Source: Candidatus Nealsoniibacteriota bacterium (GTDB taxonomy: Bacteria > Patescibacteriota > Minisyncoccia > Minisyncoccales > RBG-13-42-11). From it: 42,333 nt of DNA. The translations under genes and the position numbers were made by a program. Location: contig JAPLXL010000003.1 of NCBI GenBank assembly GCA_026396115.1, positions 1-42,333 of the forward strand, in the 5' to 3' direction. Positions 1-42,333 of the stretch are shown piece after piece (within the stretch, counting starts at the first letter, position 1; every line of letters begins with the position of its first letter). The notes beneath the pieces were generated by a model, which saw nothing but the letters and a program-made list of their open reading frames with translations, made no database searches and had not been told where the DNA came from.

Positions 1-645
1 GGAGTCAAATTATCCGATCCTTCTTTTTTAAATAAATTAGTGTCATCAGGAGTTGACGAATTAAGAATTCCCATTTATGGCTCTAACGCAAAAGTTCATG
101 ATTCTGTCACTCGAACACCGGGCAGTTTTAACAAAGTGGTAACCGGAATTAAAAATCTGCTAAAAAAAACTTCTAAAATAGAAATCCAGATAAGTTGCTT
201 AATCATGAAGCAGAACAAAAACGATCTTTTGAATATAGTTGATTTTGTAAACAAATTAGGAATAAAAGACTTTTACTTTTCAATTCCCTGTATACAAGAA
301 GATGATATTTCTTTTTATATTCCCCTCAAGGATCTGGGTCCTTATTTAAAAAAACTCTATAATTACGCTCTAAAAATTAACGATGAAATTAAATTTATGG
401 AAATACCTTTTTGTGTTTTTGGTGAACTTAACACAAAAAATATTATTAGTAAATGTTCACCTCCCAATTTAGGTGAATACAACCAACCGCCGGAACAAGT
501 TAGAACATCAATACCGGACCTTCCTTCGTATAGATTGAAGAAAAAGCTTAAAATTTGTAGTAATTGTAAAGCTTATAACGATTGTGATGGATTTTTTGTC
601 AATGATATCGATAAATTTGGGCCTGGAAAAATTAAGAAAATTTAA
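1..645 (+). CDS. Radical SAM protein, C-terminal part (5' end outside window)
   Basis: The frame is open from base 1, so the start and the expected N-terminal CxxxCxxC cluster site lie upstream of the window. The visible part carries the family signature HDSVTRTPGSF (about 25 residues into the open frame), also present in the two other radical SAM proteins nearby, followed by barrel strands and a C-terminal cysteine set (FCVFG, a further Cys, then CSNCKAYNDC). That set looks like a SPASM/twitch-type auxiliary Fe-S site. The end motif FGPGKIKKI matches FGWEEFKPIKY and FGRNEFKPIKN of the paralogues. These enzymes cleave S-adenosylmethionine to start radical chemistry; the substrate is unknown. 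A 47-nt gap separates it from the next paralogue, so the two are probably co-transcribed. Confidence 0.8.
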   Translation, partial: GVKLSDPSFLNKLVSSGVDELRIPIYGSNAKVHDSVTRTPGSFNKVVTGIKNLLKKTSKIEIQISCLIMKQNKNDLLNIVDFVNKLGIKDFYFSIPCIQEDDISFYIPLKDLGPYLKKLYNYALKINDEIKFMEIPFCVFGELNTKNIISKCSPPNLGEYNQPPEQVRTSIPDLPSYRLKKKLKICSNCKAYNDCDGFFVNDIDKFGPGKIKKI

Positions 646-692
646 GGGTTTAGTTAAATTCTTATATTAGAAATAAATAATAATTAAGATAA

Positions 693-1568
693 ATGAGTAA
701 TAGCAAGAGAGTTGATATTAAAATAGGCTTTCAGTGTAATAATTCTTGCCGGTTTTGCATACAAGGTGACAAAAGAAACAAGTTTCCGAATAAAACCGCC
801 GAAGAAGTAAAAAATATATTAAAAAAAGAAAAAAATAACTGTGATAGCGTATTATTTACTGGTGGAGAGCCAACCATCCAAAAAAATCTTGTTGACTATG
901 TAAAATATGCAAAAGGAAGACTTTTTGCATATAAAGATTATTGTATAGAGTTAATTAAAGCTGGTGTAGATGTTTTTAATCCTGCAATTCATGGCTCGTG
1001 TTCAGAGATTCATGATTATTTAACCCGTTCACCTGGTAGTTTTAAACAAACATTAAAAGGAATTAAAAATTTGAAAAAATTAAACCAGATTATTGGTACC
1101 CAAACCGTAATAACTAAAATCAATTATCAGGATATTCCCAACATAGCAAAAATGATGATTGATTTAAAACCTAATTTTTTTCAATTTGCCTTTATGCACA
1201 TTAATCCCATTATTCAGGAAAATCCACAACTAATTGAAGAGATTGTACCAAGATATTCGCAAGTGGAATCTTATGTGAAAGAAGGACTACAAATTGGGGT
1301 TAATGCCGGTGTTGAGACAAGAACAGAGGCCATTACTTATTGTTTTATGAAAGGATATGAAAGCCATATAACGGGAAATAAAACTCCTACTACCACCGTT
1401 TATGATGCAAATAAAATAATTGAAAACTTTAACGAAGTAAGAAAAACTCAAGGAAAGTCTAAAGGTCCTAACTGTCAAAGATGCAAGTATGATGAGATTT
1501 GCGAGGGTCCGTGGAGAGATTATCCAGAAATTTTTGGATGGGAAGAATTTAAGCCGATAAAATATTAA
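693..1568 (+). CDS. Radical SAM protein with apparent internal deletion
   Basis: The N-terminus has the radical SAM 4Fe-4S site CNNSCRFC (CxxxCxxC), then FTGGEPTI, the strand that contacts SAM. The family signature HDYLTRSPGSF and the C-terminal CQRCKYDEICEGPW with FGWEEFKPIKY (probable auxiliary cluster) follow. Length 291 aa. Between YVKYAK and GRLFAYKDY about 13-14 residues expected from relatives are absent: the third paralogue has FPEVIIELDING at this point. The lost stretch would be the barrel strand ending in Asn-Gly, removed in frame. The protein may therefore be non-functional or altered. Start ATG at 693 has no strong ribosome site. Substrate and product are not recognisable. Confidence 0.85.
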   Translation: MSNSKRVDIKIGFQCNNSCRFCIQGDKRNKFPNKTAEEVKNILKKEKNNCDSVLFTGGEPTIQKNLVDYVKYAKGRLFAYKDYCIELIKAGVDVFNPAIHGSCSEIHDYLTRSPGSFKQTLKGIKNLKKLNQIIGTQTVITKINYQDIPNIAKMMIDLKPNFFQFAFMHINPIIQENPQLIEEIVPRYSQVESYVKEGLQIGVNAGVETRTEAITYCFMKGYESHITGNKTPTTTVYDANKIIENFNEVRKTQGKSKGPNCQRCKYDEICEGPWRDYPEIFGWEEFKPIKY

Positions 1569-1656
1569 TATAACCTAGAATATGCGTGAATTATTGTTTA
1601 TCGTTTGCGTATATGATTAATGAATGAGGTAAAGAAATTATTAAAAAAATTAGTTT

Positions 1657-2781
1657 ATGGACCTAAATTTAATTTATTTTTTATTCTTACTTCCTCTTGC
1701 AATTGTAGGGATATCCTGTTCTTACACCGATATTAAATACGGTAAGATTTTTAATAAATGGATAATTCTAGGCTTTATTTATATTTTTTGCCTTTACATT
1801 TTTATATTTTTTTTTCTGGAAGGTAGGGTTTATATTTTTAAATTAATCCTAAATGGAACAATTGCTTTTTCAACGGGGTATTTGCTGTGGTACTTTAAAT
1901 TATGGTCAGCTGGCGATGCGAAGCTTTTTTCTGTTTACGCCTTTTTGGTTCCATTAGATTTTTATTCAAAAAGCTACGTACTTCATTTTCCTTCTTTTAA
2001 TTTATTAATGAACTTATTTGTTCCCCTTCTTCTTGTGTTAATTATTAGCGCGTTAATAGTAACTTTAAAGGAACTATACAAAGCTAAGGATAGAATAAAA
2101 AAATTAAAACTACCAGAAACTAAAAGAGTTTTTCAGCTTTTATCATATTTGTTTCAACTTTTTTTAAACTATGTTTTTGTTTTTATAATATTACAATCAA
2201 TTATTCTTCCTTTAACAAAACATTTTCCCATAAGTGAAGTTTTTAACAATCCATTTTTTATTTTTGCTTTATTGCTTTTAACAATTGTAAGCTTTAATAA
2301 AAAAAGAAGAGAAAAAAAATGGCTAAACTGGGTTCTTTACGGGGTTATTTTGGCTTATATTTGTTCAATTATTTTTTCAGGAGAATTTTTTGATCGTTTA
2401 ATAAATCTACTGAGAGTTTCTTTAGTTTTTATGGTTTTCGTGGGTTTAACCAGAAATATTTTAAATCTTTATGTTCAAAAAAGGGAAATAGAAAAAGTAA
2501 AAATCAAAAACATTAAGGAGGGTATGATTCTTACCAAAGACGAGTCCTCTATGTTTCTAAACAAGATTAAAGAAGATTTTGGAGCCTTGGACGCTGGGGG
2601 ATTGAGCAAAAACCAGGTAAAATTAATTAAAGAATTCTTTAAAAACAGCGAAGAATTGGAGATAAAAATTTATAAAACACTTCCTTTTGCGCCGTTTCTA
2701 TTTCTATCTGCTATCATTTCAGTTTTTACCCAAAGTTCTTTTCTCGTACTGATTGACAAAGCTTTTCGATATTTCTTATAA
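1657..2781 (+). CDS. A24-type prepilin/preflagellin peptidase
   Basis: A membrane aspartic protease of family A24, expected to remove the leader of type IV pilin precursors. Both catalytic Asp contexts are visible: SYTDIKYGKIFN (D25) and SAGDAKLF (D87). There are several hydrophobic membrane segments. At 374 aa it is longer than simple TadV/CpaA peptidases: a soluble C-terminal part (KEGMILTKDES, then KTLPFAPFLFL near the end) resembles the extension of archaeal FlaK/PibD-type preflagellin peptidases. There is no N-terminal cysteine-rich methyltransferase domain as in PilD. It lies away from the pilus operon at 11-21 kb but is the only candidate processing enzyme in the window. Its last bases are part of a 26-bp tandem duplication. 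Confidence 0.8.
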   Translation: MDLNLIYFLFLLPLAIVGISCSYTDIKYGKIFNKWIILGFIYIFCLYIFIFFFLEGRVYIFKLILNGTIAFSTGYLLWYFKLWSAGDAKLFSVYAFLVPLDFYSKSYVLHFPSFNLLMNLFVPLLLVLIISALIVTLKELYKAKDRIKKLKLPETKRVFQLLSYLFQLFLNYVFVFIILQSIILPLTKHFPISEVFNNPFFIFALLLLTIVSFNKKRREKKWLNWVLYGVILAYICSIIFSGEFFDRLINLLRVSLVFMVFVGLTRNILNLYVQKREIEKVKIKNIKEGMILTKDESSMFLNKIKEDFGALDAGGLSKNQVKLIKEFFKNSEELEIKIYKTLPFAPFLFLSAIISVFTQSSFLVLIDKAFRYFL

Positions 2782-2821
2782 TACAAGAAAGGTCGTATTT
2801 CTTATAATACAAGAAAGGTCG
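2770..2821 (+). repeat. 26-bp exact tandem duplication across a gene end
   Basis: Two identical 26-bp units, 2770-2795 and 2796-2821. Each contains the small hairpin TTTCTT-ATAATAC-AAGAAA. The first unit holds the last codons and the TAA stop of the prepilin peptidase, so the second copy is a duplicated 3' end in the spacer before the next gene. Confidence 0.95.
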
Positions 2822-2852
2822 AGAAGATTAAAAATTAAAAATAAAGAATTTT

Positions 2853-3314
2853 ATGCAAAATAAATTAATAATTTATTTGGGAATCTTTGGAGCAATTATT
2901 GTGATTTTCATGGCTGGCTTTTATGTAGCTTCTTTCTTCAAAAAACCGTTAGAATTGGGAGAAAAACCAGTAGAGGAAATAGGATATCTTAAATCTTTGG
3001 GAGCTCCATTTGTGCTTCATGGGTTTGTAATAAAGATAGATAGGGAGAAAACTCCGATGGAGATTATAGTTTCCGTGAATTTAGTTGGTAATTTTGAAAA
3101 TCCTCCTAGTCCCTCTATTACGAGGAAATTTTTAATTGATGACCAAACTCTTATATTTACTGGCAAATCAGGACCGGATGAGCCACTAACTCCTGCTAAC
3201 GTAGATGTATTGGAAGAAAAATCTCCAATTATTGTGACAGTGAGTGAAGATATTACAGAAATTTTAAACAGAGAAACTTTTTCTGTTCTGCGAATGAAAG
3301 TTATCAAAGAATAA
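2853..3314 (+). CDS. Single-pass exported/membrane-anchored protein, unknown function
   Basis: 153 aa. Residues about 5-29 form one hydrophobic segment (IIYLGIFGAIIVIFMAGFYVA) followed by FFKKP, so an N-terminal anchor or uncleaved signal is likely and the rest should lie outside the cytoplasm. The remainder is beta-rich with no cysteine and no motif I recognise (FVLHGFVIKIDRE, then TRKFLIDDQTLIFTGK). It follows the prepilin peptidase by 71 nt, the gap being mostly the duplicated 26-bp unit. A pilus-related role is possible from position alone, but nothing in the sequence demonstrates it. Confidence 0.6.
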   Translation: MQNKLIIYLGIFGAIIVIFMAGFYVASFFKKPLELGEKPVEEIGYLKSLGAPFVLHGFVIKIDREKTPMEIIVSVNLVGNFENPPSPSITRKFLIDDQTLIFTGKSGPDEPLTPANVDVLEEKSPIIVTVSEDITEILNRETFSVLRMKVIKE

Positions 3315-3339
3315 ACTATCAAAATAGTAAAAATTAGAT

Positions 3340-3407
3340 GCCTCCTCTTTATATTTAATCTTTGTTTTCCTATTGTGGGGTGAAGGAATGTTGTTATAAG
3401 AGGAGGC
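3340..3407. repeat. Long-loop inverted repeat
   Basis: GCCTCCTCTT at 3340-3349 is perfectly complementary to AAGAGGAGGC at 3398-3407, with a 48-nt loop. It has no T-run, so it is not a typical intrinsic terminator. Its position 26 nt after the stop of the exported-protein gene would allow a 3' UTR structure or a small structured RNA. Confidence 0.6.
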
Positions 3408-3467
3408 AGTAGTTTGTCTGTTGTAGGGAAGAATAAAAACGAATTTAATTTTGTAACAAAGACGATT

Positions 3468-3496
3468 TTTCAAAACCGGTAATTTTTTGATAAAAT
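3468..3496 (+). promoter_or_regulatory. Promoter-like sequence, extended -10
   Basis: TTTCAA (3468-3473), 17 nt, then TAAAAT (3491-3496) preceded by TGA, giving an extended -10. The same TTTCAA-N17-TAAAAT arrangement precedes the histidine kinase gene. The next frame is the broken small gene at 3735, so transcription here would start with a leader of over 200 nt. Confidence 0.4.
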
Positions 3497-3734
3497 TTTA
3501 AGTTAATGATGAGTTAATTAACCATTATCCAAAATGCTTCCCAAAATATCGACATGGCTTATAGTCTAACGATTGAAAAGATTGTAGGGTAGCGTAAAAG
3601 ATGTAAAGGATGTTATGAATTTTGCAAAAACGTGTAAGAATCATATAATAAATTGGTTTTACTGACATTCATCTTAAATGATTATGGTGTTGTTGTTTTT
3701 TAAATCAAACCAATATTAATAATAAATATTAATT

Positions 3735-3975
3735 ATGAAAAAAGATCAGACTAAAAAAGAGTATATCGTAACTTATTGCAGCCAAGAGCATTTCAAGGTT
3801 TTAGGGTGGTAAAGCTTCTAATTTAGAAGAAGCAATGGATCGTGCCCAGAGGGAGTTAAAAAAAGAGGCAAAATTCTATGAAGTAGAAGAAACAATGATT
3901 GGAGAAATTAAAGATGAAAAAAAGTTATTTTCGATATTAATTAGTTATCAAAAAACTAAGAATAGAACAGAATAA
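3735..3975 (+). pseudogene. Broken copy of the small HicB-like protein gene
   Basis: The frame starts MKKDQTKKEYIVTYCSQEHF and stops after 25 codons (TAA at 3810). Shifting frame there restores KASNLEEAMDRAQREL and runs open to the TAA at 3973. The intact paralogue at 6699 has GGTGGGTTAAAG where this copy has GGTGGTAAAG, so a 2-nt loss explains the break. Bases 3780-3833 match 6756-6811 almost exactly (one substitution plus the 2-nt deletion), while the flanks have diverged. The stop at 3975 abuts the ATG of the glycosyltransferase gene. Confidence 0.85.
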
Positions 3976-5814
3976 ATGGATATAATAAACCAGCAATTTA
4001 TTCATAGTTTAACCTTGAATTTGCATAATAAAATTCCTTTTTTGATTTTGGTAAATTTTATTTTACTTTTAATCCTTATTTTTCTTAATAGAGAAGAATT
4101 AAAATTATTTTTTAAAAAGATAAAAAGAAAAACTTGGATAATTCTCTTTTTAATTTTCTTTTTAGCATTGGCCTTAAGATTATTTTTAATCCCTCATTTT
4201 TTAAGAACCTTTTATGACGAGGCCTGGCATATTGGAGCCGCAGAACGATTAGTTGAAAGTAATTTTTTAGACCAGGGGAATTATGCCAAAGGAGTAGGGT
4301 GGCCTTTTATTTTGGCTATCTTTTTTAAATTATTTGGGGTAAGCAATTGGACTGCTTTATATACTTCATCTGTTTTTGGAGCTTTGACTATATTTAATAT
4401 TTTTCTAATTGGTTTTTCATTTTTCAAGAAAGAAAAAATTGCCTTGTGGTCAGCTTTTTTGTTTTCAATAATACCCCTTCATGTAATTTGGTCTGGTTCT
4501 TCTATCGCGAACATTTCTTCTATTTTTTTTGCAACTTTTGCTCTATTTATTTCATCATTATATTTTAGAAACAAAACGCTACCTCTATTTTGTCTTTCCT
4601 TAATATCGTTAGCTTTTGCAGCCCAGTTTAGGCAGGAGAACTATATCTATTTTTTAATATTTTTTATAGGTCTATTAATTTTTAAGAATTTTTCATTTAG
4701 AAAGATAAAATTTACAAAATTAGATTGTTTTAGGAAAAAAAATTTGATAATTTATATACTCTTATTTTTACTCATCGGCATTTTTGTTCTACCTAGTTTC
4801 ATCCAAGTTCTCGATTTTCAGTTGTTTACTAATTGGGCTCAGCGTGAATCAGGAGGAAAGCTTTTGACTCAAAATTGGTCTGTGCCAAATCTAATCTATA
4901 ATTTTTCAACCTGGGGAAAAGATATTTTTACTAATAAATATCACCCTCTTGTTTTTTCATTCCTTTTTATCTTAGGCATTATTTATCTGTTTAAAAGAGA
5001 ACGTCAAAAACTGCTTTTTTTACTAATTTGGTTCTTTTCTCTTTTCTTCATCTATTTTTGTTCTTGGCCAACATTAGGATGGGAATCTCGGTTTCTTTTA
5101 AGTTTTTACCCTATAACTTCAATATTTGCCGGGGTTGGTATTTATATTATCTGCAAAAAGTTATCTGGAAAATTTAATTCTAATAACCTAACTATATTTT
5201 TTGTTTCCATTCTTCTATTCTTATTTTCCTTTTTTATTGGAAAGGGAATAATCTATAATCTTGCGGAAATAGAAGCTATTTTAGAGACAAAAATTCCGGA
5301 AATGGCCCAGAATGAAATTCCTTCGAACTGTGTTATTGTGACTAATGTGCCGGAAATGATTTCAGCAACCACTGATTTACGAGCCATTCAACTCAGTTCT
5401 TTTTTGAATTCGCAATTTTTAGAAAATCGTTATAATATTATATTTCCTTCTCAGGAAGAACTTAGCCTTGAAATTAAAGAGGATAAAAATGTTTTTCTTT
5501 CCCATCAAGGGTATAAGACTGACTGCGTACTCTTTTTTGAAGATTTTTATTGCGAAAAAGGGTCTCCAGTTTTCCCTGAATTTGTAGAAGATTGCAAAAA
5601 AATTAAAAATAAATATAATGCAGTACCTTATCTAACCTATTCAGAAAAAGAGGTATCTGTAAAATTAATAAGTTCTTATTTAAATTTTTTCCCATTGCTA
5701 GCAAATGTTAGCAACGTAGACAAGAAAAGAATAAATACCATAAAACCAGCTGTTGGAGAAGAGAACATTAAAAGTTATACTTTTTATAAACTTTATCCTA
5801 AGCTATCCCAGTAA
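3976..5814 (+). CDS. Membrane glycosyltransferase of the PMT/ArnT (GT39/GT83) type
   Basis: 612 aa with about ten or more hydrophobic segments. The first periplasmic loop has FYDEAWHIGAAERL (D81, E82) followed by GVGWPFILAIFFKLFG, the arrangement of the catalytic-loop acidic residues in PMT_2-type transferases that use polyprenyl-phosphate sugars. The C-terminal 180 residues are less hydrophobic and probably extracytoplasmic. Such enzymes add sugars to surface proteins, lipids or polysaccharides; the acceptor here cannot be inferred. It starts directly after the stop of the broken small gene, and its own stop overlaps the start of the radical SAM N-terminal frame. Confidence 0.8.
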   Translation: MDIINQQFIHSLTLNLHNKIPFLILVNFILLLILIFLNREELKLFFKKIKRKTWIILFLIFFLALALRLFLIPHFLRTFYDEAWHIGAAERLVESNFLDQGNYAKGVGWPFILAIFFKLFGVSNWTALYTSSVFGALTIFNIFLIGFSFFKKEKIALWSAFLFSIIPLHVIWSGSSIANISSIFFATFALFISSLYFRNKTLPLFCLSLISLAFAAQFRQENYIYFLIFFIGLLIFKNFSFRKIKFTKLDCFRKKNLIIYILLFLLIGIFVLPSFIQVLDFQLFTNWAQRESGGKLLTQNWSVPNLIYNFSTWGKDIFTNKYHPLVFSFLFILGIIYLFKRERQKLLFLLIWFFSLFFIYFCSWPTLGWESRFLLSFYPITSIFAGVGIYIICKKLSGKFNSNNLTIFFVSILLFLFSFFIGKGIIYNLAEIEAILETKIPEMAQNEIPSNCVIVTNVPEMISATTDLRAIQLSSFLNSQFLENRYNIIFPSQEELSLEIKEDKNVFLSHQGYKTDCVLFFEDFYCEKGSPVFPEFVEDCKKIKNKYNAVPYLTYSEKEVSVKLISSYLNFFPLLANVSNVDKKRINTIKPAVGEENIKSYTFYKLYPKLSQ

Positions 5815-5931
5815 TTTGTATTTGGAACAAATGTAATAGTAGATGTATTATGTGTACTAATCAGACTGAATTTCAAGCTAAAGATCCCTATAAGGATTAC
5901 AGTTTTAGCGAACTTAAAAAAAATTAGCAGA
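5814..5931 (+). pseudogene. N-terminal segment of the third radical SAM gene, separated by a frameshift
   Basis: In the frame of base 5814 the sequence reads ICIWNKCNSRCIMCTNQ, containing the radical SAM site CNSRCIMC, and continues to FSELKKN before a TAG at 5925. The downstream enzyme frame (ATG 5932) lacks this site but is open upstream as NLKKISRMRIF. The switch falls in a run of eight A at 5916-5923; seven A would give one continuous protein (FSELKKISRMRIFDNKGNL). No ATG opens the upstream frame (in-frame stop at 5799), so an ATT start at 5814 or further decay must be assumed. Confidence 0.8.
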
Positions 5932-6690
5932 ATGAGAATTTTCGATAATAAAGGCAATTTAATTGATGATAAAATCATTTTAACGGGCGGAGAACCGACT
6001 ATTCATCCGGATTTTTTTGGAATACTTTCTTTTATTAGAAAAAAATTTCCTGAAGTAATAATAGAATTAGATATCAACGGAAGTAGATTTTGTTATCCTT
6101 CTTTCACTAAAAAAGTTTTGTCATTTGGAAGAGTGAATATTTATATATTTTTACATGGATTTGACCCGAAAACTCACGATACTATTACCAGAACCTTGGG
6201 AAGTTTTTTGCAAACTGTAAAAGGGATAGAAAATATTTTGAAATATAGAAATCTCAGTCTTCACGAATTAGAGTTAAGGATTATTATCACTAGACTTACT
6301 TATCAATATATTGAAAAAATATTAAAATTTATAAAAGAAGATTTCCCTCAAGCAGACAGAATAGTGGTTATTTTTATGGAAATGGAAGAACAAGCAGGAG
6401 ATAATTTTAAAATTGTCGGTCTTACCTACAGTCAGTTTCAAAAATTTATATCAAAAATAGCCAAATGGATTCAGAAATTTAAAGAATTCCGTTTCTATCA
6501 TTTTCCTTTATGTACGCTTGATTCTAAATATTGGAAATACATACATAGAACCTTGCCAGACAATGAAGTTTCCTTTTTAAAATCTCGTGATAATTGTCTT
6601 TATAAAGAATATTGTCTTGGTATTCATTTTAGATACTTGGAGAATTTTGGAAGAAATGAGTTCAAACCAATTAAAAATAAAATGAATTAA
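5932..6690 (+). CDS. Radical SAM protein body (frameshifted relative to its cluster-binding N-terminus)
   Basis: The frame as it stands encodes 252 aa: ILTGGEPTIHPDF (SAM-contact strand), HDTITRTLGSFLQTVKGIENIL (signature shared with the two radical SAM proteins at the window start) and a C-terminal CLYKEYCLGIH with FGRNEFKPIKN. The catalytic CxxxCxxC is missing from this frame and lies in the preceding 118 nt in another frame. Unless the A8 run is a sequencing error or a slippery site, the product cannot hold the catalytic cluster. Eight nt separate its stop from the small HicB-like gene, suggesting one operon with it and the glycosyltransferase. Confidence 0.75.
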   Translation: MRIFDNKGNLIDDKIILTGGEPTIHPDFFGILSFIRKKFPEVIIELDINGSRFCYPSFTKKVLSFGRVNIYIFLHGFDPKTHDTITRTLGSFLQTVKGIENILKYRNLSLHELELRIIITRLTYQYIEKILKFIKEDFPQADRIVVIFMEMEEQAGDNFKIVGLTYSQFQKFISKIAKWIQKFKEFRFYHFPLCTLDSKYWKYIHRTLPDNEVSFLKSRDNCLYKEYCLGIHFRYLENFGRNEFKPIKNKMN

Positions 6691-6698
6691 AAATTAAA

Positions 6699-6923
6699 AT
6701 GGCAAAAAAATTTACTCTTAAAACAGATGAAAAAGATTATATTGTGATCTATGAAAGCCAAGAGCATTTCGAGGTTTTAGGGTGGGTTAAAGCTTCTAAT
6801 TTAGAAGAAGCTATTAAAAATGCGGAAGAAACATTAATAAATGAAATAAAGAAATATAGTGTAAAAAACGCTGAAATAGCTGAATGGAAAGATGGCAGAG
6901 AAATTTCTTTTAATATAGAGTAA
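6699..6923 (+). CDS. Small HicB-like protein of unknown function
   Basis: 74 aa: YIVIYESQEHFEVLGWVKA, then NLEEAIKNAEETL, then a short tail. The strand-strand-helix pattern with a Gly-Trp and the LEEAIxNAEE helix resembles HicB-type antitoxin/RNase-H-like small domains, but there is no DNA-binding domain and no HicA-like partner nearby. It has no cysteine. It is translated just after the third radical SAM protein (8-nt gap), and a broken copy lies 2.9 kb upstream. A partner or substrate role for the radical SAM enzyme is speculative. Confidence 0.65.
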   Translation: MAKKFTLKTDEKDYIVIYESQEHFEVLGWVKASNLEEAIKNAEETLINEIKKYSVKNAEIAEWKDGREISFNIE

Positions 6924-6951
6924 TTAGTTTTTATAAATGATATTCATTTGG

Positions 6952-6986
6952 GACATCTGGAGCGATTTCAAAAACGTCCAGATGTC
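6952..6986. repeat. Perfect 10-bp inverted repeat
   Basis: GACATCTGGA (6952-6961) and TCCAGATGTC (6977-6986), 15-nt loop, 28 nt after the stop of the small gene. Without a T-run it is a weak terminator candidate; an operator or RNA hairpin is possible. Confidence 0.65.
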
Positions 6987-7008
6987 AAACGCTTACAATC
7001 AAGGCAAA

Positions 7009-7165
7009 ATGGATACAATAAATATTTTGATTACTGAAGCTGAAAAATGCGAACCGGTTCCTATTTTAGCAAGATATTCAAACAGGTAGAATTAGAGGAA
7101 TTATTGTTGCTGACCATGTAGATGCGTCATTAGCGAAACCATTGAGTGCAAAAGGTGTACTTTAG
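7009..7165 (+). pseudogene. Possible decayed coding remnant
   Basis: Within the 449-nt gap 6924-7372 one frame reads MDTINILITEAEKCEPV and PILARYSNR then stops at 7087, while the +1 frame continues TGRIRGIIVADHVDASL and AKPLSAKGVL before a stop near 7163. The junction gives a plausible continuous peptide if one indel is undone. No family is recognised. Apart from this, the inverted repeat at 6952 and the promoter at 7290, nothing else is seen in the gap. Confidence 0.3.
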
Positions 7166-7289
7166 ATGTTTCTTTCCGGTATGAAAATGGGTAGTTGCAG
7201 ATTTTAGATGAATAACTAATAACATTTTTACTTACTTTCAAGAAGAGACAACAAATTTTGCCCTCTCTTTTTGTAAGTTTAACAAGAGC

Positions 7290-7318
7290 TTGACAAGATA
7301 AATTAAAAAATGTATAAT
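7290..7318 (+). promoter_or_regulatory. Consensus sigma70-type promoter
   Basis: TTGACA at 7290-7295, a 17-nt spacer and TATAAT at 7313-7318: both hexamers and the spacing match the consensus exactly. It lies 58 nt upstream of the short membrane-peptide gene. Confidence 0.85.
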
Positions 7319-7375
7319 TAGGACAGATTTAATTTAACAATTGAATGTATATTTAATAAAGGAGGATGAGTTGTG

Positions 7376-7708
7376 ATGAAAAGGATGACAATTATCTCAT
7401 TGATTTGTGTGTGTCTATTAGTAGTGGTGCTTGTCGGCTATAGCCGTATTTATTTAGTAGATATAAATAATCTATATAATCTTAAATATGGGGCTAGGAT
7501 TGTACTCGTTATTAAAGAATTATGCCTTATAAAAGGAAAAGATTATTTATTATGTGGTACAGAATTAATAGATACAAATAAAAATTTAATATTAATATAT
7601 GTACCACCATTAAGGGCACCATTAAGGGCAACGGCTTTAGGGAGTGAGGTTAACTATACAGATGTTTTTGTCCTGACAGGGTATATTACTATCCAAGGGG
7701 ATCCTTAA
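7376..7708 (+). CDS. Short exported or membrane-anchored protein, unknown function
   Basis: 110 aa from ATG 7376; GTG 7373 is equally in frame. GGAGG at 7361-7365 gives good spacing for either, one of very few clear Shine-Dalgarno sites in the window. The N-terminus MKRMTIISLICVCLLVVVLV is a signal peptide or anchor; it ends in VGYSR with no lipobox. The rest contains two Cys (KELCLIKGKDYLLCGTEL), possibly a disulfide, and an imperfect internal repeat (LRAPLRAT). The gene is a self-contained unit: consensus promoter, ribosome site, gene, hairpin and terminator. No homologue is recognised; high expression is expected from its signals. Confidence 0.65.
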   Translation: MKRMTIISLICVCLLVVVLVGYSRIYLVDINNLYNLKYGARIVLVIKELCLIKGKDYLLCGTELIDTNKNLILIYVPPLRAPLRATALGSEVNYTDVFVLTGYITIQGDP

Positions 7709-7717
7709 TTGATCTCA

Positions 7718-7745
7718 GGAGGAGATAAATATTTTTATCTCCTCC
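7718..7745 (+). terminator. Perfect 12-bp hairpin after the peptide gene
   Basis: GGAGGAGATAAA (7718-7729), loop TATT, TTTATCTCCTCC (7734-7745). A very stable hairpin 10 nt after the stop, without a T-run of its own; it probably stabilises the 3' end before the terminator at 7765. Confidence 0.6.
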
Positions 7746-7764
7746 CGTCATTTAGTTAGCAGAC

Positions 7765-7789
7765 GCTCTTTACAAGAAGAGCTTTTTTT
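7765..7789 (+). terminator. Intrinsic terminator
   Basis: GCTCTT (7765-7770), 6-nt loop, AAGAGC (7777-7782), then seven T. It closes the short transcription unit started at 7290. Confidence 0.85.
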
Positions 7790-7898
7790 ATTAAAATGGG
7801 CCTAGAAATTAATCACTGAAATTTGGTGAATAATTTTGATACCCAAAGTATCAAATCTATGTTCAATTACCCGAATTATAATGAAATTATAATAAAGG

Positions 7899-7925
7899 GT
7901 GAAGAAGAGATTTATCTCTTCGACT
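7899..7925 (+). repeat. Hairpin-1 fragment of the dispersed element upstream of rny
   Basis: GGTGAAGAAGAG-ATTTATCTCTTCGAC at 7899-7925, stem AAGAGAT/ATCTCTT. It matches the reverse-oriented end of the dispersed two-hairpin element and lies 21 nt before the rny ATG. The hairpin-2 half is missing. A separate perfect hairpin, TTTGATAC-CCAAA-GTATCAAA, lies at 7835-7855. Confidence 0.7.
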
Positions 7926-7946
7926 ACCAAAATTTTAGTTTAAACT

Positions 7947-9476
7947 ATGAATCAATTTACCTCACTTATCGTAGGCATAATTGCCTTGGCAGCAGGTTCT
8001 GTTTTGGGTTACTATGCCCGTCAATCAATTGCCAAAAAACAGGCAGGCACCTTAGAGGCCAAACTTCAAAAAAAAGTTCTCAAAGCAAAACAAGAAAGTG
8101 AAACGATTTTCTCTACCGCTAAACAAAAAGTCCAGCAGATTTCAGAGGCAGCCCAAAAAGAAATAGACGAGCGGAGGTTTGAGGTTTTAAGAACCGAGCG
8201 TCTTCTATTAAAAAGAGAAAGTAATTTGGACCAAAAACTTTCTGCTTTTGAAAGAAACCAAAAGGAATTTGAAGTTAAAGTAGAAAAGCTTAGGGACATT
8301 AAAGAAGGCCTGGAAAATTTGAGACAGGAAGCAATAGACAACTTGGAAAGAGTTGCCAAACTTTCAAAAGAGGAAGCAAAAAAGGAATTGCTTCGGAATT
8401 CAGAAAAAGAGTATCAGCAGGAAATATTGGAGAAAATACGAAAGATTGAAAAGGAGGGTTGGGAAAAATACGAAGAAAAAGCAAAGGAATTATTAACTAT
8501 TGCCATTCAAAAGTGCGCTCTTAATCAGGCCCAAGAGATTACTACTACTTCTTTGACCTTGCCCTCAGAAGAAATCAAAGGAAGGATTATCGGAAAAGAG
8601 GGAAGAAATATCAGAACCTTGGAAAAACTAACCGGAGTTGAAATTATTGTTGATGAGACCCCGGAAGCTGTGGTTATTTCCGGTTTTGACCCCGTTCGCC
8701 GGCAAATCGCCAAAATCGCCTTGGAAAAACTAATTCAAGATGGAAGGATACAGCCAGCCAGAATTGAAGAGCAGGTCCAGAAAGCGGAAGTTGATATTTC
8801 AAAACAGATTAAAGAGGCGGGAGAGACAGCAGTTTATGATACGGGAGTGATTGGTCTTGACCCCAAAATAATTCAATTATTGGGAAGATTAAAATTCAGA
8901 ACAAGCTTTGGCCAAAACGCTCTGCTTCATTCAATTGAGGTAAGCCATTTGTCTGGAGCTTTGGCTTCAGAAATTGGAGCCGATTTTTCAGTTTGTAAAA
9001 AAGCCGGGTTATTGCACGACATTGGAAAATCAGTTGATCATCAAATTGAGGGCTCTCATGTTGATATTGGAATTAAGATTTTAGAAAAATTCGGCGTTGA
9101 AAAAAAAGTGGTTGATGCTATGAAATCCCATCATGAAGAATATCCTTATCAAACCCTTGAATCAATAATAGTTCAGGTCGCTGACCAAATATCCGGAGCC
9201 AGGCCCGGAGCAAGAAAAGACACTTTGGAAAACTATTTGAAAAGGTTGGAGGAATTAGAAAAAATTGCTTTGAGGTTTTCGGGAGTGGAAAAGGCCTGGG
9301 CTTTGCAAGCAGGCAGAGAGATTAGGGTTTTTGTCAAACCGGAAGAGATTGATGACTTGGAAGCAAAAAGTTTAGCCAAAGCCATTGCCCAGCAGATTCA
9401 GGAGGAATTGAGGTATCCCGGAGAAATTAAGGTCAATGTAATAAGAGAATTTAGAGTAATTGAACACGCTAAATAA
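7947..9476 (+). CDS. rny: Ribonuclease Y
   Basis: 509 aa, normal length. Order: N-terminal membrane helix (SLIVGIIALAAGSVLGYYAR, about residues 6-25), a long coiled coil (about 30-190), a KH domain with GRIIGKEGRNIR (about 212) and VDETPEAVVISGFDPVRRQIA, then an HD domain with LLHDIGKSVDH (about 355) carrying the metal ligands. RNase Y is the membrane-bound endonuclease that starts mRNA decay in many bacteria without RNase E. Start ATG 7947 directly precedes the membrane helix. A hairpin of the dispersed element lies just upstream and a terminator 25 nt downstream, so the gene is probably monocistronic. Confidence 0.95.
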   Translation: MNQFTSLIVGIIALAAGSVLGYYARQSIAKKQAGTLEAKLQKKVLKAKQESETIFSTAKQKVQQISEAAQKEIDERRFEVLRTERLLLKRESNLDQKLSAFERNQKEFEVKVEKLRDIKEGLENLRQEAIDNLERVAKLSKEEAKKELLRNSEKEYQQEILEKIRKIEKEGWEKYEEKAKELLTIAIQKCALNQAQEITTTSLTLPSEEIKGRIIGKEGRNIRTLEKLTGVEIIVDETPEAVVISGFDPVRRQIAKIALEKLIQDGRIQPARIEEQVQKAEVDISKQIKEAGETAVYDTGVIGLDPKIIQLLGRLKFRTSFGQNALLHSIEVSHLSGALASEIGADFSVCKKAGLLHDIGKSVDHQIEGSHVDIGIKILEKFGVEKKVVDAMKSHHEEYPYQTLESIIVQVADQISGARPGARKDTLENYLKRLEELEKIALRFSGVEKAWALQAGREIRVFVKPEEIDDLEAKSLAKAIAQQIQEELRYPGEIKVNVIREFRVIEHAK

Positions 9477-9501
9477 TTGATAATTGATAATTGAAAATTA
9501 C

Positions 9502-9525
9502 AAAAAGCGCCAAAGGGCGCTTTTT
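9502..9525 (+). terminator. Intrinsic terminator after rny
   Basis: AAAAAGCGCC (9502-9511), loop AAAG, GGCGCTTTTT (9516-9525): a perfect 10-bp stem ending in a T-run. The symmetric A/T ends allow use from both strands, so it could also stop transcription of the minus-strand tRNAs. Confidence 0.9.
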
Positions 9526-9542
9526 GTGTCTGACTATTCTGG

Positions 9543-9645
9543 AGCGGGCGAGGCGAAGAGAACTTCGTTCTCTTCTTCACCTTCGCTTCCATAAATGGAA
9601 GCTCGGTAAGAGATAAATCTTTTCTTTTGCTCTGTGCTATCGCTT
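9543..9645 (+). repeat. Two-hairpin dispersed element plus partial copy, beside tRNA-Gly(UCC)
   Basis: GGCGAAGAGAAC-TTC-GTTCTCTTC, linker TTCACCTTCG, stem CTTCCAT-AA-ATGGAAG, tail CTCGGTA: a full copy at about 9552-9613. A second partial hairpin (AGAGATAAATCTTTTC) and TTGCTCTGTGCTATCGCTTGAGC follow. The last motif recurs beside the other tRNA-Gly gene at 26805-26825. On the tRNA strand these lie just 3' of the tRNA. Confidence 0.85.
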
Positions 9646-9646
9646 G

Positions 9647-9717
9647 AGCGGGTGATGGGAATTGAACCCACATAAATAGCTTGGAAAGCTATCACACTGC
9701 CATTGTGTTACACCCGC
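9647..9717 (-). tRNA. tRNA-Gly(UCC)
   Basis: Acceptor GCGGGTG/CACCCGC, anticodon loop TTTCCAA between ATAGC and GCTAT, T-loop TTCAATT. No encoded CCA. Confidence 0.93.
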
Positions 9718-9721
9718 CAAT

Positions 9722-9792
9722 TCGGGGTACTCGGATTTGAACCGAGACTAAATCCTCCCAAAGGACTCGTGCTACCGTTACACTATACCCCG
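9722..9792 (-). tRNA. tRNA-Pro(UGG)
   Basis: Acceptor CGGGGTA/TACCCCG, anticodon loop TTTGGGA with stem AGTCC/GGATT, T-loop TTCAAAT. It lies 4 nt from tRNA-Gly and is probably co-transcribed with it on the minus strand. Confidence 0.93.
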
Positions 9793-9812
9793 TCTTTTTG
9801 AATTTATCATGT

Positions 9813-9841
9813 TTTCAACTTTTTTTCAATTGTGGTAAAAT
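9813..9841 (+). promoter_or_regulatory. Probable promoter of the histidine kinase gene
   Basis: TTTCAA (9813-9818), 17 nt, TAAAAT (9836-9841) preceded by TGG (extended -10). It matches the arrangement at 3468-3496. The two start-proximal hairpins begin 7 nt downstream, so they would lie at the very 5' end of the transcript. Confidence 0.5.
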
Positions 9842-9847
9842 TTAGAT

Positions 9848-9905
9848 GATGAGATTTTTGCGAAATTTCATCTAAGAAGCTTCGTAAATTTCTAACGAAA
9901 TTTAC
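9848..9905 (+). promoter_or_regulatory. Two consecutive hairpins in the leader of the histidine kinase gene
   Basis: Hairpin 1: GATGAGATTT (9848-9857), loop TTGCG, AAATTTCATC (9863-9872), with one G-T pair. Hairpin 2: after TTCG, GTAAATTT (9884-9891), loop CTAACG, AAATTTAC (9898-9905), then TTGCTAAATTA and the ATG at 9917. The layout is the same as the two-hairpin elements elsewhere but with different stems. A near-identical hairpin 2 precedes rplS. Confidence 0.75.
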
Positions 9906-9916
9906 TTGCTAAATTA

Positions 9917-10864
9917 ATGGCTGTTAAAAATATTCTTGAACAACTTAATATTATTAGACGGTGCCAGAGATACAACTTATCTCTTTGGCAGTGCCCTCAG
10001 TTTCTTTTTCTGATAATGGGAGGTATTATCATTGTTTCCAGTTTAGCAACTTATGTCATAGGAAATAGATATATCGAGGACCCTCTTATAATAGCTCTGG
10101 TTGTTATTTTTATAACTACTCTTTTGTTTATCATTGCTTTCATCATTACCCAAAGTTTTGAAAGATTGGCCGAAGCCAACAGAATGAAGTCAGAGTTTGT
10201 TGGTATTGTTTCTCATCAACTCCGCTCCCCTCTTTCTAATTTAAAATGGGTTATCGAACTTTTAATGTCGGGAAGAATTTCCACAGTTTCTGAAAAACAA
10301 GCAGAATATTTCAGAATCTTAAAAGAAAACAGCGAAAGAATGAGGGAGCTGGTTTCAGACTTGTTGACCGTTTCAAGAATCGAACAAGGCAAACTTTTTT
10401 TTAAAAAAGAAAGAATTTCTTTACAGGGTTTAATTGAAAAAGTGATAAAAGAAGTAGAGATTTTTTCTAAAGCTTCCAATGTTGAAATAAGTTTTGATTC
10501 AGAAGAAAATTTACCTCAAATTATTGTTGACCCCGATCAGATTAAATTAGTAATTGGAAATCTTCTGGATAATGCCATTCGCTATATTAAAGAAAGGGGA
10601 AAGGCAGAGATAGATTTAAAGAAAAAGAATGATAATCTTTATGTTGAGGTTAAGGACAACGGAATCGGCATTCCAAAAGATGATCAAAAATATATTTTTC
10701 AGAAGTTTTTTCGCTCGGCTAACATAAAAAGACATCGAACCGAGGGGTCAGGCTTGGGTTTATATATTGCCAAATCAATTATTGAAAAATCAGGAGGAAA
10801 AATGGGCTTTAAAAGTCAAGAAGGTATTGGGTCGACCTTCTGGTTTGTCCTTCCAATTAAATAA
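9917..10864 (+). CDS. Sensor histidine kinase
   Basis: 315 aa. Two membrane segments (about 29-48 and 57-78) with almost no extracytoplasmic sensor loop, so sensing is likely within the membrane. The HisKA domain carries SHQLRSPLSNLKW with phospho-acceptor H100. The catalytic domain has N-box GNLLDNAIRY, G1 DNGIGIPKDD, F-box IFQKFFRS and G2 GSGLGLYIAKSI, all intact. A receiver-only gene follows at 10937, separated by a dispersed two-hairpin element, and the pilus ATPase gene comes next. A role in controlling or tuning the type IV pilus is inferred from position. Confidence 0.9.
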   Translation: MAVKNILEQLNIIRRCQRYNLSLWQCPQFLFLIMGGIIIVSSLATYVIGNRYIEDPLIIALVVIFITTLLFIIAFIITQSFERLAEANRMKSEFVGIVSHQLRSPLSNLKWVIELLMSGRISTVSEKQAEYFRILKENSERMRELVSDLLTVSRIEQGKLFFKKERISLQGLIEKVIKEVEIFSKASNVEISFDSEENLPQIIVDPDQIKLVIGNLLDNAIRYIKERGKAEIDLKKKNDNLYVEVKDNGIGIPKDDQKYIFQKFFRSANIKRHRTEGSGLGLYIAKSIIEKSGGKMGFKSQEGIGSTFWFVLPIK

Positions 10865-10882
10865 AAAAATAATCCTTGGTGG

Positions 10883-10936
10883 TCGATGAAATTAAAATTT
10901 CATCTCCACCTTCGCCCGTTGAAACGGGCTCGGTAT
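10883..10936 (+). repeat. Two-hairpin dispersed element abutting a start codon
   Basis: Hairpin 1: GATGAAATT-AA-AATTTCATC (10885-10904). Linker TCCACCTTC. Hairpin 2: GCCCGTT-GA-AACGGGC (10914-10929). Tail TCGGTAT directly before ATG 10937. The reading frame of the element continues into the gene (ARY-M) without a stop. Confidence 0.9.
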
Positions 10937-11305
10937 ATGAAGACAATTTTATTTATCGAAGACGAGTCAGTTCTTCAAAAGACTTTTAGGGAAATCATAG
11001 TCCAAGAGGGATATCAAATGATTTCTGCTTTAGATGGTGAGACAGGTTTGAGAGTGGCGAAAGAAAAAAAACCAGATTTAATTTTACTTGATTTAATTCT
11101 GCCAAAAATCCACGGCTTTGATGTTTTAAAAAAACTGAAAGAAGAAAATGAAACCAGAGATATTCCGGTAATTGTTTTAACTAACCTTGAAGGGTTGGAA
11201 GATGTGGAAAAAACTTTGAAGCTAGGGGCCACCACTTATTTGGTGAAAACAAATTATAGCTTGGAAGAAATATTGGAAAAAATTAAAAAAGCTTTGGGTG
11301 AATAA
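10937..11305 (+). CDS. Receiver-only response regulator (CheY-like)
   Basis: 122 aa from ATG 10937; an upstream in-frame ATG at 10886 only adds residues translated from the hairpin element. The REC fold is complete: acidic pocket E8-D9, phosphorylation site D52 (LLLDLILPKIHGF), T82 (VIVLTNLEG) and K104 (YLVKTNYS). There is no output domain, so it must act by protein contact. It is the likely partner of the adjacent kinase. It precedes the pilB-type ATPase, resembling PilG/PilH-like receivers in other pilus systems; that functional parallel is inference. Confidence 0.9.
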   Translation: MKTILFIEDESVLQKTFREIIVQEGYQMISALDGETGLRVAKEKKPDLILLDLILPKIHGFDVLKKLKEENETRDIPVIVLTNLEGLEDVEKTLKLGATTYLVKTNYSLEEILEKIKKALGE

Positions 11306-11312
11306 TCGGGTT

Positions 11313-11380
11313 TTAGGTTTTAGCTTCTTAGGTTTTTGGAAAAATTCCTAAAAAGCTAATTCCTAACACCTAAAACCTAA
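11313..11380 (+). promoter_or_regulatory. Large inverted repeat immediately before the pilus ATPase start
   Basis: TTAGGTTTTAG (11313-11323) pairs perfectly with CTAAAACCTAA (11370-11380); inside it, GCTTCTTAGG can pair imperfectly with CCTAAAAAGC. The hairpin base is 3 nt from the ATG at 11384, so translation would start at the foot of the stem. Stem sequence differs from the other start-proximal hairpins. Confidence 0.75.
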
Positions 11381-11383
11381 TCA

Positions 11384-13135
11384 ATGAAAGTAGAACCACA
11401 ACAATTAAAAGCTTTTCTTTTGGACGCTAAATTGATCACCGAAGCACAGTTTAAGGAAGCTGAAAATATTGCCAATAAAACTAATCAAAAAATAGGAGAT
11501 GTTTTTGTTTCCCAGGCCTTAATTTCTCAAGAGGAATTAATTAAAATGGAGGCTTATATTTTGGGCATTCCTTTTGTTGATTTGGAAAAAGAAAAAATTG
11601 AAGACGAAGTGTTAAAAATTATCCCCGAGCCCATTGCCAGATCTCATAATATCGTCGCTTTTAGAAAAAAAGGAAAGGACTTGGAAGTTGCCATGTTGGA
11701 TCCGGAGGATCTAAGAACGATTGAGTTTATTAAAAAGACTTCTGATTTAAGAATTTTACCGAGATTGACCACGCCAGAAAGCATTAAAAATGTTCTTTTG
11801 CAATACCAAAAAACCTTAGAAGCTGAATTCGGAGAAATAATTAAAAAAGAAGCCAAGGGAATTAAAACGGTAAAAGAGACAGGAATAGAAATGGGAGATC
11901 AAGAAGAACTAAAGAAAATAGCAGAAGAATTGCCGTTGGTGAGGATTGTTGATACCCTTTTGAAGCACGCAATCTTGGAAAGGGCTTCTGACATTCATAT
12001 TGAGCCGACAAAAAAAGAGGTGATCGTCAGATACAGAATTGATGGCGTTTTGCGAGACGCCATGATTCTTCCAAAAACAGTTTCCTCTGGAGTTGTTGCC
12101 AGGATTAAAGTTTTATCAAATTTAAAATTAGATGAACATAGATTGCCTCAAGACGGTCGTTTTCGAGTTGAAGCCGAAGATTACAAATATTCGATTCGCG
12201 TTTCAATTTTGCCGGTTTTTGACGGAGAAAAAATTGTCATGAGGCTTTTGTCAGAAACCGCCAAAGCCCTGACCTTAGAGCAGATAGGATTGAGAGGAGA
12301 AGCTCTAGAAACTGTTCAAAATAATTTAAGAAAACCGGTTGGAATGATTCTGGTAACCGGTCCAACAGGCTGCGGAAAAACCACTACTCTTTATTCAATG
12401 ATGGAAATCTTAAATGTTCTCGGGGTAAATATTTGTACTGTTGAAGATCCGATTGAATACAGAATGCCGAGAATTAATCAAACCCAGGTTAATCCTAAAA
12501 TTGGATTAACTTTTGCTTCAGGCCTTCGCTCTTTAGTCAGGCAGGACCCGGATATTATTATGGTTGGCGAGATTAGAGACAATGAAACCGCAGGCTTAGC
12601 TATAAATGCCGCTCTAACCGGTCATTTGGTTTTATCAACTTTACATACCACTTCGGCTTCAGGTGCTCTCCCCCGTCTTATTGATATGAAGGTGGAGCCA
12701 TTTTTAATTTCTTCAACCCTAGACGTTATTTTAGCTCAAAGATTGGTTAGAAGGTTGTGTCCAGAAAAAGAAAAATACACCTTTAAAGAGCCTGAAATAA
12801 AAAATTTAAAAAAATATTGCGATTTAGACATGATTTTAAAAATTTTTAAAGAAGAAAAACTAATAAAGCCAGAACAGATCTTGAAAGATGTCGTCTTTTA
12901 TCGACCAAAATCCTCTAAAGATTGCCCGGATGGTTATCAGGGTAGAATTGGAATTTACGAAGTATTATCTGTTACAGAGACCATAAAAGAACTGATAATA
13001 AAAGAAGCTGATGCTGACCAAGTTCAAAAGCAGGCTCAAAAAGAAGGAATGAGGACAATGATCGAAGACGGTTTTATTAAGGCCGCTCAAGGAATTACTT
13101 CAATTGAAGAAGTTTTGAGAGTTATTGTTGAATAG
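11384..13135 (+). CDS. pilB: Type IV pilus extension ATPase, PilB/GspE family
   Basis: 583 aa. An N-terminal T2SSE_N-like domain (about 1-150, IGDVFVSQALISQEEL) precedes the secretion ATPase core: the Asp box region with DIHIEPTKKEVIVRYRIDG, Walker A GPTGCGKTTTLY (about 326, Cys replacing the usual Ser), ICTVEDPIEY, and Walker B IMVGEIRDNETA. It powers pilus assembly at the inner membrane through PilC. The usual four-cysteine zinc loop near the C-terminus is degenerate: LCPEK and DCPDGYQGR remain but each lacks the second Cys of its pair. First gene of the pilus block, preceded by a long inverted repeat. Confidence 0.93.
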   Translation: MKVEPQQLKAFLLDAKLITEAQFKEAENIANKTNQKIGDVFVSQALISQEELIKMEAYILGIPFVDLEKEKIEDEVLKIIPEPIARSHNIVAFRKKGKDLEVAMLDPEDLRTIEFIKKTSDLRILPRLTTPESIKNVLLQYQKTLEAEFGEIIKKEAKGIKTVKETGIEMGDQEELKKIAEELPLVRIVDTLLKHAILERASDIHIEPTKKEVIVRYRIDGVLRDAMILPKTVSSGVVARIKVLSNLKLDEHRLPQDGRFRVEAEDYKYSIRVSILPVFDGEKIVMRLLSETAKALTLEQIGLRGEALETVQNNLRKPVGMILVTGPTGCGKTTTLYSMMEILNVLGVNICTVEDPIEYRMPRINQTQVNPKIGLTFASGLRSLVRQDPDIIMVGEIRDNETAGLAINAALTGHLVLSTLHTTSASGALPRLIDMKVEPFLISSTLDVILAQRLVRRLCPEKEKYTFKEPEIKNLKKYCDLDMILKIFKEEKLIKPEQILKDVVFYRPKSSKDCPDGYQGRIGIYEVLSVTETIKELIIKEADADQVQKQAQKEGMRTMIEDGFIKAAQGITSIEEVLRVIVE

Positions 13136-13139
13136 GTTG

Positions 13140-13318
13140 CCTAGCTCTAAGCTAGTCGAAGAGGATAAATCCTCTTCTTCGCCCCTCGCTGCGGCTCGGG
13201 TAGTCGAAGAGATAAATCTCTTCTTCAGCCACCGAGCTTTCACGTAGTGAAAGTGAAGGTGAAAAAGAGGCTTGCCTCTTTGCCTTCATTGCGATTCGGC
13301 TAAGCAACTACTAAGTAG
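13140..13318. repeat. Nested array of dispersed elements between pilB and pilC
   Basis: At least three hairpin units: TCGAAGAGGATAAATCCTC followed by TTCTTCGCCCCTCGCTGCGG and CTCGGGTA (forward, about 13158-13202); TCGAAGAGATAAATCTC with TTC (about 13203-13226); then ACCGAGCTTTCACGTAGTGA and AAGTGAAGGT, a hairpin-2 in reverse orientation (13231-13260); then AAAGAGG-CTT-GCCTCTTT and a degenerate forward tail. A small stem CTACT-A-AGTAG lies right before ATG 13321. Confidence 0.85.
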
Positions 13319-13320
13319 CT

Positions 13321-14541
13321 ATGCCAAGATATTCTTATACTGCCAAATCTTTAAAAGGAGAAGAAAAATCTGGGATTACTGAAGTTAAAGACGAAAGACA
13401 GTTGTCAAAAACCTTAAGAGAACAGGGTTTTATTTTAATTAAAGCAGAACTCGAGACAGCTGAGAAAAAAAGAAAATTTAAAATCTCTTTGCCTTTTTTA
13501 GGGGGGGTTTCTTTAACCGAAAAATTGATGTTTACCAGAAACCTTCAAGTAATGATATCAGCCGGTCTTCCTTTACCAAGAGCCCTTGAAACTTTAGCTT
13601 CCCAGACTAAAAGCAAAAAATTTAAAAAAGCCCTTTTAAATATAAACGAAGAAATTATCAAAGGAAAAAATTTTTCTGATTCTTTAAAGGCACATCCCGA
13701 TATTTTTTCTGAACTTTTCCAAAGCATGATTAAAGTAGGAGAAGAAACCGGTAATCTTGAGGAAGTTTTAAGAACTTTATCTCAGCAGATAGAAAAAGAG
13801 AATGAATTAAAATCAAAAATTAAAGGAGCTCTAATGTATCCTGCAGTAATTGTTTCGGCCATGATTGGCATTGGGATTTTAATGTTGGTTATGGTTGTCC
13901 CAAAGTTAGCTGAAACCTTTGAAGAGTTAAATATTGAACTCCCTTTTACTACCAGAATGGTAATTGGGCTGGGAAATTTTTTAGCCGAAAAATGGTTTTT
14001 AGTTCTTTTAATTATGGCGGTTTTTTTATTTTTTTTCCGGTTGGCTTTAAAAACCAGACGAGGCAAGGAAATGATAGATGCCATAACTTTAAAAATTCCC
14101 ATTATTTCTCCTTTGATAAAAAAAACAAACTCTGCCCATACCGTCAGAACTTTAAGCTCTTTAATTTCTGCCGGCGTTCCTATTGTCAGCTCTTTAAACA
14201 TTGTGGCCGGCATCTTGGGAAATATTCATTATAAAACCGCACTTTTGCAAGTTGCTGAAAAAGTTAAAAAGGGAGAAAAATTATCCGATGCTATGGCGCC
14301 TTATAAAGAAATTTATCCTTTAATCGTTATGCAGATGATAAAAGTTGGGGAAGAAACTGGTGAAACATCGGATATTTTAGCTAAATTAGCTATTTTTTTT
14401 GAAGAAGAAATTGGCTATGCCACAAAGAATTTAACCTCTGTTATTGAGCCAATTTTAATGCTTATCGTTGGGGGGGCGATTGGTTTTTTTGCTATTTCAA
14501 TGATCCAGCCAATGTATTCAATGCTGGAAGCTATCGAATGA
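13321..14541 (+). CDS. pilC: Type IV pilus inner-membrane platform protein PilC/GspF
   Basis: 406 aa, typical length. Two tandem T2SSF domains, each with the pattern LTEKLMFTRNLQVMISAGLPLPRAL (about 68-95) and KKTNSAHTVRTLSSLISAGVPIV (second half), and each followed by MIKVGEETGNLEEVL or MIKVGEETGETSDIL. Three to four membrane helices, including one around 180-200 and a final one near 375-395. It anchors the pilus motor and contacts PilB. Its stop overlaps the next gene's start by 4 nt (ATGA), so the minor pilin is translationally coupled. Confidence 0.95.
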   Translation: MPRYSYTAKSLKGEEKSGITEVKDERQLSKTLREQGFILIKAELETAEKKRKFKISLPFLGGVSLTEKLMFTRNLQVMISAGLPLPRALETLASQTKSKKFKKALLNINEEIIKGKNFSDSLKAHPDIFSELFQSMIKVGEETGNLEEVLRTLSQQIEKENELKSKIKGALMYPAVIVSAMIGIGILMLVMVVPKLAETFEELNIELPFTTRMVIGLGNFLAEKWFLVLLIMAVFLFFFRLALKTRRGKEMIDAITLKIPIISPLIKKTNSAHTVRTLSSLISAGVPIVSSLNIVAGILGNIHYKTALLQVAEKVKKGEKLSDAMAPYKEIYPLIVMQMIKVGEETGETSDILAKLAIFFEEEIGYATKNLTSVIEPILMLIVGGAIGFFAISMIQPMYSMLEAIE

Positions 14542-16358
14542 AATTTTCAATTTTCAATTACCAAGTGTTAGCGAAAGTGGAAAAGAAGAAAATCTTCTTC
14601 TCTGACTTTCAATTTTCAAAGAGAGGTTTTACTTTTATTGATGTGATGGTAGGCACGGCTTTGGTGCTCATTATCTTTATGGGAATTTTTAGTGCATATC
14701 AGTTAGGAATGAAAGCGGTTGGGCAGGCAAAAAATAAAATTACAGCAACCGCTTTGGCTAACGAGCAAATAGAAAAAATTAGAAATTTACCCTACGAATC
14801 AGTAGGTATTATAGACGGACAATTGCCTGTTGCTGTCGGAGTTTTGGCCTCATCTACGAACATTTTTTTAAACAATGTAGAGTATTTTGTTAAAAGAAAT
14901 ATTGAATACATTTCTGATGAAGCTGATGGAATTGGCGATGAAGATGAGTGTGATTTGGATTATAAAAGAGCCGAGATTAAAGTTTCTTGGGGAGGAAGAT
15001 TTTTAGGAGAAGTAAAGATGGTTACAGACATCGCTCCCAAAAATAAATTTGAAGAAATTGCTTCTTGTGAAGCCCAGCCCGGAGGAATTCTTTCTGTCAA
15101 GGTTTTTGACGCTTATGGCATAATGGTTGTCTCTCCTTTAATTGAAGTTTTTGAAGAGGTGAGCGGAGAATTGATTGCCTCTTATATGCCACTCAGCGGC
15201 AAAAAAGATATTCCTTTAGCTACTTCTACTTACAAAGTACTTGTTTCTAAAACCGGTTACTGCACAGATAGAACATACGGCACAGATGAAATTACTACTC
15301 CAATAAAGCCTCACCCAATAATTTTAGAGAAGCAAACTACAGAAATTAGCTTCTCTATTGATAAAATTAGCGCTTTTTCAGTAAATACTTTTTCCCCTTG
15401 GGGAGAAAGTATTTGGGCAGATTCTTTCCAAGACACCAGCAAGATTTTTGAAATGGAGAATGTGGTTGTGGCTGGAGGAGAAGCAAAATTAGCTACCACT
15501 ACCGAGGGTTATTATCCTTCCGGTTTTTTAATTTCCACTGAAATTTCGCCGACAAATTTACTGAATTGGAATGAATTTATTTTTACAGACTCAGAACCAA
15601 TTGATACAGATTTGAAATACCGGATTTATTATGCCACCAACACCAGTTGGGAGCTTATTTCAGATACAGACTTGCCGGGTAATTCAATAGGCTTTGACGA
15701 AAGTCCAGTGGATTTATCAGGATTAGATTCGGCTATCTACCAAAAACTTAAACTCAGAGCCAATTTTTTAACTAACACCATAACCACTACTCCGACTCTT
15801 TACGATTGGCAGGTTTCTTGGATTACTTCTGAAGCCACACCAATTCCTAATGTGACTTTTAATTTAAGAGGAGCTAAACTTATTGGCTATGATGTTAATG
15901 AAAATCCGATTTATAAATATTCTCAAAATTCTGCTTCCACTAACCAGGGTCAGATTGATACTGTGGGTTTGGAATGGGACAATTATACTTTTTCTGTTGA
16001 TACTGAAACCAGTTTAAATTTAGTAGGGATTGATCCTGAGCCTCAGCCGATTGGTTTGATACCAGACACCATCTTGCAAGTAAATTTATATTTGGAATCA
16101 GAAAATTCTCTTTTGGTTACTGTTCAAAATATTGAGACCTTAGAGCCCATATTTTCAGCCGCAGTCAGATTGTTTAATTCTGGATTAGGTTATGATACTA
16201 CTCAGTATACAAATGAGAAAGGTCAAACTTATTTTATTTCTTTGACTGCTACCACTTACAATTTAGAGGTTCAGGCACCAGGATGTTTAGATTATGAGGG
16301 TCAAGTTTCTGTTTCGGGCAATACGACAAAGACAGTGGGACTTGAGAGAGTGGAATAA
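14538..16358 (+). CDS. Large minor pilin with C-terminal carboxypeptidase-regulatory-like domain
   Basis: 606 aa. The prepilin motif is KRG-FTFIDVMVGTALVLII: cleavage after G30, Asp instead of Glu at +5, then the hydrophobic helix. The leader (about 30 aa, basic) is unusually long and its DNA (14545-14625) is made of repeat-like TTTCAATTTTCAA and GAAGAAAATCTTC hairpins, so the leader appears to derive from repeat sequence. The body is a beta-rich adhesin-like region. The last about 90 residues (LLVTVQNIETLEPIFSAAV, then TNEKGQTYFISLTATTYNL) fit a CarboxypepD_reg/PEGA-like sandwich. Probably a pilus-tip or initiating minor pilin. Confidence 0.8.
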   Translation: MKFSIFNYQVLAKVEKKKIFFSDFQFSKRGFTFIDVMVGTALVLIIFMGIFSAYQLGMKAVGQAKNKITATALANEQIEKIRNLPYESVGIIDGQLPVAVGVLASSTNIFLNNVEYFVKRNIEYISDEADGIGDEDECDLDYKRAEIKVSWGGRFLGEVKMVTDIAPKNKFEEIASCEAQPGGILSVKVFDAYGIMVVSPLIEVFEEVSGELIASYMPLSGKKDIPLATSTYKVLVSKTGYCTDRTYGTDEITTPIKPHPIILEKQTTEISFSIDKISAFSVNTFSPWGESIWADSFQDTSKIFEMENVVVAGGEAKLATTTEGYYPSGFLISTEISPTNLLNWNEFIFTDSEPIDTDLKYRIYYATNTSWELISDTDLPGNSIGFDESPVDLSGLDSAIYQKLKLRANFLTNTITTTPTLYDWQVSWITSEATPIPNVTFNLRGAKLIGYDVNENPIYKYSQNSASTNQGQIDTVGLEWDNYTFSVDTETSLNLVGIDPEPQPIGLIPDTILQVNLYLESENSLLVTVQNIETLEPIFSAAVRLFNSGLGYDTTQYTNEKGQTYFISLTATTYNLEVQAPGCLDYEGQVSVSGNTTKTVGLERVE

Positions 16359-16403
16359 GAAAAATCAAAGATTAATCCGCCAACTGGCAGACAAAAATCA
16401 AAA

Positions 16404-16458
16404 GTCGAAGAGGACTTCGTCTTCTTCTTCACCTTCACTTCCTTCGGAAGCTTGGTAT
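16404..16458 (+). repeat. Two-hairpin dispersed element abutting the next pilin start
   Basis: GTCGAAGAGGAC-TTC-GTCTTCTTC, linker TTCACCTTC, stem ACTTCC-TTC-GGAAGC, tail TTGGTAT and then ATG 16459. The element frame (SSSSSPSLPSEAWY) is open into the gene. Confidence 0.9.
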
Positions 16459-17439
16459 ATGAAAGGATTTACTCTTATTGAAACCATAGTAACTATTGTC
16501 ATTTTCACTATTATTTTTGGTGTGGTTAGCGCCTTCATTATTATGGCTTACAGGACTCAGGGGTATACTTGGCAGCAGTCGATGGCCATAAATGAAGCCA
16601 GAAGAGGAATTGAAACTATGGTTAAAGAAATTAGGGAAGCAAGGCCAGGCGATGATGGTTCCTACCCAATTGTTTATGCTGGTGATAAAGAATTCATATT
16701 TTTTGCAGATATTGATAAAGATGGCGCAACAGAAAGATTGAGGTATTTTTTGGGGACAGTGGATTCTGGGAGTCAAGCTCAAAAATGCGTCACTTTTACC
16801 AAAGGCGGAACTTGCAGTGTTAGTTTTTCTAATTTTTTAAAAGGAAATTTAAAATCAACCCAAGTGAAAATTTCAGTGGAAGGAGATTTGGGAGCTTCTA
16901 ATGAATATGTTGAAATTTTTGCTGATGGAGTAAAATTAGAAAATCTTTGCCAGACAGGTTGTACAGATTGTGCTGTAACCTGGCAAGGAACCCAAACTTT
17001 TGATGTCACCGATTTGACAAAAGACAATTCCATTCAATTTTTAGCTGATGCCACTATCCATGTTGATTCTCAATGTAGTTGGGAAGAACCAAATCACGCA
17101 ATGAAAGCCATTTTTGAGTTAAGCTGGAATGAAGAAGTTATTGGAGCCGGCAATGAGCTTAAGAAAGGAGTAATAAATCCGGTGGCAGGATCGGGCGGGA
17201 AAATTACTTATCCTTTAGACCAAGAAGAAGTTACTATTTTAACTTCTTATGTCCGTAACGTTCCGCCAATTTTTAGATATTTTGATCAAGATGGGCAAGA
17301 GTTAATTGAGACCCCTGCTCGGCTTAAAGACACTAAGGTAATGGAAGTTTATTTAATTGTTAATATTGATCCAAACCGGCCGCCTCAGGATTTTGAATTA
17401 AGGTCGGCTGTTCAACTTCGCAATCTTAAAGATGAATAA
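16459..17439 (+). CDS. Minor pilin, class III signal (PilV/PilW-like)
   Basis: 326 aa from ATG 16459. The start is set by the classic short prepilin leader MKG-FTLIET (cleavage after G3, Glu at +5) followed by a hydrophobic helix (IVTIVIFTIIFGVVSAFIIM). The longer open frame upstream reads through the dispersed element and overlaps the previous gene, so it is rejected. The globular part has several Cys (CVTFTKGGTCSV; CQTGCTDCAV), probably disulfides. The next gene overlaps by 8 nt. Role: minor pilin in the initiation complex or tip. Confidence 0.82.
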   Translation: MKGFTLIETIVTIVIFTIIFGVVSAFIIMAYRTQGYTWQQSMAINEARRGIETMVKEIREARPGDDGSYPIVYAGDKEFIFFADIDKDGATERLRYFLGTVDSGSQAQKCVTFTKGGTCSVSFSNFLKGNLKSTQVKISVEGDLGASNEYVEIFADGVKLENLCQTGCTDCAVTWQGTQTFDVTDLTKDNSIQFLADATIHVDSQCSWEEPNHAMKAIFELSWNEEVIGAGNELKKGVINPVAGSGGKITYPLDQEEVTILTSYVRNVPPIFRYFDQDGQELIETPARLKDTKVMEVYLIVNIDPNRPPQDFELRSAVQLRNLKDE

Positions 17440-18946
17440 AGGCATTATTACAACTTATACTTTGGTTTTTGGGGCGATCTTTTTGCTTCTGCTTTCCGGT
17501 CTTTTAGGATTTATTCTTTTACAACTTAGACAAGCCGAACAAAGATTAAACTGGAACCAATCTTTACACATTGCTGAAGCTGGCCTTGATTATTACAGAT
17601 GGTGCTTAAACAATGAGATTGAACAAAATTGCCAAGGTCAAAAAGATTATTATGACCCAGCCGGGAATTTTGTCGGTCAATTTTCAATAGAGGATCTTTC
17701 TGCTTTAGCTTGTGACCAAATTACTTCTCGAAAAATAACTTCTGCTGGCTGGACCAATAAGTATCCTCAAATAAAAAGAAAAATTAGTGTTTTATATGCC
17801 AGGGAATCGGTGGCAAAATATTCTTATATTTTGAATGACAATGTCTGGATAGGAGCAGACCATGAAATCAGAGGACCATATCATTCAAATGGCGGAATCA
17901 GATTTGATGGAGAAAATCAATCTTTGGTTACTTCAGCCAAAAATGAATGGATTTGCACCGCCTCTTTTGGTTGCGGCCCAAAAGGATTTCCAGGAAAAGG
18001 ATGGGGACTTGGTCAATGTGGTGATCCTTGCCACCTTGAAGACAAAAATTGTGTTTGCCCAGGAGTATTTACCACTACTCAAAATTCAAAACCGGACTTA
18101 TTTTCATTTCCTGTTCCGCCTTTTGATTTTGCTGGAATTACCACTGATTTAGCTCAGATGAAAAAATTAACTAAAGAAGAAGGTAAGGGATTATATTTTG
18201 GTCCCTCTGGCGCAAAAGGTTATCGTATCGTTATTAATGAAGATAATATAAAAGTTTGGAAAGTTTTGAGTACAAGAATGCTCGATAAAATCTGCACGGT
18301 TGTTGGTTCTAAGGTAATTTGTGATGGTGGAACCTGTGAACCGGAATGTCCTGAATGCCAAGCGGGCAAATGCATAGTCAGAGATCCGGTAATAGAAACT
18401 GAAAACATTATCTATGATGATCAAATTTCCCAAGATTGCGGATTAATTTTTTTTGAAGACGAACTTTGGGTGGGAAAGGAGAATGTAGAGAGCAAGATAA
18501 AAGGGAAAATTACTATTGTTTCCGCTGATTTAATCGACCCAAACAAAGAAACCAATGTCTGGTTGCAAGGGAATATCGGTTACGTCAGGGGAAGCGAATT
18601 GGATGGTTTACTTCTTATTGCCCAGCACAATAACTTAATCGGCCTTTATTCTCCAAATGTAATAGAATTGAGGGGAATTTTTGTTGCCCAAACCGGCTTT
18701 TTTGGTAGAAACCACTATCCTTGTGCTGAATATTCGTCCTATTGTCTGAGAGAAAAATTAGAAATTTATGGTTCAATAATTAGTAATGGCCGGGTAGGAA
18801 CTCAATGGATTTCCGGAAGTCAGGTTGTTTCCGGTTATTTAAAAAGAGAAAGCTATTTTGATTCAAATTTAGTTTACAATCCTCCTCCTTTTACGCCTTA
18901 TACTGTTTCTGATTTTAAGATTGTCAATTGGGAAGAAATAGAATAA
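17432..18946 (+). CDS. PilX-like pilus assembly protein, large cysteine-rich
   Basis: 504 aa. The N-terminus MNKGIITTYTLVFGAIFLLLLSGLLG is a membrane segment without a standard Phe-Glu prepilin motif, followed by HIAEAGLDYYRWCLN, the AEAG signature typical of PilX_N-type minor pilins. The long extracellular part has clustered Cys (CTASFGCGP, then CGDPCHLEDKNCVCPG, then CEPECPECQAGKC), suggesting several disulfides or a metal site. It overlaps the preceding minor pilin by 8 nt and probably belongs to a minor-pilin complex with the two genes before it. Confidence 0.75.
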   Translation: MNKGIITTYTLVFGAIFLLLLSGLLGFILLQLRQAEQRLNWNQSLHIAEAGLDYYRWCLNNEIEQNCQGQKDYYDPAGNFVGQFSIEDLSALACDQITSRKITSAGWTNKYPQIKRKISVLYARESVAKYSYILNDNVWIGADHEIRGPYHSNGGIRFDGENQSLVTSAKNEWICTASFGCGPKGFPGKGWGLGQCGDPCHLEDKNCVCPGVFTTTQNSKPDLFSFPVPPFDFAGITTDLAQMKKLTKEEGKGLYFGPSGAKGYRIVINEDNIKVWKVLSTRMLDKICTVVGSKVICDGGTCEPECPECQAGKCIVRDPVIETENIIYDDQISQDCGLIFFEDELWVGKENVESKIKGKITIVSADLIDPNKETNVWLQGNIGYVRGSELDGLLLIAQHNNLIGLYSPNVIELRGIFVAQTGFFGRNHYPCAEYSSYCLREKLEIYGSIISNGRVGTQWISGSQVVSGYLKRESYFDSNLVYNPPPFTPYTVSDFKIVNWEEIE

Positions 18947-18960
18947 AATTATTATAAGAT

Positions 18961-19121
18961 GTTCAATGAATCTTTGATTCATTTCACCTTTGAGTTCAAT
19001 GAATCTTTGATTCATTTCGATCTTCATTAAATTTTCAATTTAATTCGATGTTCAATGAATTTTTAATTATCTAGCTTCCGAAGGAAGCGAAGATGGAGAA
19101 GAGATTTATCTCTTCGACTTA
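18961..19121. repeat. AT-rich hairpin repeats and a reverse two-hairpin element before pilM
   Basis: Two identical 25-nt units (18961-18985 and 18994-19018) with stem AATGAATC-TTT-GATTCATT; ATTAAATT-TTC-AATTTAAT with flank TCG (about 19025-19046); a truncated unit (19049-19069); then a reverse-oriented element CTAGCTTCCGAAGGAAGCG followed by AAGATGGAGAAGAGATTTATC and TCTTCGAC (about 19070-19117). All lie in the 180-nt gap before the pilM ATG at 19127. Confidence 0.88.
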
Positions 19122-19126
19122 TTTCA

Positions 19127-20230
19127 ATGTTTGATTTTCTTAGTTTAAAACAACAAGCCTTTGGTTTGGACATCTCTGATTTATCTTTAAAAATTGTAAA
19201 ACTTAAAAAAAATGGCCGGTTTTTCGATTTGGCTTCTTTTGGCGAAACTCAAATTAAGCCCAGAGTAGTTAAAAAAGGAGAAATTAGAGACCAAGACAAA
19301 TTAGCAGAAATAATTAAAAAAGCGGTGCGAGAGGTAAAAGGTGAAAAATTGGGAACAAGAAATGCCGTGGTTTCTTTGTCAGAAGAGAAAGCTTTTTTGC
19401 AAGTAATTCAAATGCCCCGACTTTCAGAGGAAGATTTAAAATCAGCCGTAATTTTTGAAGCTGAAAATCACATACCCTTGCCAATTGAAGAAGTTTACTT
19501 GGATTATCAGATTATTTCTCCCTTGCGTAACCATTTGGACCACCTCGATGTTTTAATTGCTGCTTTTCCAAAAAAAATAATTGATTCTTACGTAACTTGC
19601 CTTAAAAAGGCAAATATCAAACCAATTGTTTTAGAAATTGAATCTTTAGCCATTAGCCGCGCTTTGATTAAAGATGAAACTACTACCCGACCCGTTCTTT
19701 TAATTGATTTTGGCGCCAACCGAAGCGTTTTTATTATTTTTGCCGGTTGCTCTGTGAGATTTACTTTTTCTATACCTGTTTCTTCCCAAAGTTTTACCGA
19801 AGTTGTCTCTCGAGCAATGAAAATCGATTTAATCAAAGCTGAAAAATTAAAAATAAAATATGGGCTGGAAGAAAAGTCTACAAAAATAGGAAAAGAGGTT
19901 TTCGAATCTCTTATTCCTGCTTTAACCGATTTAACCGAGCAAATTAAAAAATACCTTGATTATTATCAGACCCACGCTTTTCACGAGCACTTACCGCCAA
20001 ACGGTAAAGGAATAGAAAAAATTTTAATTTGCGGAGGCGGAGCTAAATTAAAGGGATTTACTTCTTTTCTTTCGTCTGAATTAAAAATCCCGGTTGAAAT
20101 TGGCAATCCCTGGATAAATATTTTGCCTCCCACCGTCCAACCCAAAGAGCAAATGTTAATTTATGAAAAAGAAGAATCTTTGGGCTACACTACTGCCCTA
20201 GGACTAGCCCTCCGTGGCATATATGATTAA
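19127..20230 (+). CDS. pilM: Type IV pilus assembly ATPase-fold protein PilM
   Basis: 367 aa, actin/FtsA-like fold. Visible nucleotide-fold pieces: FGLDISDLSLKIVKL (phosphate 1), PVLLIDFGANRSVFIIF (phosphate 2) and EKILICGGGAKLKGF (adenosine loop). The central part has EEDLKSAVIFEAENHIPLPIEE, a PilM hallmark. PilM is cytoplasmic and binds the N-terminus of PilN, linking the motor to the periplasmic alignment complex. It starts a pilMNO unit; pilN overlaps its end by 8 nt. Confidence 0.93.
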   Translation: MFDFLSLKQQAFGLDISDLSLKIVKLKKNGRFFDLASFGETQIKPRVVKKGEIRDQDKLAEIIKKAVREVKGEKLGTRNAVVSLSEEKAFLQVIQMPRLSEEDLKSAVIFEAENHIPLPIEEVYLDYQIISPLRNHLDHLDVLIAAFPKKIIDSYVTCLKKANIKPIVLEIESLAISRALIKDETTTRPVLLIDFGANRSVFIIFAGCSVRFTFSIPVSSQSFTEVVSRAMKIDLIKAEKLKIKYGLEEKSTKIGKEVFESLIPALTDLTEQIKKYLDYYQTHAFHEHLPPNGKGIEKILICGGGAKLKGFTSFLSSELKIPVEIGNPWINILPPTVQPKEQMLIYEKEESLGYTTALGLALRGIYD

Positions 20231-20774
20231 TCTTTTACCGCACCAAAACAAAGAAGAACTTTTACAGGAAGAAAACTGGAAGATTGTTATGATTTTAGGG
20301 ATTAATATATTAGTAATTTTTGTTTGTTTTGTTTTAATTTTATATTCAATAAACATTTTTATTTCCGGAGAAATTAATTTTCAAAAAATTATTTATGAAC
20401 AAAGAGAGAAAGAATTTGAAACTTCCCAAATGCAGACTCTTCAGCAAAATTTAATAACTTTTAACGAAACTCTCTCACGCTTAGATTCTTTCTATCAGGA
20501 TTGGTTTAACGCAACAAAAATTTTAGAAGAAATTTCAGAAACTATTCCTTCAGAAATCTATCTGACCAATTTATCAATTGATCCGAAAACTGTAAAAGAA
20601 AAAGAAGTAGAATGTATTCTGGTCGGTTTTTCTCCCACTCGAGAAGACCTACTTTTGTTTAAAGAAAATTTAGAAAAAAAAGAAATTTTTGAAGAAGTTT
20701 ATTTTCCGCCAGCCAATTGGGTGAAACCAACAGATATCAACTTTAGGGTTACTTTCAAAATAAAATGGCAATAA
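20223..20774 (+). CDS. pilN: Type IV pilus assembly protein PilN
   Basis: 183 aa from ATG 20223, chosen because PilN proteins begin MINLLP, the conserved PilM-binding segment; a GTG at 20214 would add three residues. One membrane helix (about 18-45), then a coiled coil and a ferredoxin-like Fimbrial/PilN domain (ISETIPSEIYLTNLSID). It pairs with PilO in the inner membrane. pilO overlaps its 3' end by 10 nt. Confidence 0.88.
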   Translation: MINLLPHQNKEELLQEENWKIVMILGINILVIFVCFVLILYSINIFISGEINFQKIIYEQREKEFETSQMQTLQQNLITFNETLSRLDSFYQDWFNATKILEEISETIPSEIYLTNLSIDPKTVKEKEVECILVGFSPTREDLLLFKENLEKKEIFEEVYFPPANWVKPTDINFRVTFKIKWQ

Positions 20775-21304
20775 AGAAGAAAATCTATTTAACGTTAATA
20801 ATTTTTTCGCTTTTAATTATTCTAATAATTGTTTTTGTTATTTTTCCTCTTTTTCGCGGGATAAAAAATAATTCCAAAGAATTAATTGTTCAAAAAGAAA
20901 AATTTGTCGCCTTGGAGGAAAAAATTACAAATCTTGAAAAATTCAAAGTTTTGTACGCAGAACTTCAACATTTTTTAAAAGAAATTGACAACTTGTTTGT
21001 TGATTCGGGGGTCCCGGTAGAATTTATTAGTTTTTTGGAAAAAACTTCTGAAAAATCTCAGCTTAAAATTGAAATCCTGCCTACCTCCGACAAAAAAATG
21101 GAAAAGGATTTTTGGCCCTTTCTTACTTTTCAAATAACTTCTACCGGTTCTTTTACTAATTTTTTAAAATTTTTAGAAAAATTAGAAAATGGTCTCTATT
21201 TGGTTGAAGTACAAAATGTAAGCATCAGTAAATTAACAGGAGATAATGACATTGTTTCAGATAATGTTAGGGCTAATTTTTCCGTCAAAGTTTTTGTTAA
21301 ATAA
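20765..21304 (+). CDS. pilO: Type IV pilus assembly protein PilO
   Basis: 179 aa. N-terminal membrane helix (about 6-30), a coiled coil (KEKFVALEEKITNLEKF) and a ferredoxin-like domain (FLEKTSEKSQLKIEILPT, then LTFQITSTGSFTNFLKFLEKLENG) with the order expected for PilO. It forms the PilN-PilO heterodimer. No PilQ secretin or PilP lipoprotein is present nearby, in line with an envelope without a conventional outer membrane. Confidence 0.88.
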   Translation: MAIKKKIYLTLIIFSLLIILIIVFVIFPLFRGIKNNSKELIVQKEKFVALEEKITNLEKFKVLYAELQHFLKEIDNLFVDSGVPVEFISFLEKTSEKSQLKIEILPTSDKKMEKDFWPFLTFQITSTGSFTNFLKFLEKLENGLYLVEVQNVSISKLTGDNDIVSDNVRANFSVKVFVK

Positions 21305-21310
21305 AATAAT

Positions 21311-21361
21311 CAATGAATTTTCAATTCATTTCAATCTTCAATAAATTTTCAATTTATTTCG
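21311..21361 (+). repeat. Two AT-rich hairpins abutting a start codon
   Basis: AATGAATT-TTC-AATTCATT (21312-21330) and AATAAATT-TTC-AATTTATT (21340-21358), then TCG and ATG 21362. The stems differ at two paired positions in a compensatory way. Confidence 0.88.
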
Positions 21362-21664
21362 ATGCTTAAAATAAAATTTAAAAAAATTAAAAAATCTTTA
21401 AAAAATCTGCCAAGAATTTTGGCAGAAAAAAGTTTTTTGACTTTTTTAGGGTTATTTTTTGTCGTTTTTCTTTTGGGATTGGCTGTTTTTTATTATTCCT
21501 ATGTTTTTTTAACCGAAATTTCCGATGAAACCATAGAGGAAGAAAAACTATTGAAACTTGACATGGAAAGCCAGCAAAAAGTTTTAGAGGAATGGCAAAA
21601 AAGAAACGAAAAATTCTTGGAGGCCGATATCAAAGAATATCCCGACCCCTTTAAAGTTGACTAA
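21362..21664 (+). CDS. Small single-pass membrane protein at the end of the pilus operon
   Basis: 100 aa. Basic N-terminus (KIKFKKIKKSLK), one membrane helix (about 26-50), then a short acidic coiled coil and the C-terminal KEYPDPFKVD. It follows pilO by 57 nt, which is filled by two AT-rich hairpins. Its place matches pilP, and the YPDPF end resembles the proline-rich linker that some pilus proteins use for contacts, but no PilP domain is present. Called a pilus-associated protein of unknown function. Confidence 0.6.
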   Translation: MLKIKFKKIKKSLKNLPRILAEKSFLTFLGLFFVVFLLGLAVFYYSYVFLTEISDETIEEEKLLKLDMESQQKVLEEWQKRNEKFLEADIKEYPDPFKVD

Positions 21665-21700
21665 AAAATAATTTGAGATAGAATATAACCGTTAAAAATC

Positions 21701-21774
21701 GCCCTCGTAGCTTAATTGGATAAAGCAGGGCCCTTCTAAGGCCAAGAGTGTAGGTTCGAGTCCTGCCGAGGGCA
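21701..21774 (+). tRNA. tRNA-Arg(UCU)
   Basis: Acceptor GCCCTCG/CGAGGGC, anticodon loop CTTCTAA, T-loop TTCGAGT. A TATAAC at 21684 could be its -10. Confidence 0.94.
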
Positions 21775-21794
21775 TTAAATATGAAATAAGATAT

Positions 21795-21867
21795 GGGGAT
21801 CGTGGTGTAATAGTAGCACTAGGATCTGTGGAGTCCTCGGTACGGATGCAAATTCCGTCGATCCCCC
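21795..21867 (+). tRNA. tRNA-His(GUG)
   Basis: Anticodon loop CTGTGGA between AGGAT and GTCCT. The acceptor has eight G-starting pairs (GGGGATCG with CGATCCCC), fitting the extra G-1 of tRNA-His. T-loop GCAAATT is slightly atypical. Confidence 0.9.
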
Positions 21868-21892
21868 AAAAAATTTCTCGAGTAATCTAATC

Positions 21893-21919
21893 AAAAAACA
21901 GCCTTCAAAGCTGTTTTTT
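21893..21919. terminator. Bidirectional intrinsic terminator
   Basis: AAAAAACAGC, 7-nt loop, GCTGTTTTTT. It lies between the plus-strand tRNAs and the convergent htrA gene. A second hairpin AATGAAACG/CGTTTCATT (21931-21959) overlaps the htrA stop. Confidence 0.88.
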
Positions 21920-21958
21920 TTGTTTAATATAATGAAACGCTTCTCGGCCCCGTTTCAT

Positions 21959-22984
21959 TTATTTCTTCTCTTCCAGTTTTGCTTTTAGATTTATTTCTTT
22001 GCCGGCTCTAAGAACTTTTAAAGAAATTTCTTGATTAACTTCGCATTTTTGGAGAATATGCGAGAGCGGATTTTCTTCGGTAATTTTTTCTCCTTGGCAT
22101 TCTAAAATTATATCAAACTCTTTTAAACCGGCTTTTTCAGCAGCGCCTCCTGTGATTATGGCTGATTCTCCCAGGACCTCTCTGACAATTAAGGCGCCGT
22201 AATCCACCGGTAACTTATCCTTATCTGCAATTTCTTTGTTCAAAATAATATATTTTACTCCCAAAAATGGTCTCTTTATCTTTCCGTATTTTTTAACTTC
22301 TTCCAAATCTTTTTTGGCATAATTAATCGGAATAGCGAAACCAATGTTTTGAGCGCCCATTACGGTCGCCGTATTGATGCCGATTACTTTTCCTTCAATA
22401 TTGACCAAGGGACCGCCGGAATTTCCCGGGTTAATAGCGGCATCGGTTTGGATTAAACCCCTTAGCATTTCTGCTTGCCTGGATAAGCCAGAAAAAGCAG
22501 TGATATAGCGCGATAACCCGGAAACCACTCCGGTGCTTACCGTGTCGTGGAATTCGCCAAGAGCGTTGCCAATAGCAATTACGGTTTCTCCCAGTTCAAT
22601 TTTATCCGAATCTCCTAATTCTAAATAAGGAAAATTTTTAATGTTTATCTTTAAAATAGCCACGTCATTAATTGGATCTCGAGAGATTACTTTAGCCGGA
22701 TAAGTTTTGTTTGGTTCATAAATAACGGTATAATCCGCATCTCTTTCGGCAACAACATGGTTTGAAGTGATAATATAACCATCGGGGTAGACAATAAAAC
22801 CAGAGCCACCTCCGATTTTTGTTTTTTCTCTTTTGCCTTTTTTCATTTTAGGAACAACAAATTCTTGGCTGCCATAAGGAAAAAAATAAAATCCCTCTAT
22901 TTTGGGAAGGTCGCGGGAAATAACAATGGTGACTACTGCCGGACAAGCCCTTTTAACAATTTCAATAATTGGTGACTTTTCCAT
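21959..22984 (-). CDS. htrA: HtrA/DegP-family serine protease
   Basis: 341 aa: trypsin-like domain with the full triad H76 (ITSNHVV), D107 (RDPINDVAIL) and S189 (NPGNSGGPL), then one PDZ domain (about 240-335, ILNKEIADKD, GAAEKAGLKEFDIIL). Family members degrade damaged envelope proteins. This one starts MEKSPIIEIVKRACPAVVTI, that is, directly at the protease domain, with no signal peptide or membrane anchor. Either it is cytoplasmic or the true start lies upstream; the upstream 22 nt are AT-rich and then a dispersed element begins. Convergent with the tRNAs at 21701-21867. Confidence 0.9.
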   Translation of the reverse strand: MEKSPIIEIVKRACPAVVTIVISRDLPKIEGFYFFPYGSQEFVVPKMKKGKREKTKIGGGSGFIVYPDGYIITSNHVVAERDADYTVIYEPNKTYPAKVISRDPINDVAILKINIKNFPYLELGDSDKIELGETVIAIGNALGEFHDTVSTGVVSGLSRYITAFSGLSRQAEMLRGLIQTDAAINPGNSGGPLVNIEGKVIGINTATVMGAQNIGFAIPINYAKKDLEEVKKYGKIKRPFLGVKYIILNKEIADKDKLPVDYGALIVREVLGESAIITGGAAEKAGLKEFDIILECQGEKITEENPLSHILQKCEVNQEISLKVLRAGKEINLKAKLEEKK

Positions 22985-23004
22985 TTTTTTATTTTATCAT
23001 CAAA

Positions 23005-23050
23005 GGCGAAGAGAGACAAGCTCTCTTCTTCACCTTCGCTCCGCTCGGTA
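23005..23050 (+). repeat. Dispersed element, shortened hairpin 2
   Basis: GGCGAAGAGAGA-CAA-GCTCTCTTC, linker TTCACCTTCG, then CTCCGCTCGGTA. It lies 20 nt upstream of the htrA start but in the opposite orientation to that gene. Confidence 0.85.
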
Positions 23051-23106
23051 AATGATTGTCAACAAGCAAAAATTATGATAACCTTAATAATTGAAAATTA
23101 TTATTT

Positions 23107-23178
23107 GTCCCCGTCGTTCAACGGATAGGACGAGGGTTTCCTAAACCCTAAATGAAGGTTCGATTCCTTCCAGGGACA
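23107..23178 (+). tRNA. tRNA-Arg(CCU)
   Basis: Anticodon loop TTCCTAA between AGGGT and ACCCT; acceptor GTCCCCG/CAGGGAC with one C-A mismatch; T-loop TTCGATT. Confidence 0.9.
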
Positions 23179-23192
23179 CAAATAAACAAATA

Positions 23193-23232
23193 GGGGCCTG
23201 TAGCTTAGAGGAGAGAGCGCCCCCTTTCCATT
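23193..23232 (+). pseudogene. Truncated tRNA: 5' half only
   Basis: GGGGCCTGTAGCTTAGAGG then AGAGAGCGCCCCCTTT: an acceptor 5' strand, D-arm and 5' anticodon stem of an Ala-type tRNA, breaking off in the anticodon loop. The complete tRNA-Ala(GGC) begins 3-4 nt later. The matching 3' half is not found nearby. Confidence 0.75.
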
Positions 23233-23235
23233 CTT

Positions 23236-23306
23236 GGGCCTATGGTATAGTGGTAACACGCGTCCATGGCATGGACGAGTCCGGGGTTCGAGTCCCCGTA
23301 GGTCCA
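23236..23306 (+). tRNA. tRNA-Ala(GGC)
   Basis: Acceptor GGGCCTA/TAGGTCC, anticodon loop ATGGCAT between CGTCC and GGACG, T-loop TTCGAGT. Confidence 0.92.
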
Positions 23307-23312
23307 TAAAAA

Positions 23313-23395
23313 GGAGGGTTGCGATAATGGCTATTCGGCTGGTTTCGAAAACCAGTGGGAGCAATCCCTTGCAGGTTCGAGTCCTGCACCCTCCG
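23313..23395 (+). tRNA. tRNA-Ser(CGA)
   Basis: Class II tRNA, 83 nt. Anticodon loop TTCGAAA between CTGGT and ACCAG; variable arm GGGAGCAATCCC; acceptor GGAGGGT/ACCCTCC. Confidence 0.92.
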
Positions 23396-23410
23396 CAGTG
23401 TTACCAATAT

Positions 23411-23443
23411 GTTCAATGAATTTTTAATTCATTTCAATTTTCA
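23411..23443 (+). repeat. AT-rich hairpin before the DUF4446 gene
   Basis: AATGAATT-TTT-AATTCATT (23415-23433), then TCAATTTTCA and ATG 23444. Same family as 18961-19018 and 21311-21361. Confidence 0.85.
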
Positions 23444-23854
23444 ATGTTTAATTTTTTTAAAAAACAAAAAAAAGAGCCAAAAGACTTAAAAGAAATTTTA
23501 GAGCAATTTAAGGTTTTAGAAGGCAGTTTTGATAAACTTTCTCTAGAATTTGAGAATTTAAAGAAAGAACACCAGTTTTCGGTTCAGAAGGTTGGAATTA
23601 TAAGATTCAATCCTTTTTCCGAAGTTGGCGGAGACCAAAGCTTTTCTATTGCTTTGCTTGATGGAAACGATGACGGTTTGGTGATTACCAGTTTTTATAC
23701 GAGAGAGGGAAACAGAGTCTACGGAAAACCAATAAAAAATGGAAAATCTCAATACGCGTTTTCTCAGGAAGAAATAAAAGCAATTGAAATGGCAGAAAAA
23801 AGTAGTAGTAATAGATATGATGAAGAATCAAAAAACAACAACTCGGCCACCTGA
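23444..23854 (+). CDS. DUF4446 family protein
   Basis: 136 aa. After an amphipathic start and a coiled coil (LEQFKVLEGSFDKLSLEFENLK) comes the DUF4446 core: KVGIIRFNPFSEVGGDQSFS, then LLDGNDDGLVITSFYTREGNR and VYGKPIKNGKSQYAFSQEE. Family members usually have an N-terminal membrane helix, which is missing here, so this version is cytoplasmic. Function unknown. Its last 38 nt overlap the infB start in another frame, coupling the two genes. Confidence 0.8.
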   Translation: MFNFFKKQKKEPKDLKEILEQFKVLEGSFDKLSLEFENLKKEHQFSVQKVGIIRFNPFSEVGGDQSFSIALLDGNDDGLVITSFYTREGNRVYGKPIKNGKSQYAFSQEEIKAIEMAEKSSSNRYDEESKNNNSAT

Positions 23855-25472
23855 GCCGCAGCAAGAGGGGAAGAAGAGAATTTATCCTCTTCGACCTCCC
23901 GAGCCGCAGCGAGGGGCGGAGAAGAAGATTTATCTTCTTCGACCGCCAATCGTGGTGGTTCTGGGACATATTGATCATGGGAAGACCTCTCTCCTTACCG
24001 CCATAAAGGATTTTAAAATTTTAGAGAAAGAAACCGGAGGTATTACTCAACATATCGGGGCTTACCAGATTGAACATCAGGGTAAAAAAATCACTTTTCT
24101 TGATACGCCGGGCCATGAGGCTTTTTCTCAAATGCGCTCCAGGGGAGCGAAAGTGGCTGATATCGCAATTTTAGTTATTGATGCGGCAGAAGGAGTAAAG
24201 TCTCAAACAAAAGAAGCAATCTCACATATTAAAAAAGCCGGAATTCCGGTAATAATTGCTTTAAATAAAATTGACAAGCCTGAAGCCAATCCGGAAAAAG
24301 CAAAAAGAGAATTATCTCAAGAAGGTTTTTTAGTTGAGTCATTGGGAGGTAAGGTTCCTTCGCTTGAAATTTCAGCTAAAACCAAAAAGGGTATCCCCGA
24401 ACTTTTAGAATTAATTTTATTGGTAGCAGAAATGGAGGAATTAAAAGCCGATTCTCAAAAACCGGGGGAAGGCCTGGTCATTGAATCGTATTTGGACAAT
24501 TTAAGAGGCCCTACCGCCACCTTGCTTTTAACCGACGGCCACTTGAAAATAGGAGATACGGTTGGCACAAATTCAGCTTCTGTCAGAATTAAAAACATAG
24601 AAAATTTTCAAAAAACTTCCGTTCAAAAGGCACTTCCTTCAGACCCCGTGATTATTTTCGGTTTTAATCAAGCTCCTGGAGTTGGTGAGAAATTTAAGGT
24701 TTTTCCGGATTTGGCAAGCGCTGAAAATTATATTAAAACTTCAAAGGGCGGAGAAGATAAATCTTCTTCTTCCCCCTTCGCTGTCGCTCGGGAAGAAAAA
24801 GGAAAAGCTTCGGAAGTTTTAGAGGCAACTGATCAACAAAAGGTTTTAAATTTAATTTTAAAAACCGATGTTTTGGGATCTGCCGAAGCTATGGAAGGAA
24901 TTTTAAACTCTTTTCCGCAAGAAAAGATTTTTTTAAAGATTCTAAAATCAGAAACAGGCAACATTAACGAATCCGATATTAAATTAGCTCTCAGCAGCAG
25001 AGCAACAATTTTGGGCTTTAGGGTGAAGATGGATTTTATTGCTAAAAAGATGGCCGAGCGGGAAAAAGTTAAGATAATAATTTTTGAAGTTATTTATGAT
25101 TTGGTCGAGAGAGTGCGTAAAATAATGGAAAAAATTGTTGAACCGAAAGAATTGAGGACGGATTTTGGAAAAGTAAAAGTTTTAGCTAAATTTCTAACAG
25201 AAAAAAACCGCCAGATTATTGGTGGTAGAGTAACAGAGGGGGAGATAAAAAAAGGAGCTCTGATCGAAGTTTTTAGACCTGCCCGCGACGCAGGTGGAGG
25301 GAGGACAGAAGAGAAGATTGGACAAGGAAAAATGATTAACCTCCAAAGAAACAAAAAAAATGCAGTTTTAATCTCAAAAGGAGAAGAATGCGGGATTTTA
25401 TTTGAGGGAGATGTAATAATTGAAGAAGGAGATATTTTGTTGTTTTACACAGAAGAAAAGAAAAAAGGCTAG
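23817..25472 (+). CDS. infB: Translation initiation factor IF-2, short form
   Basis: 551 aa from the ATGATG at 23817. The GTPase begins almost at once: G1 VVLGHIDHGKTSLL, G2/switch TGGITQHIGAYQI, G3 LDTPGHEAFSQM, G4 ALNKIDKPEANP, G5 EISAKTKKG, then domains II-IV (KTDVLGSAEAMEGIL; GKVKVLAKF; GEECGILFEGD). The IF2_N region found in most bacteria is absent. The leader contains two tandem reverse copies of the dispersed element, read as RPPEPQQEGKKRIYPL and RPPEPQRGAEKKIYLL. A forward copy at 24745-24793 is read as GGEDKSSSSPFAVAREE. A GC-rich hairpin at 25278-25294 adds PARDAGGGR. Confidence 0.93.
   Translation: MMKNQKTTTRPPEPQQEGKKRIYPLRPPEPQRGAEKKIYLLRPPIVVVLGHIDHGKTSLLTAIKDFKILEKETGGITQHIGAYQIEHQGKKITFLDTPGHEAFSQMRSRGAKVADIAILVIDAAEGVKSQTKEAISHIKKAGIPVIIALNKIDKPEANPEKAKRELSQEGFLVESLGGKVPSLEISAKTKKGIPELLELILLVAEMEELKADSQKPGEGLVIESYLDNLRGPTATLLLTDGHLKIGDTVGTNSASVRIKNIENFQKTSVQKALPSDPVIIFGFNQAPGVGEKFKVFPDLASAENYIKTSKGGEDKSSSSPFAVAREEKGKASEVLEATDQQKVLNLILKTDVLGSAEAMEGILNSFPQEKIFLKILKSETGNINESDIKLALSSRATILGFRVKMDFIAKKMAEREKVKIIIFEVIYDLVERVRKIMEKIVEPKELRTDFGKVKVLAKFLTEKNRQIIGGRVTEGEIKKGALIEVFRPARDAGGGRTEEKIGQGKMINLQRNKKNAVLISKGEECGILFEGDVIIEEGDILLFYTEEKKKG
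23849..23943 (-). repeat. Two tandem dispersed elements inside the infB leader
   Basis: Reverse-oriented copies at about 23849-23894 and 23897-23943; hairpin 1 of the second is GAAGAAGAT-TT-ATCTTCTTC. Both copies begin with the GAGCCGCAGC hairpin-2 variant also seen (reverse complement) at about 13185. They are translated in phase with infB. Confidence 0.88.
24745..24793 (+). repeat. Dispersed element inside infB
   Basis: GGGCGGAGAAGAT-AA-ATCTTC then TTCTTCCCCCTTCG, CTGTCG and CTCGGGA. Forward orientation, in frame, between IF-2 domains II and III. Confidence 0.85.
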
Positions 25473-25501
25473 TTGTAAAATTTTTAATCTTCAAACCTAC
25501 T

Positions 25502-25846
25502 GTGTCTAATCGTCTTGCCCGCGTTAATCAGTTAATTAAAAAGGAGTTATCGCAAATTATTCTAAGGGAAGTTAAGTTTTTATCGGGCGTTTTGGTGACC
25601 TTAACCAGAGTTGAAACAACTCCTAATCTAAACGAAAGCAAAGTATATATCGGCGTAATACCCGAAAATAAAACCGAGAGCGTTTTTCAAATTTTGAACA
25701 AGCAAATTTATCGGCTGCAGCAAGAATTAAATCATAGATTAAATATGAGGCCGGTTCCCAGGATTTATTTTGCTAAAGAGAAAGACACGATAATGGCAGG
25801 TAGAGTTGAGGAAATTCTGGAAAAATTGAAAAAAGAAAAGAAATAG
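25502..25846 (+). CDS. rbfA: Ribosome-binding factor A
   Basis: 114 aa from GTG 25502. KH-type fold: SNRLARVNQLIKKELSQII, then VTLTRVETTPNLNESKVYIG and PRIYFAKEKDTI. RbfA assists maturation of the 30S subunit. infB-rbfA is a conserved bacterial pair; the gap is 29 nt. Its last codons contain the promoter for the following tRNAs. Confidence 0.9.
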   Translation: MSNRLARVNQLIKKELSQIILREVKFLSGVLVTLTRVETTPNLNESKVYIGVIPENKTESVFQILNKQIYRLQQELNHRLNMRPVPRIYFAKEKDTIMAGRVEEILEKLKKEKK

Positions 25847-25854
25847 AATATAAT
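25826..25854 (+). promoter_or_regulatory. Promoter of the tRNA-Cys/tRNA-Leu pair
   Basis: TTGAAA (25826-25831), 17 nt, TATAAT (25849-25854), overlapping the end of rbfA. Confidence 0.75.
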
Positions 25855-25900
25855 CCACACGAATTAGGATGCGAATTATATGCGAATTTTATACAAATAG

Positions 25901-25972
25901 GGCCAGGTAGCCAAGTAGTAAGGCATTGGTCTGCAAAACCAATATACATGGGTGCAAATCCCATCCTGGCCT
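25901..25972 (+). tRNA. tRNA-Cys(GCA)
   Basis: Acceptor GGCCAGG/CCTGGCC, anticodon loop CTGCAAA between TTGGT and ACCAA. Confidence 0.93.
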
Positions 25973-25979
25973 CAAATTT

Positions 25980-26067
25980 GCCCGGGTGTTGGAACTGGTA
26001 GACAAAATTGACTTAAAATCAATTGGGATTTATTCCCGTGAGGGTTCGAGTCCCTCCCCGGGCACCA
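25980..26067 (+). tRNA. tRNA-Leu(UAA)
   Basis: Class II tRNA. Acceptor GCCCGGG/CCCGGGC, anticodon loop CTTAAAA, variable arm GGGATTTATTCCC, T-loop TTCGAGT, encoded ACCA. Confidence 0.94.
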
Positions 26068-26094
26068 AAAATCCGGCTCCAATGGCCGGATTTT
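26068..26094. terminator. Bidirectional intrinsic terminator
   Basis: AAAATCCGG, 9-nt loop, CCGGATTTT, between the tRNAs and the convergent 3D-domain gene. Confidence 0.85.
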
Positions 26095-26131
26095 AAATTT
26101 GAAACAGTTTACAATCGTGAATTATTTAATT

Positions 26132-26665
26132 TTATCCTTCCAGAACTTCTATATACGTTCTTTTAGTTCCAAAGTTGAGGGCTTCCCAATAAGAAGGAAA
26201 CCAGATGTCAAAATGATAATCTTCTTTTCTCCAGTGCATCCGGTCCTCAATTACAAAAATTTTATCTCCATAAATCTCAGGAAATCTAACCTTTGTACCA
26301 AAAGAATATTTATTATTAGCTACAATTCCATCTCTTACTTCAGTTCCGGCAGCAGTAATAAAAGGGTTGCCATCAGTTTCCCAGGGCGTGCTGGAGTAAG
26401 CGGTAATAATTACCAGAAGTTTTTTGACGATTTTGAGTTCCGGATTAGATGGATCAGAAGCCGAAATCAAAGTGTTTTCGTTAAAAAGTAGCAATTTTTC
26501 TTGAGCGAAAAGATTTTCCTCCAAAAACAACTCGGCTTCGCTTTTTTTAATAGGCAAAGCCAAAAAAGGCATTCCAACAATTAAAATTATCAGACCGATG
26601 AAGAAAAAGAGGGAAATTTTTGTTTTATTACCCGATAAAGCGGGGAATTTAGAGTTAATATCCAT
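26132..26665 (-). CDS. Membrane-anchored 3D-domain protein
   Basis: 177 aa. N-terminal anchor (ISLFFFIGLIILIVGMPFLA, about 17-36), then a 3D domain: VIITAYSSTPWETDGNPFIT, AAGTEVRDGIVANN, FGTKVRFPEIYGDKIFVIED and FDIWFPSYWEALNFGTK, with the conserved Asp residues (IEDRMHW, HFDIWF). 3D domains are double-psi-beta-barrel modules of MltA/YabE/YuiC-type lytic transglycosylases, so a role in peptidoglycan cleavage outside the membrane is likely. A perfect hairpin (26670-26690) lies 4 nt upstream of its ATG. Confidence 0.82.
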   Translation of the reverse strand: MDINSKFPALSGNKTKISLFFFIGLIILIVGMPFLALPIKKSEAELFLEENLFAQEKLLLFNENTLISASDPSNPELKIVKKLLVIITAYSSTPWETDGNPFITAAGTEVRDGIVANNKYSFGTKVRFPEIYGDKIFVIEDRMHWRKEDYHFDIWFPSYWEALNFGTKRTYIEVLEG

Positions 26666-26669
26666 TTTA

Positions 26670-26690
26670 AAATCCCGTTTTACGGGATTT
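26670..26690 (-). promoter_or_regulatory. Perfect hairpin abutting the start of the 3D-domain gene
   Basis: AAATCCCGT-TTT-ACGGGATTT, 9-bp stem and 3-nt loop, ending 4 nt before the start codon on the minus strand. Confidence 0.7.
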
Positions 26691-26754
26691 CATCATAATA
26701 ACCTATTCATGGAAGATGTCAAGCTCCGGACCCCTGCTTAAACAGAGACGAAAG

Positions 26755-26822
26755 GCGAAAAGAAATTCATCTCTTTGAGTGGCGAAGAGATAAATCTCTT
26801 CTTTGCTCTGTGCTATCGCTTG
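26755..26822. repeat. Dispersed-element fragments beside tRNA-Gly(GCC)
   Basis: GGCGAAAAGAAATTCATCTC, then GGCGAAGAGAT-AA-ATCTCTTC, then TTGCTCTGTGCTATCGCTTG followed by AGCGGG. The last motif and the tRNA 3' end match the flank of tRNA-Gly(UCC) at 9626-9660 closely. Confidence 0.8.
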
Positions 26823-26893
26823 AGCGGGTGATGGGAATCGAACCCACGTGCTCTGATTGGCAACCAGATGCACTACCATTGTGCTACACCCGC
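26823..26893 (-). tRNA. tRNA-Gly(GCC)
   Basis: Acceptor GCGGGTG/CACCCGC, anticodon loop TTGCCAA, T-loop TTCGATT. Confidence 0.94.
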
Positions 26894-26904
26894 ATTAATT
26901 CTTG

Positions 26905-26977
26905 TGCCGCGGGCCGGACGTGCGCCGGCTACCTCATCTTTTTCAGAGATGCGCTCTACTGCATGAGCTACCGCGGC
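26905..26977 (-). tRNA. tRNA-Phe(GAA) with unusual D- and T-loops
   Basis: Acceptor GCCGCGG/CCGCGGC, anticodon stem CATCT/AGATG with loop CTGAAAA, T-stem GCCGG/CCGGC are all perfect. The T-loop reads CGCACGT instead of the near-universal TTCRANY, and the D-loop reads ATGCAGTA, lacking the GG pair. Position 15/48 would be U-A. Confidence 0.8.
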
Positions 26978-27017
26978 CCGCTTTTAATTTTAATTAAAAA
27001 TCTTTTTTTCAAATGGG

Positions 27018-27088
27018 TGGGTGCGTCAGGACTTGAACCCGGAAGTATCCCGCTAAAGCGGGAAACTACGCGGTAGACCTACAATCTG
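27018..27088 (-). pseudogene. tRNA 3'-end remnant with hairpin insertion
   Basis: On the minus strand CCGGGTTCAAGTCC then TGACGCACCCACC looks like a T-arm and acceptor 3' strand, but no matching GGGTGCG 5' strand exists. Upstream of it is the perfect hairpin TCCCGC-TTTA-GCGGGA. No usable cloverleaf can be drawn. Confidence 0.5.
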
Positions 27089-27160
27089 TGGACGGTACAG
27101 GATTTGAACCTGTAACCTCCGCGATGTAAACGCGATGCTCTGCCATTGAGCTAACCGTCC
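27089..27160 (-). tRNA. tRNA-Val(UAC)
   Basis: Acceptor GGACGGT/ACCGTCC, anticodon loop TTTACAT, T-loop TTCAAAT. Confidence 0.94.
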
Positions 27161-27162
27161 AG

Positions 27163-27246
27163 TGCGCGGGAGAGGACTTGAACCTCCACGTCCATAAGGA
27201 CACTAGCACCTCAAGCTAGCCTGGCTACCAATTACAGCACCCGCGC
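27163..27246 (-). tRNA. tRNA-Leu(GAG)
   Basis: Class II. Acceptor GCGCGGG/CCCGCGC, anticodon loop TTGAGGT between CTAGC and GCTAG, variable arm GTCCTTATGGAC, T-loop TTCAAGT. Confidence 0.92.
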
Positions 27247-27270
27247 CTATAACAATTCCACCACCCGGGC
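27247..27270 (-). pseudogene. Truncated tRNA-Leu 5' end
   Basis: On the minus strand GCCCGGGTGGTGGAATTG, close to the first 18 nt of a tRNA-Leu (compare GCCCGGGTGTTGGAACTG at 25980), stops in the D-arm and is followed after 6 nt by the intact tRNA-Leu(GAG). Confidence 0.7.
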
Positions 27271-27273
27271 TTA

Positions 27274-27672
27274 TTATTCTTTCATAATAGCTTCCTCTCT
27301 CTTCAATTTTGTCTTTCTTCCCTTAGCTTTTCTTAAATAATAAAGCTTTGCTCTTCTTGCTTTTCCTCGTTTAATCACTTCAATTTTATCAATAATCGGC
27401 GAGTGAACGGGAAAGATTCTTTCAACTCCAACTCCGGAAATTACTTTTCTGACAGTAATAGTTGAGGTAATTCCTTTGCCGTGTTTTTTGGCTATTACCT
27501 GACCTTCAAAAACATGGATTCTTTCTTTTTCTTCCTGTTCTTTAGAAGATTTGTCTTTTTTCAAAGCTTCTTTTTTCATTTTTTGGTGAATTCTAATCGT
27601 ATCACCCGAACGAATATCGGGCAAACCTTGCTTAAGTTGAGTTTTGGTGAACGTTTCTAATTTTGAAGTCAT
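27274..27672 (-). CDS. rplS: 50S ribosomal protein L19
   Basis: 132 aa. [40 protein letters not shown] and [20 protein letters not shown] match the L19 core; [21 protein letters not shown] is its C-terminal end. It carries a lysine-rich insertion ([18 protein letters not shown]) absent from short L19 proteins. L19 sits at the 30S-50S interface. A hairpin (27681-27702) similar to the one before the histidine kinase gene precedes its start. Confidence 0.93.
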
Positions 27673-27680
27673 TTTAGTGA

Positions 27681-27702
27681 GTGAATTTCGTTAGAAATTT
27701 AC
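27681..27702 (-). promoter_or_regulatory. Start-proximal hairpin before rplS
   Basis: On the minus strand TTCG then TAAATTT-CTAACG-AAATTCA, then CTCACTAAA and ATG. It is nearly the same as hairpin 2 before the histidine kinase gene (9884-9905). Confidence 0.65.
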
Positions 27703-27710
27703 GAAACTTT

Positions 27711-28331
27711 TTAGAGTTTTAGATTCTTTAATATTTTTTTTAAATCATTGGGCAATTCTGATTTAAATTCTTTTTCTCGACCATTTGGCAAATTTATCTT
27801 TAAACGATGAGAGTGTAAAAAATGTCTTTTTAATTCTTTGGGCGCAGGCTGATTTTTGAATCCGTACATTTTATCTCCGGCAATCGGATGGCCGAGATGA
27901 GCAAAATGGGTTCTGATTTGGTGCTTTCGGCCGGTCTTGAGTTCAACCTCAATCAAATCATAATCTTTAAATCTTTGCAATACTTTATATTTAGTAATTG
28001 CCTTTCTTTTTCCTTGAGAACCGGGTTCATGGGCTAGATATACTTTTTGTTTTTTTCTGTCTCCGGTTGAGCGCCCGATTAAAGTTTCAATTACCCCTTC
28101 TTTATTTTTAAGATTGCCGACTATTAAAGCCAAATATTTCTTCTTGACTCTTCTCTCTTTGAATTGCTTTTGGAAAAACTCTAAGGCCTTGCCACTTTTT
28201 GCTATTAAAAGTATTCCTGAAGTATCTTTATCTAATCTGTGAACTCTTTTTTGAAAATCATCGGAGTTTATTCCTGCTGGCTTGTCTATGACCAGCAAAT
28301 TTTCGTCTTCGTAAATAATATTAAACTTCAT
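27711..28331 (-). CDS. RluA-family 23S rRNA pseudouridine synthase
   Basis: 206 aa: YEDENLLVIDKPAGI, the catalytic motif VHRLDKDTSGILLIAKS (catalytic Asp in HRLD), LKTGRKHQIRTHFAHLGHPI and AGDKMYGF. It isomerises uridines in rRNA or tRNA. No N-terminal S4 domain, so it resembles the short RluA/RluC-like forms; the exact target is not decidable. It lies upstream of rplS with a 38-nt gap, probably one operon. Confidence 0.9.
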   Translation of the reverse strand: MKFNIIYEDENLLVIDKPAGINSDDFQKRVHRLDKDTSGILLIAKSGKALEFFQKQFKERRVKKKYLALIVGNLKNKEGVIETLIGRSTGDRKKQKVYLAHEPGSQGKRKAITKYKVLQRFKDYDLIEVELKTGRKHQIRTHFAHLGHPIAGDKMYGFKNQPAPKELKRHFLHSHRLKINLPNGREKEFKSELPNDLKKILKNLKL

Positions 28332-28332
28332 A

Positions 28333-28407
28333 TGGGCGGTAGAGGACTTGAACCTCTGAACCTCTTCAATGTCAGTGAAGCGCTCTAACCAACTGAGCTA
28401 ACCGCCC
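28333..28407 (-). tRNA. tRNA-Val(GAC)
   Basis: Acceptor GGGCGGT/ACCGCCC, anticodon loop CTGACAT between CTTCA and TGAAG, T-loop TTCAAGT. Confidence 0.94.
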
Positions 28408-28408
28408 C

Positions 28409-28484
28409 TGGTGCGCACGGCAGGACTCGAACCTGCGACCTTGGCCTTATAAGGACCCTGCTACTGCCACTGAGCTACGTGCGC
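28409..28484 (-). tRNA. tRNA-Ile(UAU)
   Basis: Acceptor GCGCACG/CGTGCGC, anticodon loop CTTATAA giving UAU (reads AUA), T-loop TTCGAGT, encoded ACCA. Most bacteria read AUA with a lysidine-modified CAU anticodon instead. Confidence 0.88.
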
Positions 28485-28490
28485 ATTTGA

Positions 28491-30386
28491 TTATATTACT
28501 TTGATTTTTAATTTCGTTGGTTTTTCTCGTTTTGTTGGCGATTTTGCTTTTGTAATTTTAAGCTTTGATGAAGGCGGTTTTATTAAATTTTCAAATTCTT
28601 CCCTTTCAATGGTTTCTTTCTCAATTAAAGTTTTGGCAATTTTTTCAAGCAATCTTTTTTTCTTCGTCAAAATCTTTCTTGCCTGATTTTCTGCGTCTTT
28701 AATGAATTTTTTCACTTCTTTGTCAATTTGGCTGGCTATCTTTTCAGAATAATTTCTTTGTTCTGAAATTTCTTTTCCCAAGAATGCCAATTCTTCCTTT
28801 TCTCCAAAAGAAATCGGCCCCAAAGAAGACATGCCGTATTCTTTGACCATTTTTCTGGCTAATTGAGAGGCTCTTTCCAGGTCATTTGATGCTCCGGTAG
28901 TTATTTCTCTGAATTTTATTTTCTCGGAGCAGAAACCTGCCAGTAAAGTTGCCATTTCTGAAAGGAATTCCGATTTTGTTTTAATGCTCTTTTCTTCCGT
29001 GGGCATTTTAATCGTATAACCTGCCGCTAATCCTCGGGCAACAATGGATATTTTTCTAATAGGTTCCGTTCCCGGTAGAGAAGCAGAAACCAGAGCATGG
29101 CCGGCTTCGTGATAGGCAGCAATTTCCTTTTCTTTTTTTGACAAAACATGACTTTTTCTTTCCGGTCCCAATAAAACCTTTTCAATTGATTCTAAAAGCT
29201 CTTGTTGAAAAATCTGCTGTTTGTTTCTTCTGGCAGCCAAAATGGCTGCTTCATTAACTGTATTAGCCAAATCTGCTCCGGTAAAACCCGGAGTTCTTTC
29301 AGCCATCTCTCGCAAATTAATATTTAAAGCCAAAGGTTTTCCCCGACAATGAATTTTTAAAATTTCTTCCCTATCATTAATATCAGGTATATCCAAAACC
29401 ACTTTTCGATCAAATCTTCCCGGTCGCAAAAGAGCAGGGTCCAATATATCTCCCCTATTTGTAGCGCTTATAACTATCACATTGGTATCTCTTTCAAAAC
29501 CATCCATTTCCACTAAAATTTGATTTAGGGTCTGTTCTCTTTCGTCGTGGCCACCACCAATTCCCGATCCTCGAACTCGACCAATAGCATCTAACTCATC
29601 AATAAACAAAATAGCCGGAGTTACCTTTTTGGCAGTAGCAAATAAATCTCTTACTCTGCTTGCCCCAACGCCAACGAAAAGTTCAACAAAAGTCGATCCG
29701 GAAGTATGAAAGAAAGGAACATTAGCTTCCCCTGCCACTGCTCTTGCCAATAAGGTTTTGCCAACTCCACTTGGTCCCAAGAGCAGAACTCCTCTGGGAA
29801 TTCTGGCGCCCATCGCTAAGAATTTTTTAGGATTTTTCAAAAAATCTACCACTTCTTTTAATTCTTCTTTGGCTTCTTTCAAGCCGGCCACATCTTTAAA
29901 GGTAATTTTTTCTTTGGAATGGCCTTCGGCTCCAAAAAGCCGAGCTTTGGCTTTTGTAAAATCAAAAGCCTGCATTGCTCCTCCTTTTGCTTGTCGGAAA
30001 ATCATCCAGAAGAAGAACCCAAAAACTAAAAGGGGAAGAATAAATAATATGGGCATTAACCAGGTCCAAACATCTTTTTTTTCTTTTGTTTCAATTTCAA
30101 GTGTTTTTAACTTTTCTTGAGTTACACCGTAATTTATTAAAGATTGGGAAAGAGCGGTTTCTGCCTCTTTTACGGAAAAAGCTTTCGTTTCATCTTGATA
30201 AATTATTTCAAGATCATTGTTCAAAACCGTAATCTTTTTTATTTCACCCTGATTAATTTTTTCAACAACTTGAGTTAAAGACAATTCTTTTTTCTTTTCA
30301 AAAGGATCTGAAAATAAGGTAAAAATACTGGAAATTACCAGAAAAATCAACAGAATAATTATGAAATTTTTCGTCAAATTTTTCAT
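28491..30386 (-). CDS. ftsH: ATP-dependent membrane zinc protease FtsH
   Basis: 631 aa from ATG 30386, chosen because the gene body begins MKNLTKNFIIILLIFLVISS; a start six codons upstream lies in the dispersed element. Two membrane segments frame a small outer domain (about 9-28 and 108-130). AAA domain: Walker A GPSGVGKT (about 204), Walker B ILFIDELDAIGR, SRH RPGRFDRKV. Peptidase: zinc motif YHEAGHALV (about 425). FtsH degrades misfolded membrane and regulatory proteins. The C-terminal tail is basic (SKLKITKAKSPTKREKPTK). Confidence 0.95.
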   Translation of the reverse strand: MKNLTKNFIIILLIFLVISSIFTLFSDPFEKKKELSLTQVVEKINQGEIKKITVLNNDLEIIYQDETKAFSVKEAETALSQSLINYGVTQEKLKTLEIETKEKKDVWTWLMPILFILPLLVFGFFFWMIFRQAKGGAMQAFDFTKAKARLFGAEGHSKEKITFKDVAGLKEAKEELKEVVDFLKNPKKFLAMGARIPRGVLLLGPSGVGKTLLARAVAGEANVPFFHTSGSTFVELFVGVGASRVRDLFATAKKVTPAILFIDELDAIGRVRGSGIGGGHDEREQTLNQILVEMDGFERDTNVIVISATNRGDILDPALLRPGRFDRKVVLDIPDINDREEILKIHCRGKPLALNINLREMAERTPGFTGADLANTVNEAAILAARRNKQQIFQQELLESIEKVLLGPERKSHVLSKKEKEIAAYHEAGHALVSASLPGTEPIRKISIVARGLAAGYTIKMPTEEKSIKTKSEFLSEMATLLAGFCSEKIKFREITTGASNDLERASQLARKMVKEYGMSSLGPISFGEKEELAFLGKEISEQRNYSEKIASQIDKEVKKFIKDAENQARKILTKKKRLLEKIAKTLIEKETIEREEFENLIKPPSSKLKITKAKSPTKREKPTKLKIKVI

Positions 30387-30600
30387 TATATACCGAGCTT
30401 CCATTACCGAGTTCCCATTTATGGGAACGAGGTGGAAGAAGAGGGCGAATCCTTCTTCGCCCTATAGAAGCGAATCGAAGAACATTCGTTCTTCTCTACC
30501 CTTCGCTGTGACTCGGGTAGGTGAAAAAGAGGGCGAAGAAAAGTTTTTCTTCTTTCGTCTCGTCTTTGACTCGACGGTCGAAGTCCTCTTCGCCTATTTA
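30387..30600. repeat. Cluster of dispersed elements upstream of ftsH
   Basis: Reading on the ftsH strand, the last unit ends GGGAACTCGGTAATGGAAG then CTCGGTATATA and ATG 30386: two successive hairpin-2 tails, with stem TTCCCAT/ATGGGAA in the first. Further units include GAAGAACATTCGTTCTTC (about 30477-30494), GAAGAGGGCGAATCCTTC and AAGAAAAGTTTTTCTT. At least four hairpins fill about 210 nt, in both orientations. Confidence 0.82.
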
Positions 30601-30634
30601 AGATTAACAAAAAAATTTTCAAAAATCAAGAATT

Positions 30635-30671
30635 AAAAAACCTTATACATTGAGGAGCAATAAGGTTTTTT
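30635..30671 (-). terminator. Intrinsic terminator of the S1 gene
   Basis: AAAAAACCTTAT (30635-30646), 13-nt loop, ATAAGGTTTTTT (30660-30671); 15 nt after the rpsA stop on the minus strand. Symmetric ends also permit use on the plus strand. Confidence 0.88.
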
Positions 30672-30685
30672 GGGGTAAAAAGACG

Positions 30686-31834
30686 CTAATCAACCAATTT
30701 TAAACTTATTCGGTGTTCAACAGAATTAATGGAAAGGATTTGAAATTTGTATTTTTCGCTTATTTTTAAGGCTTCTTCCATTTTTGTTTTGGTTCCAAAT
30801 TCGGAAATATGGCAAAGTCCTTGAATTTTTGGAGTAATTTGAACAAAGACTCCGTAATGATAAAATTTGGTTACTTTACCTTCAATCACATCTCCTTTTT
30901 TATATTCTTTTTCAATATCTTTCCAGGGATCTTTTTTTAGGGCTTTCAAAGACAGGGAAACTTTATTATCGGAAATAGAAATAATTTTTGCCTTAACTTT
31001 TTCCCCCACTTTTACAACATTAGCCGGATTTTCGATCAGTTGCCAGTCCAATTCGGATATATGTATCAACCCCTCGATAAATTCAGGACAAGTTATTTCT
31101 AATTCTTGCCCTTTATAAGTCTGAGTCGAAGAAGATTCCTTTTTCTCCACCTCAGCTAACGCTTCGGTAGCTGAAGATTCGGCGGGGAACTTCATAAAAG
31201 CTCCAAAGTCGGTGATACCGGTGATTTCTCCTTTAACCACATCACCGACTTTATAATTTTTTAAAATTTCTTTTATTCTCCCATCTTTTTTGGCTTTTTC
31301 TGATAAAATCAATTTTCCTTGTTTTGAATCTAAATCAAGAACTTTAACTTCCATTTCTTTCCCAACAAATTTTTGAAGTTCTCCAATGATTTTAGAAACA
31401 TCCCCCTTTTCTACTCGAGGATAGTGTTCTGGCAGTAATTGGGAAACCGGTAAAAAAGCAGGGATGCCAAAAACTTCTGCTAAAAGACCTCCCTTGTTTG
31501 TCCCCAAAATTCTAACCTTTAGAGTTTCATCCTTGTCTTTTTGCTGTTTCAATTTTTCCCAGGTTAATTCGTCAGAGGCTTGGCTTAAAGAGAGTTCAAT
31601 ATAACCCTCTTCGTTCTCGAGGTCTATAATTTTGGCAAAAAGAGTGCTGCCAATTTTTGAATTCTTTATTTCTTCTCTGGCTTCTTGAAATTCTTTTCCG
31701 TAGATTATGCCTGTTCCCATCGGCCCCAAATCTAAAAAAACCGCAGACCTTGCTTTGCCGATAATTTTTCCTTCTACAATTTCACCAACTCTAAGAGGCT
31801 TTAAGAGATTATTTTTTTCCAGTAAATCTTTCAT
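30686..31834 (-). CDS. rpsA: Ribosomal protein S1 (four S1 domains)
   Basis: 382 aa. Four S1 RNA-binding repeats: VGEIVEGKIIGKARSAVFLD, ETLKVRILGTNKGGLLAEVF, VGDVVKGEITGITDFGAFMKF and KGDVIEGKVTKFYHYGVFVQ; the last ends LCHISEFGTK. S1 brings mRNA to the 30S subunit, which matters in a genome with few Shine-Dalgarno sites. Inside domain 3 a degenerate reverse copy of the dispersed element (31125-31185) adds AESSATEALAEVEKKESSST between FMKF and the strand that resumes with EGLIHISELDW. Confidence 0.9.
   Translation of the reverse strand: MKDLLEKNNLLKPLRVGEIVEGKIIGKARSAVFLDLGPMGTGIIYGKEFQEAREEIKNSKIGSTLFAKIIDLENEEGYIELSLSQASDELTWEKLKQQKDKDETLKVRILGTNKGGLLAEVFGIPAFLPVSQLLPEHYPRVEKGDVSKIIGELQKFVGKEMEVKVLDLDSKQGKLILSEKAKKDGRIKEILKNYKVGDVVKGEITGITDFGAFMKFPAESSATEALAEVEKKESSSTQTYKGQELEITCPEFIEGLIHISELDWQLIENPANVVKVGEKVKAKIISISDNKVSLSLKALKKDPWKDIEKEYKKGDVIEGKVTKFYHYGVFVQITPKIQGLCHISEFGTKTKMEEALKISEKYKFQILSINSVEHRISLKLVD
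31125..31185 (+). repeat. Degenerate dispersed element inside rpsA
   Basis: GTCGAAGAAGATTCC, TTTTTCTCCACC, then stem CAGCTA-ACGCTTCGG-TAGCTG. It lies antisense to rpsA and is read in the same phase as the copies in tsaD and hsp20. Confidence 0.65.
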
Positions 31835-31844
31835 ATATCAAGTT

Positions 31845-31955
31845 TTCGCATAGCGAATCGAAAGAGGATTTCATCCTCTTTCTCACCTTCGTTTCCTTTG
31901 GAAACTCGGTAAACGAAGATGGAAAAGAGATTTATCTCTTTGACTTTAATTTACA
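31845..31955. repeat. Two dispersed elements, opposite orientations, upstream of rpsA
   Basis: Forward copy: CGAAAGAGGAT-TTC-ATCCTCTTTC, linker TCACCTTCG, stem TTTCC-TTT-GGAAA, tail CTCGGTAA. Reverse copy: ACGAAGATGGAAAAGAGAT then TTATCTCTTTGAC. A small stem TTCGC-ATA-GCGAA (31855-31867) lies nearest the rpsA start. Confidence 0.85.
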
Positions 31956-31962
31956 ATGAATA

Positions 31963-31991
31963 TTGAATTTTTGCAATAGTTGTGATAAAAT
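31963..31991 (+). promoter_or_regulatory. Promoter of the metallo-beta-lactamase-fold gene
   Basis: TTGAAT (31963-31968), 17 nt, TAAAAT (31986-31991) with TGA directly before (extended -10). The leader hairpins start 11 nt downstream. Confidence 0.65.
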
Positions 31992-32000
31992 TAAATATGT

Positions 32001-32057
32001 CGATGAAATTACAATTTCATCTCCAAATTCGATTTTAATAAATTAAAATCTCGCTTT
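32001..32057 (+). repeat. Two-hairpin element abutting a start codon
   Basis: Hairpin 1 GATGAAATT-AC-AATTTCATC (32002-32021), linker TCCAAATTC, hairpin 2 GATTTTAAT-AA-ATTAAAATC (32031-32050), tail TCGCTTT and ATG 32058. Hairpin 1 equals the one before the receiver gene, while hairpin 2 has an unrelated but perfect stem. Confidence 0.88.
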
Positions 32058-32711
32058 ATGACTATTTTTTGGCACGGACAATCTTGTTTTCAAATAATAT
32101 CGAGCCAAGGGAAGAACAATCACGTCAATATTGTTATTGATCCGTATTCTGAAGATATTGGTTTGAAAGTTCCTAAACTTGCGGCAGATATTTTATTAGT
32201 GAGCCATGGTCATCATGACCACAATAATGTCAAAGCGGTCGGAGGCAATCCTTTTTTAGTTTCCGGACCCGGCGAATATGAAATAAAAGAAGTTTTTATT
32301 CAAGGGATTCCCGCCTTTCATGATTCATCCTTGGGAAAAGAAAGAGGCACCAACACCATTTATACTATAGAAACTGAAGAATTAAAGCTTTGCCATCTTG
32401 GAGATCTTGGTCAAAAAGAACTAACCTCAGAACAAATTGATAAAATAGGCCAAGTTGATATTCTAATGATTCCCATAGGTGGAGTTTATACAATTTCAGC
32501 CAAAGAAGCAGTTAAAATAATGTCTCAAATCGAGCCAAACATTATAATTCCCATGCATTATCAGTTGCCAAAATTAAAATTAAAACTTGATGGTCTGGAT
32601 AAATTTTTGAAGACAATGGGAATGAAAAAATTGGATTCCTTGCCAAAATTATTCATAAAAAAGAAAGATATTTTACCGGAGGAAGCGAAAATAATAGTAT
32701 TGCAGCCATAA
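32058..32711 (+). CDS. Metallo-beta-lactamase-fold hydrolase (COG2220/UPF0173-like)
   Basis: 217 aa. Begins ITIFWHG-type MTIFWHGQSCFQI, then VIDPYSED and the metal motif LLVSHGHHDHNNV (H50, H52/H53, D54, H55), with further ligands in PGEYEIKEV, LCHLGDLG and IIPMHYQ. The layout (no lid domain, GPGEYE) fits the UlaG-like/UPF0173 branch of metal-dependent hydrolases; substrate unknown. It has its own promoter and leader hairpins. A small membrane-protein gene and gyrA follow. Confidence 0.87.
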   Translation: MTIFWHGQSCFQIISSQGKNNHVNIVIDPYSEDIGLKVPKLAADILLVSHGHHDHNNVKAVGGNPFLVSGPGEYEIKEVFIQGIPAFHDSSLGKERGTNTIYTIETEELKLCHLGDLGQKELTSEQIDKIGQVDILMIPIGGVYTISAKEAVKIMSQIEPNIIIPMHYQLPKLKLKLDGLDKFLKTMGMKKLDSLPKLFIKKKDILPEEAKIIVLQP

Positions 32712-32777
32712 TTTATTATCTTTTAGCAATGGTTGCCACGTGGTTGCTTAGATTAGCTGAGCAATAGCCCGTTTCAG

Positions 32778-33050
32778 ATGAATATCTTACAAAAAATCCG
32801 GAACCAATCGGAAAAGACTCGAAAAGTAATTTTATGGGTGATAGTGATTATTTTTGGTTTGATTTTATTCTTTTTTTGGATAAAAAACGTTCAAAGTAAA
32901 TTAGAAAGTTTTCAAAAGGAAGAATTTAAAGAAAAATTAAATCTCCCGAAACTGGAAGTGCCAAAAATTGAAATGCCAAAGTTTGAAATGCCAGAGTTTT
33001 CAGAAGAGGAATTAAAGAAGTTAGAGGAGACGATGGGAGAAACAGAATAA
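32778..33050 (+). CDS. Small membrane protein with Pro-Lys-Met pentapeptide repeats
   Basis: 90 aa. One membrane helix (about 18-36, VILWVIVIIFGLILFFFWI) then a charged segment with the run LPKLEVPKIEMPKFEMPEF, a five-residue repeat (xPKxE), and the acidic end SEEELKKLEETMGETE. Orientation is probably N-in with the repeat outside. No family recognised. It precedes gyrA by 120 nt filled with dispersed elements. Confidence 0.6.
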   Translation: MNILQKIRNQSEKTRKVILWVIVIIFGLILFFFWIKNVQSKLESFQKEEFKEKLNLPKLEVPKIEMPKFEMPEFSEEELKKLEETMGETE

Positions 33051-33059
33051 CCGCTTGAC

Positions 33060-33160
33060 GAACCGAGTTTCCGAAGGAAGCGAAGTCGAAGAGATAAATC
33101 TCTTCTTCGCCCTTCGTTGCGACTCGGGTAGGTGAAGAAGAGTACAAAGTACTCTTCGCC
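33060..33160. repeat. Dispersed-element cluster upstream of gyrA
   Basis: A reverse hairpin 2 (ACCGAGTTTCCGAAGGAAGC), then forward TCGAAGAGAT-AA-ATCTCTTC, TTCGCCCTTCGTTGCGA and CTCGGGTA, then GAAGAGTAC-AAA-GTACTCTTC (33137-33157), which lies 13 nt before ATG 33171. Confidence 0.88.
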
Positions 33161-33170
33161 TAATAAAAAT

Positions 33171-35651
33171 ATGGCGAAAGATTCTCAAAAACAAAATACC
33201 GAGATAGGTCATGTCAAGCCCCGGGAAATCACCGAAGAAATGCAGGAATCCTATATTAATTATGCAATGTCGGTCATTGTTTCCCGAGCTCTGCCGGATG
33301 TCAGAGACGGATTAAAACCTGTTCACCGTCGGATTTTGTATACGATGCTGGAAGAGGGTTTGAGACATACCGCTAAATTCAGAAAATCAGCAAATGTTAC
33401 TGGGAATTGCCTTGCTCGTTATCATCCGCATGGCGATATAGCGGTGTATGATGCTTTAGTCCGTATGGCTCAAGATTTTTCGTTAAGATATCCTTTGATT
33501 CAAGGTCAAGGTAATTTTGGCAGTGTTGATGGGGATAGTGCTGCAGCTCCTCGTTACACTGAGGCGCGGCTTTCAAAAATCGGAGAAGAAATGCTTAAGG
33601 ACATTGAAAAAAACACCGTTGATTTTATAGATAATTATGATGGAACGAGAAAAGAACCAACCGTTTTGCCTTCTCCTGTTCCCCAGCTTTTGTTGAATGG
33701 CTCTTTGGGAATCGCTGTTGGTATGGCGACTAATATTCCCCCTCATAATCTGTCAGAGGTCTGCGATGCTTTAATTTATTTAATTGATAACCCAAAGGTT
33801 GATACTGAGGAACTTTTTAAATTTATACAGGGGCCAGATTTTCCTACCGGCGGCATAATTTATGACCAAAAAGGAATAATTCAGGTCTATTCTCAAGGCA
33901 AAGGACCTATTATTGCTCGGGGTAAGGTTGAAATAATGGAGCAGGAAAAAACGGGACGCCAACGCATTATTATTACTGAAATTCCATTCCAGGTTCAAAA
34001 ATCAACTCTAATTGAACAGTTTGCCAATTTAGTTCAACAAAAAAAGATAGAAGGGATAAAGGATATTAGGGACGAATCTGATAAGGAAGGACTTAGGATT
34101 GTTATTGAGCTTTCTCGAGACGCTTATCCTCAAAAAATTCTAAATCGTCTTTATAAATTCACCGACCTTCAAAAAACTTTTCACTTCAATATGCTGGCTT
34201 TGGTTGATGGAATCCAGCCAAGAGTTTTGAATTTGGTTGAATTGTTGGATTATTTTATCAGCCACAGGAAAGAAGTGATTACCCGGCGGATGAAATACGA
34301 GCTGGAAAAGGCCAAAGAGAGAGTCCATATTTTGGAGGGCTTGCATAAGTGTCTGGCCAATATTGACGAGGTAATTAGAATAATTAAAAATTCAGCCGAC
34401 AGAGAAGAGGCAGAGAAGAATTTAATTAAAAGATTTCGTTTAACAAAAATCCAGGCAAACGCCATTTTGGAAACAAAGCTTTCAGCTTTGGCTAAACTAG
34501 AAAGAAAGAAAATTGAAGACGAGCGAAATGCACTTGAAACAAAGATTAAAGAGCTTACGGGAATTCTTAAAAGTCCTCAAAAGATAAAAGGAGTGGTCAA
34601 AAAGGAATTAAAAGAAATTAAAGATAATTTTGGCGACGAGAGAAGGACAAAAGTTCATATTCAAAAAATAGGAGAAATTGCCGAAGAAGATTTGATTCCT
34701 CAAGAAGAAACAATTATTACCCTGACCCAGGGTGGCTACATTAAGAGAATTAATCCTAAAACCTATAAAATTCAAAAAAGAGGAGGAAAGGGAATTTTAG
34801 GAATGAAGACTCTTCAAGATGATGTTGTTGAACATTTCCTTTCTGCCCAAACCCATGATTCTTTGCTTTTTTTTACTGATTCTGGAAAAGTTTTTCGCGT
34901 TCCTGTATATGAAATTCCCGAAGGTCAAAGAGTTGCCAGGGGAAGAGGCCTTTTAAACTTTCTTGAGATTTCTTCTCAGGACAAGATTTTATGCCTCCGG
35001 ACGCTGAGCAAAAGAGACCAAGAGCAGGGCATTAGATATTTGTTTATGGCTACCAAGAGAGGTATAATAAAAAAAACCCCTTTAACCGACTTTGATAATA
35101 TCAGGAAAACGGGCTTAATCGCTATTTCTTTAAAAAAAGGAGACGAACTTAAAAATGTCCAAAAAACTATTGGCCAGGATGAGATAATTCTTGTCAGCAG
35201 AAATGGTCAATCCATTCGTTTTAAGGAAAAAGAAGCAAGGCCAATGGGAAGAACGGCTTCCGGCATAAGAGGGATTAGATTAAAAAAAGGAGACGAGGTG
35301 GTAGCACTTGATGTAATTAGAAATATAAAGCAAAATGAACAAAAGGTAAAAGAATATTTGGCCGTTATTACCGAAAACGGATTTGGCAAAAGAACCGATA
35401 TTAAAGAATATAAAGCCCAGGGAAGAGGAGGTTCAGGAATCAAAACTGCAAATATTAACCAGAAAACCGGAAACATAACTGCCGCAAAAGTTCTTACGGG
35501 CCAAGAAGAAAACTTAATTGTTATTTCCCAAAGAGGCCAAGTTATCAGAATAAAAATTTCCCAGATTTCAAAACTTTCCCGAGCTGCTCAAGGAGTGAGA
35601 TTAATGAGGTTAGAACAGGGCGACAAAGTGGCGTCGGTTACCTGTGTATAA
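33171..35651 (+). CDS. gyrA: DNA gyrase subunit A
   Basis: 826 aa from ATG 33171; an in-frame ATG at 33132 lies in the hairpin element and is rejected. [37 protein letters not shown] is the start of the breakage-reunion domain; the catalytic Tyr is in [11 protein letters not shown] (about residue 125). The C-terminal six-bladed pinwheel begins near residue 510 and has the gyrase box QKRGGKG, which separates GyrA from ParC. gyrA is the only topoisomerase gene here; gyrB is not in the window. Confidence 0.95.
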
Positions 35652-35661
35652 TGCATATAAT

Positions 35662-35719
35662 TAAGGCGAAGAGGACTTCGTCCTCTTCTTTATCTTCGCT
35701 TCCTTCGGAAGCTTGCTAT
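35662..35719 (+). repeat. Two-hairpin dispersed element abutting a start codon
   Basis: AAGGCGAAGAGGAC-TTC-GTCCTCTTC, linker TTTATCTTCG, stem CTTCC-TTC-GGAAG, tail CTTGCTAT and ATG 35720. It begins about 10 nt after the gyrA stop. Confidence 0.92.
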
Positions 35720-36244
35720 ATGATGAAGGGAGATTTTCTTAAACCAAACGAAGTTTTAAAAAAATTTAAATTAAAAGAAGACATGATAGCTGCTGATTTT
35801 GGTTCAGGTAGCGGCGGTTGGGTGATTCCTTTGGCAGAAAAATTGGAAGATGGAAAAATTTATGCCATAGACATTTTAGAAGAACCGCTTTCAGTCCTAA
35901 GAGCAAAAGCAAAATTGGCAAAAATTTCCAACATTCAGACGATTCTGGCCGATGTTGAAAAGAAAACAGAAATTTTTGAGGAAAGCTGTGACCTGGTTTT
36001 AATAACCAACCTTCTTTTCCAGTCAGATGACAAAAAAAAGGTTTTAGAAGAAGCCGAAAGGGTTTTGAAAAAAGGTGGCAGGGTTTTGGTGGTTGATTGG
36101 AAGGAAGACGTGTCATTGGGGCCAGAAGAGGGCATGGTTTCGCCGGAAGAAGTAAAAGAATTGGCTCTTGACCTTAATTTAAGAATTGAAAAGGAATTTG
36201 AAGCCGGCCCTTATCATTATGGTTTGATCTTTACTAAAGATTAG
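35720..36244 (+). CDS. Class I SAM-dependent methyltransferase
   Basis: 174 aa from ATG 35720 (ATG 35723 also possible). Motif I AADFGSGSGGWVIPLAE, motif post-I IYAIDILEEPLSVL, and motif VLKKGGRVLVVDWKED. The order and spacing fit UbiE/Methyltransf_31-type enzymes of broad substrate range; the substrate is unknown. The start abuts a dispersed element and follows gyrA by 68 nt. Confidence 0.83.
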   Translation: MMKGDFLKPNEVLKKFKLKEDMIAADFGSGSGGWVIPLAEKLEDGKIYAIDILEEPLSVLRAKAKLAKISNIQTILADVEKKTEIFEESCDLVLITNLLFQSDDKKKVLEEAERVLKKGGRVLVVDWKEDVSLGPEEGMVSPEEVKELALDLNLRIEKEFEAGPYHYGLIFTKD

Positions 36245-36272
36245 GTACGGGATAAAATAAACCCAGTAGAAT

Positions 36273-36614
36273 ATGAATTTAAGAAAAGAAATATTTATTT
36301 TAGTTTTGCCTTGTTTAATTTTTCCATCTATTGTCATTGGAACTAGTTCGGTTATTCAGCTTGAACCGCCGACAAAGTACAATACTTTTGGAGAATTAAT
36401 TGAGGCAATTATTGATTTTATTTATAAAGTTGCTTTGGTTTTGGCCCCCTTGTTTATTGTTATTGCCGGTTTTTATTTTGTTACTGCTAGCGGCGATCCG
36501 GCAAAAATTAAAACCGGTCAAGATATAATTAAATATACTTTAATTGGCTTGTTGATTATTCTTCTTGCCAAAGGTTTAATCGCTGTTATTCAAAGCGTTT
36601 TGGGTGTACAATAA
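36273..36614 (+). CDS. VirB2/TrbC-like small pilin (T4SS_pilin type)
   Basis: 113 aa. Cleavable signal (KEIFILVLPCLIFPSIVIG), then two membrane helices (about 46-70 and 86-110) joined by a short loop with ASGDPAKIKTGQ. This signal-helix-GDPxKI-helix pattern is that of the T4SS_pilin/TrbC-like proteins common in Patescibacteria. No VirB4, VirD4 or other conjugation gene is visible. A paralogue follows 59 nt downstream. Confidence 0.75.
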   Translation: MNLRKEIFILVLPCLIFPSIVIGTSSVIQLEPPTKYNTFGELIEAIIDFIYKVALVLAPLFIVIAGFYFVTASGDPAKIKTGQDIIKYTLIGLLIILLAKGLIAVIQSVLGVQ

Positions 36615-36673
36615 TATAATAAAACTTTCAAAAGGTCGAAAAATTAGAAATCAAAAATAATGGGGATTAAAAA

Positions 36674-37012
36674 ATGAAAACGAAAAAATATTTATTGAGC
36701 CTGACTTTAGTAAGCCTTTTGGCAGTAAGCCTTTTAGCCTTACCCGCAAAAGGATTAGCTGCAACTTCTACCTTGGAAGATCTTGATGTGGAGGATATCC
36801 TAACAAAAATCGTTAACTGGCTTATTACAATTTTGTTGGTAGTAGCAGCGCTTTTTATTGTCTTAGCTGCTTTCACCTTTGTTACTGCTGGAGGTGACCC
36901 AGAGAAAATAAACACGGCGAGAAATCAAGTACTGTATGCTTTAATAGGAGTAGGGGTAGCCCTTTTGGCTTGGGGTTTGGTTGCCTTAGTGCAAAAGATA
37001 ATAGGGGTGTAG
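36674..37012 (+). CDS. VirB2/TrbC-like small pilin, second copy
   Basis: 112 aa. Signal peptide (LLSLTLVSLLAVSLLALPAK), then two helices (about 45-70 and 88-108) with AGGDPEKINTARNQVLYALIG between them. Same design as the preceding protein but clearly diverged. The pair ends at a strong terminator, so both are probably transcribed together. Function as a pilus or membrane-complex subunit is inferred. Confidence 0.75.
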   Translation: MKTKKYLLSLTLVSLLAVSLLALPAKGLAATSTLEDLDVEDILTKIVNWLITILLVVAALFIVLAAFTFVTAGGDPEKINTARNQVLYALIGVGVALLAWGLVALVQKIIGV

Positions 37013-37081
37013 AGTCTTAAAATTTTTATTACAAAAAGTAATTTCTCGAGAGAGTGAACGTCTTGAACAAGAGGATTAATT

Positions 37082-37133
37082 AATCCTGCTTTCTTAAACG
37101 CCTGTTTTTGGATAGAAAGCAGGATTGATTTTT
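37082..37133 (+). terminator. Intrinsic terminator after the small pilin pair
   Basis: AATCCTGCTTTCT (37082-37094), 19-nt loop, AGAAAGCAGGATT (37114-37126), then GATTTTT. A 13-bp stem. Confidence 0.82.
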
Positions 37134-37144
37134 ATGTTCAAAAT

Positions 37145-37226
37145 GTCGGAGTGGCGGAACCGGAAGACGCGCTGGGTCTAGGACCCAGTGGGGAAACCCG
37201 TGAGAGTTCAAGTCTCTCCTCCGACA
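37145..37226 (+). tRNA. tRNA-Leu(UAG)
   Basis: Class II. Acceptor GTCGGAG/CTCCGAC, anticodon loop TCTAGGA between CTGGG and CCCAG (C at position 33), variable arm GGGGAAACCCG, T-loop TTCAAGT. Confidence 0.92.
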
Positions 37227-37276
37227 CCCGAGCCGTAGTGAAGGGTAAAGAAGAAGATTTATCTTCTTCGCCCACC
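37227..37276 (-). repeat. Dispersed element, reverse orientation, after tRNA-Leu
   Basis: CCCGAGCCGTAGTGAAGGGT then AAAGAAGAAGAT-TT-ATCTTCTTC and GCCCACC. Hairpin-2 variant with GAGCCGTAG as in the infB leader. Confidence 0.85.
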
Positions 37277-37277
37277 T

Positions 37278-37304
37278 AAAAATCCTGTTTTTGGCAGGAT
37301 TTTT
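37278..37304. terminator. Bidirectional intrinsic terminator
   Basis: AAAAATCCTG, 7-nt loop, CAGGATTTTT, between tRNA-Leu and the convergent hsp20 gene. Confidence 0.88.
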
Positions 37305-37336
37305 TGTTTAGAAATTAAAAATTTCTAATTTTTAAT

Positions 37337-38026
37337 TTATTCTCTAACAATAATTCTTCTTTTCTTTTCTCTTAAAATTTTAGGGATTCTAATTGTCAGA
37401 ATGTTGTTTTTCATTTCAGCCACAGCTCTTTGCGGGTCAACTTCAGAGGGCAGTATCACTTCTCTTGAAAAAGGTCCCCAAAAACATTCTTGGATAAAAT
37501 AGTCGCCGTTTTCTTCAAATGGTTTTTCTCTGCTTCCCTTAATGGTAATAATGTCTCTTTCAATTGAAATATCTAAATTTTCCGGCTTAACTCCGGCAAT
37601 TGCTGACTGAATAACCAAATCATTTTCGGTTTGATAAACATCAATTGCCAATTGTCCCTCTTCTATTTTGCCAAAAGAGGGCCATTTTTTTTCTTTTTGT
37701 TCCTTTAGTTCTTTTGGAGGTTCTTTTTCAGCCTGTTCTTTAACTTCTTCTTCTTCTCTTTCTTCTTCTCTTTCTTCTTCTGGCATTTTTGTTTGTGTTT
37801 CTAATTTTCTAATTTTTACTTCCGGCGATTCCTTTTCTTTTTTGGCAGTCGAAGAGAACTTCATTCTCTTCTCCACCTTCGCTTCCTTAGGAAGCTCGGT
37901 TTTTAATTTTTTCGGTTCTTTGCCCGTTTTTGTTTCAATTGGTTTTTCTTCTATTTCTTTTTCTGGTTCAGCAATTGGTTCTTCAATATCCATCCCCCTT
38001 TTTAATTTTTCAAAAAATGACGCCAT
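37337..38026 (-). CDS. Hsp20/alpha-crystallin family protein with long charged N-terminus
   Basis: 229 aa. The alpha-crystallin domain occupies about 125-229: QLAIDVYQTENDLVIQSAIA, GVKPENLDISIERDIITIKG, FSREVILPSEVDPQ and MKNNILTIRIPKI. The first 120 residues are a Lys/Glu-rich low-complexity arm, longer than in most Hsp20s. A reverse copy of the dispersed element lies inside this arm (37847-37900) and is read KTELPKEAKVEKRMKFSST. Small heat-shock proteins hold unfolded proteins. It is last in the tsaD-valS-prsW-hsp20 string, 3 nt after prsW. Confidence 0.88.
   Translation of the reverse strand: MASFFEKLKRGMDIEEPIAEPEKEIEEKPIETKTGKEPKKLKTELPKEAKVEKRMKFSSTAKKEKESPEVKIRKLETQTKMPEEEREEEREEEEVKEQAEKEPPKELKEQKEKKWPSFGKIEEGQLAIDVYQTENDLVIQSAIAGVKPENLDISIERDIITIKGSREKPFEENGDYFIQECFWGPFSREVILPSEVDPQRAVAEMKNNILTIRIPKILREKKRRIIVRE
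37847..37900 (+). repeat. Dispersed element inside hsp20
   Basis: GTCGAAGAGAA-CTTCA-TTCTCTTC, linker TCCACCTTCG, stem GCTTCC-TTA-GGAAGC, tail CTCGGT. Antisense to hsp20; same phase as in tsaD. Confidence 0.88.
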
Positions 38027-38029
38027 ATA

Positions 38030-38737
38030 TTATATTTTACACGTGCTTTTTAATTTTTTCAACCTTTTAAAAGCAAAAGCGAGAAAAATCGCCAAACTGA
38101 TTAAAATGATAATTGGAATTAACCAGGAAAATATTCTTTCTAATTCCATAATAGAAAAATTATAGAGTCCGTGCAAGAGGGTAGATATCCCCACCCCGAT
38201 GATTAAAAGCACGCTTCTTTTTTTTGTTTCAAAAATAGATAAAGCCAAAAAATAGCCGAGAGTTCCGGAGCATAAGGCGTGTAAAAAAGTTGCTCCCCAG
38301 AATCTTAAAACGCTGATTGTAAAAACCTCCTCGAATAAAAAAGCTGGGCCCAAGGAAAATAAAATTAAAATATTTTCTGCGGCGGCAAAGCCAAGAGCCG
38401 CGATTATCATATAAAGCATTACATCTATCGGCTCGTCAAATTCCGGGTGGTCCAGAACTTTTTCTCTTACCACCAAGTATTTTAAAAATTCTTCCACCAG
38501 AGCTATTCCGATAAAAACATTAAGAAAAGTTAAAAAAATTAAGGGCAATTTTAATTCTGTAAAGACCTTAAGAATTCCCATTTCCAATAAAATAGCGGGT
38601 AAAGCTGCCAACATTCCATAAAAGAAAATTTTTAATACCATTTGATTGGATTCGGGGTGCGAATCTTTTCTCAAATAAAATAAAAGCCAGATAAGGCTGG
38701 GCAAAACTCCAAAAAATATATAGAAAGGATAAGACAT
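38030..38737 (-). CDS. PrsW-family intramembrane metalloprotease
   Basis: 235 aa from ATG 38737, chosen because MSYPFYIFFGVLPSLIW begins the first membrane helix; the longer frame would run into valS. About eight hydrophobic segments. PrsW signature elements are present: VEEFLKYLVVRE (the EE..K motif), EFDEPIDVMLYMIIAALGFA with AAENILIL, and the His-containing FLHALCSGTLGY and LLHGLYNF. PrsW proteases cut anti-sigma factors or related membrane proteins; no sigma or anti-sigma gene is near. 58 nt separate it from valS. Confidence 0.85.
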   Translation of the reverse strand: MSYPFYIFFGVLPSLIWLLFYLRKDSHPESNQMVLKIFFYGMLAALPAILLEMGILKVFTELKLPLIFLTFLNVFIGIALVEEFLKYLVVREKVLDHPEFDEPIDVMLYMIIAALGFAAAENILILFSLGPAFLFEEVFTISVLRFWGATFLHALCSGTLGYFLALSIFETKKRSVLLIIGVGISTLLHGLYNFSIMELERIFSWLIPIIILISLAIFLAFAFKRLKKLKSTCKI

Positions 38738-38795
38738 TTTAAAAATTTCTAATAGGAGTCCACCAAAGATGGGAAGGTGGTGGGTGGGTTGTAGT

Positions 38796-41036
38796 CTAAA
38801 CCGGCCAGTTTTCAATCATTAGACATTTCTTTTTGTTTTTAATCGGCAGCTTTTGATAAATTTCTTCGGTGATAAAAGGGATAAAGGGATGTAAAAGTTC
38901 CAAGTTGGTTTTTAAAATTTGCAAAAGAAGGTATTGGCTAGCCTCCTTTTCTTTTTTATTGGAGCCCTGAAGCCGAGATTTTTCTTCCTCAATAATTTTA
39001 TCGCAAAAAATATGCCAGAAATAATGATAAATTTTTTCTGCCGCTTGGTAAAATTTGAAGGAGTCCATCAACTTGGTAATTTCTTTTGAAAAGCTGTTTA
39101 ATTCCCTTAAAATTTTCTTATCTTTTTTAGTTAATTTTGGCTTAATTTTGGGGTCAAAACCTTTTAGATTCATCAAGACAAACCGGCTGGCATTCCAGAT
39201 TTTATTGGCAAAATTGCGCATCCCCCTGATTTTATTATCGCTGATACAAATATCGGTTCCCGGCGTTGTTCCAAAGATGACTGACATCCTTAAAGCGTCT
39301 GCTCCATATTTTTGCACCATATCCATTGGATCGAGAACATTTCCTTTACTCTTTGACATCTTCTGACCATTTTCATCAACTACTCGGCAGTGAATATGAA
39401 CTATTTTAAAGGGAACCTCTTTTGTCAAATAAAGGCCGAACATTATCATTCTGGCAACCCAGAAAAACAAAATGTCCCACAGCGTATCCAAGACCGATGT
39501 TGGGTAGAAATATTTAAAGTCTTTGCTCTTTTGATAGCCAAGCGCGGTCAGCGGCCATTGTCCAGATAAAAACCAGGTGTCAAAGGTGTCTGTTTCTTGC
39601 AGAATTTTTTTACCTTTACATTTTTGGCAAGCTTTTTCCTCCAAAGAATAAACAGGATTTTTACTAGCGCTTAAACTTTGCAATCCTTTTTTGATTTCAG
39701 CAAAGTTGTATTTGTCCTTTAAATCTTTATAGGTTCCGTTTATTTTATTGCCTTTTTTATTAATAAAATTGATTAAAATATCAGGGTTGCAATCCAAGCA
39801 ATACCAAACTGGTATTTGAGGGCCCCAGACAATTTGTCTTCCAATATTCCAGTCACGGACATTTCTCATCCAATTAAGATACATTTTTTTAAATCTCTTT
39901 TCTGGAATAATCTTTATTCTTTCTTTTTCAACAGCTTCTAAGGCTGGTTTTGCCAAAGGTCCGATTTTCAAAAACCATTGAGGCATAATTAACGGCTCAA
40001 TAGTTGTTTTACAACGATAACAAATTCCTATTGAGTGCTTCAAGGGTTCAGTTTTTACCAGTTTTTCTGCTTTTTCCAAATCATTTATTGTTTTTTCCCG
40101 AGCCGTTTTTACTGTCAGGCCAAGATACTTTTCTGGCAGATTTGTCATTCTTCCATTTTTGTCAATAATGGTGATGGTTTCTAGGTTGTGAGTTTGGCCG
40201 ATTTCGTAGTCAGTGGTGTCGTGGCCAGGGGTTACCTTCAAGACTCCGGTACCAAAGTTAACATCGATTCTTTTGTCGGCGATTATGGGTACCTCTTTGT
40301 TAATGAGCGGGATAACAGCCTTTTTACCAATGAGATTTTTATATCTTTTGTCTGTTGGATTTACGGCTACGGCCACGTCCGCAAAAATAGTTTCTGGTCT
40401 CGTGGTGGCAATTTGCAAAGTCGTGTAATCCAAATAGTAGAGGAACTCGTCTTTTTCTACATAGTCTACTTCCAGGTCAGAAAAAGCAGTGCCGCATTTG
40501 GTGCAAAAATTCACAATTCTTTCTCCTCTGTAAATTAAGCCATCCCGATGCAGTTTACGGAAAGTGTCAAAAACTATTTTGACAATGTTTGGTTCAAGAC
40601 TGTAATGGTACCTAGTCCAGTCTAAAGAAAATCCTAATTTTTTAAGTTGTTCCCTATTTATATTTTTATTTTTTTCAACAAATTCAGAAATCATTTTGTA
40701 TAAGGTTTTTCTGCCAAAATCAAAACGGCTTTTTCCTTCTTTGGCCAATCTTTTTTCAAAGACAAACTGCGTTTCAATCCCAGCATGGTCACCTCCTGGC
40801 AACCAGAGAGTCGGTCTGCCTCGCATCCGATAGTATCTAATTATAATATCTTCTACTGCAAAAAGAACATGACCCATGTGCAGAGGATCATTGGCGTTGG
40901 GGAGAGGTAAGAGGATGGTGAAAGGTTTTTTACGAGGAACGATTTTGGGAGTAAACCAGCCACCTTTTTCCCAAAACTTATATATTTTACCTTCAACTTT
41001 TTTTGGTTCGTAAGTTTTAGAAAGTTCTGAGTTCAT
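38796..41036 (-). CDS. valS: Valyl-tRNA synthetase, compact form
   Basis: 746 aa, against roughly 870-950 in most bacteria. Class I synthetase: HMGH (53-56, LHMGHVLFAVED), DHAGIETQF, editing domain with TTRPETIFADVAVAV and TPGHDTTDYEIG, zinc cysteines (CYRCKTT; CLDC; CQKCKGK), TDTFDTWFLSGQWP, and KMSKS (GQKMSKSKGNVLDPM, about 558). The shortening is at the C-terminus: the protein ends soon after the anticodon-binding helices and lacks the coiled-coil tRNA arm. Overlaps the tsaD stop by ATGA, so the two are translationally coupled. Confidence 0.93.
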   Translation of the reverse strand: MNSELSKTYEPKKVEGKIYKFWEKGGWFTPKIVPRKKPFTILLPLPNANDPLHMGHVLFAVEDIIIRYYRMRGRPTLWLPGGDHAGIETQFVFEKRLAKEGKSRFDFGRKTLYKMISEFVEKNKNINREQLKKLGFSLDWTRYHYSLEPNIVKIVFDTFRKLHRDGLIYRGERIVNFCTKCGTAFSDLEVDYVEKDEFLYYLDYTTLQIATTRPETIFADVAVAVNPTDKRYKNLIGKKAVIPLINKEVPIIADKRIDVNFGTGVLKVTPGHDTTDYEIGQTHNLETITIIDKNGRMTNLPEKYLGLTVKTAREKTINDLEKAEKLVKTEPLKHSIGICYRCKTTIEPLIMPQWFLKIGPLAKPALEAVEKERIKIIPEKRFKKMYLNWMRNVRDWNIGRQIVWGPQIPVWYCLDCNPDILINFINKKGNKINGTYKDLKDKYNFAEIKKGLQSLSASKNPVYSLEEKACQKCKGKKILQETDTFDTWFLSGQWPLTALGYQKSKDFKYFYPTSVLDTLWDILFFWVARMIMFGLYLTKEVPFKIVHIHCRVVDENGQKMSKSKGNVLDPMDMVQKYGADALRMSVIFGTTPGTDICISDNKIRGMRNFANKIWNASRFVLMNLKGFDPKIKPKLTKKDKKILRELNSFSKEITKLMDSFKFYQAAEKIYHYFWHIFCDKIIEEEKSRLQGSNKKEKEASQYLLLQILKTNLELLHPFIPFITEEIYQKLPIKNKKKCLMIENWPV

Positions 41037-42190
41037 AATTTTTCATCTATTTTAAGATTAGCATTAGCTTTAATCTTTTTCCATACCTTTTTTTTATACC
41101 ACTTGAAATATCCGGCAATTGCTACCATTGCGGCATTGTCGGTGCAAAAATTTTTTGCCGGAACCAAAAAATTTATTGCTAATTGTCGATTGCTAATTGT
41201 TAATTGAAATTGTTTTCTCAGCTCAGTATTAGCAGCGACGCCGCCGCTCAAAATGATTGATTTTGCTTTATAATCTTTAGCCACTTTTAAGGTTTTATGG
41301 ATTAAAACATCAATAATTGCCTGCTGAGTTTCAGTACACATTTCCTCTATATATTTTTTTGACCTTCTGACTTTTGAAGAACGTTTTTTGAAATCATACA
41401 AAACCGCTGTTTTCAAACCGGAGAAACTAAAATCATAATTTTTTTGATAAATCATCGGTCTCGGCAAAAAAACACGGGTTCGACCTGTGTATTTTTGCCT
41501 GTGTTTTTTAGCCAGGGTTGAAATAATCGGACCACCGGGGAAGCCGAGCCCTAAAATTCTAGCTGCTTTATCAAAACATTCACCAGCCGCATCGTCGCGA
41601 GTTTCTCCTAAAATTTTGTATTGGCCGAATTTCTTCACCCCATTAGAAGATTTTCGATTTCTAACGGGGTTCATTAAAATAAGTTGAGTGTGCCCGCCAC
41701 TGACCACTAAACAAATTGCCGGAAAGATATTTTTGTAATTTGTAATTTGTAATTTGGAATTTTCGCCAATAAAATTGGCGAGAATGTGTGCCTCTATGTG
41801 ATTTATTGGGACTATTGGCAATTTCATCTTTTCTGCCAACTCCTTGGCAAAATTTATTCCTGTCCATAAGCAAAGTTCCAGACCGGGGCCAATGGTAACT
41901 GCAATTAAGTTAATTTTTGGATTACCGGCTTCTTTTAAAGCTCTTTTTAAAACTATCGGTAAATTTTTTTGATGTTCTTTTTTAGCTAAAAAAGGATAAA
42001 CCCCTCCATATTTTGCATGTAGTTTTACTTGCGATGAAACCACATTACTTCTAATTTCGAAAGGCGAAGAGAACTTCGTTCTCTTCTTCACCTTCGTTTC
42101 CATAAATGGAAGCTCGGTTTTCGAATTTCTAATTTCTAAAACAGCGACGCAGGTATCATCGCAACTTGTTTCAATGGCTAAAATAATCAT
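41033..42190 (-). CDS. tsaD: tRNA threonylcarbamoyladenosine synthase TsaD
   Basis: 385 aa, about 40 longer than usual. ASKHA fold: ILAIETSCDDTCVAVLE, the metal-binding NHIEAHILA, VVSGGHTQLIL, ILGETRDDAAGECFDKAARI, FSFSGLKTAVL and LSGGVAANTELR. It transfers the carbamoyl group to A37 of tRNAs reading ANN codons. The extra length comes from two repeat insertions: a dispersed element after AVLEIRN (42063-42118, read KTELPFMETKVKKRTKFSSP) and a second hairpin type after LILM (41638-41669, read NPVRNRKSSNGVKKF). Conserved motifs on both sides are intact, so the gene is probably functional. Confidence 0.93.
   Translation of the reverse strand: MIILAIETSCDDTCVAVLEIRNSKTELPFMETKVKKRTKFSSPFEIRSNVVSSQVKLHAKYGGVYPFLAKKEHQKNLPIVLKRALKEAGNPKINLIAVTIGPGLELCLWTGINFAKELAEKMKLPIVPINHIEAHILANFIGENSKLQITNYKNIFPAICLVVSGGHTQLILMNPVRNRKSSNGVKKFGQYKILGETRDDAAGECFDKAARILGLGFPGGPIISTLAKKHRQKYTGRTRVFLPRPMIYQKNYDFSFSGLKTAVLYDFKKRSSKVRRSKKYIEEMCTETQQAIIDVLIHKTLKVAKDYKAKSIILSGGVAANTELRKQFQLTISNRQLAINFLVPAKNFCTDNAAMVAIAGYFKWYKKKVWKKIKANANLKIDEKL
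41638..41669. repeat. Second hairpin repeat type inside tsaD
   Basis: CCCCATTAGAA (41638-41648), loop GATTTTCGAT, TTCTAACGGGG (41659-41669); one G-T pair in an 11-bp stem. Sequence unrelated to the two-hairpin family. Confidence 0.8.
42063..42118 (+). repeat. Dispersed two-hairpin element inside tsaD
   Basis: GGCGAAGAGAAC-TTC-GTTCTCTTC (hairpin 42066-42086), linker TTCACCTTCG, stem TTTCCAT-AA-ATGGAAG, tail CTCGGT. Antisense to tsaD. Nearly identical to the copy at 9552-9613. Confidence 0.92.
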
Positions 42191-42237
42191 ATCTTTACAA
42201 ATATCATAAATTAATCTAAGATAGAAGGGAAATTCGG

Positions 42238-42312
42238 GGCCTCATCGTCTAGCCTGGTCCAGGACACTTGGTTTTCATCCAAGAAACTGGGATTCAAATT
42301 CCCATGAGGCCG
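42238..42312 (+). tRNA. tRNA-Glu(UUC)
   Basis: Acceptor GGCCTCA/TGAGGCC, anticodon loop TTTTCAT between CTTGG and CCAAG, T-loop TTCAAAT. Confidence 0.92.
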
Positions 42313-42333
42313 CATGAAAAGTGACTATTTAAC

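Follow-up and report, generated by a model that had tools for sequence, protein, structure and literature searches.

Small dispersed palindromic DNA elements make up nearly all hairpins before start codons in a Nealsonbacteria-like genome

The window, a stretch of 42,333 nucleotides, is contig C8 of a Parcubacteria/Nealsonbacteria-like genome of 792,029 bases in 8 contigs (G000). We analyzed 427 kb of this genome, including 384 kb from other contigs. Its 324 genes were predicted by a small finder based on a Markov model; as this finder is simple, the start positions are predictions. The closest relatives of PilB, encoded in the window, come from Candidatus Paceibacterota/Nealsonbacteria/Parcubacteria MAGs. 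An Rfam search of the window for leader RNAs returned tRNAs only. The tRNA-Gly genes (TCC and GCC; 9626 to 9717 and 26802 to 26893) are adjoined by an identical tract, TTTGCTCTGTGCTATCGCTTGAGCGGGTGATGGGAAT.

The spacer between the response-regulator gene and pilB is palindromic (positions 11313 to 11383, plus strand). Its 11-bp outer stem is formed, as the preliminary description had reported, by TTAGGTTTTAG (11313 to 11323) and CTAAAACCTAA (11370 to 11380), followed by TCA and the pilB ATG at 11384; it encloses an inner hairpin, and the words are of the TTAGCTT/AAGCTAA type. The 76-nt spacer is single copy in this genome, and it resembles TTAGCTTCTTAG.../CTAAAAAGCTAA sequences detected (E ≤ 0.01) in 55 of the 196 genomes of the order, its own included; such sequences are multicopy in several genomes, and some lie near gene starts. 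The hairpin is absent from the nearest orthologue (L087, 86% identity), in which a short AT-rich spacer follows the response-regulator stop codon. Stems of at least 8 bp were found in 5 of 59 pilB leaders, versus 2.5 expected, and the hairpin is thus not kept at orthologous starts. On the basis of these 59 leaders and the hairpin-free nearest orthologue, we rejected a conserved leader; the pilB hairpin most likely represents a repeat type of which this genome happens to have a single copy. In the pilB leaders of L105, L138, L147, L111, L121, and L125 and in leaders of the relative G008, word repeats proper to each genome fill the spacers before the ATG, for example ATTCGTAATTCGTA or CGCTGAT/ATCAGCG, in both orientations.

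Other genes of the window have small hairpin leaders of different kinds. The 3D-domain gene (26132 to 26665, minus strand) is preceded by a 9-bp hairpin, AAATCCCGT-AAA-ACGGGATTT (26670 to 26690, minus strand), which does end 4 nt before the ATG, as first described; nhmmer found no family for it in the 427 kb, a weak test since the seed lies mostly in coding sequence. The hairpin said to be shared by the leaders of the histidine-kinase gene (start at 9917) and rplS (27672, Pfam Ribosomal_L19) has a third copy at C2:9241-9308; the histidine-kinase leader (9845 to 9912, plus strand) contains two hairpins and belongs, according to nhmmer, to the same family as the rplS leader (27674 to 27715), with three copies in 427 kb. 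An AT-rich palindromic element (21310 to 21365, plus strand) ends in ATTTCG at the ATG at 21362 and is part of an AT family with 17 nhmmer matches in 427 kb. Besides this AT-rich family and the three-copy rplS-type family, the 427 kb contains a GA-rich superfamily that includes the dominant element, D2.

D2 is 50 to 57 bp long, reads [A]GGCGAAG...CTCGGT, and forms two hairpins. The best copy of the window, which served as reference (9552 to 9607, plus strand; R1 score of 79.4 bits), is intergenic and away from starts. Three others, all on the plus strand, end 2 nt before an ATG: at 10882 to 10934, where CTCGGT-AT-ATG leads into the response-regulator gene (ATG at 10937; R1, 57 bits), at 16404 to 16456 (ATG at 16459; R1, 64.3 bits), and at 35665 to 35717 (ATG at 35720; R1, 62.1 bits). 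The G006 orthologue of the last gene has a 2-nt spacer, and the element is absent. About 100 near-full-length matches occur in 427 kb, in both orientations, and a covariance model retrieved at least 148 matches from the genome as a whole. With the same model, we found 156 matches in G008, 72 in G022, 64 in G001, 62 in G006, and 56 in G026; G004 and G011 likewise fall in the range of 20 to 72, and the remaining relatives have 0 to 10 (3 in G002 and 0 or 1 in many). Evaluation of 26 D2 copies revealed that 91% of cells are paired and that 75 changes affect both sides of a pair, compared to 22.7 in shuffled data, with few G-U intermediates. This scarcity is as expected if the palindromes are kept up at the DNA level.

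We then evaluated hairpins before start codons at large. The preliminary description was right that most uncoupled genes beyond 9.9 kb have a hairpin close before the start (15 of 21 genes have a stem of 7 bp or more in the adjacent 60 nt) and that the accessory genes at 0.7 to 6.9 kb generally do not (1 of 5). Over the 427 kb, 23% of first genes have a perfect stem of 8 bp or more in the 60 nt before the start, versus 7% after dinucleotide shuffling; for operon-internal genes the figures are 2% versus 5%, which is no excess. Unrelated hairpins, proposed earlier as a class of their own, were not confirmed. In the 40-nt test suggested by the preliminary description, with repeat families masked, the leaders contained 10 stems of at least 7 bp for 9.95 expected, and 5 stems of at least 8 bp for 3.0 expected. 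RNAfold z scores of the 40-nt leaders agree, at -0.19 ± 0.12 for repeat-free first genes, -1.9 ± 0.24 for repeat-bearing ones, and -0.07 for internal genes. After masking, a modest excess is left at 60 nt (17 versus 8.2 expected), and a small one persists at 60 to 100 nt without known repeats, which could reflect terminators or unrecognized repeats. In the relative G002, whose sampled DNA has no D2 matches, leaders show no hairpin excess. Hairpin density per kb of gap is 3.8 in tandem, 3.9 in convergent, and 5.0 in divergent gaps. Since the excess lies almost wholly in leaders with dispersed palindromic repeats, a general start signal is unsupported; once repeats are set aside, 40-nt leaders show no excess over shuffled ones, the outcome that the preliminary description had named as refuting its proposal, and we rejected the start-marking architecture inferred there. 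Several families of small, dispersed palindromes account for nearly all hairpins before starts.

The accessory block at 0.7 to 7 kb, composed of two radical SAM genes and a gene for a PMT_2 protein, has a GC content of 0.29 to 0.33 and no palindromic elements. More broadly, positions 1 to 7800 of the window and C1:1-35000, which carries surface-polysaccharide genes, contain no palindromic repeat, and their GC content is low in part. The block had been regarded as foreign; its lack of elements, like that of the C1 stretch, would fit later acquisition. The block also contains a 56-nt repeat (3754 to 3809 and 6730 to 6785, 84% identity), perhaps duplicated remnants of one gene.

The exact register to the ATG stands for D2, in more than one genome. 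Of 23 start copies in G000, G008, and G006, 18 have the 3' end of the element 2 nt before the ATG (CTCGGT-NN-ATG). This register is part of a wider pattern, NNN-N-R-A, which follows D2 in 84 of 95 copies, in-gene ones included: NRA occupies positions +4 to +6 in 18/19 copies inside genes, 46/53 between genes, and 20/23 at starts, for a background of 21 to 29%, and in 15 of 15 copies of G022, a genome of another family (binomial P of 1e-8 to 1e-20). The trinucleotide ending the motif is often TGA, TAA, or CGA, and a start ATG-A supplies TGA; ATGA is found at 15 of 18 start copies, against a genome rate of 36 to 44% (P = 3e-4). The fixed register is therefore probably explained by a junction preference for NNN-N-R-A, which ATG-A fits. 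We infer that NNN-N-R-A is the target-site preference of a putative recombination or transposition machinery. Alternatively, the motif may belong to the element itself, though orthologues lacking the element also possess an ATG at that position. Element positions are not conserved: where a gene starts beside a repeat, its orthologue does so hardly more often than those of other genes (4/15 versus 10/54 in G008; 1/18 versus 2/52 in G006), and several such orthologues have a spacer of only -7 to 7 nt instead.

Elements also occur inside coding sequences, with 36 of them interior and in frame among the 324 predicted genes. Antisense D2 copies within genes use one phase in 8 of 10 cases, and the inserted peptides TELP..AKVKKRTKFSSP and GEEDKSSSSPFAVAR recur. 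For 32 inserts with a spanning orthologue, the insert was absent in all orthologues examined in 19 cases, at least one orthologue had sequence of similar length in 10, and 3 were mixed; among the roughly 10 cases with similar-length sequence, old insertions, chance matches, or alignment errors may be present. Two of the hosts, assigned by Pfam, are essential genes, tsaD and the IF-2 gene. In tsaD (41033 to 42190, minus strand), a D2 copy (42061 to 42125, minus strand; R1, 75.6 bits) adds ...NSKTELPFMETKVKKRTKFSS... in frame; it is absent in the G002, G006, and G007 orthologues, and G026 has sequence of similar length there. The insert is flanked by ETSCDDTCVAVLE and the NVVSSQVKLH segment, which can both be aligned to solved TsaD structures, and in our reading of the fold the site is a surface turn. 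A short element in the IF-2 gene (23952 to 25472; element at 24745 to 24800, plus strand) adds GGEDKSSSSPFAVARE in frame; the G007 orthologue, with 70% identity, does not have it. The gene for an S1-domain, ribosomal protein S1-like product (30686 to 31834, minus strand) has an in-frame element at 31121 to 31178 (minus strand), which is absent in the G007, G006, and G022 orthologues (66 to 72% identity). In the HSP20 gene (Pfam HSP20; 37337 to 38026, minus strand), D2 lies in frame at 37846 to 37906 (minus strand; TELPKEAKVEKRMKFSST; R1, 71.6 bits), in the variable N-terminal part of the protein; the site is shortened in G006 and full length in G007 and G026, so it is no clean empty site.

Shine-Dalgarno-like motifs are near shuffled levels in the leaders of G000, G006, G008, and G002. 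The 16S rRNA of this genome (L217; G000:C6:34241-35746) ends in GGATCACTACATTT, without CCTCC, and this anti-Shine-Dalgarno core was found in none of the 9 readable 16S tails of the order (L217, L220, L221, L222, L226, L228, L229, L232, and L233). With Shine-Dalgarno initiation lost, a hairpin beside the ATG would block no Shine-Dalgarno site.

We consider it highly probable that the hairpins are dispersed palindromic families, with D2 multiplied and inserted where tolerated and its start register arising from the junction preference. D2 has risen to high copy number here and in part of the relatives, and its copies lie in intergenic DNA, at exactly 2 nt upstream of ATG starts, and, in frame, inside genes; a putative recombination or transposition machinery that recognizes NNN-N-R-A would insert them. 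Tolerance beside the ATG would reflect the loss of Shine-Dalgarno initiation, template switching at the DNA level would keep the stems complementary, and the pilB hairpin would be a copy of another repeat type, with no conserved leader role. As for the mark of such a mechanism, direct repeats flanking D2 are weak (at least 6/7 identity in 7 of 81 non-tandem copies versus 1.4 expected; mean flank identity of 0.418 versus 0.358 ± 0.017), and any target-site duplication would be a weak mark of D2.

The hairpins might instead mark starts in general, guiding the ribosome from upstream of the ATG in place of the lost Shine-Dalgarno signal. The fixed 2-nt register, the lost anti-Shine-Dalgarno core with no Shine-Dalgarno signal found, and the hairpins at 15 of 21 uncoupled window genes after 9.9 kb are in its favor, but repeat-free starts lack an excess in the preceding 40 nt, convergent gaps are as dense in hairpins, G002 has no excess, element positions differ between orthologues, and in-gene copies have the same downstream motif, making this explanation very improbable. 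Strong covariation of both D2 helices and plausible -10 boxes before some hairpins, such as the 3D and histidine-kinase leaders, would suit RNA elements of the 5' UTR that stabilize or regulate the downstream gene's mRNA and spread through their usefulness. We judge this unlikely, as copies occur in both orientations, many of them in convergent gaps and inside genes, G-U intermediates are very few, and the elements are not conserved at orthologous genes. Scarcely credible is an origin as intrinsic terminators or ordinary hairpins of upstream genes, brought near the next start by short spacers: some first-gene hairpins do resemble terminators with a T run (the C3:1251 and C6:634 leaders), and the residual excess at 60 to 100 nt points the same way, but the common families have no T run, and some of their copies are in coding sequence or precede divergent genes.

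The best-known protein-coding palindromes are those of Rickettsia and Wolbachia. Rickettsia palindromic elements (RPE), which have counterparts in Wolbachia, are likewise dispersed palindromes, located in intergenic DNA and, as in-frame fusions, in conserved protein genes (PMC2229807). The elements of this genome share many dispersed copies and in-frame inserts absent from orthologues (19/32), and by these features their behavior is that of RPE, though in another phylum. RPE are 105 to 146 bp long and found in Rickettsia (PMC2229807), whereas D2 is a patescibacterial element of 50 to 57 bp with two hairpins and a register to ATG. REPs, including GTAG- and CGTC-tagged repeats, are short, high copy, often arrayed, and sometimes within genes, and the CGTC-tagged families have no dedicated transposase (PMC3733652). 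Aligned D2 copies end in GGCG/GTCG and CTCGGT, with neither tag, and a profile search of the whole genome of this bacterium did not find the Y1/RAYT transposase (PF01797) that accompanies GTAG REPs, for which reason we rejected RAYT/Y1 mobilization from within this genome. MITEs (Correia/NEMIS, RUP, and ERIC) are also small, non-autonomous, dispersed elements with possible target duplication, but we saw no TA-dinucleotide termini in D2, and its flanking direct repeats are weak. We did not find the element in the literature on palindromic, inverted, or intergenic repeats in Patescibacteria, Parcubacteria, or CPR, of which our coverage was incomplete.

A high-copy family present in IF-2, TsaD, and an S1-domain protein provides natural experiments on how proteins gain inserts, and its exact start-codon register provides others on translation start in the absence of Shine-Dalgarno pairing. 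The family is a hazard for annotation, too, since a start may be called wrongly within an element and inserted peptides recur across unrelated proteins. More tentatively, it is possible, though doubtful, that a palindrome machinery recognizing NNN-N-R-A repeatedly lands at ATG-A in a lineage that no longer initiates by Shine-Dalgarno pairing, and so exchanges leaders and extends essential proteins by new peptides with translation unharmed. If true, every such insertion would give a gene a new structured 5' leader.
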